Below, piece by piece: positions 1 to 64,000 of a stretch of DNA of 64,000 nt (positions are counted from its first letter, which is position 1; every line of letters starts with the position of its first letter). The notes below the pieces were generated by a model that worked only from the letters and a program-made list of their open reading frames with translations, made no database searches and was not told the DNA's origin. The stretch is from NCBI RefSeq assembly GCF_021730305.1, contig NZ_CP032674.1:3271001-3335000 (forward strand), given 5' to 3'. Source of the DNA: Xanthobacter sp. YC-JY1 (GTDB lineage: Bacteria > Pseudomonadota > Alphaproteobacteria > Rhizobiales > Xanthobacteraceae). A program made the translations under genes and the position numbers.

Positions 1-108
1 AAGGCCATGCGGGCGGTCCTCCACGCCCCGGAAACCCCCATGCGCCTCGCCGGCCTTGGCGTCGGCGCCCTGGGGGTGCTGGTGGTGTTCCTGGTGCGGA
101 GCTTCTGA
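1..108 (+). CDS. C-terminal end of YjeT/DUF2065-like small membrane protein (partial)
   Basis: Thirty-five codons are open from the window edge to a TGA. The visible tail has an Arg-Leu-Ala-Gly step, then a Gly/Val/Leu hydrophobic stretch and a final VRSF. This is the pattern of the second membrane segment of the small YjeT/DUF2065 proteins, which are only about 65 residues long. In many alphaproteobacteria this gene lies between hflK-hflC and a degP-type protease, and a degP-type gene follows here on the same strand. The N-terminal half is outside the window, so the family call rests on the tail and the neighbour. No biochemical role is established for the family. Confidence 0.6.
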   Translation, partial: KAMRAVLHAPETPMRLAGLGVGALGVLVVFLVRSF

Positions 109-110
109 CG

Positions 111-134
111 ACGGGGCCTTCCGGCCCCGTTTTC
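111..134 (+). terminator. Rho-independent terminator after the YjeT-like gene
   Basis: A perfect 8-bp stem (ACGGGGCC / GGCCCCGT) with a TTCC loop is followed by a run of four T and a C. It starts two bases after the stop codon, so it probably ends the upstream hflKC-type transcript before degP. Confidence 0.75.
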
Positions 135-150
135 TCATCGATCCATCCGA

Positions 151-264
151 GTCATCGCCCGGCTTGTCCGGGCGATCCACTTTCGGGCCGCAGGTGCGGA
201 TGTGTCCGCTTGCCGGGAGCCCTCACTCGGCGCGGTGGATCCCCCGCACAAGCCGGGGGATGAC
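151..264. repeat. Paired inverted-repeat element, family A, copy 1
   Basis: The left end reads GTCATCGCCCGGCTTGTCC and the right end is close to its reverse complement, with ACAAGCCGGGGGATGAC at the far end. About 70 bases of unrelated sequence separate the arms. The same two arms recur at 8684-8768 with a different centre. Conserved ends around a variable middle fit an extragenic palindromic element or a MITE-like relic. No target-site duplication was confirmed. Confidence 0.7.
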
Positions 265-470
265 AAAAGGTAAGGAACGCGGACGCGCGGCAACTGAGCG
301 GGAAACGACCAGGGGCGGCATGGCGGTCCCTGTCGCTTGCGGGCGGTGATGAGATTGCCGCAATCGTCCCCGAGGGTGCCCCCTCCCCTGCCCGCCGGAT
401 CGTGAGCATCGCGGGGCTTGCGCCCGGCGCGCTGGCGTCGCAGCCTCAGGGGATGATCTCGAGGACAGCC

Positions 471-1961
471 ATGCCTGCACCGTTCGTGCCTTCCCGTCTC
501 CCCTCCGGCCGCTCCCGGCTGCCCGCGCTGCTCCTGGCGGCAGTGGTCGCCTTCGGCGGCATCGGCAGCGCGCCGCTTCATGCCGCGCCCGGCAAGGGGC
601 CGGACACGGTGGCGGACGTGGCCGAGAAGGTGATGGACGCGGTGGTGAATATCTCCACCTCGCAGAACGTCGCCCCCTCCCGCTCGGTGCCCGCGCCGCA
701 ACTGCCGCCCGGCTCGCCCTACGAGGACTTCTTCGACGAATTCTTCAAGCGCCGCCCGGAGGATGGCAGTGAACAGCGCTCGCGTCGCGTCTCCTCGCTG
801 GGCTCCGGCTTCGTCATCGACCCCACGGGCTTCATCGTCACCAACAACCACGTCATCTCGGACGCCGACGAGATCTTCGCCAATTTCAACGACGGCTCGA
901 AGCTGAAGGCCGAGGTGATCGGCCGCGATACCAAGACCGACCTTGCCCTGCTGAAGGTCAACCCGGCTAAGCCCCTCGTGGCGGTGAAATTCGGTGACAG
1001 CGAGAAGCTGCGCGTGGGCGACTGGGTGATGGCCATCGGCAACCCGTTCGGCCTCGGCGGCACGCTCACGGTGGGCGTCGTCTCTGCCCGCAACCGCGAC
1101 ATCAATTCCGGCCCCTACGACAACTTCATCCAGACCGACGCGGCCATCAACCGGGGCAATTCCGGCGGCCCGCTGTTCAACATGGAAGGCGAGGTGATCG
1201 GCATCAACACCGCCATCATCTCTCCCTCGGGCGGCTCCATCGGCATCGGCTTCGCCGTGCCCTCGGCCACCGCCCAGCCGGTGATCGCCCAGATCGAGCA
1301 GTTCAAGGAGGTGCGTCGCGGCTGGATCGGCGTGCGCATCCAGCCCGTCACTGAGGACATCGCCGAGAGCCTCGGCCTCGGCAAGCCCCGCGGCGCGCTC
1401 ATCGGCGTGGTCACGGAGAACAGCCCGGCCGCCCAGGGCGGCATCAAGGCCGGCGACGTAATCGTCAAGTTCAACGGCCGCGACATCAAGGAAGTGCGCG
1501 ACCTCACCCGCACGGTGGCCGACACCATGGCCGACAGCGAAGTGGAGGTGGTGGTCATCCGCAAGGGCAAGGAAGAGACCCTGCGCGTCAAGGTCGCCCG
1601 CATGCCCGAGGACGACAAGCCGGAGGGCTCCAAGCCCGCCCCCGAGGCGCAGAAGGTGCCGCCCCGGAAGGCGCTCGGCATCGAGCTGTCCGCCATGAGC
1701 GACGATCTGCGCAAGCGCTACAAGATCAAGAGCGAGATTTCCGGCGTCGTCATCACCGACGTGGACCGCTCCTCGCCCGCCTCCGACAAGGGGCTGAAGG
1801 CGGGGCAGGTGATCGTGCAGGTGGGCCAGGAGGCGGTGGCGAGCCCCGCCGACGTGGAGAAGCAGATCGATGCCCTGCGCAAGGCCGGCAAGCGCTCCGC
1901 TCTGTTCCTCGTCTCCGATGGCGAGGGCAAGCAGGAGTTCGTGACGGTGCCGCTGAACTAA
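471..1961 (+). CDS. degP: Do-family periplasmic serine protease/chaperone
   Basis: This is a 496-residue HtrA/Do-type protease of the envelope, which degrades or refolds damaged periplasmic proteins. A basic N-terminus and a hydrophobic run to about residue 38 form a signal peptide. The trypsin-like domain shows the triad His127 (TNNHVI), Asp157 (KTDLALL) and Ser231 (RGNSGGP). Two PDZ domains follow at about 285-375 and 405-496, which is the usual length and order. The start at 471 is chosen because GAGG lies five to eight bases upstream and the signal peptide then begins correctly; an in-frame ATG at 453 lacks spacing. A YjeT-like gene precedes it, an order common in alphaproteobacteria. A second Do protease of the same architecture is at 54.9 kb. 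Confidence 0.93.
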   Translation: MPAPFVPSRLPSGRSRLPALLLAAVVAFGGIGSAPLHAAPGKGPDTVADVAEKVMDAVVNISTSQNVAPSRSVPAPQLPPGSPYEDFFDEFFKRRPEDGSEQRSRRVSSLGSGFVIDPTGFIVTNNHVISDADEIFANFNDGSKLKAEVIGRDTKTDLALLKVNPAKPLVAVKFGDSEKLRVGDWVMAIGNPFGLGGTLTVGVVSARNRDINSGPYDNFIQTDAAINRGNSGGPLFNMEGEVIGINTAIISPSGGSIGIGFAVPSATAQPVIAQIEQFKEVRRGWIGVRIQPVTEDIAESLGLGKPRGALIGVVTENSPAAQGGIKAGDVIVKFNGRDIKEVRDLTRTVADTMADSEVEVVVIRKGKEETLRVKVARMPEDDKPEGSKPAPEAQKVPPRKALGIELSAMSDDLRKRYKIKSEISGVVITDVDRSSPASDKGLKAGQVIVQVGQEAVASPADVEKQIDALRKAGKRSALFLVSDGEGKQEFVTVPLN

Positions 1962-1991
1962 AGGCTGCCCTCTTTATCCCGACCAATGGTC

Positions 1992-2014
1992 ATGCCCGGG
2001 ACATGCCCGGGCAT
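1992..2014. terminator. Possible bidirectional hairpin between degP and gltX
   Basis: A perfect 9-bp stem (ATGCCCGGG / CCCGGGCAT) with a five-base loop lies in the 82-base gap between two converging genes. No T-run follows on either side, so termination is only suggested by position. Confidence 0.35.
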
Positions 2015-2043
2015 CAGAACGTGTCCCTAGTCCCTGCGTCCCC

Positions 2044-3408
2044 TCACGCCACCGCCCCCTTGAGCCGCCCCTCGGCCCGCGCCCGGCCCATGAGCGGCAG
2101 CAGAGCGGCGAGTTCCGGCCCGGTCTCGCGGCCGGTCAGCGCCAGGCGCAGGGGGTGGAACAGGCCACGGCCGGAGCGCCCCGTCGCGGCCTTCACCGCG
2201 CCCGTCCACGCCTTCCAGGTGCCCCCATCCCATGGCTCGGCCGGCAACAGGCCGGCGGCCTCGGAGAGGAAGGCGCGGTCGGCGTCCGCGATGACGCCCG
2301 CCTGCGGCGTGGCGACGATCTCCCACCAGCCACTCGCATCCTCGAACCGGGCGAGGTTCGCCCGCACCGCCAGCCAGAACGCCTCTCCGCCCTCGATGCC
2401 CGCCGCCTGAAGCCGCGCCGCGGCGGCGGAGAAGGGCATGATGTGCAGGGTGCGGGCGGTGAGCGCGTCGAGGTCCGCCGGATCGAAGCGGGCCGGCGCG
2501 CGGGAGATGGCGGAGAGGTCCACCATCGCCGCCAACGCATCGAGGCTGTCCACCGGCTCCACCGCATGGGAGGTGCCCACCAGCACCGAGAGCGCGGCCA
2601 CCGCCAGCGCCTCCTGTCCCGCCTCGCGCAGCGCCGAAAGGGAGAGATGGCCGAGCCGCTTGGAGAGGCCCTCACCGGAGGGAAGGGTGAGCAGATTGTG
2701 GTGGGCGAAGCCGGGCACCGGACCGCCCAGCGCCTCGAAGATCTCGATCTGCACCGCCGTGTTGGTCACGTGGTCCTCGCCACGGATGACCTGCGTCACC
2801 CCCAGCGCCAGATCGTCCACCACCGAGGGCAAGGTGTAGAGGAAGCTGCCGTCGGCACGCACCAGCACCGGGTCCGAGAGGGTGGCCGTATCCACCTGCT
2901 GCGGCCCGCGCACGCCGTCGTCCCACGCCACCACGCGATGGTCCAGCCGGAACCGCCAGTGCGGACGGCGGCCCTCGGCCTCGAGCCGGGCACGGTCCTG
3001 CGGAGTGAGCGCGAGGGCGGCACGGTCATAGACTGGCGGCAGGCCGCGGGCGCGCTGGAGGCCGCGCTTGAGGTCCAGCTCCTCCTCGGTCTCGTAGGCG
3101 GGATAGAGCCGGCCCATGGCCTTCAGGCGCTCCGCCGCCGCCTCATAGTCCGCGATCCGGTCCGACTGGCGCACGGTGACATCCGGCGCGATGCCGAGCC
3201 ATGCGAGGTCGGCGGCGGTGGCATCGGCATATTCGACGCGGGAGCGGGCGGCGTCCGTGTCGTCAAAGCGCAGGATGAAGGTGCCGCCGGCGCGGCGGGC
3301 GATCAGCGCATTGAGGAGCGCGGTGCGGGCGTTGCCCACATGGATCAGGCCGGTGGGCGACGGGGCGAAGCGCAGCACGGGCGCGGGATTTCGCAGGGGA
3401 GCGGACAT
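2044..3408 (-). CDS. gltX: Glutamate--tRNA ligase (GltX-type)
   Basis: This 454-residue class I aminoacyl-tRNA synthetase charges tRNA with glutamate in the cytoplasm. The first ATP signature is [14 protein letters not shown] at residues 17-30 (HVGN in place of HIGH), and the KMSKS equivalent is LSKRLG in the middle of the chain. The Rossmann fold also carries FDDTD and a GEDH motif. The frame stays open upstream to 3552, but those residues are low-complexity and nothing aligns before MSAPLRNP. Alphaproteobacteria often have two GluRS copies, one of which may charge tRNA-Gln for later amidation. Which type this is cannot be read here. It converges with degP and lies downstream of the repeat protein at 3500-5266. 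Confidence 0.9.
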
Positions 3409-3499
3409 GGTGTGCCCATAACCCGCCTCGGGCCGCGCGTCGATGGGCGGGGCCCTGAAAGCAGAGAGCCCGGCGTTGCGGCCGGGCTCTCCTTTTCGT

Positions 3500-5266
3500 T
3501 CAGCGCGGTTGCGGGCAGTCCGGGCCCTGGCACCGGTTGCCGCCGCCACCACCCTGCGGCTGCTGCCGCTGCTGGGGTTGCTGCTGTTGTTGCTGCGGCT
3601 GGCGCTGCTGTTGCTGCTGGATCAGCTGCTGGCGCTGCTGCTGGTACTGCTGACGCTGCTGCTGCATCTCCTGCTGGCGCTGCTGGTTCATCTGGTGGAT
3701 CTGCTGCTGTTGCTGCTGACGCTGCTGCTGCATCTCCTGCTGGCGCTGCTGGATTTGTTGCTGCTGTTGCTGCTTCATCTGCTGTTGCTGCTGCTGACGC
3801 TGCTGGATCTGCTCCTGCTGGCGCTGCTGCATCTGCTGTTGCTGCTGCTGACGCTGCTGGATCTGCTCCTGCTGTTGCTGGCGCAGCTGCTGTTGCTGCT
3901 GCTGGCGCTGCTGGTTCAGCTCCTGCTGCTGCTGGCGCAACTGCTGCTGGCGCTCGGCCGGCGACGGCTGCCCCGGACGCGCGCCCGGCTGGCCGGGCTG
4001 ACCGGGTTGCCCCGGCTGGCCCTGACCCGGAGGCATGCCGGGCTGGCCCGGACGAACGCCGGGTTGACCAGGCTGGCCCTGACCGGGAGGCACGCCGGGC
4101 TGGCCCGGACGAACGCCGGGCTGACCAGGCTGGCCCTGACCGGGAGGCACGCCGGGCTGACCCGGACGAACGCCGGGCTGACCGGGCTGGCCCTGTCCCG
4201 GAGGCACGCCGGGCTGGCCCGGACGAACGCCGGGCTGACCAGGCTGCACCTGACCCGGACCACCGGGCTGGCCGGGAGCTCCCGGATTGCCAGGACCACC
4301 GGGACCACCGGGCTGGCCGGGACCACCCGGACCACCAGGGCCGCCCGGATGACCGGGACCGCCAGGACCACCGGGCTGGCCGGGGCCACCCGGATAGCCG
4401 GGACCACCCGGACCACCGGGGCCGCCCGGATGACCGGGGCCGCCAGGACCGCCAGGCTGGCCGGGGCCACCCGGATAGCCGGGACCACCTGGACCACCGG
4501 GACCGCCCGGATGACCGGGACCGCCAGGACCACCGGGCTGGCCGGGGCCACCCGGATAGCCGGGACCACCAGGGCCGCCCGGATAACCGGGACCACCGGG
4601 CTGGCCGGGACCACCCGGATAACCGGGACCACCGGGGCCACCCGGTCCACCGGGATAGCCGGGATAGCCGGGACGGCCGGGCGGATAGCCGGGGCTGCCG
4701 GGATAGCCGGGCTGGCCCCAGTTGGGCGGCGGACGCGGGGCATCCGGCGGGGGCCTCATGCCGGGAGGCGGCACATAACCGGTGCGCCACCAGCCGGGCG
4801 GACGCGGGCCGGGAGGGGGCGGGCCCCAGCCGGGACGCGGCCGCGGGTTATAGCCCTCCCAGCGGTAGCGATCCGCGTACCAGGGCTGGTTCACATAGAT
4901 CGGCCGGTTGACGTAATAGGTGTTCCAATACTGCGAGGCCGCGAAGGCCACCACCGGCACGCCGACAGCCGCGAGGCCCCAGTCCGGCAGCACCGCGGTG
5001 CGGCCCTGCTGCTCGTAGCCGATGTATTCGCTGTACACCCAGCCGCGGAAATCCTGCCAGATGACGTCGCACCACGACTCATCCTGGAGGCAGCCTTCCA
5101 CCTCGATGGGCGAGCCGTCGGGAATGACGCCGAGGCTGGGGAATTCCGTATCCGGCCCCGTCCGGATGTTGACGTTTGCCGTGGAGAAGGCCGGCGCGGC
5201 CTGCGCCGATACGATCCCCGCCATGGCCAACCCGGCTACCCAGCCGGTCAGCTTCAGCACCCTCAT
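3500..5266 (-). CDS. Exported SH3-domain protein with collagen-like and Gln-rich repeats
   Basis: This 588-residue protein is predicted to be exported. A signal peptide covers residues 1 to about 24. A bacterial SH3 (SH3b) domain follows at about 25-85 with the NVNIRTGPD signature, then a Tyr/Trp/Pro-rich linker. Residues of about 190-435 are Gly-Xaa-Yaa triplets of collagen type, with a 27-residue unit repeated about three times and a 19-residue [19 protein letters not shown] unit repeated about four times. Residues of about 437-570 are mostly Gln with Arg, Leu and Met. The tail has two Cys ([10 protein letters not shown]). The start is set at the ATG preceded by GGGAG; another ATG lies 24 bases upstream. 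SH3b domains often bind cell-wall or periplasmic ligands. The repeats suggest an extended stalk or adhesive part, which is inference. Confidence 0.85.
3517..3957 (-). repeat. CAG/CTG-rich low-complexity DNA encoding the poly-Gln region
   Basis: About 440 bases are dominated by CAG/CAA codons (read as CTG/TTG on the plus strand), encoding runs such as [12 protein letters not shown]. Such near-repeats are prone to slippage and misassembly. They also open long antisense Leu-rich frames, which I do not regard as genes. Confidence 0.8.
3958..4700 (-). repeat. Tandem collagen-like coding repeats (81-bp and 57-bp units)
   Basis: Within the SH3 protein gene the DNA repeats an 81-bp unit (nine GXX triplets with GYP, GQP and GHP positions) about three times and a 57-bp unit about four times, with few base differences. 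The repetition is in phase with the codons, so expansion or contraction keeps the frame. Confidence 0.8.
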
Positions 5267-5380
5267 GGACCACTCCCATGCGACTCGCATTGAGCCGATG
5301 AGGATACTTTAAACCCGCCCTCATGGCGTTTCGTGTGCGCAGGCGCGGCGTTTCATGAGCGCCGCCGCGGCCGAATTGCG

Positions 5381-6805
5381 TCAGGAGATGGTGAACGGGA
5401 CGATATCGCGCACGTTCTCGTCGATGCGGATGTCGCGGTCGAGAGGCGGAAAGGCCCGCAGATCGCAGTCGCGGCGCGGGCAGATGCGGCAGGAGACGCC
5501 GAGCTTCGCCACCGGCGCCGCCTTCAGGTCCAGCCCGTCCGCATAGACGATGTCATGGGCGAAGGAGACCTCGCAGCCGAGCCCGAAGGCAAAGGCCCGC
5601 GCCGGCTGGCCGTGGCGCAGCGCCGGGCTCGACACCGCGCGGGCCAGGCAGATGTAGCGGGCGCCATCCGGCATCTCGCCCACCTGCACCAGAGTGCGCC
5701 CGGCCACCTCGAACGCCTCATGCACGTTCCACGCCGCGCAGGCGCCGCCATGGCGGGCGAACTGGAAGCGCGTCGCCGAGTGGCGCTTGGTGATGTTGCC
5801 GGCCCGGTCCACCTTGGCGAAATAGAAGGGCACGCCCTTCGCCCCCGGCCGCTGGAGCGTGGAGAGGCGGTGGCAGACCTGCTCCAGGCTCGCCCCGGTC
5901 TCCAGCGCCATGCGGTCGAGATCGTGTCGCAGGCGGCGGGCGAGTTCGAGGAAGCGGCGGTAAGGAAGTATCAACGCACCTGCGAAATAGTTCTGCAGCG
6001 CGAGCCGGCAGATCTCCGCCGCCGTCTGGCTGCGGAACGCGCCGGAGGCGACCGTGTGCTCCACCAGCGCCCCATGCTCCAGCTGGGCCATGGTGACGGC
6101 CATGCGGAAGGCGCGGGTCGCCGCCGGCAGCACGCCGGAGAGCACGAGCCGCCGGGCCCGCGGGTCGTAGCGGGAGAGGGGGGCATCCGGGTCCGCCGGA
6201 CCGATCTCCACCTGCACCTGATGGCGCCGGGCGAGATGGGCGGCAATGGCCGCGCCGGGCTCCGCCCCCTCCATGATGGAAAGTGACGCTGCGGCATTTT
6301 CCGCTGCGCGATCAAGTCCATCCACGTAATTGTCAATGTAATGGAAGAAGTCGCGGACCTCTTCGTAGGGGATCAGCTTCGCCTCGTCCGCGCCCGGCGT
6401 GACGCCGGCCGTGATCATGTCGTCGAGGGAGGCGCGCCACTCCGCCGTGCGCCGCAGCGCGACATGCATCCGCAGGAAGGCGTGGGCGAAGGCGGGCGAG
6501 AGGTTCGCCACCGCCTTCATGTCCTGCAGGCCGAGGTCGAGATCCTTGAACAGCGGGTCCGCCGCCGTCTCCCGCAGGTCGGCGACCAGACGGTCGAGGT
6601 CTTCGGCGCCGAAGGAGGTGATGTCCACCGCGAAGGTGCGCGAGATGGCGATGAGCACGGAGGCCGTGAGCGGGCGCTGGTTGCTCTCGATCTGGTTGAT
6701 GTAGGAGGGCGAGACAGCGAGGCGCTGGGCGAGTTCGCCCTGCTTGAGGCCCAGCTTCTCGCGCAGCCGGCGCACCGCATGGCCGGCGAACACCTTCTGG
6801 CGCAT
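5381..6805 (-). CDS. pccR: Short-chain fatty acyl-CoA regulator family protein, PccR-like
   Basis: This 474-residue protein has a XRE-type helix-turn-helix at about residues 8-62 (SPSYINQIESNQ). It is followed by a long middle region of the IrrE/DUF955 type and the C-terminal domain typical of ScfR regulators, which ends in a Cys cluster (CRICPRRDC). ScfR proteins control short-chain acyl-CoA assimilation; PccR of Rhodobacter activates propionyl-CoA carboxylase genes. The gene is divergent from pccB across 261 bases, which fits that role directly. The start at 6805 has GGGAGG just upstream; the next start codon upstream is a TTG inside that site. Control through propionyl-CoA binding is inferred from the family. 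Confidence 0.85.
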   Translation of the reverse strand: MRQKVFAGHAVRRLREKLGLKQGELAQRLAVSPSYINQIESNQRPLTASVLIAISRTFAVDITSFGAEDLDRLVADLRETAADPLFKDLDLGLQDMKAVANLSPAFAHAFLRMHVALRRTAEWRASLDDMITAGVTPGADEAKLIPYEEVRDFFHYIDNYVDGLDRAAENAAASLSIMEGAEPGAAIAAHLARRHQVQVEIGPADPDAPLSRYDPRARRLVLSGVLPAATRAFRMAVTMAQLEHGALVEHTVASGAFRSQTAAEICRLALQNYFAGALILPYRRFLELARRLRHDLDRMALETGASLEQVCHRLSTLQRPGAKGVPFYFAKVDRAGNITKRHSATRFQFARHGGACAAWNVHEAFEVAGRTLVQVGEMPDGARYICLARAVSSPALRHGQPARAFAFGLGCEVSFAHDIVYADGLDLKAAPVAKLGVSCRICPRRDCDLRAFPPLDRDIRIDENVRDIVPFTIS

Positions 6806-6883
6806 CACGCCTCCCAACGCTCGGAATGGTATTTAGACGCACCCAACCTAACGTCCTGTACCGCCAGAGCTTCGAGTTCCGGA

Positions 6884-6914
6884 TTGTGAATGATTTACAA
6901 TTCGCATTGTCAAT
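6884..6914. promoter_or_regulatory. Candidate PccR operator in the pccR-pccB divergent region
   Basis: Within GC-rich DNA there is an AT-rich patch with TTGTGAAT-g-ATTTACAA (seven of eight positions symmetric) followed six bases later by the small palindrome ATTGTCAAT, then TTTTTCACAT. It sits about 150 bases before pccB and 80 bases before pccR, where a divergent regulator would bind. The assignment to PccR is inference. Confidence 0.5.
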
Positions 6915-7066
6915 TTTTCACATATTCCACTGCGCCGCAACTCCTGTTAGCCGAACTGCGACACACTTGCGGGGGCCAGATGCGCCACGTGCCGGAAAGC
7001 TCTGGCTCGGCCGCTGGAACCCGCTAGTCTCAACTCTACCTCTGGCCCCACTGAAAGGCGCCCGGC

Positions 7067-8599
<1,533 letters not shown>

Positions 8600-8683
8600 G
8601 CGGGCGGCGAGAAGGCCGCCTGCGAGTTGAAACTGGGAACCTGAAGCTGGGCGTCTGAAGCCGCCGACCGTTCTTGAACCGCC

Positions 8684-8768
8684 GTCATGCCCCGGCTCGT
8701 CCGGGGCATCCACCCATCCGCCGGATCGGGTGTTGGGGTGGATCCCCCGGACAAGCCGGGGGATGACG
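8684..8768. repeat. Paired inverted-repeat element, family A, copy 2
   Basis: GTCATGCCCCGGCTCGTCC at the left and GGACAAGCCGGGGGATGAC at the right are near-perfect reverse complements around about 47 bases. The arms match the element at 151-264, while the centre does not. It lies in the 258-base pccB-pccA gap, inside a likely transcript, where it would fold into a strong stem. Confidence 0.75.
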
Positions 8769-8857
8769 GCAAGGGAACACGGGTGTCGCGCGCAGGCACT
8801 GGAACAGGGAACCCGACCCGAGCTTATTCGCGCCGCTGGCGCAAAGGAACGAACGCC

Positions 8858-10885
<2,028 letters not shown>

Positions 10886-10916
10886 TGCTTGCGGCGCGAC
10901 ATCTCTTCACCACGCT

Positions 10917-11037
10917 CCTCCCCTCTCCCCTTGCGGGAGAGGGGCCGGGGGTGAGGGGGGTGCCTTGCCGCATTCCGGATGCAGGGACGAACGGCGCCAC
11001 ACCCCTCACCCCAACCCTCTCCCGCAAGGGGAGAGGG
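10917..11037. repeat. Paired inverted-repeat element, family B, copy 1
   Basis: CTCCCCTCTCCCCTTGCGGG at the left is mirrored by CCCGCAAGGGGAGAGGGAG at the right, and inner arms (GGGGGTGAGGGG / CCCCTCACCCC) extend the pairing. About 40 unrelated bases form the centre. A second copy is at 12432-12552. The type is common between genes in Hyphomicrobiales. Confidence 0.75.
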
Positions 11038-11169
11038 AGTCCGTTCGGTTTGGTTTGGCCGGAGCGCGAGGGTGGCCTCGCGCCCCGTCATGTGAAAATG
11101 TCCGGCACACCCGCCCCCTCCCCGTCCCTCCCGCTCAAGCGGGAACGGGCGCCTGCCGGAGCCTATTGA

Positions 11170-12399
11170 ATGCGCCTCCTCTCCCACCTCCTCAGCCGCT
11201 TCGTGGAAAAGGGCCAGCTCACGGTCATCACGGCCGATGGCCAGCGCTACGTGTTCGGCTCGGGCAAGGACGGCCCGTCCGTCACGGTGCGGATGCACGA
11301 CAAGAAGCTGGAGCGCGACCTGTTCTTCAATCCGGAGCTGGTGGCGGCGGAGGCCTATATGGACGGCCGCCTCTCCTTCGAGGACGGGGCCGGCGCGTTC
11401 GAGCTGCTCAATCTCTTCTCGGTGAACCGCAAGGGCCTCGGCTCCCATCCGGTGCAGCAGGCGCTGCGCAAGGCGTGGCGCTCGGTGCGGCGGTTCCAGC
11501 AGGCGAACCCCGTCGGCAAGGCGAAGGAGAACGTCTCCTCCCACTACGACCACCCGGCGGATTTCTACCGGCTGTGGCTGGACGAGACGATGGCGTATTC
11601 CTGCGCCTACTTCACCCATCCCGACGAGCCGCTGGCTGATGCCCAGCGCAACAAGTTCCGCCACATCGCGGCGAAGCTGAACATCTCCCCCGGCATGCGG
11701 GTGGCGGAGATCGGTTCCGGCTGGGGCGGGCTCGCCATCTACATGGCGAAGGAATGCGGCGCGCAGGTCACCGCCATCAACGTCTCGCCCGAGCAGCTGG
11801 CCGAGAGCCGGCGCCTCGCCGAGGCCGCGGGGGTGGCAGGCTCCATCGACTTCCGCGAGGTGGACTACCGCAACCTCACCGGCAAGTATGACCGCGTGGT
11901 CTCCATCGGCATGATGGAGCATGTGGGCGTCGCCCATTTCGACGAATATTTCACCACCATCCGCAACCTGCTGGACACGGGCGGCTTCGCGCTGATCCAC
12001 GCCATCGGCCGCATGTCGCCCCCCGGCACCACGGCGCCCTTCATCCGCAAGTACATCTTCCCCGGCGGCTATGTGCCGGCGCTCTCCGAGGTGTTCGCCT
12101 CCACCGAGCGCACCCACCTTTGGGTGGACGACTGCGAGGTGCTGCGGCTGCATTACTACTGGACCATCCGCGCCTGGCGGCGGAACTTCATGGCCCGCCG
12201 CGCGGAAGCCGACGCCATGATGGGCGAGCGCTTCGGCCGCATGTGGGAATTCTACCTCGCCGCCGTGGAGCTGGGCTTCCTGCACGGCTCCAACATGGTG
12301 TTCCAGCTCCTCCTCTCCGAGAAGCGCGACGACGTGCCGGTGATCCGCGACTACATCGTGGATGCCGAGCGCGCGCTGGCGGCACGGGAGGGGCGGTGA
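11170..12399 (+). CDS. cfa: Cyclopropane-fatty-acyl-phospholipid synthase family protein
   Basis: This 409-residue SAM-dependent methyltransferase is predicted to add a methylene bridge to unsaturated acyl chains of membrane phospholipids. The SAM site is VAEIGSGWGGLAIYM; family motifs YSCAYF, GMMEHVG and the conserved Tyr/His region near the C-terminus (RLHYYWTIRAW) are present. Its length matches the family. GGAG lies nine bases before the ATG. The gene sits between pccA and mutA on the same strand, with family B repeats on both sides, so co-transcription is uncertain. Cyclopropane synthases usually do not accompany propionate genes. The enzyme could instead alkylate an acyl chain in another way. 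Confidence 0.88.
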   Translation: MRLLSHLLSRFVEKGQLTVITADGQRYVFGSGKDGPSVTVRMHDKKLERDLFFNPELVAAEAYMDGRLSFEDGAGAFELLNLFSVNRKGLGSHPVQQALRKAWRSVRRFQQANPVGKAKENVSSHYDHPADFYRLWLDETMAYSCAYFTHPDEPLADAQRNKFRHIAAKLNISPGMRVAEIGSGWGGLAIYMAKECGAQVTAINVSPEQLAESRRLAEAAGVAGSIDFREVDYRNLTGKYDRVVSIGMMEHVGVAHFDEYFTTIRNLLDTGGFALIHAIGRMSPPGTTAPFIRKYIFPGGYVPALSEVFASTERTHLWVDDCEVLRLHYYWTIRAWRRNFMARRAEADAMMGERFGRMWEFYLAAVELGFLHGSNMVFQLLLSEKRDDVPVIRDYIVDAERALAAREGR

Positions 12400-12431
12400 T
12401 GGGCAAGGCGGGAGCAAGCGCCGCCCTTTGC

Positions 12432-12552
12432 CTCCCCTCGCCCCTCGCGGGAGAGGGGCTGGGGGTGAGCGGGCCTAGGCGTCTCCGCCCCGCATTTCCG
12501 TCCAACGTCGAACACCCCCTCACCCCAGCCCTCTCCCGCGAGGGGAGAGGGG
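12432..12552. repeat. Paired inverted-repeat element, family B, copy 2
   Basis: CTCCCCTCGCCCCTCGCGGG at the left pairs with CCCGCGAGGGGAGAGGG at the right, with inner GGGGGTGAG / CTCACCCC arms and about 50 unrelated bases between. It matches the copy at 10917-11037 in its arms only. The two copies flank cfa. Confidence 0.75.
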
Positions 12553-12639
12553 GCGCAAACGATGATGACTGCGCTCTCCGAATTGTTTGTCCGGCGACAC
12601 GCCCCACTGGCGCCTCCCCTTCCCTCCCGAGGTCCTGAC

Positions 12640-14484
12640 ATGACCGACGCCACCGCCCTCCCCTTCGCAACCGACATCGCTCCCGTCACCCGCGCGGACT
12701 GGCTGAAGCTGGTGGAAGGCGTGCTGAAGGGCGCGCCCTATGACAAGCGGCTGGTGACGCGCACCTATGAGGGTCTGGCGCTCGATGCCCTGCCGGAGCG
12801 CAAGGCGGATGCGCCCATCGTGGCCGGCCGGCCGGCTGGCGCGCCCTGGGTCATCTCCATGCGGGTGGACCAGCCGGATGCGGCCGAAGCCAATGCGCAG
12901 GCGCTGGAAGACCTAGACGGCGGCGCCTCGGGCCTCGCCCTCGTCTTCGCTGCCTCCCCCTCGGCCCACGGCTTCGGACTGCCGGAGGGCACGGACCTCG
13001 CCGTCGTGCTGAAGGACGTGCTGCTCGACCTCATCGACGTGCGCATCGAGAGCGGCGCCTTCCAGGGCCGCGAGGACGCCCTCGCCTTCGCCGATCTCGT
13101 GGAGGCGCGCGGCTTCAAGCCGGAGGGTCTCTCCGTCTCCTTCGGCCTCGATCCCCTGAGCGATTTCGCCGCCCACGGCACCCTGCCCATGGCGTGGCCG
13201 CTGCTGGCCAAGCGCTTCGCCGAGACCTCGGCCATCCTCGCCGCCCGCGGCTTTGCCGGCCCCTTCGCCCGCGCCGATGGCGGCATCTATCACGCGGCCG
13301 GCGCCTCGGATGCGCAGGAGCTGGCGGCCGTGCTCGCCACCATGGTCGCGTACCTCAAGGCCTATGCCGAAGCCGGCATACCGTTGGAGGAGGCCGCCGG
13401 CCGCATCGAGGCCGCCCTCGTCGCGGACGTGAACCAGACCGCCACCATCGCCAAGTTCCGCGCCATCCGCCTGCTCTGGGCCGCCGTGCTGCGCGAGTGC
13501 GGCCTGCCGGAAAAGCCGCTGAAGCTGCACGGCACCACCGCGTGGCGTTCCCTCACCCGCCGCGATCCTTACGTGAACCTGCTGCGCAACACGGTCGCTG
13601 CCTTCGCCGCCGGCGTCGGCGGGGCGGACAGCGTCACGGTGCTGCCCTTCACCCAGGCGCTGGGCCTGCCGGATGCCTTCGCCCGTCGCCTCTCCCGCAA
13701 CACCCAGGTGATGCTGCTGGAGGAGAGCAACGTCCACCGCGTGGCCGACCCCGCCGCCGGCGCCGGCGCCATGGAGGCGCATACGGACGGCCTCGCGGCC
13801 AAGGCGTGGGATCTCTTCCGCACCATCGAGAAGCGCGGCGGCATGGCCGACGTGCTGGAAGATCGCTGGTTCAAGGCCGAGATCGCCGAGGTGAAGGCCA
13901 AGCGCGACGCAGACGTCGCCACCCGCAAGGCCCCCATCACCGGCACGTCCGAATTCCCCATCCTGGTGCAGGAGGTGCCGGAGGTTCTGGCGCCCCTCTC
14001 GCCCACCCCCGCCCCGGTGGCGGACGGGGCGCTCGCCCCCTACCGCATCGCCGAGGCCTTCGAGGCCCTGCGCGATGCCGCCGAGGCCGCGCCCAAGGCG
14101 CCGGTGGCCTTCCTCGCGACCCTCGGCCCGGTGGCCGCCTTCACCGCCCGCGCCACCTTCGCCAAGAACTTCTTCGAGGCCGGCGGCATTGCCGCGCCGG
14201 TGCCGGACGGCTTCGCCGACCTCGATGCGCTCGTCGCCGCCTTCAAGGCGTCCGGCACGCCCTTCGCCTGCCTCGTCTCCTCCGATGAGGTGTACGGCGC
14301 CGAGGGCGCGGCGGCGGCCGAGGCGCTGAAGACCGCCGGCGCCACCGCCGTCTGGCTTGCCGGCAAGCCCGCCGCCGAGCTTCAGGCGACGCTCGCGGGC
14401 GTCGGCGTCACCGACTTCATCTTCGCCGGCTGCGATGCGCTGGAGACTTTCGCTCGCGCTCAGGTTGCGGCGGGCATACAATGA
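12640..14484 (+). CDS. mutA: Methylmalonyl-CoA mutase small (non-catalytic) subunit
   Basis: This 614-residue protein has the mutase TIM barrel (TTAWRSLTRRDPYVN; LEESNVHRVADPAAG) and a C-terminal Rossmann domain. That domain lacks the DxHxxG motif that holds cobalamin in the large subunit, as expected of the small subunit. It pairs with MutB to convert (R)-methylmalonyl-CoA to succinyl-CoA. The ATG at 12640 is preceded by GAGG at a suitable distance. The frame is open 78 bases further upstream, but homology starts at the chosen position. A 127-residue unknown gene separates it from mutB. Confidence 0.9.
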   Translation: MTDATALPFATDIAPVTRADWLKLVEGVLKGAPYDKRLVTRTYEGLALDALPERKADAPIVAGRPAGAPWVISMRVDQPDAAEANAQALEDLDGGASGLALVFAASPSAHGFGLPEGTDLAVVLKDVLLDLIDVRIESGAFQGREDALAFADLVEARGFKPEGLSVSFGLDPLSDFAAHGTLPMAWPLLAKRFAETSAILAARGFAGPFARADGGIYHAAGASDAQELAAVLATMVAYLKAYAEAGIPLEEAAGRIEAALVADVNQTATIAKFRAIRLLWAAVLRECGLPEKPLKLHGTTAWRSLTRRDPYVNLLRNTVAAFAAGVGGADSVTVLPFTQALGLPDAFARRLSRNTQVMLLEESNVHRVADPAAGAGAMEAHTDGLAAKAWDLFRTIEKRGGMADVLEDRWFKAEIAEVKAKRDADVATRKAPITGTSEFPILVQEVPEVLAPLSPTPAPVADGALAPYRIAEAFEALRDAAEAAPKAPVAFLATLGPVAAFTARATFAKNFFEAGGIAAPVPDGFADLDALVAAFKASGTPFACLVSSDEVYGAEGAAAAEALKTAGATAVWLAGKPAAELQATLAGVGVTDFIFAGCDALETFARAQVAAGIQ

Positions 14485-14520
14485 GGCCATTGGCATTCAT
14501 CCCCTTAGGGCAGGGACGCA

Positions 14521-14904
14521 ATGACACTAGCCTTGAACCTCAGATTCGATCTGGCTCGGCTCAGCGACGCCGAGCTGGCGGCGCGATGCGACGCCATCTG
14601 GGCCGACATGGAAGAGCTGGAGCGCGATGGGGGGCCTATCCGCACCTCGCCACGCTGGCGCGGCCCGGTGCGGCACCCGCGCGCCTATCTGTTCTGGGCC
14701 ATGGTGCGGCAGAGCAGTGCGTCCGAACTCGAAATCCTGCTCTCCGCCTTTGCCGCCAACGCCTCGCTGGCGGACGTGGTGTCCCGCATGCCGCGCATCC
14801 GGCTGCATCTGGCGCTGTGCGAAATGCAGGACATTCTGGACGAAATGAAATCCCGGACCCCGTCGCCGCTCCGGCCCGCGCCGTCGCGACCCGAGTCCAT
14901 TTGA
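14521..14904 (+). CDS. Hypothetical protein between mutA and mutB
   Basis: This 127-residue soluble protein has no signal peptide, membrane segment or family motif I recognise. Its first half is rich in Ala, Leu and Glu (SDAELAARCDAIWADMEELE), predicted to be helical. The middle has a conserved-looking RHPRAYLFWAMV stretch, and the tail is Pro/Arg-rich. It begins 36 bases after mutA and ends 15 bases before mutB, so it is very likely co-translated with the mutase subunits. Codon use looks like its neighbours. A role with the mutase is possible from position only. Confidence 0.75.
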   Translation: MTLALNLRFDLARLSDAELAARCDAIWADMEELERDGGPIRTSPRWRGPVRHPRAYLFWAMVRQSSASELEILLSAFAANASLADVVSRMPRIRLHLALCEMQDILDEMKSRTPSPLRPAPSRPESI

Positions 14905-14919
14905 GCTAGGATGGATGCC

Positions 14920-17076
<2,157 letters not shown>

Positions 17077-17130
17077 ACGGAGACGCGAGCGGGGCTGAGC
17101 CCAGTAGATTGCCTGTCGAGGGGAGAGGTC

Positions 17131-17388
17131 GTGAGCACCGACGACGAGCTTTGCGAGATTGAGAGCAAGGGCGCGTGGGTTCTCATCCCTATCGATGACG
17201 CCCTCAAGCTCGGCCCGAGCGTCATCAAACGCTGCCCGCTATGTAACGGCAGGGTGCGAGCGCACAAGGAAAGCAACAACGGCATGCGCGCGCACTTCGA
17301 GCATTTTGAAGCTCACGCGGGGTGCCCGCGCTCAAGAGGGGCGCGGTTCTCCGGCAGAGTGACACGTCATCCGAGCGCGGTGGCATAG
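17131..17388 (+). CDS. Small Cys/His protein, possible zinc-binding
   Basis: This 85-residue protein starts at a GTG preceded by GGGAGAGG. The centre reads RCPLCNGRVRAHKE and is followed by HFEHFEAHAGCP, so CxxC and a His/Cys cluster could bind one zinc ion. It resembles short hypothetical proteins of Hyphomicrobiales that I recall with the same CPxCNGRVRAHK and HFEH pattern, but I know no function for them. It stands 54 bases after mutB and 22 bases before the hydrolase gene. It could be a nucleic-acid-binding or regulatory protein. Confidence 0.75.
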   Translation: MSTDDELCEIESKGAWVLIPIDDALKLGPSVIKRCPLCNGRVRAHKESNNGMRAHFEHFEAHAGCPRSRGARFSGRVTRHPSAVA

Positions 17389-17410
17389 GACGAGAGGGAC
17401 CCAATCCGTC

Positions 17411-18292
17411 ATGAACGGACCTCTCACTGCCACCCTGCGCGTGCTGGAGCCGGCGCCGGGCGTGCTCGCCTTCTATGACGGGCGCATCCCCGGCGTGCGG
17501 CTGCACGGGCCGCAGGAGAACTGGCTGGACGATGGCGCCTTCGCCCTCGGCATCGCCTCCTATGCGGTGATCGATGGCGACGACGCCCTCGTCTACGACA
17601 CCCACATCACCCTCGCCCACGCCCGCTTCATCCGCCGCACGCTGGAGGAGAAGGGCGCCCGGCGCATCCGCGTGGTGCTGAGCCACTGGCACGACGACCA
17701 TGTGGCGGGCAACGCAGCCTTCGCCGATTGCGAGATCATCGCCAATCGCGAGACCGACGCCTTGCTCCGCGCCAACCGCGCCCGGCTGGAGGCGGCCGAC
17801 CCGCCCATCAATCCTCTCGTCCTGCCCAACATTCTGTTCGAGGACCGCCTGTCGCTGATGATCGGCACCTTGCCCGTCGAGCTGGTCCATGTGGACATCC
17901 ACAGCCGCGACGGCACCGTCGCGCTGCTGCCCGGCGGCATCCTTCTGGCCGGCGACACGCTGGAAGACCCCATCACCTATGTGGACGAGCCCGACCGCCT
18001 TGCCGCCCACCTAATTGGTCTGGAGCGTCTGGCGGCGCTGGGCGCGACGCGCATCCTGCCCTGCCACGGCGACCCGGACGTGATCGCCGCCGGCGGCTAC
18101 GGGCCGGCGCTCATCGACGCGACGCGGCTCTATGTGGAGAAGCTGCTGCGGGTGAAGGACGAGCCGGCGCTAGCGGGGCTCGACCTGCGCACTTTTGCGG
18201 CGGAGGCCTTCGCGACGGGCGCGATCGCGTATTTCGAGCCCTATGAGGCGGTGCACCGGCGGAATGTGGAGGCGGTGGCGGCGCTGGGGTGA
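17411..18292 (+). CDS. Metallo-beta-lactamase-fold hydrolase
   Basis: This 293-residue protein has the metal signature HxHxDH at His92, His94, Asp96 and His97 (SHWHDDHVAG), a later Asp-containing GDTLED and a PCHGDP motif. These give the usual two-metal site of the MBL fold. It has no signal peptide. Members hydrolyse thioesters, lactones, nucleic acids or phosphodiesters, and the substrate here is not clear. It follows the small Cys/His gene by 22 bases and ends just before the convergent ubiX gene. Confidence 0.85.
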   Translation: MNGPLTATLRVLEPAPGVLAFYDGRIPGVRLHGPQENWLDDGAFALGIASYAVIDGDDALVYDTHITLAHARFIRRTLEEKGARRIRVVLSHWHDDHVAGNAAFADCEIIANRETDALLRANRARLEAADPPINPLVLPNILFEDRLSLMIGTLPVELVHVDIHSRDGTVALLPGGILLAGDTLEDPITYVDEPDRLAAHLIGLERLAALGATRILPCHGDPDVIAAGGYGPALIDATRLYVEKLLRVKDEPALAGLDLRTFAAEAFATGAIAYFEPYEAVHRRNVEAVAALG

Positions 18293-18317
18293 GCCATCGG
18301 CAGGCTCTCCCCTCCCC

Positions 18318-18890
18318 TTAATCCACGCCCTTCCCATTCCACCGCTTGGTCGTCGGCAGATCGAGGCCGAACAGATCGAGGGCGCGGGCGACGGTCTGGT
18401 CCACGATATCGAGGATGGACGTGGGCCGGTGGTAGAAGGCCGGCACTGGCGGCATGAGGATGGCGCCGTTGCGGGTGGCCTGCGCCATCAGCTCCACATG
18501 GCCGGCATGGAGCGGGGTTTCCCGCAGCAGCAGCACCACGCGGCGCCGCTCCTTCAGGCACACGTCGGCGGCCCGCACCACCAGCTCGTCATTGTAGCAA
18601 TGGGCGATGCCGCTCAGCGTCTTGATGGAGCAGGGCGCGACCAGCATGCCCTCCGTCACGAACGATCCCGACGACACGGACGCCCCGATATCCTTCGGAT
18701 TGTGGACGTGGTGGGCGAGCGCGCGCACCGCGTCCGGGGTGAAGTCGGTCTCGGCGATGACGGTGCGCGCCCCGGAGGCGGAGAGGACGAGATGGGTCTC
18801 GACCCCGCCCCGCTCCCGCAGAAGCTGGAGCGCGCGGATGCCGTAGATGGCGCCGGACGCGCCGGTGATGGCGACCACGAGACGTTTCAT
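18318..18890 (-). CDS. ubiX: UbiX-type flavin prenyltransferase
   Basis: This 190-residue flavoprotein adds a dimethylallyl group to reduced FMN, making the prenylated FMN cofactor of UbiD-type decarboxylases. The N-terminal FMN loop is VVAITGASGAIYG, and the family pieces APCSIKTLSGIA and LLLRETPLH are present. The start at 18890 has AGGAAG upstream; an in-frame ATG 15 bases earlier is also possible. It is the last gene of the leftward operon, five to twenty bases after the ABC ATPase gene, and a UbiD-family gene opens the same operon. This suggests a dedicated cofactor supply. Confidence 0.93.
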   Translation of the reverse strand: MKRLVVAITGASGAIYGIRALQLLRERGGVETHLVLSASGARTVIAETDFTPDAVRALAHHVHNPKDIGASVSSGSFVTEGMLVAPCSIKTLSGIAHCYNDELVVRAADVCLKERRRVVLLLRETPLHAGHVELMAQATRNGAILMPPVPAFYHRPTSILDIVDQTVARALDLFGLDLPTTKRWNGKGVD

Positions 18891-18909
18891 GGCTTCCTGT
18901 TTCATGGCC

Positions 18910-19728
18910 TCAATCCGGCAGCGCCAGATCCGACCAGATCGCCTCGGTCAGTTCCGTGAAGGCCGGGTCGCTGCGCATGGCGCGCATGTGCCGTGGCCGC
19001 GGCAGGTGGACCTTGTATTCGGCGAGGATGCGGGCCGGGCGGGCGCTGAACACCACCACGCGATCGGCCAGCGCCACCGCCTCCTCGATATCGTGGGTGA
19101 CGAAGATGATGGAGCGGCGCTCCGCCTCCCACACCCTCAGCAGTTCGAGGCCCATGGCGATCTTGGTCTGGTAGTCGAGCGCGCCGAAGGGCTCGTCCAT
19201 CAGCATCAAAGAGGGGCGATAGGCGAGCAGGCGCCCCAGCGACACGCGCTGGCGCATGCCGCCCGAAAGCTGCTTCGGCCACGCATTCTCGAAGCCTTCG
19301 AGCCGCAGCAGCTTGATGAGCCGCGCCACCTGCGCCGCCTGTTCGCCGGTGGGCGTGCCACCCAGCTCGGCGCCGACGCGGATGTTCTGCGCCACCGTCC
19401 GCCAGGGCAGCAGCGCGTCCTTCTGGAACATGAAGCCGACCTTGGGCGGCGGCCCGGTGACGGCCTTGCCGTCCACCTCCACCTGCCCGCCGGAGGGCGT
19501 CAGCAGCCCGCTTATGGCGCGCAGGATGGTGGATTTGCCCGAGCCCGACGGCCCCACCACGGCGACGAATTCACCCTCCGCCACATCGAGCGAGATGCCC
19601 GAGACCACCTCCAGCGGCGGCATGTCCGGCCGGGGGAAGGAGATGGAGAGATCTTTCAGCGCGGCACGGGGCCTCGGCGTTTCGGCGGTCAGCGCCAAAT
19701 TGGTCAGCGCCAGGTCGGTCAGCGCCAT
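18910..19728 (-). CDS. ABC importer ATPase (TauB/SsuB-like)
   Basis: This 272-residue nucleotide-binding subunit has Walker A GPSGSGKST, a Q-loop (FMFQKDALLPW), the signature LSGGMRQRVSLGR, Walker B LMLMDEPFGALD and the H-loop histidine in VTHDIEEA. These match the nitrate/sulfonate/taurine importer type. The N-terminus has a short repeat (LTDLALTNLALT) from a near-triplicate of about 15 bases. The start overlaps the permease stop by ten bases, implying translational coupling. It powers the importer formed with the next two upstream genes. Confidence 0.93.
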   Translation of the reverse strand: MALTDLALTNLALTAETPRPRAALKDLSISFPRPDMPPLEVVSGISLDVAEGEFVAVVGPSGSGKSTILRAISGLLTPSGGQVEVDGKAVTGPPPKVGFMFQKDALLPWRTVAQNIRVGAELGGTPTGEQAAQVARLIKLLRLEGFENAWPKQLSGGMRQRVSLGRLLAYRPSLMLMDEPFGALDYQTKIAMGLELLRVWEAERRSIIFVTHDIEEAVALADRVVVFSARPARILAEYKVHLPRPRHMRAMRSDPAFTELTEAIWSDLALPD

Positions 19729-20528
19729 GTGATCATCCTCCGCTCGACGAAGCCGACAAGCTGATTGGCCAGCATGGCCAGCACCATCAGCACGATGAGG
19801 CCGGTGAACACGCCGGTGGTGTCGAGCTGGCCGCCGCGGCTTTCCACGTACCAGCCGAGACCGCGATTGGCGCCGATCAGCTCGCCCACCACCGCGCCGA
19901 TGAGGGCGAGGCCGATGCCGATGCGGAACGAGGCGAGGATCCACGGCGTCACCGCCGGCAGCAGCACCCGGCGCACCAGATAGAGGCGCCCGGCGCGCAT
20001 GGACCGCATGAGGTCCAGATGGTCGGGATCGATGGTGCGGATGCCCTCCATGACGTTCATCAGGAAGATGAACACCACCATGGTGAAGGCCATCATGATC
20101 TTCGAGAACAGGCCGATGCCGAACCACAGGATGAACAACGGCGCCAGCGCCACGCGCGGCAGGCCGTAGAGCCCCATGATGACGGGATCGAGGGTGCGGG
20201 CGACCTCCGGCGCGCGGGCCAGCACGATGCCGAGCGGAATGCCGACCAGCGCCGCGAGGACGAGCCCGGCCCCCGCCTCCTGCAGCGTGGTGCTGGTGTG
20301 CAGCCACAATTCGCCGCTGAGGGCGAGCTCCCACAGCCGCGCCGCGATCAGGCTCGGCCGGCTGCTCCAGAACGGGTTGAACAGGGTGTGGGAGGCAAGC
20401 TCCCACAGGCCGAGCAGGACGGCGATGAGGCCGATCTGCCGCAGCCCCGTCGTGCCGATCCCGAAGGAGAAGCTCCGCCGTCCCGGCCGGGCGAAGGCCG
20501 GCCCGCGCGTGGTGATGCTGTCGCTCAT
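19719..20528 (-). CDS. ABC importer permease (TauC/SsuC-like)
   Basis: This 269-residue inner-membrane protein has about six hydrophobic segments and the EAA-type loop of binding-protein-dependent permeases near the middle (MRSMRAGRLYLVRRVLLP). The start at 20528 has GAGG upstream; an ATG twelve bases earlier overlaps the stop of the binding-protein gene by four bases and is equally possible. It lies between the binding-protein and ATPase genes in the leftward operon. Confidence 0.92.
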   Translation of the reverse strand: MSDSITTRGPAFARPGRRSFSFGIGTTGLRQIGLIAVLLGLWELASHTLFNPFWSSRPSLIAARLWELALSGELWLHTSTTLQEAGAGLVLAALVGIPLGIVLARAPEVARTLDPVIMGLYGLPRVALAPLFILWFGIGLFSKIMMAFTMVVFIFLMNVMEGIRTIDPDHLDLMRSMRAGRLYLVRRVLLPAVTPWILASFRIGIGLALIGAVVGELIGANRGLGWYVESRGGQLDTTGVFTGLIVLMVLAMLANQLVGFVERRMITWR

Positions 20529-20536
20529 GCGGCGCC

Positions 20537-21508
20537 TCATTTGGGCAGGTAGGAGAGGGCCACGATGTCGGCGTAGGGCACCGGCTTCAGCTTCGGCTCG
20601 GCGATCGTCATCATGGACATGAGGAAGTTGAAGCTCTCGGGCGACATGACGCCGTCCTTGGAGAGATAGCCGGAGGCCAGGTCATCGGCGAGCTGGGCGA
20701 CCATGGCGTCGTCCTTCATCTCGGGAAACAGGGCCTTGATGGCCGGGTAGAGCACCGTCTTGTCCTGCTGGATCAGGCGCAGCGCCTTCACCACGGCCCG
20801 CGCCACCTTGCGCGCCTCTTCCGGGTGCGCCTTCAGCCACGTATCGGTGGCGATGAGGTCCTGCGCCGGATAAGGCAGCTTGCGGAAATCCTCGATGATC
20901 CGGTAGCCGCCCTTCTCGGCCATGACGATCTGGATATCGGGCGTCGAGAACATGCCGCCGGCGATGGCGCCGGCCTGGAGGGCAGCCTTCTGCGCGCCCG
21001 CGCGGCCCACCGAGAGCAGGACGAAGTCCTTGTCCGGGTCGAACCCCGCCTTGCGGATGGCATAGCGCACGGTGGTGTCTGTGAGGCTGCCGGCCGTGGT
21101 GATGCCGATCTTCTCGCCCTTGAGGTCGGCGATGCTCCTGGCGGTGGAATCCGCCTTGCCGATCAGCGCGTAGCTGTGCTGCTCGGCCAGCGCCACCAGC
21201 ACCTTTCCGCCGAGGCCGCGATCCTGCAGATGGACCGCATGGTCGGCGGCGCAGATGCACAGATCGATGCTGCCCGAGGCGAGCGCCTGCGCCACCGGCC
21301 CGCCGCCCTTGAAGTCCAACCGCTCGTATTTGAGGCCCTCGGCGGCGAAGAAGCCCTTCTGATCGGCGACGAGGATGGGCAGGCCGCCGGCCGAGAGCTG
21401 GGCGACGCCGATCTTGAGCAGGTCCTCGGCCTTGGCGGCCACGGACGACAGGCCGGCCAGCGGCAGAAGCGCCGCGGCGAAAAGAAGAGACTGGAACCTG
21501 CGATGCAT
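20537..21508 (-). CDS. ABC importer substrate-binding protein (NMT1/SsuA-like)
   Basis: This 323-residue periplasmic binding protein has a signal peptide (about residues 1-27, ending AAKAED). The mature part has the SsuA/THI5 pattern: GVAQLSAGGLPILVADQKG, a small-substrate pocket region with ASGSIDLCICAADHAV and a conserved ITTAGSLTDT loop. AGAGGG lies upstream of the ATG. The family binds taurine, sulfonates, thiamine pyrimidines, phthalate-like acids and others, so the ligand is not predictable. The UbiD decarboxylase upstream suggests an unsaturated or aromatic carboxylic acid, which is inference. Confidence 0.9.
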   Translation of the reverse strand: MHRRFQSLLFAAALLPLAGLSSVAAKAEDLLKIGVAQLSAGGLPILVADQKGFFAAEGLKYERLDFKGGGPVAQALASGSIDLCICAADHAVHLQDRGLGGKVLVALAEQHSYALIGKADSTARSIADLKGEKIGITTAGSLTDTTVRYAIRKAGFDPDKDFVLLSVGRAGAQKAALQAGAIAGGMFSTPDIQIVMAEKGGYRIIEDFRKLPYPAQDLIATDTWLKAHPEEARKVARAVVKALRLIQQDKTVLYPAIKALFPEMKDDAMVAQLADDLASGYLSKDGVMSPESFNFLMSMMTIAEPKLKPVPYADIVALSYLPK

Positions 21509-21661
21509 GTGTTCACCCTCTTGAAGAGTGGAAGAATGCTTCACCAACCTCAGGCGCTCTCGCCGATTCTGTTTTCCGGGCGATGTGTTCTTCTTTGTTA
21601 CGTCTTCAGGACTGGCCGACTTGAATTGCCTATGGATTGGCCATGGCGGTCCGCGGGCGCC

Positions 21662-23266
21662 TCAGGCACCCGGCGGCTTGGCGGCGAACGGCGAGCCGCG
21701 CAGGCACATGGCGCCCTTCGGGTCCTGCCACAGGCGTTCGGTGGCGTGCAGATGGCCGAGCGCGCGGGCGATCACGGCGAAGTTGTAGTCGCTGAACGCT
21801 TCCGCGATATCCGTGTAATAGCGCGGCGCCTCGCCGATCATCTGCGCGATCTTCTCGGCCAGCGCCGCGACATCTTCCTCGCTCGCCGGGGCGCCGGGCT
21901 GGTCGGCCTTGCCGGACACGTAGTCTCCGATCTTCGCCGTGTCGGCATAGGCATAGGCGATGCGCTCGTAGCGCTCCTTCGGGATGCCCTCGGAGATGGT
22001 GGCATCGATGCCCACCTTCGCGGTGGTGGGCACCACGCCGGGCGGCGTCGGCGGCAGGCTCGGGTCGAGCGGTTTCCCGCGCGCGCCGGTGACGATCATG
22101 ATGTCCTTGTCACCCTGCACGCGCGTGGCGATGGCCCATTCCACGTCCATGGGATTGAAGACGTCGATGTCGTCGTCCACCACCACCACATGCTTCAGGT
22201 CCATCACCGAAAGGGCGGCGAGCAGGGCGTTCTTGCCCTCCCCCGGCTGCTTCTTGATGGAGATGACGGCGTGCCAGAAGGCGCAGCCGCCGAGGGTGAC
22301 GTTGATGTCCTTCACCTGCACGCCGGCGGTCTTCAGCGCCTGCCGGATGGCCGCATAGCGGGTGGGGGCGGCGAGCCAGGTGTTCTCCCACGGCATGTGG
22401 AGCGCGTAATAGACGGCATCCTTGCGCATGGAGACGGACTTGATGCGCACGATGGGGTTCCAGTGCAGCCCGCCCATGAGGCGGGTGAACTCGCCGAAGC
22501 GGCCTTCCGGATAGATCCAGCCATGGGGCAGGATCTCCGCCTCCAGGACGATCTCGGCGTCGGCGATGTAGGGCACGTCGATGGTGCGGCAGGGCGCAAG
22601 GTCCACCGGACCGCCGCGCAGGCCGCCAGAGATGGCCATCTCATCCACGCCGAGGGGCGCGCGGAAGCCCGAGCCCATGATCTCGTAGGGGTGGGTGCCG
22701 ATGGAGATGGAGATGGGACACGGCCGGCCCGCCTCGTACGCCCGCTGCGCGAACAGGCGCATGTTGTTGGGCGTGACGATATCGATGCCGGTGAGGTTCT
22801 TTTCCTTGACGATGAAGCGGTAGATGCCCGCGTTGAGCCCGAACTCCGGATCGCGCGCGATCACCACGCCGGCGGTGATCATCGGGCCGCCGTCATAGAT
22901 GGAGCTCATGGGGATGGGCAGCTTGTAGAGGTCGACCGCGTCGCCCTCCATCACCACTTCCTGCGTGGGAGAGGTGTTGACGATGTTGGGGTTGACCGGC
23001 CGGTCGATGGCCGCCCTCAGCTTCATCTCGATTTCGGGATAGGCGGTGCAGCCGAGCGACATGATGGCCCGCTTCTGCGAGCGGATGATGCCGGAGACGA
23101 CGGGCACGTCGTAGCCGATGACGTTGTGGAAGAACAAAGCCTTGTCGGACTGGTCCACGAGCGTCGCGATGTGGCGGATGTCGATCGGCTGATGGAGGTC
23201 GATCAACTCGCCCTGATCGCGAAGCCGGCCCAGAAACTCGCGAAACGTCTCGGTATCGTGCCGCAT
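21662..23266 (-). CDS. UbiD-family prenylated-FMN-dependent (de)carboxylase
   Basis: This 534-residue enzyme is of the UbiD family, which reversibly decarboxylates aromatic, heteroaromatic or alpha,beta-unsaturated acids with prenylated FMN and a metal ion. Family blocks are clear: GIIRSQKRAIMSLGC near the N-terminus, the metal/cofactor region with IYRFIVKEKNLTGI, and the catalytic stretch PEGRFGEFTRLMGG with the conserved Glu residues. It is about 40-80 residues longer than UbiD proper; the extra C-terminal part contains TDIAEAFSDYNFAVIARALG. It is the first gene of an operon with an ABC importer and ubiX, and a MarR gene lies upstream on the same strand. No ubiquinone genes are near, so a catabolic role is likely. 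The substrate is unknown. Confidence 0.92.
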   Translation of the reverse strand: MRHDTETFREFLGRLRDQGELIDLHQPIDIRHIATLVDQSDKALFFHNVIGYDVPVVSGIIRSQKRAIMSLGCTAYPEIEMKLRAAIDRPVNPNIVNTSPTQEVVMEGDAVDLYKLPIPMSSIYDGGPMITAGVVIARDPEFGLNAGIYRFIVKEKNLTGIDIVTPNNMRLFAQRAYEAGRPCPISISIGTHPYEIMGSGFRAPLGVDEMAISGGLRGGPVDLAPCRTIDVPYIADAEIVLEAEILPHGWIYPEGRFGEFTRLMGGLHWNPIVRIKSVSMRKDAVYYALHMPWENTWLAAPTRYAAIRQALKTAGVQVKDINVTLGGCAFWHAVISIKKQPGEGKNALLAALSVMDLKHVVVVDDDIDVFNPMDVEWAIATRVQGDKDIMIVTGARGKPLDPSLPPTPPGVVPTTAKVGIDATISEGIPKERYERIAYAYADTAKIGDYVSGKADQPGAPASEEDVAALAEKIAQMIGEAPRYYTDIAEAFSDYNFAVIARALGHLHATERLWQDPKGAMCLRGSPFAAKPPGA

Positions 23267-23785
23267 CTGTCACGCTCCACACGCGCCACGTGCCGTGGAC
23301 GCGCCATAAGAAAGGCCCGGCCTGCCGCCGAACCCCCGATCACTTCGACGGCGCCGCGCAGGCTCCAAGCCCGCAGCGAAACGACCCGCGCGTGATGGTC
23401 AGGTTTTGACTAGGGAAATCGGGACGCTTTGCAGTTGTCGCATCGGTCATGAGACGGAAACCCTTGCAAACGCGCACCAATGGAGGGCACGCATCTTGAC
23501 CGATGCTTTGGGGACCGGTCAGGCGCTGCGGGATCAACACTCAATAGGCTGCCGTGGCACGGATGACCGCGCCGCGAGGCTCAGGCACCAAAGGATGCCC
23601 CGTCGTGCCGAAGGCACCCGCTTTGGAGTACCCGTCGACCCGAGCGATGTCAGTTTTTACGTTGGTGAAACGCGGTCTCCGCCCGCCATGCGGGGTCGGC
23701 CGGAGACCAGCGACCACGGAAGACATAATACATAGCTTGATATGTAAGTCTATATAATCGTCATGCCTGAATATTGGGCAGACAA
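23267..23785. other. 519-base gap between the UbiD gene and marR
   Basis: The part next to the UbiD gene is GC-rich, and the part next to marR (about 23715-23765) is AT-rich and carries an inverted repeat. Short frames exist on both strands (for example 23541-23789 minus) but none has a ribosome site, recognisable motif or typical codon use. It may be a long leader, eroded coding DNA, or both. Confidence 0.5.
23729..23746. promoter_or_regulatory. Inverted repeat TACATA-N6-TATGTA, candidate MarR operator
   Basis: A perfect 6-bp inverted repeat with a six-base spacer sits in an AT-rich island. Read leftward, a -10-like TATTAT overlaps its edge. It is downstream of marR and about 460 bases before the UbiD start, so it could control the leftward operon. 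MarR proteins bind such 16-20 bp symmetric sites; the link is inference. Confidence 0.5.
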
Positions 23786-24292
23786 TCACCCGCGCCGCTT
23801 GATATCCGCCTCAAGCCGCTCCGTGAGATCGATCAGCATGTCCCGCAGGGCCATCTGGGCGGCCAGATCGAGCCCCTCTAGGGCGACGCTGTTCACCTCG
23901 GCGGCGTTGCGGACGGCATCGCGGGCGAGGCGGACGCCTTCCTCGGTAAGATGGATGGTGGCGAGCCGCCCGTCTTCCGCGCTCTGGCGGCGGGTGATGA
24001 GGCCGTCGCGCTCCATGCGCTTCAGGGTATTGGCCATGGTGGCCTGCTCGATGCGCACCACCTCGCACAGATCGCGCTGGCTCATGCCGTCCTGGGCGAG
24101 CAGTTCCACGGCGATGGGATATTGGCCGGGGAGGATTCCATCCGGCCCGTTGCGCACCTTCAGGGACTGGGCGAGCAGCCGCGCCAGCAGGCTGATGAGA
24201 TAGCCGAGCGTCATCCGGTGCTGCGGGGCGACCTCGAAGCCCTCCGGCGCCTGCGTCTCCTGCGCCTGATGCTTGCCTTTGGCCGCCATCAT
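23786..24292 (-). CDS. MarR-family transcriptional regulator
   Basis: This 168-residue winged-helix regulator has the MarR pattern: a leading helix (YLISLLARLLAQSLKVRN), the recognition part MSQRDLCEVVRIEQATMANT and the wing GLITRRQSAEDGRLATIHLT with the conserved DxR. The start is at a double ATG preceded by GGAGGGG; open frame continues upstream but is low-complexity. MarR regulators often sense phenolic or acyl-CoA ligands. It lies between the two divergent catabolic operons and could repress the UbiD operon, its own gene, or both. Confidence 0.9.
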   Translation of the reverse strand: MMAAKGKHQAQETQAPEGFEVAPQHRMTLGYLISLLARLLAQSLKVRNGPDGILPGQYPIAVELLAQDGMSQRDLCEVVRIEQATMANTLKRMERDGLITRRQSAEDGRLATIHLTEEGVRLARDAVRNAAEVNSVALEGLDLAAQMALRDMLIDLTERLEADIKRRG

Positions 24293-24635
24293 CACCCCTC
24301 CGCTCGATTGCAGACCCGTCCGGGCGGGCGTCGAGCACCGCGCACCATCTTCCGCAGCCCTGCGGGCCGCGTCCCCCCTTTCGGTTTTAGAGGGAGAGGC
24401 GCCGGATTTCCAAGGCCCCGCTCGCCGGCCCCCTCCGGAGCCGCAAGCCGGCACCGCGACTGGACCATTCTTGGGCAGCGCCTTGTGAGCCTCCCACCAA
24501 AACCGCCCGCTTTTGCGACAGCCATGCATTACACAATTGATTTACATCGATAAATTTTTTCATAGCGTGCTATCTATTTAGCCTTCTCCCTACCGGTTAC
24601 CTTCTGTAGGCTTCTCACCAGTCAGCCGAGAGGTG
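24293..24635. promoter_or_regulatory. Divergent promoter region between marR and gntR
   Basis: This 343-base gap is GC-rich next to marR and strongly AT-rich at about 24528-24600, just before gntR. The AT-rich part carries -35/-10-like sequences for rightward transcription and the palindrome at 24562-24573. I see no gene in it. Confidence 0.55.
24562..24573. promoter_or_regulatory. Palindrome ATAGC-gt-GCTAT, candidate GntR operator
   Basis: Perfect 5-bp arms around two bases lie in the AT-rich island about 65 bases before the gntR start. FCD-type GntR proteins commonly bind short AT-containing palindromes near their own promoters. Which regulator binds here is not shown. Confidence 0.45.
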
Positions 24636-25406
24636 ATGAGCGTGACCGAGGAGCGCGACAGCGACCGGGGGTCGGAAGCGGGGCATGTCCTCGAAATTCC
24701 GAGCGCGACCCTGAAGGGCCGGCAGGCCTACGACCTGCTCCGGCGCGAGATCGTCTCCTGCCGCATTCTGCCGGGCACGCGCTTCACCGAGGCGGAGCTG
24801 ATGGAGCGGCTGGAGATCGGCAAGGCCAGCTGCCGCATCGCCCTCCAGCGGCTCATTCAGGATGGCTTCGTCGCCTCCATGCCGCGCCACGGCTACCGGG
24901 TCACACCCATCACCGTGAAGGATGTGGAAGAGGTCTTCGCGCTCCGCCTCGTGCTGGAGCCGCTGGCCGCGCGCGGCGCCGCCGGACGGGTCAACCGCGC
25001 CCATCTGGAGCGCCTCGAACAGGCCTGCCGGGTGAAGCTGCCCACCGACGTGGGCAACCAGATCGACTTCTTCCTCGAAGCCAACCGCAGCTTCCACATG
25101 GCCATCGCGGAGGCCGCCGGAAACCAGCGCCTGTGCCGCACGCTTTCCGGTCTCCTCGACGAGATGACGCGCCTCGTGGCGCTCGGCTTCGGCGTGCAGG
25201 GCGTGCGCCCCAACATCGCCAACGATCACGTGCTGCTCATCGAATATCTGTCGGCCGGCGATGCGGCGGCCGCCGCCGAGGTGGCACGGCGGCATGTGGA
25301 GACGTTCCGCGAGATGACCATGGAAAAGGTCATCGCCTCGCTCCGGGATTCCGCCGCGGTGGTGCCGGTTTCCCCGCTCTCCAGCCTGAGCGGGAGGGAG
25401 CGGTGA
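24636..25406 (+). CDS. GntR-family regulator with FCD domain
   Basis: This 256-residue regulator has an N-terminal winged helix (about residues 20-90: YDLLRREIVSCRILPG, ELMERLEIGKASCRIALQRL, then HGYRVTPI). A C-terminal all-helical FCD domain follows, with the Asp/His positions that often hold a metal and an organic acid (FFLEANRSFHMAIAEA). The start is set at the ATG with GAGAGG upstream, inside a GTG-ATG pair. Its stop overlaps the start of the ABC ATPase gene (GTGA). It therefore leads the rightward operon and probably senses its substrate or a breakdown product. Confidence 0.92.
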   Translation: MSVTEERDSDRGSEAGHVLEIPSATLKGRQAYDLLRREIVSCRILPGTRFTEAELMERLEIGKASCRIALQRLIQDGFVASMPRHGYRVTPITVKDVEEVFALRLVLEPLAARGAAGRVNRAHLERLEQACRVKLPTDVGNQIDFFLEANRSFHMAIAEAAGNQRLCRTLSGLLDEMTRLVALGFGVQGVRPNIANDHVLLIEYLSAGDAAAAAEVARRHVETFREMTMEKVIASLRDSAAVVPVSPLSSLSGRER

Positions 25407-26149
25407 GCGTCGTTCAGTTGGAAAGCGTCGGCAAGAGCTTCATGCGCCGCGACGGCGAGCAGCTCGAAGTGCTGCGCAACATCGATCTCGACGTGCCGGA
25501 GCGCTCCATCGTCGCCCTCGTCGGCGCCTCGGGCTGCGGCAAGAGCACTTTGCTCAACATCGTCGCCGGCCTCATCCCGCCGGATCAGGGCACGGTCTAT
25601 CTCAACGGCCAGAAATCCAGCGCCTTCAGGGACTGGCGCAGCATGACCTACATGTTCCAGGAGGACCGGCTGTTCCCCTGGCGGACAACCGCGCAGAACA
25701 TCGCCCTCGGCCTCGAGGCCGCCGGCATGCCGCGCGCGGAACGGCGCGATCGGGTGATGCAGGTGCTGGAGCTGGTGGGGCTCGAAAAGTTCGCCGACTC
25801 CTTCCCCCACGAACTCTCCGGCGGCATGCGCTCGCGCGCCGCGCTGGGGCGCAGCCTCGTAACCGAGCCCTCGATCCTGCTCATGGACGAGCCCTTCTCC
25901 AAGCTCGATCCCTCGATCCGCACGCAGATGCACGACGAGGTGCTGCGCATCGCCGCCCTCCGGCAGATGTCGGTGCTGTTCGTCACCCACGACGTGGAGG
26001 AGGCGGTGGTCCTCGCCAACAAGATCGTGGTGCTGATGCCGCGGCCCGGACGGGTGAAGGAAACCCGCGAGATCGACCTGCCCTACCCCCGCAATCCGCT
26101 CTCTCCTGAGGTCGCCGAGGAGGTGCGCCTGCTGCGCCTCAGCCTGTGA
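25403..26149 (+). CDS. ABC importer ATPase, second system (TauB/SsuB-like)
   Basis: This 248-residue ATPase has Walker A GASGCGKST, Q-loop MFQEDRLFPW, signature ELSGGMRSRAALGR, Walker B LLMDEPFSKLD and VTHDVEEA. It starts at a GTG that overlaps the gntR stop codon, with GGGAGGGAG just before. The signature has Ser-Arg where the importer at 18.9 kb has Gln-Arg, and the two ATPases differ widely. They therefore belong to separate importers, not a recent duplication. Confidence 0.92.
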   Translation: MSVVQLESVGKSFMRRDGEQLEVLRNIDLDVPERSIVALVGASGCGKSTLLNIVAGLIPPDQGTVYLNGQKSSAFRDWRSMTYMFQEDRLFPWRTTAQNIALGLEAAGMPRAERRDRVMQVLELVGLEKFADSFPHELSGGMRSRAALGRSLVTEPSILLMDEPFSKLDPSIRTQMHDEVLRIAALRQMSVLFVTHDVEEAVVLANKIVVLMPRPGRVKETREIDLPYPRNPLSPEVAEEVRLLRLSL

Positions 26150-26223
26150 GCTTAAAGCCCGCAGCCCAAAGCCCCCTTGCCCCATTCCGCCGCGTCCGTC
26201 CTCCTTCTCAGAAGCCGAGCCAG

Positions 26224-27015
26224 ATGAAGCGCTCTCCCCTCCAGATGACCCAGGACCGCCGGCTGCGCCTCATCGGCCTCAGGCTGCTGCTCCTCATCGT
26301 CGTGATCGGCATCTGGGGGATCGGCTCTCTCGGGGCGCCGGCCTTCATCCTGCCGAGCCCGCGCCGGGTGTTCGGGGTGTGGACGCAGCTCGTCATCACG
26401 CCTGGCTTCTGGGCGGATTTCGGCATCACCTTCTACCGCATCGCCATGGGGTTCATCTTCGCCACCGTGGTGGGCGTGGTGCTGGGCCTCCTGCTCGGGG
26501 CGAGCCGCACGCTCGGCGACTTCTTCCAGCCCTTGCTGGTGGTCATCAACACGGTGTCCTCGTCCATCTGGGCGATCTTCGCGCTCATCTGGTTCGGCCT
26601 GTCCAACTGGTCGACCATCTTCGTGGTGTTCATGACCGCGATGCCGCTCATCCTCACCAATGTCTGGCAGGGCACGAGCACGGTGAACCGCGATTTCATC
26701 GAGCTGGCGCAGACGTTCCGCATGTCGCGGCTTCAGGTTCTTCTGAAGATCTACCTGCCCACCATCCTGCCCCAGTTCTTCGCCGGCGCGCGCCTCGCCT
26801 TCGGCTTCGGAGCCCGCGTCTCCATCGTGGCGGAAGCGCTCGGCGCGTCGAGCGGCATCGGCTATCGGCTGCGGCAGGCGGCAGACCTCGTGCAGACGGA
26901 CCAGGTGTTCGCCTGGACCCTCACCCTCGTCATCCTGATGATCTTCATCGAGGCGGTGCTGCTGAAGCCCCTCGAAACCCGTCTCTTCGCCTGGCGCAAG
27001 CCGCGCCCGGCCTGA
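26224..27015 (+). CDS. ABC importer permease, second system
   Basis: This 263-residue inner-membrane protein has about six membrane segments and the EAA-type loop (ELAQTFRMSRLQVLLKIYLP). The start is uncertain. The ATG at 26224 gives a normal N-terminus, but a GTG at 26146 overlaps the ATPase stop and would add 26 residues of Pro/Arg-rich sequence. It sits between the ATPase and the binding-protein genes. Confidence 0.88.
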   Translation: MKRSPLQMTQDRRLRLIGLRLLLLIVVIGIWGIGSLGAPAFILPSPRRVFGVWTQLVITPGFWADFGITFYRIAMGFIFATVVGVVLGLLLGASRTLGDFFQPLLVVINTVSSSIWAIFALIWFGLSNWSTIFVVFMTAMPLILTNVWQGTSTVNRDFIELAQTFRMSRLQVLLKIYLPTILPQFFAGARLAFGFGARVSIVAEALGASSGIGYRLRQAADLVQTDQVFAWTLTLVILMIFIEAVLLKPLETRLFAWRKPRPA

Positions 27016-27064
27016 CATCCATAAAGACAAGAAACATTACAACCTTCCATTACGGGGATTCGAT

Positions 27065-28042
27065 ATGAAGCGTCTTGCTCTACTGGCCGCGGCAGTCGCA
27101 ATCGGCCTCTCATCTCTTCCCGCTGAGGCCGCGAAAGTGCGGATCGGATACTGGAGCTCCGGCGTCAGCCTCGGCTTCGGCTCCTTTCTGGAAGCCGGCA
27201 AGTTCATGGAAAAGCAGGGGCTCGAAGCCGAGTTCGTGAAGTTTCCGGATGTGAACGCGCCCACGAAGGCCATGGCGGCCAGCGCCATCGACTTCGCCAT
27301 CGGCGCGAGCGCCGGCAGCGCCTTCTCGGTGGCCGCCGACGGCCTGCCCATGAGCATCGTGCTCGCCACCCAGGTGGCCGACCTCGACTTCGTGGTGATG
27401 GCGGATTCCCCCATCACCAAGATGGAGGAGCTGAAGGGCAAGAAGATCGGCATGTCCCCGTCCGGCAGCGCCACCGCGGCCATCAGCTCGGCCATCCTCA
27501 TCAAGAATTACGGCATGACTGCCGGAGATTTCGAGGCGGTGCCCGGCGCTGATCCGCGCCTCGCGCAGTTCCTGGTGCAGAAGAACATCGACGCCGCCGC
27601 CTTGCGCACCGTCACCATCGCCCTTCTGCCGGACGTGAAGCTGCGCAAACTGTCCACCTTCCGCGCCGAGTGGGCGAAGATCACCGGCAAGCCGGCCGCG
27701 CCCGTGCTCGGCGTCGGCCTCATGCGCAACGAGTGGATGAAGGCGAACCCCGAGGCCGCCGCCAAGGTAATCGCCGGCATGCGCAACGCCTTCGAGGCCG
27801 GCAAAGCGGACAAGGCCGCCGTCGCCAAGGCCCTCATGGCCGCCGGCAACATCCCCGAGGATGACGCCAAGGCCTACGCCGCCCTGTGGGACGGCATCTA
27901 CACCGTCTCCATGGAGCCCGCCGACATCGCGTCGATGAAGGCCGAGTTCGAAGTCTTCAAGAGCGTCGGCGCAGTAAAGGGCGACCTGCCCGACGCGGCC
28001 CTGAATCCTTCTCCCTATGAAGCATCCAAGGCCATCAAGTAG
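27065..28042 (+). CDS. ABC importer substrate-binding protein, second system (NMT1/TauA-like)
   Basis: This 325-residue periplasmic protein has a short signal peptide (about 1-22, ending AEAA). The mature N-terminus is KVRIGYWSSGVSLGFGSF, and the ligand region includes AIDFAIGASAGSAFSV and GMSPSGSATAAISSA, as in taurine/sulfonate-type binding proteins. GGGGA lies upstream of the ATG. The 50-base gap before it is AT-rich. Its small-residue-rich pocket loops differ clearly from the binding protein at 20.5 kb, so a different ligand is likely. Confidence 0.9.
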   Translation: MKRLALLAAAVAIGLSSLPAEAAKVRIGYWSSGVSLGFGSFLEAGKFMEKQGLEAEFVKFPDVNAPTKAMAASAIDFAIGASAGSAFSVAADGLPMSIVLATQVADLDFVVMADSPITKMEELKGKKIGMSPSGSATAAISSAILIKNYGMTAGDFEAVPGADPRLAQFLVQKNIDAAALRTVTIALLPDVKLRKLSTFRAEWAKITGKPAAPVLGVGLMRNEWMKANPEAAAKVIAGMRNAFEAGKADKAAVAKALMAAGNIPEDDAKAYAALWDGIYTVSMEPADIASMKAEFEVFKSVGAVKGDLPDAALNPSPYEASKAIK

Positions 28043-28105
28043 TCGCCCTGGCGCAAAAGCCGCCACGACGTCCCCAAGAAACGTTCCAAGCAGAGAGAAA
28101 GAGAA

Positions 28106-29122
28106 ATGACAAAAACGATGAAGGCCCTGCTGCTGAAGCAACATGGCGACGTGAGCGATCTCGTGGTCGTCAACGACTATCCCGTCCCCAGCCCCAAGCC
28201 GGGCGAGGTGGTGATCCGCGTCGGCGCGTCGTCCTTCAACTATCACGACGTGTTCACGGTGAAGGGCATGCCCGGCATCAAGGTGCCGCTGCCCGTCATC
28301 ATCGGCCTCGACATGGCCGGCGAGATCGTGGAGCTGGGCGAGGGCGTCACCGGCTGGTCGGTGGGCGACCGGGTGCTGGTGAACCCGCTCAACCCCAAGG
28401 TGGGGCTGATGGGCGAGATGATGGACGGCGGCATGGCGGAATACTGCGCCGTCACCGCCGGCCAGCTCATCAAGATGCCCGACGGCGTGAGCTTCACCGA
28501 CGCCGCCTCGCTGCCGGTGGCCTACGGCACCGCGCACCGCATGCTCGTCACCCACAACACGGTGAAGGCGGGCGACAAGGTGCTCATCCTCGGCGCCTCC
28601 GGCGGCGTCGGCACGGGCTGCGTCATGCTCGCCAAGCAGATGGGCTGCGAGGTGATCGCCTGCGCCGGCTCCGACGACAAGATGGCCCGCCTGAAGGAGC
28701 TGGGCGCCGACCACGTCGTCAACTACCGCACCACGGACTTCTCCAAGTGGGCGGTCGAGAAGTACGGCAAGCCCCAGCGCCGCACCTATGAGGGCGGCGT
28801 GGACGTGGTGGTGAACTTCACCGGCGGCGACACCTGGGTGCCCTCGCTGCGCTGCGTGAAGCGCGGCGGCACCATCCTGGTCTGCGGCGCCACGGCCGGC
28901 CACGATCCCAAGGAAGATCTGCGCTACATCTGGAGCTTCGAGCTGAAGGTCATCGGCTCCAACAGCTTCTACCACGAGAACCTCTCCGCCCTCATGGACA
29001 TGATCCAGAAGGGCGAGCTGAAGCCGGTGGTGGACAAGGTCCTGCCGCTTGAAGAGGCCGCCGAGGGCCTGCGCATGATCCGCGACCGCGAGGTCATGGG
29101 CAAGATCGTCGTCACCCCCTGA
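28106..29122 (+). CDS. Medium-chain dehydrogenase/reductase, quinone-reductase or enoyl-reductase type
   Basis: This 338-residue NAD(P)H-dependent oxidoreductase has a GroES-like N-terminal half (NYHDVFTVKGMPGIKVPLP; GLDMAGEIVELGEG) and a Rossmann half with ILGASGGVGTGCVMLAKQMG. The usual structural-zinc cysteine cluster is absent, and Tyr stands where zinc enzymes keep Cys in the NYHD motif. This favours a zinc-free quinone, crotonyl or acryloyl reductase over an alcohol dehydrogenase. It lies 63 bases after the binding-protein gene and starts the enzyme part of the operon. Confidence 0.88.
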   Translation: MTKTMKALLLKQHGDVSDLVVVNDYPVPSPKPGEVVIRVGASSFNYHDVFTVKGMPGIKVPLPVIIGLDMAGEIVELGEGVTGWSVGDRVLVNPLNPKVGLMGEMMDGGMAEYCAVTAGQLIKMPDGVSFTDAASLPVAYGTAHRMLVTHNTVKAGDKVLILGASGGVGTGCVMLAKQMGCEVIACAGSDDKMARLKELGADHVVNYRTTDFSKWAVEKYGKPQRRTYEGGVDVVVNFTGGDTWVPSLRCVKRGGTILVCGATAGHDPKEDLRYIWSFELKVIGSNSFYHENLSALMDMIQKGELKPVVDKVLPLEEAAEGLRMIRDREVMGKIVVTP

Positions 29123-29131
29123 GAGGCTGCC

Positions 29132-29551
29132 ATGTCTGACGCTCCCCTGACCAAGGAACAGGTCGAAGCCCTCCTGCTGAAGGGCCCCTTCCACCAGTGG
29201 CTCGGCCTCACCGTCGAGGACGTGGGCGAGGGCACCATCCGCCTGCGCGCCAAGTGGCGCCCGGAATGGGTGGTGAATGCCGACCGGGGCTACGCCCATG
29301 GCGGCATCCTCGCCACTTTGGTGGACCTCACCGCCGACTGGGCGCTGGTGTCCAAGACCGGCCGCGGCGTGCCCACCGTGGACCTGCGGGTGGACTACCA
29401 CCGCGCGGCCATGCAGCACGACCTCATCTGCGTGGGCAAGGTCATCAAGTTCGGCGGCCAGCTCTGCGTCTCCGAGGCGCAGATCCTGGACGAGGACGGC
29501 AAGCTGCTCGCCTCCGGGCGCGGGGTCTACATGATCCCGCCCAAGGCCTGA
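29132..29551 (+). CDS. PaaI-like hotdog-fold thioesterase
   Basis: This 139-residue hotdog protein probably hydrolyses an acyl-CoA thioester. The PaaI pattern is visible: NADRGYAHGGILATLVD (the HGG that caps the active-site helix) with a following Asp, and VDLRVDYHRAA. It is cytoplasmic with no signal. GAGAGG precedes the ATG, nine bases after the reductase gene. With the ligase downstream it could recycle CoA or release the final acid. Confidence 0.9.
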   Translation: MSDAPLTKEQVEALLLKGPFHQWLGLTVEDVGEGTIRLRAKWRPEWVVNADRGYAHGGILATLVDLTADWALVSKTGRGVPTVDLRVDYHRAAMQHDLICVGKVIKFGGQLCVSEAQILDEDGKLLASGRGVYMIPPKA

Positions 29552-29562
29552 GGAGGAAACCC

Positions 29563-30345
29563 GTGGCCGCGCTCGACCATGTGGTGATCAACACCCTCAA
29601 GTCCATGGACGCGGCCGCGGACCTCTTTGCGGCGCTGGGCTTCACGCTCACGCCGCGGGGGCACCATTCGCTCGGGTCCATCAACCACCTGATGATGACG
29701 CCCGGCGCCTATCTGGAGCTGGTGGGGGTGCCGGACACCGGCCGCCAGCGCCAGGAGGTGCTGGACAGCCCGTTCGGCCTCAACGGCCTGGTGCTGCGCA
29801 CCTTCGACGCCGACGCCACCCGCGACCGCCTCGCGGCCTCGGGCTTCGCCCCGGCGGGGCCGGTGGCCTTCTCGCGGCCGGTGGAGGTGGACGGCGTGGA
29901 GCACGACGCCCGCTTCCGCACCGTGCGCTTCCCGCCGGAGACCTTCCCCGCCGGCCGCGTCTATTTCTGCGAGCACCTGACGCCGGAACTGGTCTGGCGG
30001 CCGGAATGGATGGCCCATCCCAACGGCTTCCTTGCCATCGACAGCGTCACCGTCTCCTCCGCCGAGCCGGAAGAAGAGGCGCGCCGCCTCGCCACCGCGT
30101 TCGAGAGCACGGCGACGCCCGCGGAAAGCGGCTGGCGCATGCCGCTGGACGATGCCGACGTGCTGGTGGTGCCGGGCGAGACCGCCGGCTTTCGCACCGC
30201 CACGCTCCGCTTCTCCAGCCTCGATGACATCGCCGCGCGTGCCCAGAGGCGGAGCGATGCCGGATGGCAGGCGCTCGGCACTGACGCGGGCGTGCTCAGC
30301 CTGCCCGCCTTTGATTTGAACCTGACCTGCAGGAGCAGCCGATGA
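29563..30345 (+). CDS. VOC/glyoxalase-like protein (Glyoxalase_3 type)
   Basis: This 260-residue protein starts at a GTG preceded by GGAGGAAA. The N-terminal half has the vicinal-oxygen-chelate pattern with His6 (ALDHVVIN) and a Glu in YLELVGV. A second His/Glu set (FCEHLTPELVW) follows, and the C-terminal half is a weaker repeat. VOC proteins include glyoxalase, glutathione-transferring, epimerase and ring-cleaving enzymes; this subgroup has no settled reaction. Its stop overlaps the ligase start (ATGA). Confidence 0.85.
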   Translation: MAALDHVVINTLKSMDAAADLFAALGFTLTPRGHHSLGSINHLMMTPGAYLELVGVPDTGRQRQEVLDSPFGLNGLVLRTFDADATRDRLAASGFAPAGPVAFSRPVEVDGVEHDARFRTVRFPPETFPAGRVYFCEHLTPELVWRPEWMAHPNGFLAIDSVTVSSAEPEEEARRLATAFESTATPAESGWRMPLDDADVLVVPGETAGFRTATLRFSSLDDIAARAQRRSDAGWQALGTDAGVLSLPAFDLNLTCRSSR

Positions 30346-31868
30346 GCTTGCCCGCGAACCTCGGGGATTTCGTCTGCCGCACCAATGCGCCGGACCACCC
30401 GCTGCTCATCGGCCTTGATTTCGACGGCGGCACCACCGTGCTCACCCGCGCCGCCTTCGACGCCCTCGCCGATGCCGTGGCCCGCGGCCTCCTCCGCCAG
30501 GGGCTCGTGCGCGGCGACCGCATCGCCATCCTCGCGGCCAACCGCCCGGACTATGTGGCGGTGGTGATGGGCGCCATGCGCGCCGGCATCGTGCCGGTGC
30601 CGGTGAACTTCAAGTTCCCCGCCGCCACCATCGCCGACGTGATCGCCGATTGCGGCGCCCGCCTCGTGATCCATGACGGAGAGCGCCGCGCGCTCCTGCC
30701 CGCCACGCCGCCCGAGGGCATCACCTTCGTGGACTTCGACGGCACCGGGCCGGGCACGCTCGCCGGCCTCCTCGATCCCGGCCCGTTCGAGCCGGTGGTT
30801 CCGGCGCCCGACGAGCCGGCGCTCAGCCTCTACACCTCCGGCTCCACCGGGCGGCCGAAGGGCGTGCTGCTCTCCCACGCCGCCCACCGGTGGGTGGCGG
30901 ACACCCGCCGCACCGAGACCGACCTCTCCCGCGAGCGCATGCTGATTGCCGCGCCGCTCTATCACATGAACGCGCTGGCGCTGGCGCTGCTCGCCTGCGC
31001 CTCCGGCAGCACGGCGGTGATCCTGCCCCAGTTCCGCGCCGTGCCCTATATCGAGGCCATCGCCAGCCACGGCTGCACCTTCCTCACCGCCGTGCCGCCC
31101 ATGATCGCCATGATGCTCCGGGAGAAGGCGGCGCTGGCGCAGGCCGACCTCTCCGGCGTGCGCATGCTGCGCATGGGCTCGGCGCCGGTGACGGATTCGC
31201 TGGCCCAGCAGATCCGCCAGCTACTGCCCAACGCCGCCATCATCAATGCCTATGGCACGACGGAAGGCGGGCCCATCGTGTTCTCCGGACATCCGGACGG
31301 GCGGCCCGTGCCCATGGGCTCGGTGGGCTATCCCCATCCGCAAGTCGCCGTGCGCCTCGTGGGGCCGGAGGCGCCGGAGACCGGCGAGCTGGAGATGAAG
31401 AGCCCGGCGGTGATGCTCGGCTATCACAACCGCCCCGACGTGCGCTCGCCCCTCACGGCGGACGGCTTCTACCGCACCGGCGACGTGTTCCGCCGCGACG
31501 CGGATGGCTTCTATTATTTCCTCGGCCGCACCGACGACATGTTCGTCTGCGGCGGCGAGAACATCTTCCCCGGCGAGGTGGAGGCGGTGCTGGACCGCCA
31601 TCCGCAGGTGCTGCAATCCTGCGTCGTGCCGGTGCCGGATGATATCAAGGGCGAGAAGCCCGTGGCCTTCGTGGTGCGCCGCGCCGGCGCCGACATCAGC
31701 GAGGAGGCCCTGAAGCAGTACATGCTATCCAACGCCCCCGCCTATCAGCATCCGCGCCGGGTCTGGTTCCTCGACCAGATGCCGCTCGCCTCCACCAACA
31801 AGATCGACCGCAGCGCGCTGAAGCGGCGCGCGGTGGCCGAACTGAGCGCCGTGGGGAGCCCGGCATGA
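30342..31868 (+). CDS. Class I adenylate-forming ligase (acyl-CoA synthetase type)
   Basis: This 508-residue enzyme activates a carboxylic acid as an acyl-adenylate, normally then passing it to CoA. Core motifs are [37 protein letters not shown] and the C-terminal catalytic Lys in [11 protein letters not shown]. It overlaps both neighbours by four bases (ATGA), with AGGAG upstream. The substrate pocket cannot be assigned. It is the only ligase in the island, so it is the likely entry step for the imported acid. Confidence 0.92.
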
Positions 31869-32947
31869 ACGTCATCTCCCCGCCCCGCGCCGTCCCGGAC
31901 CAGGCGTGGGTGGCCGAGGCCATCGCGCGCATCGAGGCGGACATCAACCGCTCGGCGGACACCCACCTCATCCGCATCCCGCTGCCGCGCGTGCCGGGCA
32001 TCACGCTCTATCTGAAGGACGAATCGAGCCACCCCACCGGCAGCCTCAAGCATCGGTTGGCGCGTTCGCTCTTCCTCTATGCGCTGTGCAACGGCTGGAT
32101 CGGGCCGGACACGACGATCATTGAATCCTCGTCCGGCTCCACCGCCATTTCGGAAGCCTATTTCGCCCGGCTGCTGGGCCTGCGTTTCATCGCGGTGATG
32201 CCCCGGCGGACCTCGGCGGAGAAGGTGGCGGCCATCGCCTTCGAGGGCGGCGAGCCGCACCTCATCGACGGCTGGAACACCTCGCAGGAGGCGCGCCGGC
32301 TCGCCGAGGAGCTGGACGGCCATTACATGGACCAGTTCACGTTCGCCGAGCGCGCCACCGACTGGCGCGGCAACAACAACATCGCCGAGAGCATCTTCTC
32401 GCAGATGGCGTTCGAGCCGTACCCGATCCCCGACTGGGTGGTGTGCAGCGCCGGCACCGGCGGCACGGCGGCGACCATCGGGCGCTTCATCCGCTATCGC
32501 AAGTTCCCCACGCGGCTGTGCGTGGCCGACCCGGAAGCCTCCGTCTTCCACCGCCACTATGCCGACCGCTCGGTGATGCAGGTGGATGCCTGCAAGAGCG
32601 TCATCGAGGGCATCGGCCGCACGGTGGTGGAGCCCTCCTTCATCCCCTCGGTGGTGGACCGCATGGCGGTGATCTCCGATGCGGCGAGCATCGCCGCCGC
32701 CCGGCGGATCAGCGCCGTGATCGGCCGCGCCTGCGGCGGCTCCACCGGCACCAACATCTCCGCCTGCGTGGACCTCATCGAGGCGATGGCGGCGCAGGGG
32801 AAAGGCGGGTCCATCGTGACCCTCTTGTGCGATTCCGGCGTGCGCTACCGCTCCACCCTGTATGACGATGCCTGGCTCGCCGAGCACGGCATCGATTTGT
32901 CGCCCCACATCGCGCGGCTCGATGCCGTATTCGGCCCTCAGCCGTGA
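31865..32947 (+). CDS. PLP-dependent cysteine synthase-family protein, Cds1-like
   Basis: This 360-residue fold-type II PLP enzyme has the Schiff-base Lys62 in [11 protein letters not shown], the substrate-binding loop [18 protein letters not shown], a phosphate-binding [12 protein letters not shown] and a C-terminal [12 protein letters not shown]. The long [14 protein letters not shown] loop and extra N-terminus resemble Cds1-type L-cysteine desulfhydrases more than CysK or CysM. It may therefore split cysteine or a cysteine S-conjugate into pyruvate, ammonia and a thiol or sulfide. The activity is inferred. It overlaps the ligase gene by four bases. Confidence 0.85.
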
Positions 32948-32972
32948 GTTCCTCCTTCTTCGGGACCGCACC

Positions 32973-34598
32973 ATGACTGCGTCGTTCGATTGGTCCGCCG
33001 GCTATCCCTCGCGGCGCCTGCCCGTGTTCGGCAACAATGTGGTCTCCACCTCCCATCCCCGGGCGGCGCAGGCGGGGCTGTCCATGATCGCGCGCGGGGG
33101 CAATGCGGTGGACGCCGCCATCGCCGCCGCTGCCGTGATGGCCATCGTGGAGCCGTGCAGCAACGGCCTCGGCTCGGACGCCTTCTGCATCCTGTGGGAC
33201 GGCAAGGGCCTGCACGGCCTCAACGCCTCCGGCTTCGCCCCCGCCGCCTGGACGCCCGACTACTTCCGCGCCAGGTACGGCGCCGACGCCAAGACCCTGC
33301 CCCAGCGCGGCTGGGATGCGGTGACGGTGCCGGGCGCGGTGGCGAGCTGGGTCGCCCTCTCCGAGCGTTTCGGCAAGCTGCCCTTCGCGGACCTCATGGA
33401 GCCGGCCATCGCCATCGCCGAGCGCGGCTTCCTCGTCTCCACCAACGTGCAGCACAAATGGGCGGCGGCCGCGACCCTGCCCCAGCTCACCGGCCAGCCA
33501 GGCTTCAAGGAGGTGTTCCTGCCCAAGGGCCGGGCGCCCTTCGTGGGCGAGCATGTGCGCATGCCGGGCGCGGCCCGCGCGCTGCGGCTGATCGGCGAGA
33601 CGAAGGGCGAGGCCTTCTATCGCGGCGAGATCGCCGACGCGCTGGAGGCCAACGCCAAGGCCAATGGCGGCGCCCTCACCGCCGCCGACATGGCCGCCTA
33701 TGCCCCGGAATGGGTGACGCCCGTCGCGCAGGACTATCGCGGCTACACGGTGCACGAGATTCCGCCCAACGGGCAGGGCATCACCGCGCTGATGGCGCTG
33801 GGCATCCTCTCCCATTTCGACCTTCAGGGCCTTACAGCCGATAGCGTGGAGGCGCAGCACCTCCAGATCGAGGCCATCAAGCTCGCCTTCGCCGATGTCT
33901 ATCGCTACGTGGCCGATCCCAGGGCCATGGAGATCAGCCCGGCGGACATGCTGGACAAAGACTATCTCGCCGGCCGCGCCCGCCTCATCGACCCGCGCCG
34001 CGCGCAGCGCTTCGCGCCGGGCAATCCGGTGCGCGGGGGCACCATCTATCTCACGGCGGCGGACGCCTCGGGCATGATGGTGAGCTTCATCCAGAGCAAC
34101 TATCAGGGCTTCGGCTCCGGCGTCGTGCTGCCGGAATGGGGCGTCTCGCTGCAGAACCGCGGCTTCGGCTTCAGCCTGAACCCGGAGCGCGCCAACGTGG
34201 TGGCGCCGCGCAAGCGGCCCTTCCACACCATCATTCCCGGCTTCCTCACCAAGGACGGCCAGCCGGTGATGAGCTTCGGCGTCATGGGCGGCAACATGCA
34301 GCCGCAGGGCCATGTGCAGACGCTGGTGCGCATGCTCGATTTCGCCCAGAACCCGCAGGCCGCCTGCGACGCGCCGCGCTGGCGCTTCGACGAGGGGCTG
34401 TCCATCAACCTCGAACCGGGCAACACGCCGGAGCTGCTGGACGGCCTCGCGGCTTTGGGCCACGAGGTGGCCGTGCTCAACGACACCTATCAGGATTTCG
34501 GCGCCGGCCAGTTCATCTGGCGCATGGGCGATCCGGCCGTCGAGGGCTACGCCGCCGCGAGCGATCCGCGCCGCGACGGGCAGGCGGCGGTGAGCTGA
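32973..34598 (+). CDS. Gamma-glutamyltransferase-family enzyme, no signal peptide
   Basis: This 541-residue Ntn-hydrolase precursor has the GGT blocks ARGGNAVDAAIAAAAVM, EPCSNGLGSDAF, PPNGQGITALMAL and the processing site GGTIYLTAADASG with Thr357 as the predicted nucleophile. It also has the later NYQGFGSG and PFHTIIPGF stretches. Typical GGTs read Thr-Thr-His at the cleavage point and are periplasmic. Here the motif is Gly-Gly-Thr-Ile-Tyr and there is no signal peptide, as in cytoplasmic YwrD-like members or cephalosporin-acylase relatives. It follows the PLP gene by 25 bases and closes the operon. It may remove a gamma-glutamyl group from a conjugate or hydrolyse another amide. Confidence 0.88.
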   Translation: MTASFDWSAGYPSRRLPVFGNNVVSTSHPRAAQAGLSMIARGGNAVDAAIAAAAVMAIVEPCSNGLGSDAFCILWDGKGLHGLNASGFAPAAWTPDYFRARYGADAKTLPQRGWDAVTVPGAVASWVALSERFGKLPFADLMEPAIAIAERGFLVSTNVQHKWAAAATLPQLTGQPGFKEVFLPKGRAPFVGEHVRMPGAARALRLIGETKGEAFYRGEIADALEANAKANGGALTAADMAAYAPEWVTPVAQDYRGYTVHEIPPNGQGITALMALGILSHFDLQGLTADSVEAQHLQIEAIKLAFADVYRYVADPRAMEISPADMLDKDYLAGRARLIDPRRAQRFAPGNPVRGGTIYLTAADASGMMVSFIQSNYQGFGSGVVLPEWGVSLQNRGFGFSLNPERANVVAPRKRPFHTIIPGFLTKDGQPVMSFGVMGGNMQPQGHVQTLVRMLDFAQNPQAACDAPRWRFDEGLSINLEPGNTPELLDGLAALGHEVAVLNDTYQDFGAGQFIWRMGDPAVEGYAAASDPRRDGQAAVS

Positions 34599-34622
34599 GG
34601 GGCCGACTGTCGGTTGAACGGA

Positions 34623-34643
34623 GCGGGCGCTTCAGGCGCCCGC
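34623..34643. terminator. Hairpin between the GGT gene and dxs
   Basis: GCGGGCGC and GCGCCCGC form a perfect 8-bp stem around a five-base loop in the short gap between converging genes. No T-run is present, so it is only a possible transcript end. Confidence 0.4.
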
Positions 34644-34669
34644 ATACCACGAAGCCACGGGCTTGAGCC

Positions 34670-36601
34670 TCACCCCGCCCGCGACAGCTCGCGCCCGGCC
34701 TTGGCCTTGCCCAGCAGGCCTTCCACCTTCGCCACGATGGCGTTGGCGTCGAGGCCGGCTTCGGCGATCTGGCGGGCCTGGGTGTCGTGGTCGATATAGA
34801 CGTCGGGCAGCACCATGGAGCGCACCTTGACGGTGCCGCGATCCAGGACGCCCTCGTCGGTGAGGAATTGCAGCACCTGGCTGCCGAAGCCGCCGATGGA
34901 GCCCTCTTCCACCGTCACCAGCGCGGAATGGCCGGACGCCAGCTTCAGTGCGAGATCGCGGTCGATGGGCTTGGCGAAGCGGGCATCGGCCACCGTCACG
35001 GCAAAGCCCGCCGCCTCCAGCCGCTCCGCGGCCTCCAGCGCGGCGGCAAGGCGGGTGCCCAGCGAGAGGATGGCCACATCGCCTTCGCCGGTGCCGCGCA
35101 CCATGCGGCCCTTGCCGATGGGCAGCGCCTCGGCCCGGTCGGGCCGCTCCACGCCCACGCCCTCGCCGCGCGGGAAGCGCACGGCGGACGGGCCGTCGTC
35201 ATAGGCGACGGCGGTGGCGATCATGTGCATCAGCTCCGCCTCATCGGCGGGCGACATCAGCACCATGCCGGGCAGGCAGCCGAGATAGGCAAGATCATAG
35301 GCGCCCGCATGGGTCGCCCCGTCCGCCCCCACGAGGCCGGCACGGTCCACGATGAAGCGCACGGGCAGGCCCTGCAGCGCCACGTCGTGGATCACCTGGT
35401 CATAGGCCCGCTGAAGGAAGGTGGAATAGAGCGCGCAGAAAGGCTTGAAGCCTTCCGCCGCGAGGCCGCCCGCGAACGTCACCGCATGCTGCTCGGCGAT
35501 GCCCACGTCGAAGGTGCGGTCGGGATAGGCCTGCCCGAACAGGTCGATCCCGGTGCCCGAGGGCATGGCGGCGGTGATGGCCACGATCTTGGGATCGCGC
35601 CGCGCCTCGGAGATCAGGCTCTCGGCGAACACGCGGGTGTAGGACGGGGCGTTGGACTTGGCCTTCACCTGCGCGCCCGTCACCACGTCGAACTTCACGA
35701 CGCCGTGGTACTTGTCCGCGCTCTGCTCGGCCGGGCCGTAGCCCTTGCCCTTCTGGGTGACCACATGGACGAGGATCGGCCCCGTCTTGGCGTCCCGCAC
35801 GTTCTTCAGAACGGGCAGCAGGTGGTCCAGATTGTGCCCGTCGATGGGGCCGACATAATAGAAGCCCAGCTCCTCGAACAGCGTGCCGCCGGTCCAGAAG
35901 CCGCGGGCGAACTCCTCGGCCCGCTGGGCGCCGCGCTCCACGAACTTGGGCAGGTGGCCGGCGATCTGCTTGCCGATCTCGCGCAGCGAACGATAGGTCT
36001 GGCCGGAGATGAGCCGCGCCAGATAGGCCGACATGGCGCCCGTGGGCGGGGCGATGGACATGTCGTTGTCGTTGAGGATGACGATGAGGCGCGAATCCAT
36101 GGCGCCGGCATTGTTCATGGCCTCATAGGCCATGCCCGCCGACATGGCGCCGTCGCCGATCACCGCCACCACGTTCCGCTCGCCGCCGCCAAGGTCGCGC
36201 GCCACGGCCATGCCGAGGCCGGCCGAGATGGAGGTGGAGGAATGGCCGGCGCCGAAGGGGTCGTATTCGCTCTCGGCCCGGTTAGTGAAGCCGGAGAGGC
36301 CGCCGCCGGTGCGCAGCGTGCGGATGCGCTCGCGACGCCCGGTGAGAATCTTGTGGGGATAGCACTGGTGGCCCACGTCCCAGATCAGCCGGTCGTGGGG
36401 GGTGTTGAACACGTGGTGCAATGCCACCGTCAGCTCGACCACGCCGAGGCCCGCGCCCAGATGCCCGCCGGTGACGGAAACCGCATCGATGGTCTCGGCG
36501 CGCAGCTCGGCCGCAAGCTGGGCCAGCTTCTCTTGGGGCAGCCGCCGCACATCTGCGGGTTCGCGGATGGTATCGAGCAACGGGGTCTTCAGCAAAGTCA
36601 C
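34670..36601 (-). CDS. dxs: 1-deoxy-D-xylulose-5-phosphate synthase
   Basis: This 643-residue thiamine diphosphate enzyme joins pyruvate and glyceraldehyde 3-phosphate, the first step of the MEP isoprenoid route. The cofactor motif is [18 protein letters not shown] with [21 protein letters not shown] and the transketolase Glu in [15 protein letters not shown] are present. The length is normal. The start is put at a GTG preceded by GGAG, since homology begins there. The frame reaches 36664 with unconserved residues. It converges with the GGT gene, and no ispA lies beside it; xseB, its common partner in many bacteria, is 5 kb away. Confidence 0.95.
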
Positions 36602-36720
36602 GGACCACTCCGACCGGAACGAACCGGGAAACCGAGCCTTACACAGGGGCTCGCTGGTATGCAACGTACAAAGGAAGGCGCTACGGCGGCTTTCCGGTGA
36701 CCTTCGTCTAGGTCAGAAAT

Positions 36721-37638
36721 CTATACGTGCGGCGGGGCATTCCGGCGCACTCCATCGAGGCAGCCGGCGAATTTTCCGGCCCGGATGGCGACGCGGTGGA
36801 GGTCGAACAGCGCCAGCGCCAGCGCGCAGCCGGCCCCCAGCCAGAGGAGCCGAGAGGCCCGCCCGCCGGCGGCGCCGTATTTCTCGCGCACATAGAGTTC
36901 CGAGTGCATCTTGGCGCGGTTGATGCGGAAGGTCTGGCCGAAGGAGGGCGTGCTGGAGCGCCCGCCCGCATGGGTCACCCGTGCCTCCGTCACCACCACG
37001 ATGGGGATGCGGCGGGCCAGCGCGCGGAGCGAGAGGTCGTCATCTTCATGGTAGAGGAATATGGCCTCGTCGAAGCCGCCAAGCTCGAGGAAGGCGGCGC
37101 GGGACACCATGAAAGCGGCGCCGTGGACGAAGCGGGTGCAATAATCCCCCGCAATCTCCTCCGGCGCGAGGCGCGCGCTGCGCGGTACCTTCTCCAGGAT
37201 GGAGCCTTCCTTGCGCATGAGGCGGCCGTTCTCGCCCACGATGGCCGGCATGAGAATGGACGGCGCGCCATAGAGCCGTGCCGCCGCCAGCAGGCGGGGG
37301 ATGGTATCCGGCCCCAGCACCGCATCGGGATTGAGGAACAGCACATAGGGTGTCGCCGCCCGCCGGGCGCCCGCATTGCAGGCCGTGCCGAAGCCGGCAT
37401 TCACCGGCATGGCGAGAATGTCGGCGGGGCGGGCGAGCGTCGCGGTCCAGGCGGTCCCCTGGGGGCTCGCATTGTCCACCACCACCACCGGGCATTCGGC
37501 CGGAACGCTCGCCACCGCCCGGCCGATGACGGCCGAGCTGTTGTAGGTGACGAACACGACCGTCACGTCGGCGGGACCGGGCCTTGGGCCGTCCTCATCG
37601 GATTGGGCCTCCGCCACGGTCGAAAAGGGGCGCGTCAT
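36721..37638 (-). CDS. Family 2 glycosyltransferase
   Basis: This 305-residue GT-A enzyme has VTVVFVTYNS at the nucleotide-binding strand, VVDNASPQGT, a DxD-like LNPDAVLGPDT and the acceptor-side FLYHEDDDLSLRA, as in rhamnosyl or other sugar transferases of surface glycans. The C-terminal end is hydrophobic (about residues 262-285) and may bind the membrane. It starts eight bases after the stop of the heptosyltransferase-like gene and is probably co-transcribed with it. The sugar is unknown. Confidence 0.88.
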   Translation of the reverse strand: MTRPFSTVAEAQSDEDGPRPGPADVTVVFVTYNSSAVIGRAVASVPAECPVVVVDNASPQGTAWTATLARPADILAMPVNAGFGTACNAGARRAATPYVLFLNPDAVLGPDTIPRLLAAARLYGAPSILMPAIVGENGRLMRKEGSILEKVPRSARLAPEEIAGDYCTRFVHGAAFMVSRAAFLELGGFDEAIFLYHEDDDLSLRALARRIPIVVVTEARVTHAGGRSSTPSFGQTFRINRAKMHSELYVREKYGAAGGRASRLLWLGAGCALALALFDLHRVAIRAGKFAGCLDGVRRNAPPHV

Positions 37639-37645
37639 GCGCGCT

Positions 37646-38920
37646 CTAGTGCAGCGGAACGCCGGCAAACTCAAGGCCGAGGGTGGCGAGCCCCTCCAGC
37701 GCGTGGTCCGGCGTCAGCCGCGTCATGCAGCCATGGCCGTGGGCGCATTGGGCGATATCGCTCAGCAGGCACGGCGCGCAGCTGGCATGGGCGCTCAGAA
37801 CCGCCACGCGCGGGCCGGCCGGTGCCCAGCTCTCGATATCGGCAAGGCCGGAGAAGAGGCAAAGGGTCGGACGGCCGAGCGCGGCGGCCATGTGGGCCGG
37901 CGCGGAATCCAGCGCCACCACGGCCCGCGCCCCGTCGATGACAGCGGCGAGCCCGGCCAGATCCTGCCGGCCGGCCAGGTTGACCACGCGATCCGCCGGC
38001 AGGCCGGCAGCGATGGCGGCGCACAGCGGCTCTTCTTCCGCCGTGCCGGTGAGCACAAGGCCGAGGGCGCCAACGCCCAGCAGCCGCTCCGCCAGCGCCC
38101 GCCAATTCTCCATGGGCCAGAGCTTGATGGCGAGGCGGGCGCCGGGGGCGAGCACCACATAGCCTTCGGGAAAATCCGGCAGAACCGGCAGCGCACCGAG
38201 GGGGATGGGCGCCGCGGGATCGGCCTGAACCGCCCGAAAGGCGCTGGCCAGCACCTCGGCGAGGGCGGAGAGGCGCACCCCCGCCGGCAGCGGCGCCAGC
38301 AGGCCGCTTGCGCGAGCCGAGGCCTCCATCTCCGGCAGAGCGAGGTCGAGATCATGGCGGGTGCCGAGCCCGGCGAAGCCGACGCGAAACCCCACAGGCA
38401 GCGCGGCGAGCAGCGCGCGGGCATCGTCGGCGTGGCGCAGGTCGATGGCGATGTCGGCGGCCGGCAGATCAAGCGCCGCAACCGCCGCCAGCGCCGCGTC
38501 CGGGACGGAAGCGGGCGGATGCCCCCGCGCCGGATAATAATCGAAGCCGTGCACCGCATCGAAGAGGCCGGTCGCGGCGGCGAAGTCGCGCATGAAAGGA
38601 GCGCACAGAAGCGTCAGGCGGGAGGCGGGGAAGGCCTCACGAAGCCGCCGGATCGCCGGCAGCGCGGTGACGAAATCCCCGGCGTGATCGAGCTTCACCA
38701 CCAGGAGCGACGGCGCCGGACCAAGCGCGGCGAGGCGAGCCAGTGGGCTGTCCCAAAGGCCGGGCGCGAAGCTGGGCAAAAGCTCCGGGACGGGCTGCGC
38801 CGGCTCCGCCTCGGCCGGGGGCAGCACCGGACGTTCGGGCACCGAGGGGGACGCCGCATCGCCGCCCGTCGGCGCCGATGGCCTCCACATGGCGGTCAGC
38901 AGATCCCGCAGCCTCGCCAT
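37646..38920 (-). CDS. Family 9 glycosyltransferase (ADP-heptose:LPS heptosyltransferase-like)
   Basis: This 424-residue GT-B protein has the GT9 pattern: VVKLDHAGDFVTALPAI at the N-terminal domain, VVLAPGARLAIKLWPMENW at the acceptor/donor hinge and VALDSAPAHMAAALGRPT for the donor phosphate. The last 60 residues hold a Cys set (ASCAPCLLSD, CAHGHGC). The start has GGAGAGGG upstream; the first 65 residues are Pro/Ala-rich and not conserved in the family. It presumably acts on lipopolysaccharide or another surface glycan at the cytoplasmic face. The usual core-LPS neighbours are absent. Confidence 0.87.
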   Translation of the reverse strand: MARLRDLLTAMWRPSAPTGGDAASPSVPERPVLPPAEAEPAQPVPELLPSFAPGLWDSPLARLAALGPAPSLLVVKLDHAGDFVTALPAIRRLREAFPASRLTLLCAPFMRDFAAATGLFDAVHGFDYYPARGHPPASVPDAALAAVAALDLPAADIAIDLRHADDARALLAALPVGFRVGFAGLGTRHDLDLALPEMEASARASGLLAPLPAGVRLSALAEVLASAFRAVQADPAAPIPLGALPVLPDFPEGYVVLAPGARLAIKLWPMENWRALAERLLGVGALGLVLTGTAEEEPLCAAIAAGLPADRVVNLAGRQDLAGLAAVIDGARAVVALDSAPAHMAAALGRPTLCLFSGLADIESWAPAGPRVAVLSAHASCAPCLLSDIAQCAHGHGCMTRLTPDHALEGLATLGLEFAGVPLH

Positions 38921-39054
38921 GCCCTCTCCATGCCCGCCGCGTTGAGGGGCCTGCCCGCCGCCCCTGCCCTGCCGAGGTGCGACGGCTCCATTATCCCGGC
39001 GCCTGCCGTTGCCGCAACTAGCCACGCCCGGCCATCTTCGCTAGAAGGCGCCCC

Positions 39055-40431
39055 ATGCACGACGCCGAGGGAACGCTCGCAGGCCCCACCGCCGGGACCG
39101 ACGCCGAAGCGCGCGGTATCCCGCCCCAGGACGCGGACGCGCGCGCCCGGGTTCGCCGCCGCCACGTCTTCTTCATCGCCGGCTTCGACCCCATGGCGGT
39201 GGAGGGACACCACCGCATTTTCGTCCGCGAGCTAAAACGCTTCGGCGACGTGTGGAATGTGCGAACCCACTGCCGCGACTCGGCCCCCATTCCGACCCCC
39301 ACGGGCGGTTTCTGGCGAACCGAAGCTGACGGCCCCAACTGGCACACCGATACTACGTTCGAAAACCTCGGGTGGCATGACCTGACTCGGGCTGACATGG
39401 GCCGTTCCGTCTGGAGTCACATGAAGGGCTCGGTGCGGGCCATGGCGGACATGGTGTCGAGCGGCACCATCGCCAATTACTTCCGCTCCAGCCGGCGCTA
39501 CGGCCTGTTCTTTCTCTTCACCTACATGCTGCTCGCCGTGTTCTGGGGGCTGGCCGCGACGGCCGGATTCATTGTATATCAATGGCTTGTGGCGTTCGGC
39601 ACCATGGTCGCAACGGTCGCCGGCCTTGCCGTGACCCTCGCCGGCGGGCTCCTTTTGATGCGCTGGCCGGGGCGCCGCTTTCGGCTGAAGCAGTCGCTGG
39701 ATCTCGCTGAATTCTCGGTGGATTTCGTCCGCGGCCGGCATCCCCAAGTGGAAGCCCGCATCCGCGCCTTCGCCGACCGTCTGCGGGCGGTGGAAGCGAA
39801 GGCGGCGGCGCAGGGCGTGGACGAGATTATCGTTTCAGGCCATAGCCTTGGCGCCATGCTCGCGGTCAGCGCGGTTGCTGCCGCGCTCGCTGCCGACCCC
39901 GCCTTCGGCACCCGCGCGCGGGTGCGCATCCTCACCCTCGGCTCAACCACCGCCAAGTTCGCCCTGCACCCCGCCGGCGGACGTTTTCGCGAGGCGGCAG
40001 AACGGGTTGCGGCGGCGGAGCAGATCGGCTGGGTGGAGGTGCAGTCGCGCGACGACATCGTCTCCTTCTACAAGGTGAACCCCGTCACCCTGGGTCCTGT
40101 CAGCTTCGCCCCGGTGCTGCTGCCGCCGGGGGACTATTCGCTCAAGCCATTGATCCGGCATGTGGAAATCCGCCAGATGATCTCGCCAGCCATCTACCGC
40201 CGCCACTGGTTCGACGTGATGCGCCTGCATTGCCAGTGCTTCCTCGCCGGCGACATCCGCTCCACCCACGATTTCTACGCCTATGTGTGCGGGCCCCTCT
40301 CATTCGACGTTTTGGCCTCGCATACCAATAGCTTACGGGCCTATCTGCTGCCCGACGGAACCCTGCGCCCCCTCGTCGTCGACGCGGCCGGCTGCATCCT
40401 CCCTCTCCCGGAATCCGAGACCGCCGCATGA
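39055..40431 (+). CDS. Membrane-anchored alpha/beta-hydrolase, lipase-like
   Basis: This 458-residue protein has the nucleophile elbow SGHSLGAM with Ser264 and an N-terminal VFFIAGFDPM strand. Two adjacent hydrophobic segments (about 150-175 and 178-203) lie between the first strand and the elbow and would fix it in the inner membrane. The last half has several His (CRDSAPIP, PLIRHVEI, RLHCQCFLAGD) but the catalytic Asp/His pair cannot be named with certainty. GAAGG precedes the ATG. Its stop overlaps the next start (ATGA), so it acts with, or is at least made with, the methyltransferase-like protein. The substrate may be a lipid. Confidence 0.75.
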   Translation: MHDAEGTLAGPTAGTDAEARGIPPQDADARARVRRRHVFFIAGFDPMAVEGHHRIFVRELKRFGDVWNVRTHCRDSAPIPTPTGGFWRTEADGPNWHTDTTFENLGWHDLTRADMGRSVWSHMKGSVRAMADMVSSGTIANYFRSSRRYGLFFLFTYMLLAVFWGLAATAGFIVYQWLVAFGTMVATVAGLAVTLAGGLLLMRWPGRRFRLKQSLDLAEFSVDFVRGRHPQVEARIRAFADRLRAVEAKAAAQGVDEIIVSGHSLGAMLAVSAVAAALAADPAFGTRARVRILTLGSTTAKFALHPAGGRFREAAERVAAAEQIGWVEVQSRDDIVSFYKVNPVTLGPVSFAPVLLPPGDYSLKPLIRHVEIRQMISPAIYRRHWFDVMRLHCQCFLAGDIRSTHDFYAYVCGPLSFDVLASHTNSLRAYLLPDGTLRPLVVDAAGCILPLPESETAA

Positions 40432-41018
40432 GCCTCCTGACCTTCGCCAAGATCGCCTGGGCCGTGGGCGTCGTATCCTGGTACGTCCTGCGTATCCCCT
40501 TCGAACGAAAGGCGAAACGCCAGCGCGTGGCGGATGCGCGGCACCGCAATCTGCGCGAGATGATCCTTCTGTCCATCTCCACGCTGGGGCTCGGAATCAT
40601 CCCCGCGATCTATGCGGCGACGGGCTTCCCCGGGTTCGCCGCCTACCCGCCGACTGGGCTTCAGGTGGTGGCGGGCGTGGTGGTGTTCGCGGGCTCGCTC
40701 CTGCTGTTCTGGCGCACCCACCGTCAGCTTGGGAAGTATTGGTCGGTGACGCTGGAGATCAAGGACAAGCACGAGCTCATCACGTCGGGGGTGTATGAGA
40801 AGGTGCGCCACCCCATGTATTCAGCCTTCTTCCTGTGGGCTCTGGCGCAGGTGCTGCTTCTGCCGAATTTCATCGCCGGACCGGCTGGCCTGATCGGCTT
40901 CGGCATCCTCTTCTTCTTCCGCGTCGGGCGCGAAGAGCAGATGATGCGGGAAGCCTTCGGCGCCGAGTATGACGCCTACGCCCGGCGCACCAAGCGCGTC
41001 ATTCCCGGCATCTACTGA
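40428..41018 (+). CDS. Isoprenylcysteine carboxyl methyltransferase-family membrane protein
   Basis: This 196-residue integral membrane protein has about four or five hydrophobic segments and the ICMT/PEMT signature GVYEKVRHPMYSAFF, then REEQMMREAFGAEYDAY and RTKRVIPG near the C-terminus. These bind SAM and a lipid-like acceptor in the family. Bacteria lack prenylated CaaX proteins in general, so the acceptor is probably a phospholipid or another isoprenoid-type molecule. It overlaps the lipase-like gene by four bases. Confidence 0.88.
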   Translation: MSLLTFAKIAWAVGVVSWYVLRIPFERKAKRQRVADARHRNLREMILLSISTLGLGIIPAIYAATGFPGFAAYPPTGLQVVAGVVVFAGSLLLFWRTHRQLGKYWSVTLEIKDKHELITSGVYEKVRHPMYSAFFLWALAQVLLLPNFIAGPAGLIGFGILFFFRVGREEQMMREAFGAEYDAYARRTKRVIPGIY

Positions 41019-41114
41019 ACAGACCGGGAAAACGGGCGCCGAAGCGATTCGGTCCCGCTGCGTTCCCCTGCTGTCCCGGACAAATCCTGCAACCGTCCCG
41101 TTTCGGGACGCTTT

Positions 41115-41390
41115 TCAGGCGTCCGGATCGAGGGGCTGGGTGCCCGCCGGGCGCCCGGCGGCGTCGCGGGTGATGGTCTCCACCCGCGCCTCGGCGGCCT
41201 TCAGCAAGGCCTCGCACCTCTGCTTCAAGGCTTCGCCGCGCTCATAGATGGCGATGGATTCCTCCAGCGGCACGTTGCCCCGCTCGAGATTGGCGACAAT
41301 GGCTTCCAGCTCGGCAAGCGCCTGCTCGAACGAGAGATTTTCGACGCCGGCAACCGCCGTGCCGCCCTTTGCTCCGCTCGCGCCTGCCAT
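41115..41390 (-). CDS. xseB: Exodeoxyribonuclease VII small subunit
   Basis: This 91-residue protein has the family core: [35 protein letters not shown] and [14 protein letters not shown]. It is the small subunit that binds XseA in the single-strand nuclease ExoVII. AGGAGG lies six bases before the ATG. It is next to a small membrane gene on the same strand, 64 bases downstream of it. xseA and ispA are not in the window. Confidence 0.92.
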
Positions 41391-41453
41391 GGCCGCCTCC
41401 TGATTCGACAGGCGCCCACCATAGACGACAGCCGCCGCCACCCGAAGCGCGGC

Positions 41454-41843
41454 TCAAAAATGCAGATAGCGCGAGACCACCGGCAGTTCGGCGACCAGCG
41501 CCAACAGAACCCCGGCGGCGGTGAGGTAGATGCCGATGGCGAAGACCTTCACCAGCCGGTTGTAGCACACCCGGCGGAGCGATTGCGTCTCTAGCATTCC
41601 CACGAGGGCACGGAGCTGGAAGGCGATGCCCAGCGCCAGCAGGATGAAGGCGACGAGGGCCGAGCCGCCCCAGCGGCCGGGCATGAACGTCCAGTTGGAA
41701 AGAAAGGCGAGGGAGAAGCCGCCGACAACGCCGATGGCGGTGACGGAGCCGTTGCGGAAGGTGGGATCGAGAAGGTGGCCCGGCGCGCCCGGAAGACTTC
41801 CCTCGCGCCCCGCATCCTCGTCTCCTGCCGGCCCTTCCGCCAT
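41454..41843 (-). CDS. Small membrane protein of unknown function
   Basis: This 129-residue protein has an acidic/Gly N-terminus and three hydrophobic segments (about 35-52, 60-80 and 98-122) with charged SLRRVCYNRLVK between the last two. No family motif is recognised. It lies upstream of xseB on the same strand and is divergent from hisZ. Similar three-segment proteins are common near xseB in Hyphomicrobiales, as far as I recall, but no role is known. Confidence 0.7.
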   Translation of the reverse strand: MAEGPAGDEDAGREGSLPGAPGHLLDPTFRNGSVTAIGVVGGFSLAFLSNWTFMPGRWGGSALVAFILLALGIAFQLRALVGMLETQSLRRVCYNRLVKVFAIGIYLTAAGVLLALVAELPVVSRYLHF

Positions 41844-41923
41844 GCGATCCCGATCCTATGCTGCGCCGCCGCGTCGCCGGCGGCCGCAGCTTAGCGGGAA
41901 AGCCGCGCCAAATGCCACGCCGC

Positions 41924-41968
41924 CTTGCCATGCTGACTTGCCATGCTGACTTGCCATGCTGACTTGCC
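41924..41968. repeat. 13-bp tandem repeat upstream of hisZ
   Basis: CTTGCCATGCTGA is repeated three times exactly, with a six-base partial fourth copy. It lies in the divergent gap between the membrane protein gene and hisZ. Slippage is the likely origin. Confidence 0.85.
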
Positions 41969-42050
41969 CCCCCCGCATGGCCGCGCCGGGGTGGTCGCGG
42001 GGCGCCGGCTTTGCTAGAAGCCCGCAAGACCTCACGGAAACCTTGCACCC

Positions 42051-43214
42051 ATGTCGCCCGCGGCGCCTGCGCCCCTCACCTCCCGCACGTCCCCGAGCCT
42101 CGAGGAGGCGCTGGTCGCCACCTTCGCGGCCGCCGGCTTCGCGCGCCTCGATCCGCCCATCCTCCAGCCGGCCGACGTATTCCTCGATCTTTCGGGCGAA
42201 TCCATCCGCCGCCGCATGTATCTGACGGCCGACGCCGAAGGCCACGAGTTGTGCCTGCGGCCGGACCTGACCATCCCGGTCGCCCGCGCGGTGCTGGCCG
42301 AGGGCATGGCGATGCCGGCGCGGGTGAGCTATCTCGGCCCCGTCTTCCGCTTCCGCGGCGAAGGCCCCGGCGAGTTCCGGCAGGCCGGCGTCGAATCCTT
42401 CGGCCGCACCGACATCGAGGCGGCGGACGCGGAAATCCTGTCCCTCGGCCTCAACGCCTGCGCGCTTTACGGCCTGCCGCAGCCGGACATCCGGCTCGGC
42501 GATGTCGGCCTGTTCACGGCGCTGCTCGACGCCCTGCCGCTGGCGCCTGCCATGCGCCGCCGGCTGCTGAAGGATTTCGGCCAGGGACGGGTGAACCTCG
42601 ATCTTGCCCAGCTCAGCGACAAGAGCCGCGAGGGCGCCCCCGCCCATGCCGGCGTGCTGGCGGCGCTCGATGGCGCGGACCCGGCTGCGGCGCGCGCGCT
42701 CATCACCGATCTTCTCTCCATCGCCGGCATTTCGACGGTGGGCGGGCGCAGCGTGTCCGAGATCGCCGAACGGTTCCTGGAGCAGTCCTCCCTCGATGCA
42801 GGTGGCGGGCTTTCCAAGGAAACCTCGGACATCCTCTCGCGCTACCTCGCCATCTCCGGCACGCCGGACGACGCCTCAGCCCGGATGCGGGCGCTGGCGG
42901 CGGATGCGGGCATCGACCTCAACGCGGCCCTCGATTTGTTCGACCGGCGCACCGGCTTCTTCACCGCCTATGCGGTGAACCTGTCGTCCGTGCGCTTCTC
43001 GACCGCCTTCGGGCGCCCGCTCGATTATTACAGCGGCATGGTGTTCGAGCTGCACGACCCGGCCCGTCCCGGCGCCGGCCCGCTGGTGGCCGGCGGCCGC
43101 TATGACCGGCTGCTGTCGCGGCTCGGCGCGGAGGGGGCCATCCCCGGCGTCGGGCTTGCCGCCTGGGTGGAGCGCCTCGCCGGCCTCTCAGGTGCCGCGG
43201 AGGACGCCCGATGA
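42051..43214 (+). CDS. hisZ: ATP phosphoribosyltransferase regulatory subunit
   Basis: This 387-residue class II aaRS-like protein has lost tRNA charging. It has the HisRS-type motif 2 region ([19 protein letters not shown]) and a C-terminal YSGMVFELH and [14 protein letters not shown]. It regulates HisG, the first enzyme of histidine synthesis. It overlaps hisG by four bases. hisS, which precedes hisZ in many relatives, is not here. No strong ribosome site was seen before the ATG. Confidence 0.92.
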
Positions 43215-44188
43215 CCACGCCGCTCATCCTCGCCGTGCCGTCCAAGGGGCGGCTTCAGGAAAATGTCCACGCCTTCTTCTCCCGCGCCGGCATGCCGCTG
43301 ACGCAGGCCCGCGGTGCCCGCGACTATCGCGGCGCGCTCGGTGGGGTGGAGGGGGTGGAGGTCGCCTATCTCTCCGCCTCGGAAATCGCCGCGGCGCTGG
43401 CCTCCGGCACGGCCCATTTGGGCGTGACCGGCGAGGATCTGGTGCGCGAGAACATCCATGAGGCGGACAGCCGCGTGGCGCTGCTGGAGAAGCTCGGCTT
43501 CGGCCATGCCAACGTGGTGGTTGCGGTGCCGCAGGCCTGGATCGACGTGCGCACCATGGACGATCTCGACGACGTGGCCAGCCACTTCCACGGCCGCACC
43601 GGCCGGCGCATCCGCGTCGCCACCAAATATGTGAACCTGACGCGCGGCTATTTCGCCCGCCACGGCATCATCGACTATCGCATCGTCGAGAGCGCGGGAG
43701 CCACCGAGGGCACGCCCGCCGCCGGCACGGCGGAGCTGATCGTCGACATCACCACCACGGGGGCGACGCTCGCGGCCAATGCGCTGAAGGTGGTGGACGA
43801 CGGCATCATCCTGAAGTCCGAGGCGAACCTCGTCGCCTCGCTCACCGCCAACTGGAGCGGCGGCGCCCTGGCGGCGGCTCGGGCCATGTTCGACCGGCTG
43901 GGGGCTGAAAAGCGGGCGCGGACCATGCGCGAGGTGCGCACGCGCTTCGCCGATTGCGATGCCTCGCTGGTGGATGAGGCGGTGGCGGCCTATCGCTGCG
44001 TCGCGCCCTTCGGCGGCCCGACGTCTTCCGGCATGCTGACCCTGCACTGCCCGCCGGACACGCTGCACGCCCTCGCCACCTTCCTGCGCCAGCGCGGCGC
44101 CAGCATGGTGACGGTCGGCCCCATCGAATACGTCTTCGCCGCCGACAATCCGCTCTACGAAGCGCTGGAAGCGCGCCTCGACGGCTGA
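43211..44188 (+). CDS. hisG: ATP phosphoribosyltransferase catalytic subunit
   Basis: This 325-residue enzyme joins ATP and PRPP. The catalytic part has [11 protein letters not shown], the [11 protein letters not shown] stretch and the PRPP loop [18 protein letters not shown] with [10 protein letters not shown]. About 100 further residues follow, ending in [18 protein letters not shown], which resembles the C-terminal HisG_C domain of long-form enzymes. The usual HisZ-dependent HisG is only about 200-230 residues. Long HisG beside HisZ is also found in other Hyphomicrobiales. Start and hisZ stop overlap (ATGA). Confidence 0.93.
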
Positions 44189-44201
44189 ACCTCTGCAATG
44201 C

Positions 44202-44236
44202 CCCCGGCCGGCGCAGGACGCCGGCCGGGGATTTTC
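44202..44236. terminator. Strong terminator between hisG and the small exported protein
   Basis: A perfect 12-bp GC stem (CCCCGGCCGGCG / CGCCGGCCGGGG) with a CAGGA loop is followed on the plus strand by ATTTTC. It ends hisZG and, since it lies between converging genes, may also act on the other strand. Confidence 0.85.
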
Positions 44237-44237
44237 G

Positions 44238-44510
44238 TCAGTTGGTGCCGAGGCCGCGGTCGCCCTGCGCCAGGAAGAGGCGGTCGGCTTCCGAGAGCGG
44301 GCTCCGCTCCTGACCGGCGGAAAGGGCCACGAAGGCCGGAGGAACGGCGCGCTGCGTGGCATAGCCGAGCGGCTGGGCCTGCGAGTGGGCGGCCGCAGCC
44401 GCCTGCGCCTCGGCATCCGCAGCAGCGAGGGACGCCTCGTCGCCCGCGAAGGCGGCGCCGGAAGCAAGCAGGGCAGCGAGCGCGACAGCGCTAAAAGTCA
44501 GATTACGCAT
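44238..44510 (-). CDS. Small exported protein of unknown function
   Basis: This 90-residue protein has a clear signal peptide (about 1-22, ending AAFAGD) and an Ala-rich mature part with SLAAADAEAQAAAAAHSQ, then a polar tail without Cys. AAGGAG lies upstream of the ATG. Open frame runs 66 bases further upstream, but the signal peptide fixes the start. It resembles other short Ala-rich exported proteins of this order with no known function. It stands alone between hisG and the TauE-type gene. Confidence 0.8.
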   Translation of the reverse strand: MRNLTFSAVALAALLASGAAFAGDEASLAAADAEAQAAAAAHSQAQPLGYATQRAVPPAFVALSAGQERSPLSEADRLFLAQGDRGLGTN

Positions 44511-44718
44511 GTTAATCTCCTTAAATACCAACCCCACCACGCCCTTTGGATGGCTAGGAGCTAGGGTGCGTCGCAAAATTCGATAAGGAGGCCTTACAGA
44601 AACAATCGTTGGAGATTTCTGGACAATCGGTGAGACTCCTTTTCCGTCAACGGCTCGCGCCCTTTTCCAAGGCCGGGGTGACGGTACGTAGCGGTCTGTT
44701 CAAGGGGGCGTGATCGGC

Positions 44719-45540
44719 ATGTCTTTCGAGCCTTCCGCAGCGTCCATGCGGCGTCGTTTGTTGCACGGATCCCTGGCCGGGCTGGCCATCGGGACCGTTG
44801 GCGGCCTAATCGGCCTCGGTGGCGCGGAGATTCGACTGCCGGTGCTGATCGCGCTCGGATTCGAGGCGCTGCCGGCCATCATTATCAACCGAGTGCTTAG
44901 CCTCGTGGTGGTGGCCTTCGCCCTGCCGTCGCGCGCGGCGACCATCCCCTTTGCCGAGGTCGCCGAGCACTGGCGGGTGATCGCGACCCTGCTGACCGGA
45001 AGTCTCGCCGGCGCCTGGACAGGGGCGACCTACGCCACGCGGTTCGCCTCGCGCACCCTGTTCCGCACCATCGCGGCCATGCTCGTCTTCACCGCCATCA
45101 TGCTGGTGCTGGGTGACGATCCCGATCTCAAGCACATGGCCATCGACGGCACCGTGCGGCTGGTGGTCGGGGTGCTGGCCGGCTTCATCATCGGCCTTGC
45201 GGTGGCGCTCATGGGGGTTTCCGGCGGGGAATTGCTGGTGCCGACGCTGGTTCTGCTCTTCGCCCTGCCGGTGAAGCTCGCGGGCAGCGTCGCGCTCGCC
45301 GTGAGTCTGCCCACCCTCATCGTCGGATTCGCCCGCTGCGGCCGCGACAACACGGTTGCCGTCGTGCGGGAGAACCTGACGTTCCTCGGGGTGATGACCG
45401 CCGCCTCCATGCTGGGTGCCTTCCTAGGCGGCCAGTTGCTCGGCATCGTGCCGGCCTCCATGCTGCTGCCGCTGCTCGGCGCCATCCTTGTGATGTCGGC
45501 CTGGAAGATCTGGCGGCACGGCTCGGCGTCAGGCCAATAG
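44719..45540 (+). CDS. TauE/SafE-family membrane transporter, copy 1
   Basis: This 273-residue protein has about eight membrane segments and two related halves, each with a Gly-rich entry motif (GGLIGLGGAEIRLPVL and LMGVSGGELLVPTL). The family exports or imports sulfonates, sulfite or other anions. The ATG at 44719 is eleven bases after AAGGGGG; a GTG at 44710 is also in frame. A near relative follows at 45.7 kb. No sulfur-metabolism genes are next to it. Confidence 0.88.
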   Translation: MSFEPSAASMRRRLLHGSLAGLAIGTVGGLIGLGGAEIRLPVLIALGFEALPAIIINRVLSLVVVAFALPSRAATIPFAEVAEHWRVIATLLTGSLAGAWTGATYATRFASRTLFRTIAAMLVFTAIMLVLGDDPDLKHMAIDGTVRLVVGVLAGFIIGLAVALMGVSGGELLVPTLVLLFALPVKLAGSVALAVSLPTLIVGFARCGRDNTVAVVRENLTFLGVMTAASMLGAFLGGQLLGIVPASMLLPLLGAILVMSAWKIWRHGSASGQ

Positions 45541-45693
45541 CTCAGCACCGGACAATGCAAGTTATATCTATTTATACACATCAACCGCACTAAAACTATA
45601 TTCAGTCAGATATAATAAATATCCCGGACTAAATATGTAATATCGAACGACAAGATCATATTCTGCAATATTCGTGGACGGCGCAGCCATTCC
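45541..45693. other. AT-rich spacer between the two TauE/SafE genes
   Basis: This stretch is rich in runs such as TTATATCTATTTATACACA and AGATATAATAAATATCCCGG and is far poorer in GC than the DNA on both sides. It may be the promoter region of copy 2 or a trace of inserted DNA. I see no gene in it. Confidence 0.6.
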
Positions 45694-45720
45694 GTGCGCA
45701 CCGTGGCGCTCCATTCCGCA

Positions 45721-46595
45721 ATGGTCGCCCGTTCCATGAAGGCTGCATCGCTCAATTCCTTTGCCTTTTCCACCGGCGGCATCATCGGCACGCTGGGTGG
45801 TTTGATCGGTCTGGGAGGCGCGGAATTCCGGTTGCCGGTGCTCATCGGCCTGTTCCACTTCCGGGCCCTGGACGCGATCATCGTCAACAAGGCGGTCAGC
45901 CTCATCGTGGTGGCCGTCGCCCTGCCCTTCCGCGCCAGCGTCGTTCCGTTCGCACAGATTTCGGACCATTGGGGCGTGATCGCCAATCTGCTGGCCGGAA
46001 GCCTCCTCGGGGCGTGGTTCGGGGCAGGCGTGGCGCTGCGGCTCGCATCGCCCGCGCTCTATCGGGTCATCGCGCTGCTCTTGGCGCTGATCGCGGTCGT
46101 GCTGCTGTTCGGCCACGGCGGCGGCACGGGCCAGCCTTTGTTCGAGGGTGTCCTGCAGAGATGGCGGGCGTGGCGGCCGGCTTCGCCATCGGCATCTTCG
46201 CCTCGGTGCTGGGTGTGGCCGGCGGCGAATTGCTCATCCCGACCCTGATCCTGCTCTTCGGCTGCGACGTGAAGCTCGCCGGCAGCCTCTCCCTCGCCGT
46301 GAGCCTGCCCACCATGCTCGTGGGCTTTGCGCGCTACAGCCAGGACAAGAGCTTCGCCGTACTGGCGCGCAATCGCGGCTTCCTGATCGCCATGGGCCTC
46401 GGCTCGGTGGCCGGCGCCTTTGCCGGCAGCCTGCTCCTCGGCATCGTGCGGGCGGAGGTGCTGCTACCGCTCCTCGCTTTGCTGCTCGCCGGCTCGGCGG
46501 TGAAGATTTGGCTCCACGCCCGGCGCGCCGCGCCGGGCCCGCGCTTTCCTCCGCAGCAATCGCGCTCTACTCTCCCCACCGACCCGACAGGATAG
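45721..46595 (+). pseudogene. TauE/SafE-family transporter, copy 2, frameshifted
   Basis: The first half reads as a TauE/SafE protein to LFEGVLQ at about 46158 (GGLIGLGGAEFRLPVL, then YRVIALLLALIAVVLLFG). The second half continues in the frame two bases on, from MAGVAAGFAIG at 46161, through VLGVAGGELLIPTLILLF and SLAVSLPTMLVGFARYSQD to a stop at 46595. Aligned with copy 1, the two parts join without loss, so a one-base deletion or two-base insertion at 46156-46163 split one gene. It could be a true pseudogene, a sequencing error, or two chains. The start is uncertain (ATG at 45721 or 45736). Confidence 0.75.
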
Positions 46596-46636
46596 CGAGA
46601 CGCCGGCCCCTCCATGCCGGCGCCAGGAGCGTTGAC

Positions 46637-49267
46637 ATGCGTGATGCAGAACCCAAGGCCATCCACCTTTCCGACTACCGTCCCCCGGCCTGGCTGGTGG
46701 ACAAGGTGGACCTTGATTTCTCCCTGCACCCCTCGCAGACCCGCGTCACCTCGAAGCTCTCCCTGCGCCGCAACCCGGCCGGTGCCCTCGGCGCGCCCGT
46801 GGTGCTCGACGGTGACGGACTGACGCTGGTGCGCCTCGCCATCGACGGCAAGCCGCTGGCCGGCCCGAGCTTCGAGGCGACGCCCGACCGCCTGACCCTC
46901 GCCCATCCCCCGGCCGACGCCTTCGTGCTGGAGATCGAGACGCTGGTGGACCCCACCGCCAACACCCAGCTGATGGGGCTCTACCGCACCTCCAGCAACT
47001 ACTGCACCCAGTGCGAGCCCGAGGGCTTCCGCCGCATCACCTATTATCCCGACCGGCCGGACGTGCTCTCCGTCTTCACCACCCGCGTCGAGGCGGATGA
47101 GGCTGAGGCCCCTGTGCTGCTCGGCAACGGCAATCTGGTGGAGAGCGGGAAGGTGGACGGCACCAGCCGCCATTATGCCGTGTGGCACGATCCCTGGCCA
47201 AAGCCCTCCTACCTGTTCGCCCTCGTGGGCGGGCGCCTCGCCAAGATTGCGGACAGCTTCCTCACCCGCTCCGGGCGTGAGGTGGAGCTGGGCATCTATG
47301 TGGAGCACGGCAAGGAGGCCCGCGCCGGCTATGCCATGGACGCGCTGAAGCGTTCCATGCGCTGGGACGAGGAGGCATTCGGCCGCGAGTACGACCTCGA
47401 CGTGTTCAACATCGTCGCCGTGTCGGACTTCAACATGGGCGCCATGGAGAACAAGGGCCTCAACGTCTTCAACGACAAGTATGTCCTCGCCACCCCCGAG
47501 ACCGCGACGGACGCGGACTATTCCGGCATCGAGGGCGTCATCGCCCACGAATACTTCCACAACTGGACCGGCAACCGCATCACCTGCCGCGACTGGTTCC
47601 AGCTGTGCCTGAAGGAGGGCCTCACCGTCTTCCGCGACCAGGAATTCTCCTCCGACGAGCGCTCCCGCCCGGTGAAGCGCATCGCCGACGTGCGGGCGCT
47701 GAAGGCCGCGCAGTTCACCGAGGACCAGGGTCCGCTCGCGCATCCCGTGCGGCCGGAAACCTATCGCGAGATCAACAACTTCTACACGGCGACCGTCTAC
47801 GAGAAGGGCGCCGAAGTGGTCCGCATGCTCAAGACCCTGCTGGGCGAGGCCGGGTTCCGGGCGGGCATGGACCTCTATTTCGAGCGCCATGACGGCGAAG
47901 CCGCGACCATCGAGGATTTCGTCGCCTCGTTCGCCGATGCCACCGGCCGCGACCTTTCGCAGTTCGCGCTGTGGTATGCGCAGTCGGGCACGCCCGTGCT
48001 CACCGTGAGCGGCGCATGGGATGCCGAGGCGGGCACCTATCGCCTCGACGTGGCGCAGGAGGTGCCGCCCACCCCGGGCCAGCCCACCAAGAAGCCCATG
48101 CTCATCCCCCTCGCCCTCGGTCTCGTCGGGCCGGACGGCCGCGACCAGCCGCTGGCGCTCGGCAATGTGCCGGTTGAGAACGGCGTGGTGGAGGTGAGCG
48201 AGGCGCGCCAGAGCTTCCTCTTCACCGGCCTCGATGCGCGACCCGTGCCCTCGCTCAACCGCGGCTTCTCGGCCCCGGTGAACCTCGTGAGCGACCTCAC
48301 CGAGGCCGACCGCGTCTTCCTCGCCGCCCATGACGCGGACCCGTTCAACCGCTTCGACGCCATCCAGCGCATCGCGCTGGAAATGCTGAAGACCGGCGCG
48401 CGCACCGGCAGCCTGCCGGCGATGGAGGCCCTCGTCACCGCCGCCCGCGCCATCCTCGCAGACACCACGCTCGATGCCGCCTTCAAGGCGCAGGCACTGG
48501 CCCTGCCCGGCGAGGGCGAGGTGGCCCGCGAGCTCGCGAAGGACGTGGACCCGGACGCGGTGTTCGCCGCCCGCAAGGCGCTGCGCCTCGCGGTGGGCAC
48601 GGCGCTGGAAGGCGCATTCGCCACCACCTATTCGGCCATGGCCGCGACCGGCCCCTTCTCGCCGGACGCCTCCTCCGCCGGGCGGCGCGCGCTGCGCAAC
48701 CTCTCGCTGGATTTCCTCGCAGTCACCGGCTCGGCGGAGGGCATCGCCCGCGCCAAGGCGCAGTTCGAGGCGGCGGACAACATGACCGACCGCATCACCG
48801 CCCTCGCCGTCCTGACCCAGCATGAGGTGCCGGAGCGCGAGGCCGCGCTTCAGGCCTTCTACGACCGCTTCGAGCGGGACGCGCTGGTCATCGACAAGTG
48901 GTTCACCCTGCAGGCGCAAATCGCGGCTCCAGGCACCCTCGACCGCATCAAGGATCTGATGCTGCATCCCGCCTTCTCGCTGGGCAATCCCAACCGGGTG
49001 CGCTCGTTGGTGGGCGCCTTCGCCGCCACCAACCCCACCCAGTTCAACCGCGCGGATGGCGCCGGGCACGAGTTCGTCACCGACGTGGTGCTGACGCTGG
49101 ACGGCAAGAACCCCCAGGTAGCAGCCCGCCTCCTCGCCTCGTTCAAGACCTTCCGCCAGCTGGAGCCGGTGCGCCGCGCCAGCGCGGAGCGGGCCCTGCG
49201 CAAGGTGGCGGAGACGCCCGGCCTGTCGCCGGACGTGGCGGATATCGCCACCCGCGCGCTGGGGTGA
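46637..49267 (+). CDS. pepN: Aminopeptidase N (M1 family)
   Basis: This 876-residue zinc metallopeptidase removes N-terminal residues from peptides in the cytoplasm. The substrate motif GAMEN is at 268-272, and the zinc site is HEYFH (His304, His308) with Glu327 in LKEGLTVFRDQEF. The domain order and length fit the bacterial PepN type. AGGAG lies before the ATG. It begins 41 bases after the broken transporter gene on the same strand. It converges with glnE. Confidence 0.95.
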   Translation: MRDAEPKAIHLSDYRPPAWLVDKVDLDFSLHPSQTRVTSKLSLRRNPAGALGAPVVLDGDGLTLVRLAIDGKPLAGPSFEATPDRLTLAHPPADAFVLEIETLVDPTANTQLMGLYRTSSNYCTQCEPEGFRRITYYPDRPDVLSVFTTRVEADEAEAPVLLGNGNLVESGKVDGTSRHYAVWHDPWPKPSYLFALVGGRLAKIADSFLTRSGREVELGIYVEHGKEARAGYAMDALKRSMRWDEEAFGREYDLDVFNIVAVSDFNMGAMENKGLNVFNDKYVLATPETATDADYSGIEGVIAHEYFHNWTGNRITCRDWFQLCLKEGLTVFRDQEFSSDERSRPVKRIADVRALKAAQFTEDQGPLAHPVRPETYREINNFYTATVYEKGAEVVRMLKTLLGEAGFRAGMDLYFERHDGEAATIEDFVASFADATGRDLSQFALWYAQSGTPVLTVSGAWDAEAGTYRLDVAQEVPPTPGQPTKKPMLIPLALGLVGPDGRDQPLALGNVPVENGVVEVSEARQSFLFTGLDARPVPSLNRGFSAPVNLVSDLTEADRVFLAAHDADPFNRFDAIQRIALEMLKTGARTGSLPAMEALVTAARAILADTTLDAAFKAQALALPGEGEVARELAKDVDPDAVFAARKALRLAVGTALEGAFATTYSAMAATGPFSPDASSAGRRALRNLSLDFLAVTGSAEGIARAKAQFEAADNMTDRITALAVLTQHEVPEREAALQAFYDRFERDALVIDKWFTLQAQIAAPGTLDRIKDLMLHPAFSLGNPNRVRSLVGAFAATNPTQFNRADGAGHEFVTDVVLTLDGKNPQVAARLLASFKTFRQLEPVRRASAERALRKVAETPGLSPDVADIATRALG

Positions 49268-49417
49268 GCATTCTCCGGCGCCCTCCGGCTCGAGCAGAGG
49301 GCGCATCGTTCCGGTCGCACGAGCCTTCACGCGCAAGACAAGCCTCGTCGTGATCCGGTCACCCCGGACCACGACGACGTCCTGGACATGCAGAGCCTCT
49401 TGTAGACGCGGCTCTTC

Positions 49418-52381
49418 CTACTCTGCCGCCGTCTCGAGCACGCGCTCGAAGATGGCGCGGACTTTCTGTTCGGTCTCGAAGAGATCAGCCTCCAGCGTGG
49501 CGAAGTCCGGCATCTCGCCGGCACGGGCGAGGAGCGCGCGCAGCGCCGGGCTCGCGTCCTGCGGCACCACGTGGGCGTCCACCGACAGGCGCAGCACCTG
49601 CGTCAGGTTCTGGTAGAGCCGGCAGGCGCGCAGCAGCACGTGCGCATCTTCCGGCCCAAGCAAGGCCAGCCGCTCTGCCGTGGCGAGCACGCGGGCGGTG
49701 GCCGTGTCCACGATCTCGGGATGATCGTGGGCATGGGCCAGCACGAGGTATTGGGCGAGGAACTCCACATCCACCTGCCCGCCAGCCGCGTGCTTCAGGT
49801 TCCAGCGGTCGTCCTCGCCCTTCTCGGCGGCGATGGCCTGGCGCATGTCGAGGATGTCGCCCGCCAGCCGGCGCCGGTCGCGTGCCTGGCCCATGATGCG
49901 GCCGATGACATCGCGCACGATGCCGCCGAATTCCGGCGTAGCGGCGATCACCCGGGCGCGGGTGAGCGCCATGTGCTCCCACGTCCAGGCCTCCGCCTGC
50001 TGATAGGTGGCAAAGGAGGAGAGCCGCGTCGCCAGCGGACCCGAGCGGCCGGAGGGGCGCAGCCGCAGGTCCACGTCATAGAGCTTGCCGGCATTGGTCA
50101 GCGAGGTCAGCGCGGTGACGAGGCGCTGGGTGAAGCGGGCGAAATATTGCGCGCCGGTCAGCGGGCGCGGGCCGTCCGAGGTGCCATCTGCCTCGGGATC
50201 GAAATCATAGAGCACGATGAGGTCGAGGTCGGACCCCGCCGTCATCTCGCGGCCGCCGAGCTTGCCCATGGCGAGCACCGCGGTCTCGGCACCCGGAATG
50301 CGGCCATGGGTTTCGCAGAAGCGCACCCAGACGCGCCGGTGCAGGGCGCGGATGATGACCTCGGCGAGCTTCGCATAGGCCTCGCCCGCCCGCGCCGCCG
50401 GCAGCGTGCCGGAGGCGATGCGCACGCCGATGAGCACATGCTGCTCCTGGCGGAAGCGGCGGGCGCGGTCGAACTGCTCCTCGTCGGTCTCGGCCGTGTC
50501 GAGCAGCAGTTCGAGATGCTCGGAGAGGCTTGCCTCGTCGGGCAGCACGTCGAAGAAGGCGGGATCGAGCAGCGCGTCCGTGAGAGAAGGCCGGCGTGCC
50601 AAAGTTTCGCTCAGGCGCGGGGCGGCGGTGAGGATAGTGGCAAGCAGCCGCACGAGGTCCGGATGCCGGTCCAGCGCGGTGAGCAGATGCGGCCCCGGAA
50701 GCTCGGTGAAGAAGCGGTCCGCGGCGATGAGCGCGCCATCGGGATCGCCGCCACGGGACAGGGCCTCCAGCATCAGCGGCACGATGCGGGCGAGATGGGC
50801 GCGGGCCGCCTCGGTCTTTAGCGCCCGCGGCCCGCCCACGAGCCAGCGCCGCACGATGCCGCTCGCCGCCGCCGGATCCTTGAAGCCGAGGCGCGAAAGG
50901 GCGGCGAGGGTCGGCCGGTCGTTCTCGTCCGGCGGGAAGAGCAGATCGGCGTCGAGTACGGCCGGCGGCGGCGCATCCTCGAACAGGTGGGCATAGTGGC
51001 TCTGAACCGTCGTCAGCCGCGCCACCAATGCGGCGGCGAAGGCGTCGCGATCCGGATAGCCCATGAAGCGGGCAAAGCCCTCCATGGCCTCGCGGCTCTC
51101 GGGCAGCGAATGGGTCTGCGCATCCGCCACCATCTGGATGCGGTGCTCGACCCGGCGCAGGAAGAGATAGGCCTCGGCGAGGTCGTCGCGGACCTTGGGC
51201 TCGATCCAGCGATGGGCGGTGAGCGCATCGAGCGCGTCGAGGGTGCGGCTGGTGCGCAGCAGCGGGTCGCGCCCGCCGGCGATGAGTTGCTGGGTCTGGA
51301 CGAAGAACTCGATCTCGCGGATGCCGCCGCGGCCGAGCTTCACATTGTGTCCCTCCACCGCCACCACGTCGTGGCCACGGAAGGCGTGGATCTCGCGCTT
51401 CATGGCATGGACGTCGGCGATGGCCTGGAAGTCCAGCACGCGGCGCCAGACGAAGGGCGAGAGATCGGCGAGGAACTGCCGTCCCACCTCCGCATCGCCC
51501 GCCACGGGGCGCGCCTTGATGTAGGCCGCGCGCTCCCAGGTGGCGCCCTCGCGCTCGTAATAGTCGAGGGCGGAGACGGTGGAGAGGGCGACCTGGGTCG
51601 AGCCGGGATCGGGGCGCAGGCGCAGGTCCACGCGCAGCACGTAGCCGTCGGCGGAGCGCTCCTGCAGCAGGCGCACCAGCCCCTGCGTGATCTTCACGAA
51701 GAAGGGCGAGGCGGAGACGCTGTCGGAGAGTTGCGCCTTCTCGCGGTCGTAGACCACCACGAGGTCGATATCGCTGGAATAGTTGAGCTCCCGCGCGCCG
51801 TGCTTGCCCATGGCGATAGCCGCGAGGCCCGAGCCGGCCTGAGGATCGGCGGGATCGGGCACGGTGAGCCGCCCGGCCTTCACCGCCTCGCCGAGGAGGA
51901 AGGACAGCGCCTTGCGCACCGCCGCGTCGGCCACATCCGTCAGCGCGGCGGTGACCTCCACGAGGCCGAACACCCCGCCCATGTCGGCGACGGCAATGAG
52001 CAAGGCGGCCTCGCTGCGCATCCGCCGCAGCGCGCGCATTACGTCGGCTTCGGAGCCGTCCACGGCCGCGCATTCGGCGATGAGCGCATCGAGATGGGCG
52101 TGCGGCGGGCGGGCGAGCACGCGCAGAAGCCGCTCCGGCTCGGAACGGATCACCTCGATGAGGAAGGGAGAGCTTTCGGCGATCCCGAGGCAGACCTGCT
52201 CGGCACAGGGCGCAGCCGTGAACAGCGCATCAAGGGCGGCGCACGCCTCCGGCGCCAGCCGTTCAATGGCGTGGGAAAGCTTAATCTTTGCCGCCTTCGG
52301 ATCCGCCACGACGGGCGCTTCCCGCATCAGCAGGGCGAGGGGCGGCCGGTCCGCCGAATCCGGTTCCGTGGGCCAACGCAT
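49418..52381 (-). CDS. glnE: Bifunctional glutamine synthetase adenylyltransferase/adenylyl-removing enzyme
   Basis: This 987-residue enzyme adds or removes AMP on glutamine synthetase according to nitrogen status. It has two nucleotidyltransferase domains. The N-terminal one carries AMGKHGARELNYSSDIDL and the C-terminal one carries AMGKLGGREMTAGSDLDLI, with all-helical regions after each. The length is normal. The start is put at MRWPTEPD, although a frame to 52444 is open; no clear ribosome site was seen. It is downstream of the histidine kinase gene on the same strand, an order common in alphaproteobacteria. Confidence 0.94.
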   Translation of the reverse strand: MRWPTEPDSADRPPLALLMREAPVVADPKAAKIKLSHAIERLAPEACAALDALFTAAPCAEQVCLGIAESSPFLIEVIRSEPERLLRVLARPPHAHLDALIAECAAVDGSEADVMRALRRMRSEAALLIAVADMGGVFGLVEVTAALTDVADAAVRKALSFLLGEAVKAGRLTVPDPADPQAGSGLAAIAMGKHGARELNYSSDIDLVVVYDREKAQLSDSVSASPFFVKITQGLVRLLQERSADGYVLRVDLRLRPDPGSTQVALSTVSALDYYEREGATWERAAYIKARPVAGDAEVGRQFLADLSPFVWRRVLDFQAIADVHAMKREIHAFRGHDVVAVEGHNVKLGRGGIREIEFFVQTQQLIAGGRDPLLRTSRTLDALDALTAHRWIEPKVRDDLAEAYLFLRRVEHRIQMVADAQTHSLPESREAMEGFARFMGYPDRDAFAAALVARLTTVQSHYAHLFEDAPPPAVLDADLLFPPDENDRPTLAALSRLGFKDPAAASGIVRRWLVGGPRALKTEAARAHLARIVPLMLEALSRGGDPDGALIAADRFFTELPGPHLLTALDRHPDLVRLLATILTAAPRLSETLARRPSLTDALLDPAFFDVLPDEASLSEHLELLLDTAETDEEQFDRARRFRQEQHVLIGVRIASGTLPAARAGEAYAKLAEVIIRALHRRVWVRFCETHGRIPGAETAVLAMGKLGGREMTAGSDLDLIVLYDFDPEADGTSDGPRPLTGAQYFARFTQRLVTALTSLTNAGKLYDVDLRLRPSGRSGPLATRLSSFATYQQAEAWTWEHMALTRARVIAATPEFGGIVRDVIGRIMGQARDRRRLAGDILDMRQAIAAEKGEDDRWNLKHAAGGQVDVEFLAQYLVLAHAHDHPEIVDTATARVLATAERLALLGPEDAHVLLRACRLYQNLTQVLRLSVDAHVVPQDASPALRALLARAGEMPDFATLEADLFETEQKVRAIFERVLETAAE

Positions 52382-52537
52382 GGTCAGGTCTAAAGGCACC
52401 AGCGACTTGCCGCGCGCAAGCCTTCTTTGATGCGATTGACGCAACCGGAGGCGCGGCGCGCATCATGGTTAAGGGAGAACAGGCGGGTCATTGGAGACGT
52501 TAACGCCGGTGCCGACCGCTTGGTTCACGCTTGTCGA

Positions 52538-53995
52538 TCATTTCGTCGGCAAACGGAACGTCGCGACCAGACCCGGGCCGTTGTCGGAAAAGCCGAGGGT
52601 GCCGCCGTGCAGCCGCGCAATGGCGCCGACCAGCGAAAGACCGAGCCCGGAGCCGGGCCGGGTGCGGCTCGCCTCCAGCCGCACGAATCGCTCCACCACC
52701 CGCTCGCGGTCGGCGGGCGGAATACCCGGGCCGGTGTCGGCCACCGTCAGCACCGCGTCCGTGCCCTCGCGCTTCAGGGTCACGGTGATGCGCCCCCTGC
52801 CCCCATCGGCCGGTCGGCCATACTTGATGGCATTGTCGATGAGGTTGGAGAGGGCCTGGGCCAGAAGCTCCTTCACCCCATGCACAGTCGTCGGCGTGGC
52901 GCTGACGGTGAGGTCGAGCCCCTGCTCGTCCGCCAGCGGTTCGTAGAGCTCGGACACCGCCTCGGCGATCTCGGCGAGGTCCACGTCGCCCATGGTCGCC
53001 CGCCCCTGCCCCGCCTCGGCGCGGGCGATCATCAGGAGCGCGTCGAAGGTGCGGATGAGACCGGCGCTCTCCTCGATGGTGGTCTCCAGCGCGGCGCGCC
53101 AGTCGTCCTCTGTGCGGCCGGTGCGCAGCGCCTCCTCGGCGCGGTTGCGCAGGCGGGTGAGCGGGGTCTTCAGATCGTGGGCAATGTTGTCGGAGACTTC
53201 CTTCAGCCCCACCATCAGCCCCTCGATGCGGTCGAGCATGGCGTTGAGGGAGTGGGCGAGGCGATCGAACTCGTCCTCCGTGCCGGCCAGCGCCAGCCGG
53301 CCGGAGAGATTGCCGGCCATGATGGTTTCGGCCGTGGCCGTCATGGAATCGATGCGCTTCAGCACCCGTCGCGTCACGAACACGCCGCCGGCAAGGCCCA
53401 GCACCACGATGAGCACCACCGCCCATTGGGCGGGCCGCGCCACGAGATCGCGCAGGGTGTCGCGCTCCTCGATGTCGCGGCCGACGAGCAATCTGTAGCC
53501 GCCGGGCAGGAACATGGTCTGCACGAAGGCCACATGGCTCTTGGCCACGGGATCGTCCGGCCGGTTGTAGGTGGTGAAGCGGGTGCCCTCCTTGTCGAGC
53601 AGGCCGATGGGCAGGTCCGTCACGTTGGCGGCCAGCACCTCGCCCTGGAAATTGGAGAGCACATAGATGGACGAGCCCGGCCGCCGCGTGCGCCGGTCGA
53701 TGACATAGACCAGCCGCTGGATGCCGCCGATGCGATACTGGTCAGAGAGCCCGACGACCTCGCGATCGAGGTCGTCCGCAACCTGCCCCTGGATCAGGGC
53801 GCGGGTATGCCACGCGGTGTAGACGATGACCGACACCGCAAACAGCGCGAAGACCACGAGATAGGCGGCGAGCAGCTTGAACGCCGTGGTGCGCACGAGG
53901 CGCGCCGCATGGGCGATGGGGCTGGCGATCGCGCCGTGCGCCCTCCCCCCGTTGCCGAGCGGACCCGCACCCGCCGGGGCGCCCTCCCCCTTCAC
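52538..53995 (-). CDS. Sensor histidine kinase
   Basis: This 485-residue inner-membrane kinase has two membrane segments (about 40-62 and 190-208) around a periplasmic sensor part, a HAMP domain, the HisKA phospho-acceptor His273 in SDNIAHDLKTPLTRLR, and HATPase boxes NLIDNAIKYG, DTGPGIPP and GSGLGLSLV. The ATG overlaps the stop of the response regulator gene (ATGA). With degP upstream it probably senses envelope stress, an inference from gene order. Confidence 0.94.
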   Translation of the reverse strand: MKGEGAPAGAGPLGNGGRAHGAIASPIAHAARLVRTTAFKLLAAYLVVFALFAVSVIVYTAWHTRALIQGQVADDLDREVVGLSDQYRIGGIQRLVYVIDRRTRRPGSSIYVLSNFQGEVLAANVTDLPIGLLDKEGTRFTTYNRPDDPVAKSHVAFVQTMFLPGGYRLLVGRDIEERDTLRDLVARPAQWAVVLIVVLGLAGGVFVTRRVLKRIDSMTATAETIMAGNLSGRLALAGTEDEFDRLAHSLNAMLDRIEGLMVGLKEVSDNIAHDLKTPLTRLRNRAEEALRTGRTEDDWRAALETTIEESAGLIRTFDALLMIARAEAGQGRATMGDVDLAEIAEAVSELYEPLADEQGLDLTVSATPTTVHGVKELLAQALSNLIDNAIKYGRPADGGRGRITVTLKREGTDAVLTVADTGPGIPPADRERVVERFVRLEASRTRPGSGLGLSLVGAIARLHGGTLGFSDNGPGLVATFRLPTK

Positions 53996-54708
53996 GCCAG
54001 CCCCGCCCGCACCATGTAGCCGGCGCCGCGGACGGTGTGGATGAGCGGCACGTCGAAGCCCTTGTCGATCTTCGAGCGCAGGCGCGAAACGTGGACGTCG
54101 ATGACATTGGTCTGGGGGTCGAAATGATAGTCCCAGACGTTTTCGAGCAGCATGGTGCGCGTCACCACCTGGCCGGCGTGGCGCATGAGATATTCCAGCA
54201 GCCGGAACTCGCGCGGCTGGAGCTGGATCTCCTTGCCGGAGCGGGTGACGCGGTGGGCGAGGCGGTCGAGTTCGAGGTCGGCCACCTTGTACACCGTCTC
54301 GGCGCCCTGGCTGACGCCGCGCCGCGACAGGGCCTCGACCCGCGCCAGAAGCTCGGTGAAGGCGTAGGGCTTCGGCAGATAGTCATCGCCGCCGGCGCGC
54401 AGGCCCTGCACCCGGTCGTCCACCTGCCCGAGCGCGGAGAGGATGAGCACGGGCGTCGTGTGCCCGCGCCCGCGCAATTCGGTGACGAGGGAGAGGCCGT
54501 CGCGGGCGGGGAGCATGCGGTCCACCACCATCACGTCGTACTTGCCGTCGAGCGCGAGGGCGAGCCCCTCCTCGCCGTCTGCGGCATGGTCCACCACGTG
54601 ACCGGCCTCGCGAAAGGCCTTGCGCAGATATTCGGCGGCGTCGCGGTCGTCCTCGACCAGGAGAAGGCGCATGGCGGAGAGAGGACCCGGATCGAGATTC
54701 GTTGTCAT
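53992..54708 (-). CDS. OmpR-family response regulator
   Basis: This 238-residue regulator has a receiver domain with phospho-acceptor Asp63 (VMVVDRMLPARDG) and the acidic pair in VEDDRD. The winged-helix part has LQPREFRLLEYLMRHAGQVV and VIDVHVSRLRSKID. The start follows AAGGTGAG by eight bases; a later ATG at 54672 also gives a normal receiver. It is paired with the kinase gene by a four-base overlap, and degP lies 238 bases upstream. Confidence 0.94.
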   Translation of the reverse strand: MTTNLDPGPLSAMRLLLVEDDRDAAEYLRKAFREAGHVVDHAADGEEGLALALDGKYDVMVVDRMLPARDGLSLVTELRGRGHTTPVLILSALGQVDDRVQGLRAGGDDYLPKPYAFTELLARVEALSRRGVSQGAETVYKVADLELDRLAHRVTRSGKEIQLQPREFRLLEYLMRHAGQVVTRTMLLENVWDYHFDPQTNVIDVHVSRLRSKIDKGFDVPLIHTVRGAGYMVRAGLA

Positions 54709-54731
54709 CACTCTAGCTCACCTTTCAGGCA

Positions 54732-54757
54732 GGTCCATGCGAGGGGTCCATGCGAGG
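54732..54757. repeat. Two-copy 13-bp tandem repeat
   Basis: GGTCCATGCGAGG is repeated twice without a gap in the region between degP and the response regulator gene, next to the terminator. Confidence 0.75.
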
Positions 54758-54767
54758 GGCACGCACC

Positions 54768-54806
54768 AAAAAAGTGGCGCGGGAAGCCCTCTGGAGCTTC
54801 CCGCGC
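54768..54806 (-). terminator. Rho-independent terminator downstream of the second degP
   Basis: On the minus strand a perfect 10-bp stem (GCGCGGGAAG / CTTCCCGCGC) with a ten-base loop is followed by three bases and a run of six T. It lies about 140 bases beyond the degP stop and before the response regulator start, so degP and the two-component genes form separate transcripts. Confidence 0.85.
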
Positions 54807-54945
54807 CTGCGGAGCCGAAGCGGCATCAGGGGCGATGGCGATATCCACCTCGGTCCGGAGGCCCGTCGCCGGGGGATGAGCCCCGGCGTGTCATGCGGGT
54901 CGGGCCTTGTCTCAGGCCGGCTGAGCGGGCTCAGCCGATCTTGGC

Positions 54946-56529
54946 TCAGCCTTTGGCCTTGCCTTCCAGCGAGATGGCGACGAAGCGCACGCCCTCGCCG
55001 CTCTTCACCTGGATGAGCACCGCCTTGCGGTTCTCGGCCTTGGCGGCGGCGAGGCCGTCGCGCACATCCTTGGGGGTGGCGACGGTCTTGTCGCCGACCT
55101 TCAGGATCACGTCGCCGGTCTTCAGGCCGCGCTGGGCTGCCGGGCCGTTGGGCTCGACGCCGGTGACCACCACGCCTTCGCCGCCGGCACCCTGCACGCT
55201 CTTGGAGGGAGCGAGCTGCAGGCCGAGGCGCGGCATGTCCTTGTTGCCGGCGCTGTCGTCCTCACCCTGCGGGGTGTTGGTGCGCGAGGCCACCTGCTCG
55301 TTGGGCAGCTGGTCGAGCACGACCTTGATGTCCATCGGCTTGGTGTCGCGGATCACCGAGAGCTGGACCTCGGCACCCGGCTTCATCATGCCCACCTTGC
55401 GGGACAGCTCGCGGGCCTCCTTGATCGGCTCACCGTTCACCTTGACCACCACGTCACCGGCCTTGAGGCCGGCCTTGGCGCCAGCGGTGTTGGGCTGCAC
55501 CTGGGCGACCAGGGCACCTTCTGCGCTCTTGATGCCGAGGCCGGAGGCGAGGTCCTCGGTCACCGGCTGGATCTGCACGCCGATATAGCCGCGGGCCACC
55601 GAGCCCTTGTCACGCAGCTGGGTCACCACGGTCTTCACCGTCTCGGAGGGGATGGCGAAGGCGATGCCCACGTTGCCGCCCGAGGGGGAGACGATGGCGG
55701 TGTTCATACCGATCACCTCGCCGTTCAGCGAGAAGGTCGGGCCACCGGAATTGCCCCGGTTGATGGGGGCGTCGATCTGGATGAAGTCGTCATAGGGGCC
55801 GGAGCCGATGTCGCGGCCGCGGGCCGAGACGATGCCGGCGGTCACGGTGCCGCCGAGGCCGAACGGGTTGCCGACCGCGATCACCCAGTCGCCGACGCGC
55901 GGCGCACCATCGGCGAGCTTCACCCACGGCATGTTGGTGACGTTGTCGATCTTGAGCAGGGCGACGTCGGTGCGCGGATCGGTGCCGATCACCTTGGCGA
56001 CGTATTCCTTGCCGTCGGTGGTGGTCACGTCCACCTCGTCGGCGCCGTCCACCACGTGGTTGTTGGTCACCACATAGCCGTCAGCCGAGATGATGAAGCC
56101 GGAGCCCTGGCCCACCACCGGGCGCTCGCCCTTGGGGCCCATGCCGCCGCGCGGGCCCATGCCGGGACCACCCGGGCCGCCGGGACCCATGCCGGGGCCG
56201 CCCTGGCCGAAGCCGAAGCGCTTCAGGAATTCCTCGATCTGGGGCGGCACATTGCCGCCGAGGCCCTCGCCGCCCATGGCCATCTGCTGGTCGCCGATGT
56301 CCTTCTTCACCTTCACCGAGACGACGGCGGGCGAGACCTTCTCGACGATGTCGGCGAAGGAGAAGGTATTGGCCGGCTGGCTGGTGGTGATCTGCGCGAG
56401 AGCGGGGGTATTGGCAGGCGGGATGAACTGACCGGCCACGACGCCGGCGAGGGCCAGACCGAAAACGCTCGCGAGCATGGCACGGCGGTTGCGCTTCGTC
56501 AAAGAAGGGGTGGAGGGGGAGCGGGTCAT
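54946..56529 (-). CDS. degP: Do-family periplasmic serine protease/chaperone, second copy
   Basis: This 527-residue protein has a long basic N-terminus and a hydrophobic run to about residue 45 as signal or anchor. The protease domain shows His158 (TNNHVVDGADE), Asp188 (RTDVALL) and Ser261 (RGNSGGP). Two PDZ domains follow at about 320-410 and 435-520. A Gly/Pro/Met-rich stretch (about 110-133) fills the LA-type loop, unlike the copy at 471-1961. It degrades or refolds envelope proteins. The response regulator and kinase genes follow on the same strand after a terminator. The start at 56529 is preferred; an in-frame ATG at 56556 also exists. Confidence 0.93.
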   Translation of the reverse strand: MTRSPSTPSLTKRNRRAMLASVFGLALAGVVAGQFIPPANTPALAQITTSQPANTFSFADIVEKVSPAVVSVKVKKDIGDQQMAMGGEGLGGNVPPQIEEFLKRFGFGQGGPGMGPGGPGGPGMGPRGGMGPKGERPVVGQGSGFIISADGYVVTNNHVVDGADEVDVTTTDGKEYVAKVIGTDPRTDVALLKIDNVTNMPWVKLADGAPRVGDWVIAVGNPFGLGGTVTAGIVSARGRDIGSGPYDDFIQIDAPINRGNSGGPTFSLNGEVIGMNTAIVSPSGGNVGIAFAIPSETVKTVVTQLRDKGSVARGYIGVQIQPVTEDLASGLGIKSAEGALVAQVQPNTAGAKAGLKAGDVVVKVNGEPIKEARELSRKVGMMKPGAEVQLSVIRDTKPMDIKVVLDQLPNEQVASRTNTPQGEDDSAGNKDMPRLGLQLAPSKSVQGAGGEGVVVTGVEPNGPAAQRGLKTGDVILKVGDKTVATPKDVRDGLAAAKAENRKAVLIQVKSGEGVRFVAISLEGKAKG

Positions 56530-56669
56530 GCGTCGCGTCTCTCTGTTGCCTGCCATGCCGGGCAGGTTCGAGACGCAACCTAAGGGTTGGATCGTTACGG
56601 CAATCTGGCGGCCGGATTAAGCTTCCGTAATGTCGCTCGCGATGCCGTGACCTCCGCTCCGGCGCGCGA

Positions 56670-57299
56670 TCAGCCGACCCCGCGCGACATCAGATGGAGG
56701 CCGAGCACCATGATTCCCACCGCCGCGACCCAGCTTCCCGCCGCCCGAAGCGCGATGGGCCGCCATCCGCCGACACCGGCGAGGAAGGCGACGGCGCAGC
56801 CGAGCGCGAGGGTGACGAAGGCATAGCCAATCACCGTCACGCCGGACAGGAACAGGAAGCGGTCCGTGGTGGCCACCATGGCGGCGCCGTTCTGGTATCC
56901 GTCCAGCAGACCGAGGCCCACCGCCAACACCAGCAGGGCGGCGAGCGGCAGCCTCAGCTGCGCCGCGACGGCAAGACCCGTGAGCGCCACCAGCGCGACG
57001 CCCGCGACCGGGGCGAACGGCGGCGGCGGCAGCACCAGCGACAGCGCACCGCCTGCGGCCAACGCCAGCGGGAAGGCCAGCACCACCCAGCGCGCCACGC
57101 GCGGCCCCTGGAAGGCGGCAAGCACCGCCAGCGCGAGCCAGGGCAGCACCTGCTCGAAATCCGTCAGCGGATGCAGCGCGCCGGCATAGAAATCACCGAG
57201 CCGCGTATCCACGAGGTGGGCGTGGGCGAGGCCGGGCGTGAGCGCGAAGAAAAGAGCAAGCGCACCGGCCTTACCGGCGCGCCGGACAAGGCGTGTCAT
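56670..57299 (-). CDS. HupE/UreJ-like membrane protein with altered metal motifs
   Basis: This 209-residue protein has a signal-like N-terminus ending at AHAHLVD and about six further membrane segments, in the HupE/UreJ layout. Two motifs that mark HupE nickel permeases are changed: HPLTGADH becomes HPLTDFEQ, and FHGYAHG becomes LDGYQNG. It is the last gene of the operon and starts by a four-base overlap with the HupE gene that keeps both motifs. It may be a partner subunit or a diverged paralogue with another role. Confidence 0.82.
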   Translation of the reverse strand: MTRLVRRAGKAGALALFFALTPGLAHAHLVDTRLGDFYAGALHPLTDFEQVLPWLALAVLAAFQGPRVARWVVLAFPLALAAGGALSLVLPPPPFAPVAGVALVALTGLAVAAQLRLPLAALLVLAVGLGLLDGYQNGAAMVATTDRFLFLSGVTVIGYAFVTLALGCAVAFLAGVGGWRPIALRAAGSWVAAVGIMVLGLHLMSRGVG

Positions 57300-57907
57300 T
57301 CGATGATTCCGATGGCACCGAGCAGGAAGTAGACACCGAGGCAGCCGATGGCGGCGCCACAGGCGCGCACCGCCTTGGCCCCCGCCTCCCAGCGCACCGC
57401 GACGCCGATGAGGATGCCGAGCAAATGGAGCATGCCGGTGGCCACCACGAAGCCCACCGCGAATGCCACGGCATCGGCCGCATCCGGCAGTTCCTTGCCG
57501 TGGGCATAGCCGTGGAAGATGGCGAAGACGCCGACGATGGTCGCCGCCACCCACAAAGGCGGGCGCACGTTGAAGGCGACCATGGCGCCGAGCGCGATGC
57601 CGGACAAAGCGATGAACAGCTCGACGAAGGGCAGGTCGATGCCCATGACGCCAATGAGGCCGCCCACTGCCATCACCAGCGGGAAGGTGATGGGCAGCAC
57701 CCAGATGGCCGGATTGCCGAGCTGGGCGCCCCACAGGCCCACCGCGACCATGGCGATGACGTGGTCCGCGCCGGTCAGCGGATGGAGAAAGCCGCTCTGA
57801 AGGCCGATCTGCACGCCCGTGCCGGTATGGGCGAGGGCCGGGGATAGGGGAATCATCGCGAGAAGGCCGGCGAGGACGAGCGCCGGGTTCGGGCTTTGGG
57901 ACTTCAT
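57296..57907 (-). CDS. hupE: HupE/UreJ-family putative metal permease
   Basis: This 203-residue inner-membrane protein has a cleavable or anchor N-terminus (ending LAHTGTG) and about six membrane segments. The family motifs HPLTGADH (HX5DH) and FHGYAHGKE are intact, and in known HupE they take part in nickel uptake. AAGGA lies upstream of the ATG. Neither hydrogenase nor urease genes are in the window, so the metal and its user are open. It sits 37 bases after the HupE_UreJ_2-type gene and overlaps the altered copy by four bases. Confidence 0.9.
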   Translation of the reverse strand: MKSQSPNPALVLAGLLAMIPLSPALAHTGTGVQIGLQSGFLHPLTGADHVIAMVAVGLWGAQLGNPAIWVLPITFPLVMAVGGLIGVMGIDLPFVELFIALSGIALGAMVAFNVRPPLWVAATIVGVFAIFHGYAHGKELPDAADAVAFAVGFVVATGMLHLLGILIGVAVRWEAGAKAVRACGAAIGCLGVYFLLGAIGIIE

Positions 57908-57944
57908 GACGAATGTCCTTCCAAGGTATGCGCCCCAGGCAGGG

Positions 57945-58952
57945 TCAGATGCGGGTGAGGAACCAGAACGACGCGACGGAGCCGATGACATAGGCCGGGA
58001 TGGCCGCGCCCCAGCGGGGCAGCAGCGCCTGCGCCTGCCGGTGCGCCCACATGAGGGCGAGCACCGCCATGACGAACATCAGCTGGCCGATCTCGACGCC
58101 CACGTTGAAGAACAGGAGCGCGATGGGCAGCGTCGCCTGCGGGATGCCGAGCGCCGTCAGCGCCGTGGCGAAGCCGAGGCCGTGCAGGAGGCCGAAGGCG
58201 AAGGCGACGATCCACGGATAGCGCGCGGTGAGCCCCGGCTCGCCCCGCTGCAGCTTCACGATCTCCACGCCCACGAAGACGATGGAGAGGGCGATGGCAG
58301 CATTGAGCGGCCGCTCGGGCACGCCGACCCAGCCGAAGGTGGCGGCGGCGAGCGAGATGGAATGGCCCACGGTGAAGGCGGTGATGGTCTTCACCAGCCG
58401 CCAGCCCCCCTTCACGATCCAGATCAGGCCCAGCACGAACAGCAGGTGGTCGATGCCGCGCAGGATGTGGTCGATGCCGAGGTTGACATAGGTGTCCGCG
58501 AGATCGGCCCAAATCGCGAGATTGGTGCCCGGCTCGCTGGCCACCATCATGGAGGGCTTGGCGGCGCTCACCGTGTAGGCGACGGGCGACCCGTCGCGCG
58601 GGACCACGCGGATGGTCGCCACCGACTGCTTGCTGCCTAGGCCCATGAAGCTTAGGCGGCCGGTCAGGCCCCGCTCGCCGCAGACCAGCTCGGGCGGGTT
58701 CCACTGGCAGTGGGCGGGGAAGATGGGCTGGAGCGTCACGTCCACCGGCGGCATGGTCCACTGGCCGATGAAGCGGCCCGGCGCGATCTCGCGCAAGGTG
58801 ATGACCGCCATGGTCGCCTCATGCGCCCGCGCCACCGCCGAGGGCAGCAGCACGGCGGACGCCACGGCGAGCATCGCCAGAAGCCCGGCCAGCGGACGGC
58901 GCAGCGCCGCTGCGCAGTGGTGCAGGAGGACTGTCGCGCAGCGGGCGATCAT
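57945..58952 (-). CDS. HupE_UreJ_2-family membrane protein with periplasmic N-domain
   Basis: This 335-residue protein has a signal peptide (to about residue 44, ARAHEATMA) and a soluble, mostly beta N-terminal domain to about 155 with two Cys (AHCQWN, ELVCGERG). Six membrane segments follow. The HX5DH pattern recurs as HILRGIDH, and LLHGLGFATAL resembles the second HupE motif. The gene overlaps the PpiC-like gene by four bases. The extra periplasmic domain may bind the metal or a partner; this is inferred. Confidence 0.88.
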   Translation of the reverse strand: MIARCATVLLHHCAAALRRPLAGLLAMLAVASAVLLPSAVARAHEATMAVITLREIAPGRFIGQWTMPPVDVTLQPIFPAHCQWNPPELVCGERGLTGRLSFMGLGSKQSVATIRVVPRDGSPVAYTVSAAKPSMMVASEPGTNLAIWADLADTYVNLGIDHILRGIDHLLFVLGLIWIVKGGWRLVKTITAFTVGHSISLAAATFGWVGVPERPLNAAIALSIVFVGVEIVKLQRGEPGLTARYPWIVAFAFGLLHGLGFATALTALGIPQATLPIALLFFNVGVEIGQLMFVMAVLALMWAHRQAQALLPRWGAAIPAYVIGSVASFWFLTRI

Positions 58953-59812
58953 GGCTCACCGCGCCGGATGACGTAGGCATTGCCGAGATCCCTGGTCGCG
59001 GCGATGCCGAGGATGCGCCGGCGCTCGTCCTTCCAGGCGAGGGCCACCTGGGCGGACACGTCGTCGAGGTCGGTCGGATGGCCGGGCGCATAAGCATCGA
59101 GCCGCACCACGTTCCAGCCGTCCCTGGAGGGCAGCACGCGCCACTCGCCCTGCGGCAGCGCCACCAGCGCCTCCACGAACGGCGCGCCGAACGACGGTTC
59201 CAGCGACTTGCGGGGCCGCTCGCCGAAGATCAGCGCGCGGTTCTGGGTCTCCTCGGATTCCTCGCCGGCGAGAATCTGCTCCAGCGTCTCGTGCGCGTCC
59301 GCCTCGGCGTTCGGGCCGGTGAAGGGCACGGAGATGAAGCTGATGGTCTCGGGCACGTCATACTGCGCCCGGCGCTTCTCGTACCAGGCTTCAAGCTCGG
59401 TGCGAGTCGGCTCCTTGACCTCGACGCCGTTGAAGATGAGCAGGCGCATCTTGTGGACGATGCGGTCGCGGATCATCTCGTCGCCCTTGTCGAGGCCCTG
59501 CGCCAGCGCCTCGCGGAAGGTGATCTCGTTCAGGATCCAGACGTCGACCAGCTTGCGGTATTCGTCCGCCCCCGGCTCGCGGCCCTCGTGGGTGGACTTG
59601 AAGGCATCGACGATGCTCTGGCGCACCTCGGGGGTGACCTCGATGAGCTTTTCCTTCGGGACCGACGGCGTCACCGCCGCATGGGCCGCGAAAATCATGG
59701 CGCCGAGCACCATGAACTGAAGCAGCGGCTCGCCGACCAGCCGCCTGATGAGGCTCTTTTTGCCGGTGCCGGCCGGCGCATCCGCGCTCGTATTCAAACC
59801 CGATGACGTCAA
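58949..59812 (-). CDS. Membrane-anchored PpiC-type peptidyl-prolyl isomerase-like protein
   Basis: This 287-residue protein has one hydrophobic anchor near the N-terminus (LLQFMVLGAMIFAAHAAV), then a SurA/PpiD-like helical part and a rotamase-like C-terminal domain (SLEPSFGAPFVEALVAL; PSRDGWNVVRLD). It would act on proteins in the periplasm. The start is uncertain: a TTG at 59812 with GGGGGACGAG upstream is chosen, while a GTG at 59872 adds 20 unconserved residues. It is the first gene of the HupE operon, divergent from the DUF3604 gene, so a protein of that set may be its client. Confidence 0.82.
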   Translation of the reverse strand: MTSSGLNTSADAPAGTGKKSLIRRLVGEPLLQFMVLGAMIFAAHAAVTPSVPKEKLIEVTPEVRQSIVDAFKSTHEGREPGADEYRKLVDVWILNEITFREALAQGLDKGDEMIRDRIVHKMRLLIFNGVEVKEPTRTELEAWYEKRRAQYDVPETISFISVPFTGPNAEADAHETLEQILAGEESEETQNRALIFGERPRKSLEPSFGAPFVEALVALPQGEWRVLPSRDGWNVVRLDAYAPGHPTDLDDVSAQVALAWKDERRRILGIAATRDLGNAYVIRRGEP

Positions 59813-59985
59813 GACTCGTCCCCCACCCACAGGGCTGCGGAAATGCGCATCCCTGCCACGTCGTGCGTCCACTACTGCTGGCGGCGCATCCCCTAGCGGC
59901 CGACCGGTGTCGGCTTGATGACAGCGCTGCGGCAGACGCAGGGTCCCAGAGGTCTCGCAAGGTTTCCCGGCTCACTTTCCGCGGC

Positions 59986-60017
59986 GTCACAGAACCTTCA
60001 GCACGCGGTCACAGAAC
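59986..60017. promoter_or_regulatory. Direct repeat GTCACAGAAC, 22 bases apart
   Basis: Two exact 10-base copies start 22 bases apart, two helical turns, in the 262-base divergent gap about 60-90 bases before the DUF3604 start. Such same-face direct repeats often bind a response regulator or an activator. No regulator is identified. Confidence 0.5.
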
Positions 60018-60074
60018 GCCGCTAGGAGGCCCTTACGGGCGGACTGGCGTCCGTGGGAAATTAGGGGTTGGAGC

Positions 60075-62009
60075 ATGAAGGGCGGGGTGCTGACACAGCA
60101 GCTCATCGCGGGGGCGTCGGTCCTCGCTGTTGCCGGCGGAGCGGCTTTTGCGCCGACGCAGGCGTTCGCCGACAGCTACATGGCCGGCGACTTCCACAAT
60201 CACACGCCGTGCTCGGACGGCCGCTCGTCGGTCGAGACCATGGTGAAGAAGGCGGTCCAGAGTTACGGCCTGGAATGGCTGGGCGCGGCCGACCACGGCG
60301 GCTCCAGCCCGCGCGACTGCCGCGTGGACGATCCGGAAGGTGACGGCTCCACCACCGGCAAGGGTCGCTTCTTCGATCAGGTCGATGGCCTGGTCATCAA
60401 GGGCAACACCGCCACGTCGCAGGGCCACCGTTCCATGTGGCGCTGGCAGAGCGCGGAAGAGATCATCTTCCCCGAGCTCGTGCGCCTCGCCAAGGAGACC
60501 GGCGTGCCGATGCTGTATGCCGGCATCGAGACCAACGTGCCCGGCCACGAGCACACCTCCATGACGGTCATCGGCAATCAGAAGCCGCAGAACGCCATCG
60601 AGAAGAAGGGCCTGTTCGGCAACAAGAACAAGGACAAGGACACCGGCAACGCGAGCGCCGTGGCCGAGTTCGAGTACCGCTTCGACCGCTCCGACACCGA
60701 CACCGGCCTCGGCGCGCCCAACCACAACTGGACCGGCAAAGTGGCGAACGCCTCCGGTACCGGCTCGGGCACGGCGAACCACCAGAACAAGGCGGTGCCG
60801 TCCGTCCAGTGGCTGCAGAAGTATTATCCGCTCGACAGCTACTACGTCCCCGCGCATCTCGAGCGCGCCGGCGTGTTCAACCCGAACGGCAATAACGGCT
60901 TCAACATCGAGCACCTGCGCGACTTCAACAACGCGGGTCCGACCGTCGCCGTGGGCTTTGAGAGCCAGCCGGGCCATCAGGCCTCCAACAACCGCGGCGA
61001 ATACCGCGCCGGCTTCTGCGGCACGGGCTGCGATTCCGTAGGCGTGACCACCTTCGGCGGCACGGGCATCTATGCCGCCAAGATCGGCGGCGTGTGGGAC
61101 GCACTCCTGGGCGAAGGCCGCAACTGGTTCTTCTTCGCCAGCTCCGACTGGCACAACCGCGGCGCCTTCTCGATCTACGAGCAGGGCACCACCAACGACT
61201 TCTACCCGGGTGAGTTCCAGAAGCTCTACATCCCCCGCCCGAAGAAGTCCGTCACCCTGCGCCCGCAGGTGGTGGTGGACGGCGTGCGCTCCGGCAATTC
61301 CTACTCGGTCCAGGGCGATCTCATCTCCGGTGAACTCACCTACACTGCCAAGGCCGGCCTCGGCGCCAAGGCGGGCATGGGTGATACCCTGGTGGTGAAG
61401 CGCGGCAAGTCGGTGACGCTGACCCTCGAGGTTAACGTGACGGGCGGCCCGAACTACTCGCCCTACAGCTTCAACAACCCGTCGCTGGCGCAGATCGGCA
61501 TCCAGGAGCCGCTCAACAAGCCGACGCTCCGCCAGGTGCAGTTCATCAAGGGTGACGTGACCGGCGTCGTGGCGCCCGGCAGCGCCAACTACACCGCCGG
61601 CACCAATGCCTCGGCGGCGATCATCGCCACCTTCGGCCCGACCACCTGGAAGGCGCGCGGCACCAAGCGCACCATGACCGTCACCATCCCGAACGTGCAG
61701 AACAACATGTACGTCCGCGTGCGTGGCTCCAACTTGCCGGCCTCCGTGCCGGCCGAGACGGACGCCCAGGGCAACCCGCTCAACGACTGGGATCCGGAAA
61801 ACGCCGCGCAGGGCCCGTTCGTGCCCTGTAACGACGCCGCCTGCCCGTCCCACCTCGTGGTGCGCGACGGCCAGAAGATCTCCAGCTACGACGTGGCCGC
61901 GTGGTCGGACCTGTGGTTCTACACGAACCCCATCTTCATCCGCGTCTCCGACCAGCCGGAACTCCTCGTCGAGACCAACGAGAAGCTCGCGGTCTCCCTC
62001 GCCAAGTGA
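60075..62009 (+). CDS. Exported PHP-domain protein (DUF3604)
   Basis: This 644-residue protein has a signal peptide (about 1-33, ending AFADSY). The PHP metal-binding pattern is seen as GDFHNHTPCSDGRSS, LGAADHGG and a late SSDWHNRGAF, so a multi-metal phosphoesterase-like site outside the cytoplasm is predicted. Cys pairs (CGTGCDS; CNDAACP) may form disulfides. GGAG lies before the ATG. The gene is divergent from a PpiC-like and three HupE-type genes, a pattern I recall from other bacteria. The substrate is not known. Confidence 0.85.
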   Translation: MKGGVLTQQLIAGASVLAVAGGAAFAPTQAFADSYMAGDFHNHTPCSDGRSSVETMVKKAVQSYGLEWLGAADHGGSSPRDCRVDDPEGDGSTTGKGRFFDQVDGLVIKGNTATSQGHRSMWRWQSAEEIIFPELVRLAKETGVPMLYAGIETNVPGHEHTSMTVIGNQKPQNAIEKKGLFGNKNKDKDTGNASAVAEFEYRFDRSDTDTGLGAPNHNWTGKVANASGTGSGTANHQNKAVPSVQWLQKYYPLDSYYVPAHLERAGVFNPNGNNGFNIEHLRDFNNAGPTVAVGFESQPGHQASNNRGEYRAGFCGTGCDSVGVTTFGGTGIYAAKIGGVWDALLGEGRNWFFFASSDWHNRGAFSIYEQGTTNDFYPGEFQKLYIPRPKKSVTLRPQVVVDGVRSGNSYSVQGDLISGELTYTAKAGLGAKAGMGDTLVVKRGKSVTLTLEVNVTGGPNYSPYSFNNPSLAQIGIQEPLNKPTLRQVQFIKGDVTGVVAPGSANYTAGTNASAAIIATFGPTTWKARGTKRTMTVTIPNVQNNMYVRVRGSNLPASVPAETDAQGNPLNDWDPENAAQGPFVPCNDAACPSHLVVRDGQKISSYDVAAWSDLWFYTNPIFIRVSDQPELLVETNEKLAVSLAK

Positions 62010-62030
62010 TTGGGAACTGACGAAAGACAA

Positions 62031-62050
62031 GCGCCGGCCACGGCCGGCGC
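62031..62050 (+). terminator. Hairpin after the DUF3604 gene
   Basis: GCGCCGGCC-ac-GGCCGGCGC forms a perfect 9-bp stem 22 bases after the stop. No T-run follows directly, though a T-rich stretch comes about 37 bases on. It may reduce read-through into the next gene. Confidence 0.5.
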
Positions 62051-62117
62051 GAGACCTTCGGATGCCGGGGGCCTTCGGGTCTCCGGCTTCTTTCGCTTTC
62101 AGGGAACGGTTTCTGTC

Positions 62118-64000
62118 ATGTCCCAGGTTCAGGCTTCGGAACCCGAATCCGCCGCGCCGCAACGCCTGACGCTCGGCCAAAACGCCCGCACGGGCATCGC
62201 CATCGCGCTGGTCGCGACCCTCTCAGGCTTTGCCGGCCTCGGTTATGAGATCGTCTGGACCCGGATGCTGGCGGTCAGCCTCGGCCACGAACTGGTGGCG
62301 GTGCTGGGGGTCATCTCGGCTTTGTTCGGCGGCCTCGCGCTGGGCAGCCTGCTGCTCGGCCGCGCCATCGCCGGGAGCGGCCGGCCGGCCGTCTGGTATG
62401 CGGGGTTGGAGCTGATGATCGGCGCGTGGGCGCTGGTTCTCATCGGCGCAACGCCGCTCTTCGGCGACTTTGTGCCCGCGCTGGTGCCGGTGGATGCCTC
62501 GGCGCTGCGGCAATGGTCCGTTGCCTTCGCTCTGCCCTTCGTGCTGCTGCTGCCGGCGACCCTCGCCATGGGCGCCACCCTGCCGGCGCTGGAGGCCGTG
62601 CTGGCGCCGCGTCTCGCCTCAGGCGCGGCGGTGGGGCACGTCTATGCGGCCAACACGTTCGGCGCGGTGGCGGGAACGCTGGCCACCGCCTTCCTCATCA
62701 TTCCCGCGCTCGGCCTCTCCGCCACGCTGGTGCTGTGCGCCGTGCTGAATGCGGTGTGCGCCGCGGCCATGCTGGCCGTGGCCCGCGAGTCGGCCTCAGC
62801 GCCAGCGGCACGCCCGATTCGCGCGCCCGAGACCGGCTCCGCCTCGCTCCCGGTGCTGGCACCCCTGTTCCTCACCGGCCTCCTCGGCATCGGCTACGAG
62901 GTGCTGACGGTGCGGGTGCTGAGCCAGATTTTGGAAAACACCATCTACACCTTCGCCGTGCTCCTGGCCTGCTACCTCGCGGGCACCGCGCTGGGCGCCG
63001 CCCTCTATGCCCGGTGGCGATCCATTCGCGGGCCGGGCGCGGACGGCACAGTAGTCTTCCTCGTCACCCTCACCGCCCTTGCCTGCCTCGGCGGCGCGGC
63101 GCTGCTCGGGGCCTCGGGGCAGATTCTCTCGGCCCTCAAGGCTGCGCTGCCGGTGACGGTGGCCGGACGTCTTTCCGCCGAGCTTGCCATGGCCGCCGTG
63201 GCCTTCCTGCCGCCGACGATCGCCATGGGCGCCCTGTTCACGGCGCTTGCCCAGCGCGCATCCGACCGGCTCGGCGGCGTCGGGCCGGGGCTGGCGGCCA
63301 ATACGCTGGGGGCGGCGCTCGCGCCCATGCTGTTCGGACCGGTGTTGCTGCCGCTGATGGGCGCGAAATATGCCTTCGCGCTCCTCGCCGCCGCCTATGT
63401 GCTGGCGCTGCCGCTCCGGAACCGCGCCGCGCTGGCCGGTGGCGGACTGACGCTGGCGGCGACGCTGGCGCTGGTGCTCGCGCCCGTTTCCCTGCGATTC
63501 GTGCAGGTGCCGGAAGGCGGCGCGCTGGAATGGCACCGCGACGGCGTGATGGCGGCGGTGAGCGTGGTGCGCAATGCCGCCGGAGACCGTCATCTTCAGG
63601 TGAACAACCATTTCCGCATGGGCGGCAGCGCCTCCATGCGCTCGGACCACCGGCAGGCGCACATCCCCCTGCTGCTGCATCCCAACCCGCGCAGCGCGCT
63701 GTTCCTCGGCCTCGGCACCGGCGCCACCCTCTCCGCCGCCGGCGACCATCCCGGCCTCAGGATAGAGGGCGTGGAGCTGGTGCCCGAGGTGGTGGAGAGC
63801 TTCCCCTATTTCGAGCGCACGCCGCCGCGCCTCGCCGGCAACCCGGACATCCGCATCCATGTGGCCGACGCCCGCCGCTTCGTGCGCGCCGGCACCGCGC
63901 CCTATGACGTGATCGTCGCCGACCTCTACCACCCCTCCGTGGATGGCTCCGGCGCCCTCTATGCCCGCGAGCATTTCGCCGCCATCCGCGACCGCCTCGC
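62118..64000 (+). CDS. Membrane protein fused to a spermidine-synthase-like domain (partial)
   Basis: About 627 residues are visible and the frame is open at the window end. The first part has many membrane segments arranged as two related halves (SGFAGLGYEIVWTRMLAVSL and LTGLLGIGYEVLTVRVL). A cytoplasmic domain follows with the Rossmann pattern LFLGLGTGATLSAAG and VELVPEVVESFPYFE, as in spermidine synthases. Fused proteins of this type are widespread, and their polyamine activity is unproved. The ATG at 62118 is preceded by AGGGAA at a long distance. It is 108 bases after the DUF3604 gene on the same strand. Confidence 0.85.
   Translation, partial: MSQVQASEPESAAPQRLTLGQNARTGIAIALVATLSGFAGLGYEIVWTRMLAVSLGHELVAVLGVISALFGGLALGSLLLGRAIAGSGRPAVWYAGLELMIGAWALVLIGATPLFGDFVPALVPVDASALRQWSVAFALPFVLLLPATLAMGATLPALEAVLAPRLASGAAVGHVYAANTFGAVAGTLATAFLIIPALGLSATLVLCAVLNAVCAAAMLAVARESASAPAARPIRAPETGSASLPVLAPLFLTGLLGIGYEVLTVRVLSQILENTIYTFAVLLACYLAGTALGAALYARWRSIRGPGADGTVVFLVTLTALACLGGAALLGASGQILSALKAALPVTVAGRLSAELAMAAVAFLPPTIAMGALFTALAQRASDRLGGVGPGLAANTLGAALAPMLFGPVLLPLMGAKYAFALLAAAYVLALPLRNRAALAGGGLTLAATLALVLAPVSLRFVQVPEGGALEWHRDGVMAAVSVVRNAAGDRHLQVNNHFRMGGSASMRSDHRQAHIPLLLHPNPRSALFLGLGTGATLSAAGDHPGLRIEGVELVPEVVESFPYFERTPPRLAGNPDIRIHVADARRFVRAGTAPYDVIVADLYHPSVDGSGALYAREHFAAIRDRL

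Follow-up and report, generated by a model that had tools for sequence, protein, structure and literature searches.

An operon that joins an acid-activating CoA ligase to a cysteine-lyase-like PLP enzyme and a member of the gamma-glutamyltransferase (GGT) superfamily raises the question of which compound such a set of enzymes could act on. The operon lies in a 64,000-nt stretch of contig NZ_CP032674.1 of Xanthobacter sp. YC-JY1 (the window). A preliminary description had suggested that the GGT and a cysteine C-S lyase would process a glutathione conjugate. Ten co-directional genes were found at 24633-34598 (+), with successive intergenic gaps of -4, -4, 49, 63, 9, 11, -4, -4, and 25 nt (range, -4 to 63 nt), including four 4-nt overlaps. 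The gene types, their order and strand, and their close spacing, as judged from Pfam matches and open frames, were as previously described. The genes are, in order:

24633..25406, +: GntR/FCD transcriptional regulator, operon gene 1 (PF07729, 86.9 bits; PF00392, 40.4 bits)
25403..26149, +: ABC importer ATPase (PF00005, 113.5 bits; start taken as GTG 25403, a 4-nt overlap with the GntR gene)
26146..27015, +: ABC importer permease (PF00528, 80.1 bits)
27065..28042, +: ABC importer substrate-binding protein, NMT1 type (PF09084, 56.7 bits)
28106..29122, +: MDR reductase, PIG3/quinone-oxidoreductase-like (PF00107, PF08240)
29132..29551, +: hotdog thioesterase, 4HBT/PaaI-like (PF03061, 47 bits)
29563..30345, +: VOC protein, Glyoxalase_3 family (PF13468, 101.6 bits; start revised to GTG 29563)
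30342..31868, +: class I acyl-CoA (AMP) ligase (PF00501, 254.7 bits)
31865..32947, +: Cds1-like PLP enzyme of a cluster-specific clade (PF00291, 161.2 bits; NF052478, 526.6 bits; clade support, 0.987)
32973..34598, +: GGT-superfamily Ntn-hydrolase, YwrD/HpxW-like, probable amidase (PF01019, 493.3 bits, and residue comparison; start revised to ATG 32973, chosen by comparison with relatives)

The PF00501 match bore out the acid-activating ligase, whose best solved relatives were a fatty-acyl-CoA synthetase and a feruloyl-CoA synthetase. The MDR reductase reached 207 bits against TIGR02824, under the cut-off of 296.8, and no zinc ligands were evident in it by eye. The thioesterase exceeded the cut-off of the general hotdog model TIGR00369 (81.6 bits; cut-off, 36.6) and fell below that of TIGR02286, the PaaI hydroxyphenylacetyl-CoA thioesterase equivalog (26.8 bits; cut-off, 118.9). 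A simple TNGT-ACNA pattern for a GntR operator was matched in two of the 12 upstream regions scanned, with no match in the window. Directly upstream of the operon, a divergent MarR/UbiD/ABC/UbiX block occupies 18318-24292 (-), which other genomes also show linked to the core enzymes described below:

23786..24292, -: MarR regulator (PF12802, PF01047; start estimated by eye)
21662..23266, -: UbiD-family prFMN decarboxylase (PF01977, 168.8 bits; TIGR00148, 297.3 bits, cut-off 244.85)
20537..21547, -: second NMT1-type substrate-binding protein (PF09084, 79 bits; PF13379, 78.6 bits)
19719..20540, -: second ABC permease (PF00528, 91.1 bits)
18910..19728, -: second ABC ATPase (open frame; start estimated as ATG 19728)
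18318..18905, -: UbiX flavin prenyltransferase (TIGR00421, 232.2 bits, cut-off 108.9)

The UbiD domain set was complete (PF01977, PF20695, and PF20696) and the TIGR00148 cut-off was passed; UbiX would supply its prFMN. The second ATPase had matches of 63% and 81% in the corresponding block of loci L126 and L137, and at L137 the UbiD block has its own MDR and PaaI copies.

We propose, with a probability of roughly 0.37, that the operon acts together with the divergent UbiD block in a single pathway that breaks down a carboxylic acid taken up by the cell, the acid bearing an amide bond and an amino acid of the cysteine type (beta-substituted). The two ABC importers, whose genes are in place, would take up such compounds, the GGT-superfamily enzyme would cut the amide bond, and the Cds1-like enzyme would turn the released amino acid into pyruvate, ammonia, and sulfide or a thiol by beta-elimination. 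The acid half may be processed by the CoA ligase, the MDR reductase, the PaaI-type thioesterase, and the VOC protein; if aromatic or unsaturated, it could be decarboxylated by the prFMN-dependent UbiD. The steps need not run in this order. On circumstantial grounds, a sulfur-containing acid is a plausible substrate. A more speculative proposition, which we regard as distinctly unlikely, is an undescribed route in which the prFMN decarboxylase, the ligase/reductase/thioesterase set, the Glyoxalase_3 VOC protein, a non-glutamyl GGT-fold amidase, and the cysteine-lyase clade all act on one natural organosulfur amide. The preliminary description knew of no pathway with this gene set, and none was found in the literature searched.

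The whole ten-gene order was also present in X. aminoxidans, a Rhizobiales MAG, two Hansschlegelia, and two Methylopila, the last four being counted within one genus of our set (f35 g81; 10 genomes), where the order was full in seven genomes and the PLP gene alone was missing in three. As the order is conserved in Xanthobacter, Hansschlegelia, and Methylopila, chance adjacency was ruled out, and the set can indeed be regarded as one conserved operon. Within the window's own genus, the distribution was patchy (ligase in 4/14 genomes at E 1e-110; PLP gene in 5/14 at E 1e-60). Window-type UbiD (at least 74%) was absent from all 10 searched f35 g81 genomes, three of which had only a 38% UbiD relative, and UbiD is therefore not obligatory.

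The ligase-Cds1-GGT trio, for which a conserved-neighborhood analysis had been suggested, did recur elsewhere. It was not, however, a natural unit, since VOC-PLP-GGT and MDR-PaaI-ligase occur apart from each other. The GGT-superfamily gene directly followed the PLP gene in all 16 genomes found with a clade-type PLP gene. The PLP step is accessory and missing in some genomes: at E 1e-60, no PLP gene was found in four genomes keeping the core, and in three of these the GGT gene came immediately after the ligase. In Xanthobacter NM-59, the stretch examined showed VOC-PLP-GGT but no ligase, reductase, or thioesterase. At locus L016, VOC-PLP-GGT lacks ligase, MDR, and PaaI, and the genes after it encode an FAD protein, RidA, a protein resembling amino-acid oxidases, and what looks by eye like a peptide-type importer. 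Conversely, plasmid stretches of Methylobacterium and Caballeronia contained the core without PLP or GGT. In the three plasmid regions examined, GGT relatives (57-69%) stood beside other importers without the PLP gene or the core, showing that the window GGT type has uses beyond the PLP pairing.

The genes that travel widely as a core were those for the MDR reductase, the PaaI-type thioesterase, the CoA ligase, and the VOC protein, and the gene for the prFMN-dependent UbiD often went with them. Within 10 kb of the ligase, MDR was found in 50, PaaI type in 48, VOC type in 43, and UbiD (at least 74%) in 14 of 57 rows, in which genera are shared among rows, several contigs are truncated, and some ligase relatives are only remote. 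Excluded from these rows were L127 and L128 (VOC relatives of 45-51%, rest of the core missing), L016 (no ligase), L015 and L017-L020 (genomes already in other rows), L095-L099 (retrieved because of GGT or VOC), L131 (Rhodococcus, ligase 37%), and L132 (Bosea, UbiD 32%). A second GGT subfamily (approximately 30% identical) was encoded no more than 10 kb from the ligase in four genomes, which represent three genera, and locus L165 had an M20 amidohydrolase and a cystathionine beta-lyase near the ligase, indicating that amidase-type and sulfur-PLP functions recur via different proteins. The sulfur-PLP replacements came from two lineages (L165; L147/L151) and made up 3 of the 57 rows.

This module structure bears on a reading in which one promoter would serve two separate functions, an acid-degrading core (MDR, PaaI, ligase, VOC, and UbiD) and a sulfur-salvage pair of amidase and cysteine desulfhydrase, whose sole task would be to provide or remove the sulfur of cysteine. 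The recombination of modules, with the bare core in Methylobacterium and Caballeronia and the core-free L016, fits such a division. However, the VOC gene is common to both halves, the ligase and PLP genes of the window share a 4-nt overlap, and the second GGT subfamily is found near the same core. We therefore consider two functions somewhat unlikely, yet a serious contender.

In the GGT-superfamily enzyme, the catalytic threonine (Thr391) was kept in the window protein and in all 20 other aligned sequences (16 window-type and 4 second-type). The glutamyl-binding residues of E. coli GGT, which we take to be R114, N411, Q430, D433, S462, and S463, are S, Y, R, G, H, and T in the window, and all six were replaced in all 17 aligned window-type sequences. 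In the second subfamily (n = 4 sequences), five of the six were replaced throughout, and Ser462 was retained in 3/4. The window protein scored 334 bits against TIGR00066, below the cut-off of 357.85, and no signal peptide was evident by eye at its N terminus. The small subunit was nearest to 2nlz (200.6 bits) and then to 5hft (107.9 bits), presumably HpxW, an oxamate amidohydrolase, with FIQS, QNRG, and FHT motifs in common. Judged by its residues, the window "GGT" is not a canonical gamma-glutamyltransferase; it is probably a cytosolic self-processing Ntn-amidase of the YwrD/HpxW type, an assignment based on residue loss and resemblance. R114, Asn411, Gln430, and D433 appear in the accessible part of PMC8062742, according to which the E. 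coli variants R114L and R114D have no detectable activity.

These results weigh on the earlier suggestion that a glutathione S-conjugate, made or opened by the VOC protein, would be trimmed by GGT and a cysteine conjugate beta-lyase. The constant placing of GGT after the clade-type PLP gene, the VOC-fold protein in the operon, and the ability of a Cds1 enzyme to beta-eliminate cysteine (PMC8389258, accessible part) would agree with it. Against it stand the six lost residues, the inactive Arg114 variants, the TIGR00066 score, and the absence of an evident signal peptide. In addition, the genome's other PF01019 gene also lacks Arg114, and some GGT-bearing genomes had no detected PLP gene. Among the ten operon proteins, Pfam matches revealed no glutathione transferase domain, and the pairing of a functional GGT with a glutathione transferase that marks a mercapturate pathway was not found in the operon. 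Because the glutamyl pocket is lost, we rejected this pathway as the leading reading and regard it as improbable.

There is similarly little chance that the substrates of the GGT-family enzyme are small amides, in the manner of oxamate amidohydrolase, with an N-oxalyl or ureide-type nitrogen source and a PLP enzyme degrading a diaminopropionate-type amino acid. The small-subunit motifs common to the window GGT and 5hft point that way, as do a hydantoinase/dihydroorotase-like gene (L142), an Asp/Glu racemase (L137), and an M20 gene (L165) near the core. However, 5hft is a weaker match than the uncharacterised 2nlz, and the hydantoinase-like family occurred in three loci, the recognised ones all in one genus. 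By eye, the genome's second PF01019 gene looks a better HpxW candidate.

For the PLP enzyme, the match to NF052478, the Cds1 desulfhydrase family, spans positions 1-346 of 354 and, although its 526.6 bits are below the 600 cut-off, this was the best family by >360 bits (cysteine synthase A, 163.1 bits), in line with the closeness to cysteine desulfhydrase noted earlier. The PLP genes of the cluster grouped in a single clade (support, 0.987), and two diagnostic columns set them apart from 79 other members of the Cds1 family. In 8 cluster sequences, K62 and the SSSGST loop (S88-T93) were invariant, the PLP lysine and active-site loop positions being assigned, on our assumption, from fold-type II enzymes. 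As a supported clade with diagnostic columns inside the Cds1 family, the cluster enzymes have probably kept the family chemistry. Among the 73 other best PLP relatives retrieved, none had a GGT neighbor in view at a distance of up to 5 kb. That the PLP enzyme is instead a synthase, coupling a serine or cysteine derivative with a nucleophile such as a thiol and so trapping a reactive enone or quinone made by the core, is the least probable reading of all, since, despite relatives that include cysteine and cystathionine beta-synthases and a quinone-reductase-type MDR in the operon, the Cds1 family is by far the best match and the importer and hydrolase would suggest breakdown. Beta-elimination activity is known for one Cds1 family member. 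Purified Rv3684 (Cds1) converts cysteine to H2S and pyruvate, according to the accessible part of PMC8389258.

The predicted structure of the VOC protein had a mean pLDDT of 71.5, with residues 31-41, 46-48, and 56-70 below 50. Its nearest solved structure was an uncharacterised S. aureus protein, followed by HPPD types at an rmsd of approximately 6-9 Å. Given these low-confidence regions and distant matches, the model hints only at a two-domain VOC protein. PF13468 is named without a stated function in the accessible part of PMC12424672.

If the organosulfur-amide route is true, the YwrD-type GGT branch and the Glyoxalase_3 family would gain a catabolic role. The GGT-branch and PF13468 proteins are encoded in a conserved operon together with enzymes of broadly known chemistry, and growth and assay tests could therefore assign both. 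Furthermore, the locus gives reason for caution, as a "GGT" annotation adjoining a cysteine lyase is not evidence for glutathione metabolism.

Several known systems resemble parts of the locus. The UbiD has 6h6v (HmfF) as its best PDB match (275 bits), which, with UbiX in the same block, recalls the HmfF/indole-3-carboxylate decarboxylase group and makes furandicarboxylate decarboxylation a possible activity, although no furan-pathway genes were recognised among the window neighbors scanned. On plasmids of Pantoea and Rhizobium, VOC relatives adjoin a monooxygenase of luciferase-like type, and S-(2-succino)cysteine breakdown was therefore considered. The yxe-type system, as described in the accessible part of PMC9706529, is similar in concept, with an S-conjugate, an importer, and an amide step brought together at a single locus, but its gene set does not match the operon, in whose Pfam matches, the basis of this comparison, its monooxygenase, acetyltransferase, and lyase are missing. 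With the L-cysteine desulfhydrases Cds1/CdsH, the PLP enzyme shares the near full-length NF052478 match, K62, and the SSSGST loop, while differing in its sub-cut-off score, separate clade, and GGT neighbor. The window GGT resembles the E. coli type in PF01019, Thr391, and the conserved Gly483/Gly484 and differs in the glutamyl residues, the TIGR00066 score, and the lack of an evident signal peptide. YwrD has no assigned role in the accessible part of PMC8062742. The likeness to YwrD, itself outside the alignment, was drawn through 2nlz, a "cephalosporin acylase" of Bacillus halodurans and the best solved relative of the window GGT. HpxW (5hft) was the second-best solved relative of its small subunit.

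The rightward run from 24633 to 34598 comprises ten genes, all on the forward strand, in a Xanthobacter-like bacterium whose genome around the window is one contig of 5.39 Mb. Xanthobacter aminoxidans is the closest named relative, with a PLP protein (gene 9) 97% identical to that of the window. Intergenic spacing was, in operon order, -4, -4, 49, 63, 9, 11, -4, -4, and 25 nt, and the closely spaced rightward gene set named in the preliminary description was found in full, with gaps between -4 and 63 nt. The VOC and GGT frames were over-long in a plain ORF listing and were shortened to starts chosen from sequence context and relatives.

Table. Genes of the operon and the divergent block beside it.
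Gene 1, (+): GntR/FCD regulator
Gene 2, (+): ABC ATPase
Gene 3, (+): permease
Gene 4, (+): NMT1-type binding protein
Gene 5, (+): MDR reductase
Gene 6, (+): PaaI-like thioesterase
Gene 7, start 29563, (+): Glyoxalase_3 VOC protein
Gene 8, (+): class I ligase
Gene 9, (+): Cds1-like PLP enzyme
Gene 10, 32973-34598, (+): GGT-superfamily enzyme
Block beside the operon, 18318-24292, (-): MarR, UbiD, second ABC importer, UbiX

Species genomes were scanned with the PLP protein, which gave 265 relatives, and the 80 best loci were kept. The complete ten-gene order was present in six of these best 80 (X. aminoxidans, a Rhizobiales MAG, two Hansschlegelia, and two Methylopila). Together with a seventh locus, in Xanthobacter sp. 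NM-59, they were also the 7/80 in which a GGT gene lies no farther than 5 kb from that for PLP; none was found at this distance in the remaining 73, with 2.5 kb of sequence available on both sides in 67 of the 80 loci. All searches together gave a cluster-type PLP gene in 16 distinct genomes, the window's included, and GGT followed it directly in 16/16, at a distance of 23 to 59 nt in 14 of the 15 checked (from the end of the aligned PLP segment; 25 nt in the window). The fifteenth, L123, had 197 nt and showed frame changes in MDR, ligase, and GGT. The proposed conserved neighborhood of ligase, Cds1, and GGT held for PLP-GGT adjacency but not for the whole trio in NM-59, where only VOC, PLP, and GGT are present. 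Against a fixed PLP-GGT pairing count three inspected plasmid regions (from 740 matching records) where GGT relatives of 57 to 69% adjoin tripartite or ABC importers and both the PLP gene and the core (MDR, PaaI-type thioesterase, ligase, VOC) are missing. Within the window's genus, the cluster is patchily distributed, with ligase matches at E 1e-110 in 4/14 genomes and PLP matches at E 1e-60 in 5/14.

Among NCBIfam families, the PLP protein scored best against cysteine desulfhydrase Cds1, with a full-length match of 526.6 bits that stays under the 600-bit cut-off; cysteine synthase A came next with 163.1 bits. After removal of identical sequences, 95 were placed in a tree rooted at the midpoint, where the 16 PLP sequences from the cluster, including that of the window, formed a single clade with a support of 0.987 and zero outsiders, and two columns set them apart from the other 79 (90% inside, 80% outside). 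Purified Rv3684 (Cds1) is described as converting cysteine to H2S and pyruvate (PMC8389258), and by analogy we infer a similar beta-elimination for the window enzyme. The PLP gene is dispensable, since four genomes (G094, G135, G273, and G834) gave zero matches at E 1e-60; in the first three, GGT lies 21 to 91 nt after the ligase.

The GGT gene had been suggested to process glutathione conjugates. Aligned to E. coli GGT (2e0w), the window protein keeps Thr391, Gly483, and Gly484. Six further positions, which we take to be the glutamyl-binding residues and whose assumed E. coli numbering was checked by counting along the alignment, are replaced (Arg114 by Ser, Asn411 by Tyr, Gln430 by Arg, Asp433 by Gly, Ser462 by His, and Ser463 by Thr). 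We aligned 21 sequences: 17 of the window type, window included (L019 and L122 come from one genome, and L167 is without the rest of the core), and 4 from another subfamily, the second type, which shares about 30% identity with the window protein. All six residues were replaced in 17/17 window-type sequences, which argues against the suggested role, and five of six in 4/4 of the second subfamily (Ser462 kept in three, Thr in the fourth); Thr391 was kept in 21/21. A table of E. coli GGT Arg114 and Asp433 mutants gives activity as not detectable for R114L and R114D (PMC8062742). A PF01019 search of this genome gave two hits, both without Arg114, and no canonical GGT was found because the only other hit, L174 (G000:C1:32182-33687), also lacks Arg114 and is HpxW-like by eye. 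The nearest solved structure was 2nlz, with 5hft, presumably HpxW, an oxamate amidohydrolase, second for the small subunit. We conclude that the GGT-fold enzyme of the window is an Ntn-hydrolase and probably an amidase, and not a glutamyl enzyme.

The ligase was searched in 385 class and 296 family genomes, with matches in 25 and 75 (own genome in both), from which 40 genomes were hand-picked, one region apiece. These regions, the window, the locus L014, 12 of 14 VOC-derived regions, and 3 plasmid hits made a table of 57 rows, several on truncated contigs and many from a genus that other rows also represent. Genes located no more than 10 kb from the ligase were MDR (50/57), PaaI type (48/57), VOC type (43/57), UbiD of any kind (19/57, 14 of them at least 74% identical to the window's copy), GGT of the window type with at least 55% identity (17/57), Cds1 (13/57), and the second GGT type (4/57). 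By its annotation, Sodalis praecaptivus plasmid pHS1 (L130) carries VOC, MDR, PaaI, and ligase alongside genes for an ABC importer and for a Zn-dependent hydrolase, and a cytosine permease gene lies nearby. Plasmid-borne VOC relatives of about 42 to 43% identity in Pantoea vagans (L099) and Rhizobium sp. NXC24 (L098) adjoin luciferase-like monooxygenase, alkylhydroperoxidase-domain, and importer genes. A DUF2817 protein lies beside VOC, MDR, and PaaI genes at L168:17561-18685 and L170:1360-2487 (PF10994 scanned in L168), with a peptide-type importer, by eye, at both.

Some loci carry other enzymes with the core. In L165 these are an M20 amidohydrolase, which scores 368.6 bits against TIGR01891 (cut-off 153.75), and a cystathionine beta-lyase, which scores 455.1 bits against TIGR01324 (cut-off 365.9), each in 1/57 rows. 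In two loci of one genus (L147:12910-19645 and L151:156-6995; family scan on L147), a second-type GGT is followed by a sodium symporter and a class V PLP enzyme that resembles SufS (150.5 bits against a cut-off of 475.1; 2/57 rows), along with a protein similar to persulfide dioxygenase Blh (566.9 bits against a cut-off of 625), a TauE-type exporter, a protein that looks Lrp-like by eye, and an alanine racemase. After GGT, NM-59 has genes for a FAD protein, for RidA, and for a protein resembling amino acid oxidases. These neighbors point to amide cleavage and sulfur amino acid breakdown, though in few lineages and by adjacency, which is no proof.

UbiD enzymes, with their prFMN cofactor, are described as decarboxylating acrylic and (hetero)aromatic acids (PMC8379154, PMC8988006). 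Other genomes have orthologs of the window's UbiD (74 to 91%) close to MDR-PaaI-ligase; the one in L138 shares a cluster with GGT, PLP, ligase, VOC, and PaaI. In L137 (genome G834), the block's own MDR and PaaI copies sit between MarR and UbiD, at the place of a 519-nt gap in the window (23267-23785). UbiD is a frequent, not an obligatory, partner, because UbiD at 74% or more was absent from 10/10 searched genomes of the genus of the compared Hansschlegelia and Methylopila, three of which had a 38% relative. A hydantoinase/dihydroorotase-like amidohydrolase (L142:1137-2519; family in three loci) was seen near UbiD-core genes. Adjoining the window's UbiX, on the side away from the operon, is an MBL-fold protein (17411-18292, +) that weakly matched models for SoxH-related proteins and glyoxalase II.

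In the reading that we put forward, at somewhat over one chance in three, an acid compound would be imported, its amide bond hydrolyzed by the GGT-fold enzyme, and beta-elimination performed by the PLP enzyme; ligase, MDR, thioesterase, and VOC would process the acid, and UbiD would decarboxylate. In agreement with the preliminary description, no described pathway with this gene set was found in the open-licence PMC literature, which is weak evidence of novelty because the search covered open-licence PMC papers only. Every enzyme's family is known; the combination and its conservation are new.
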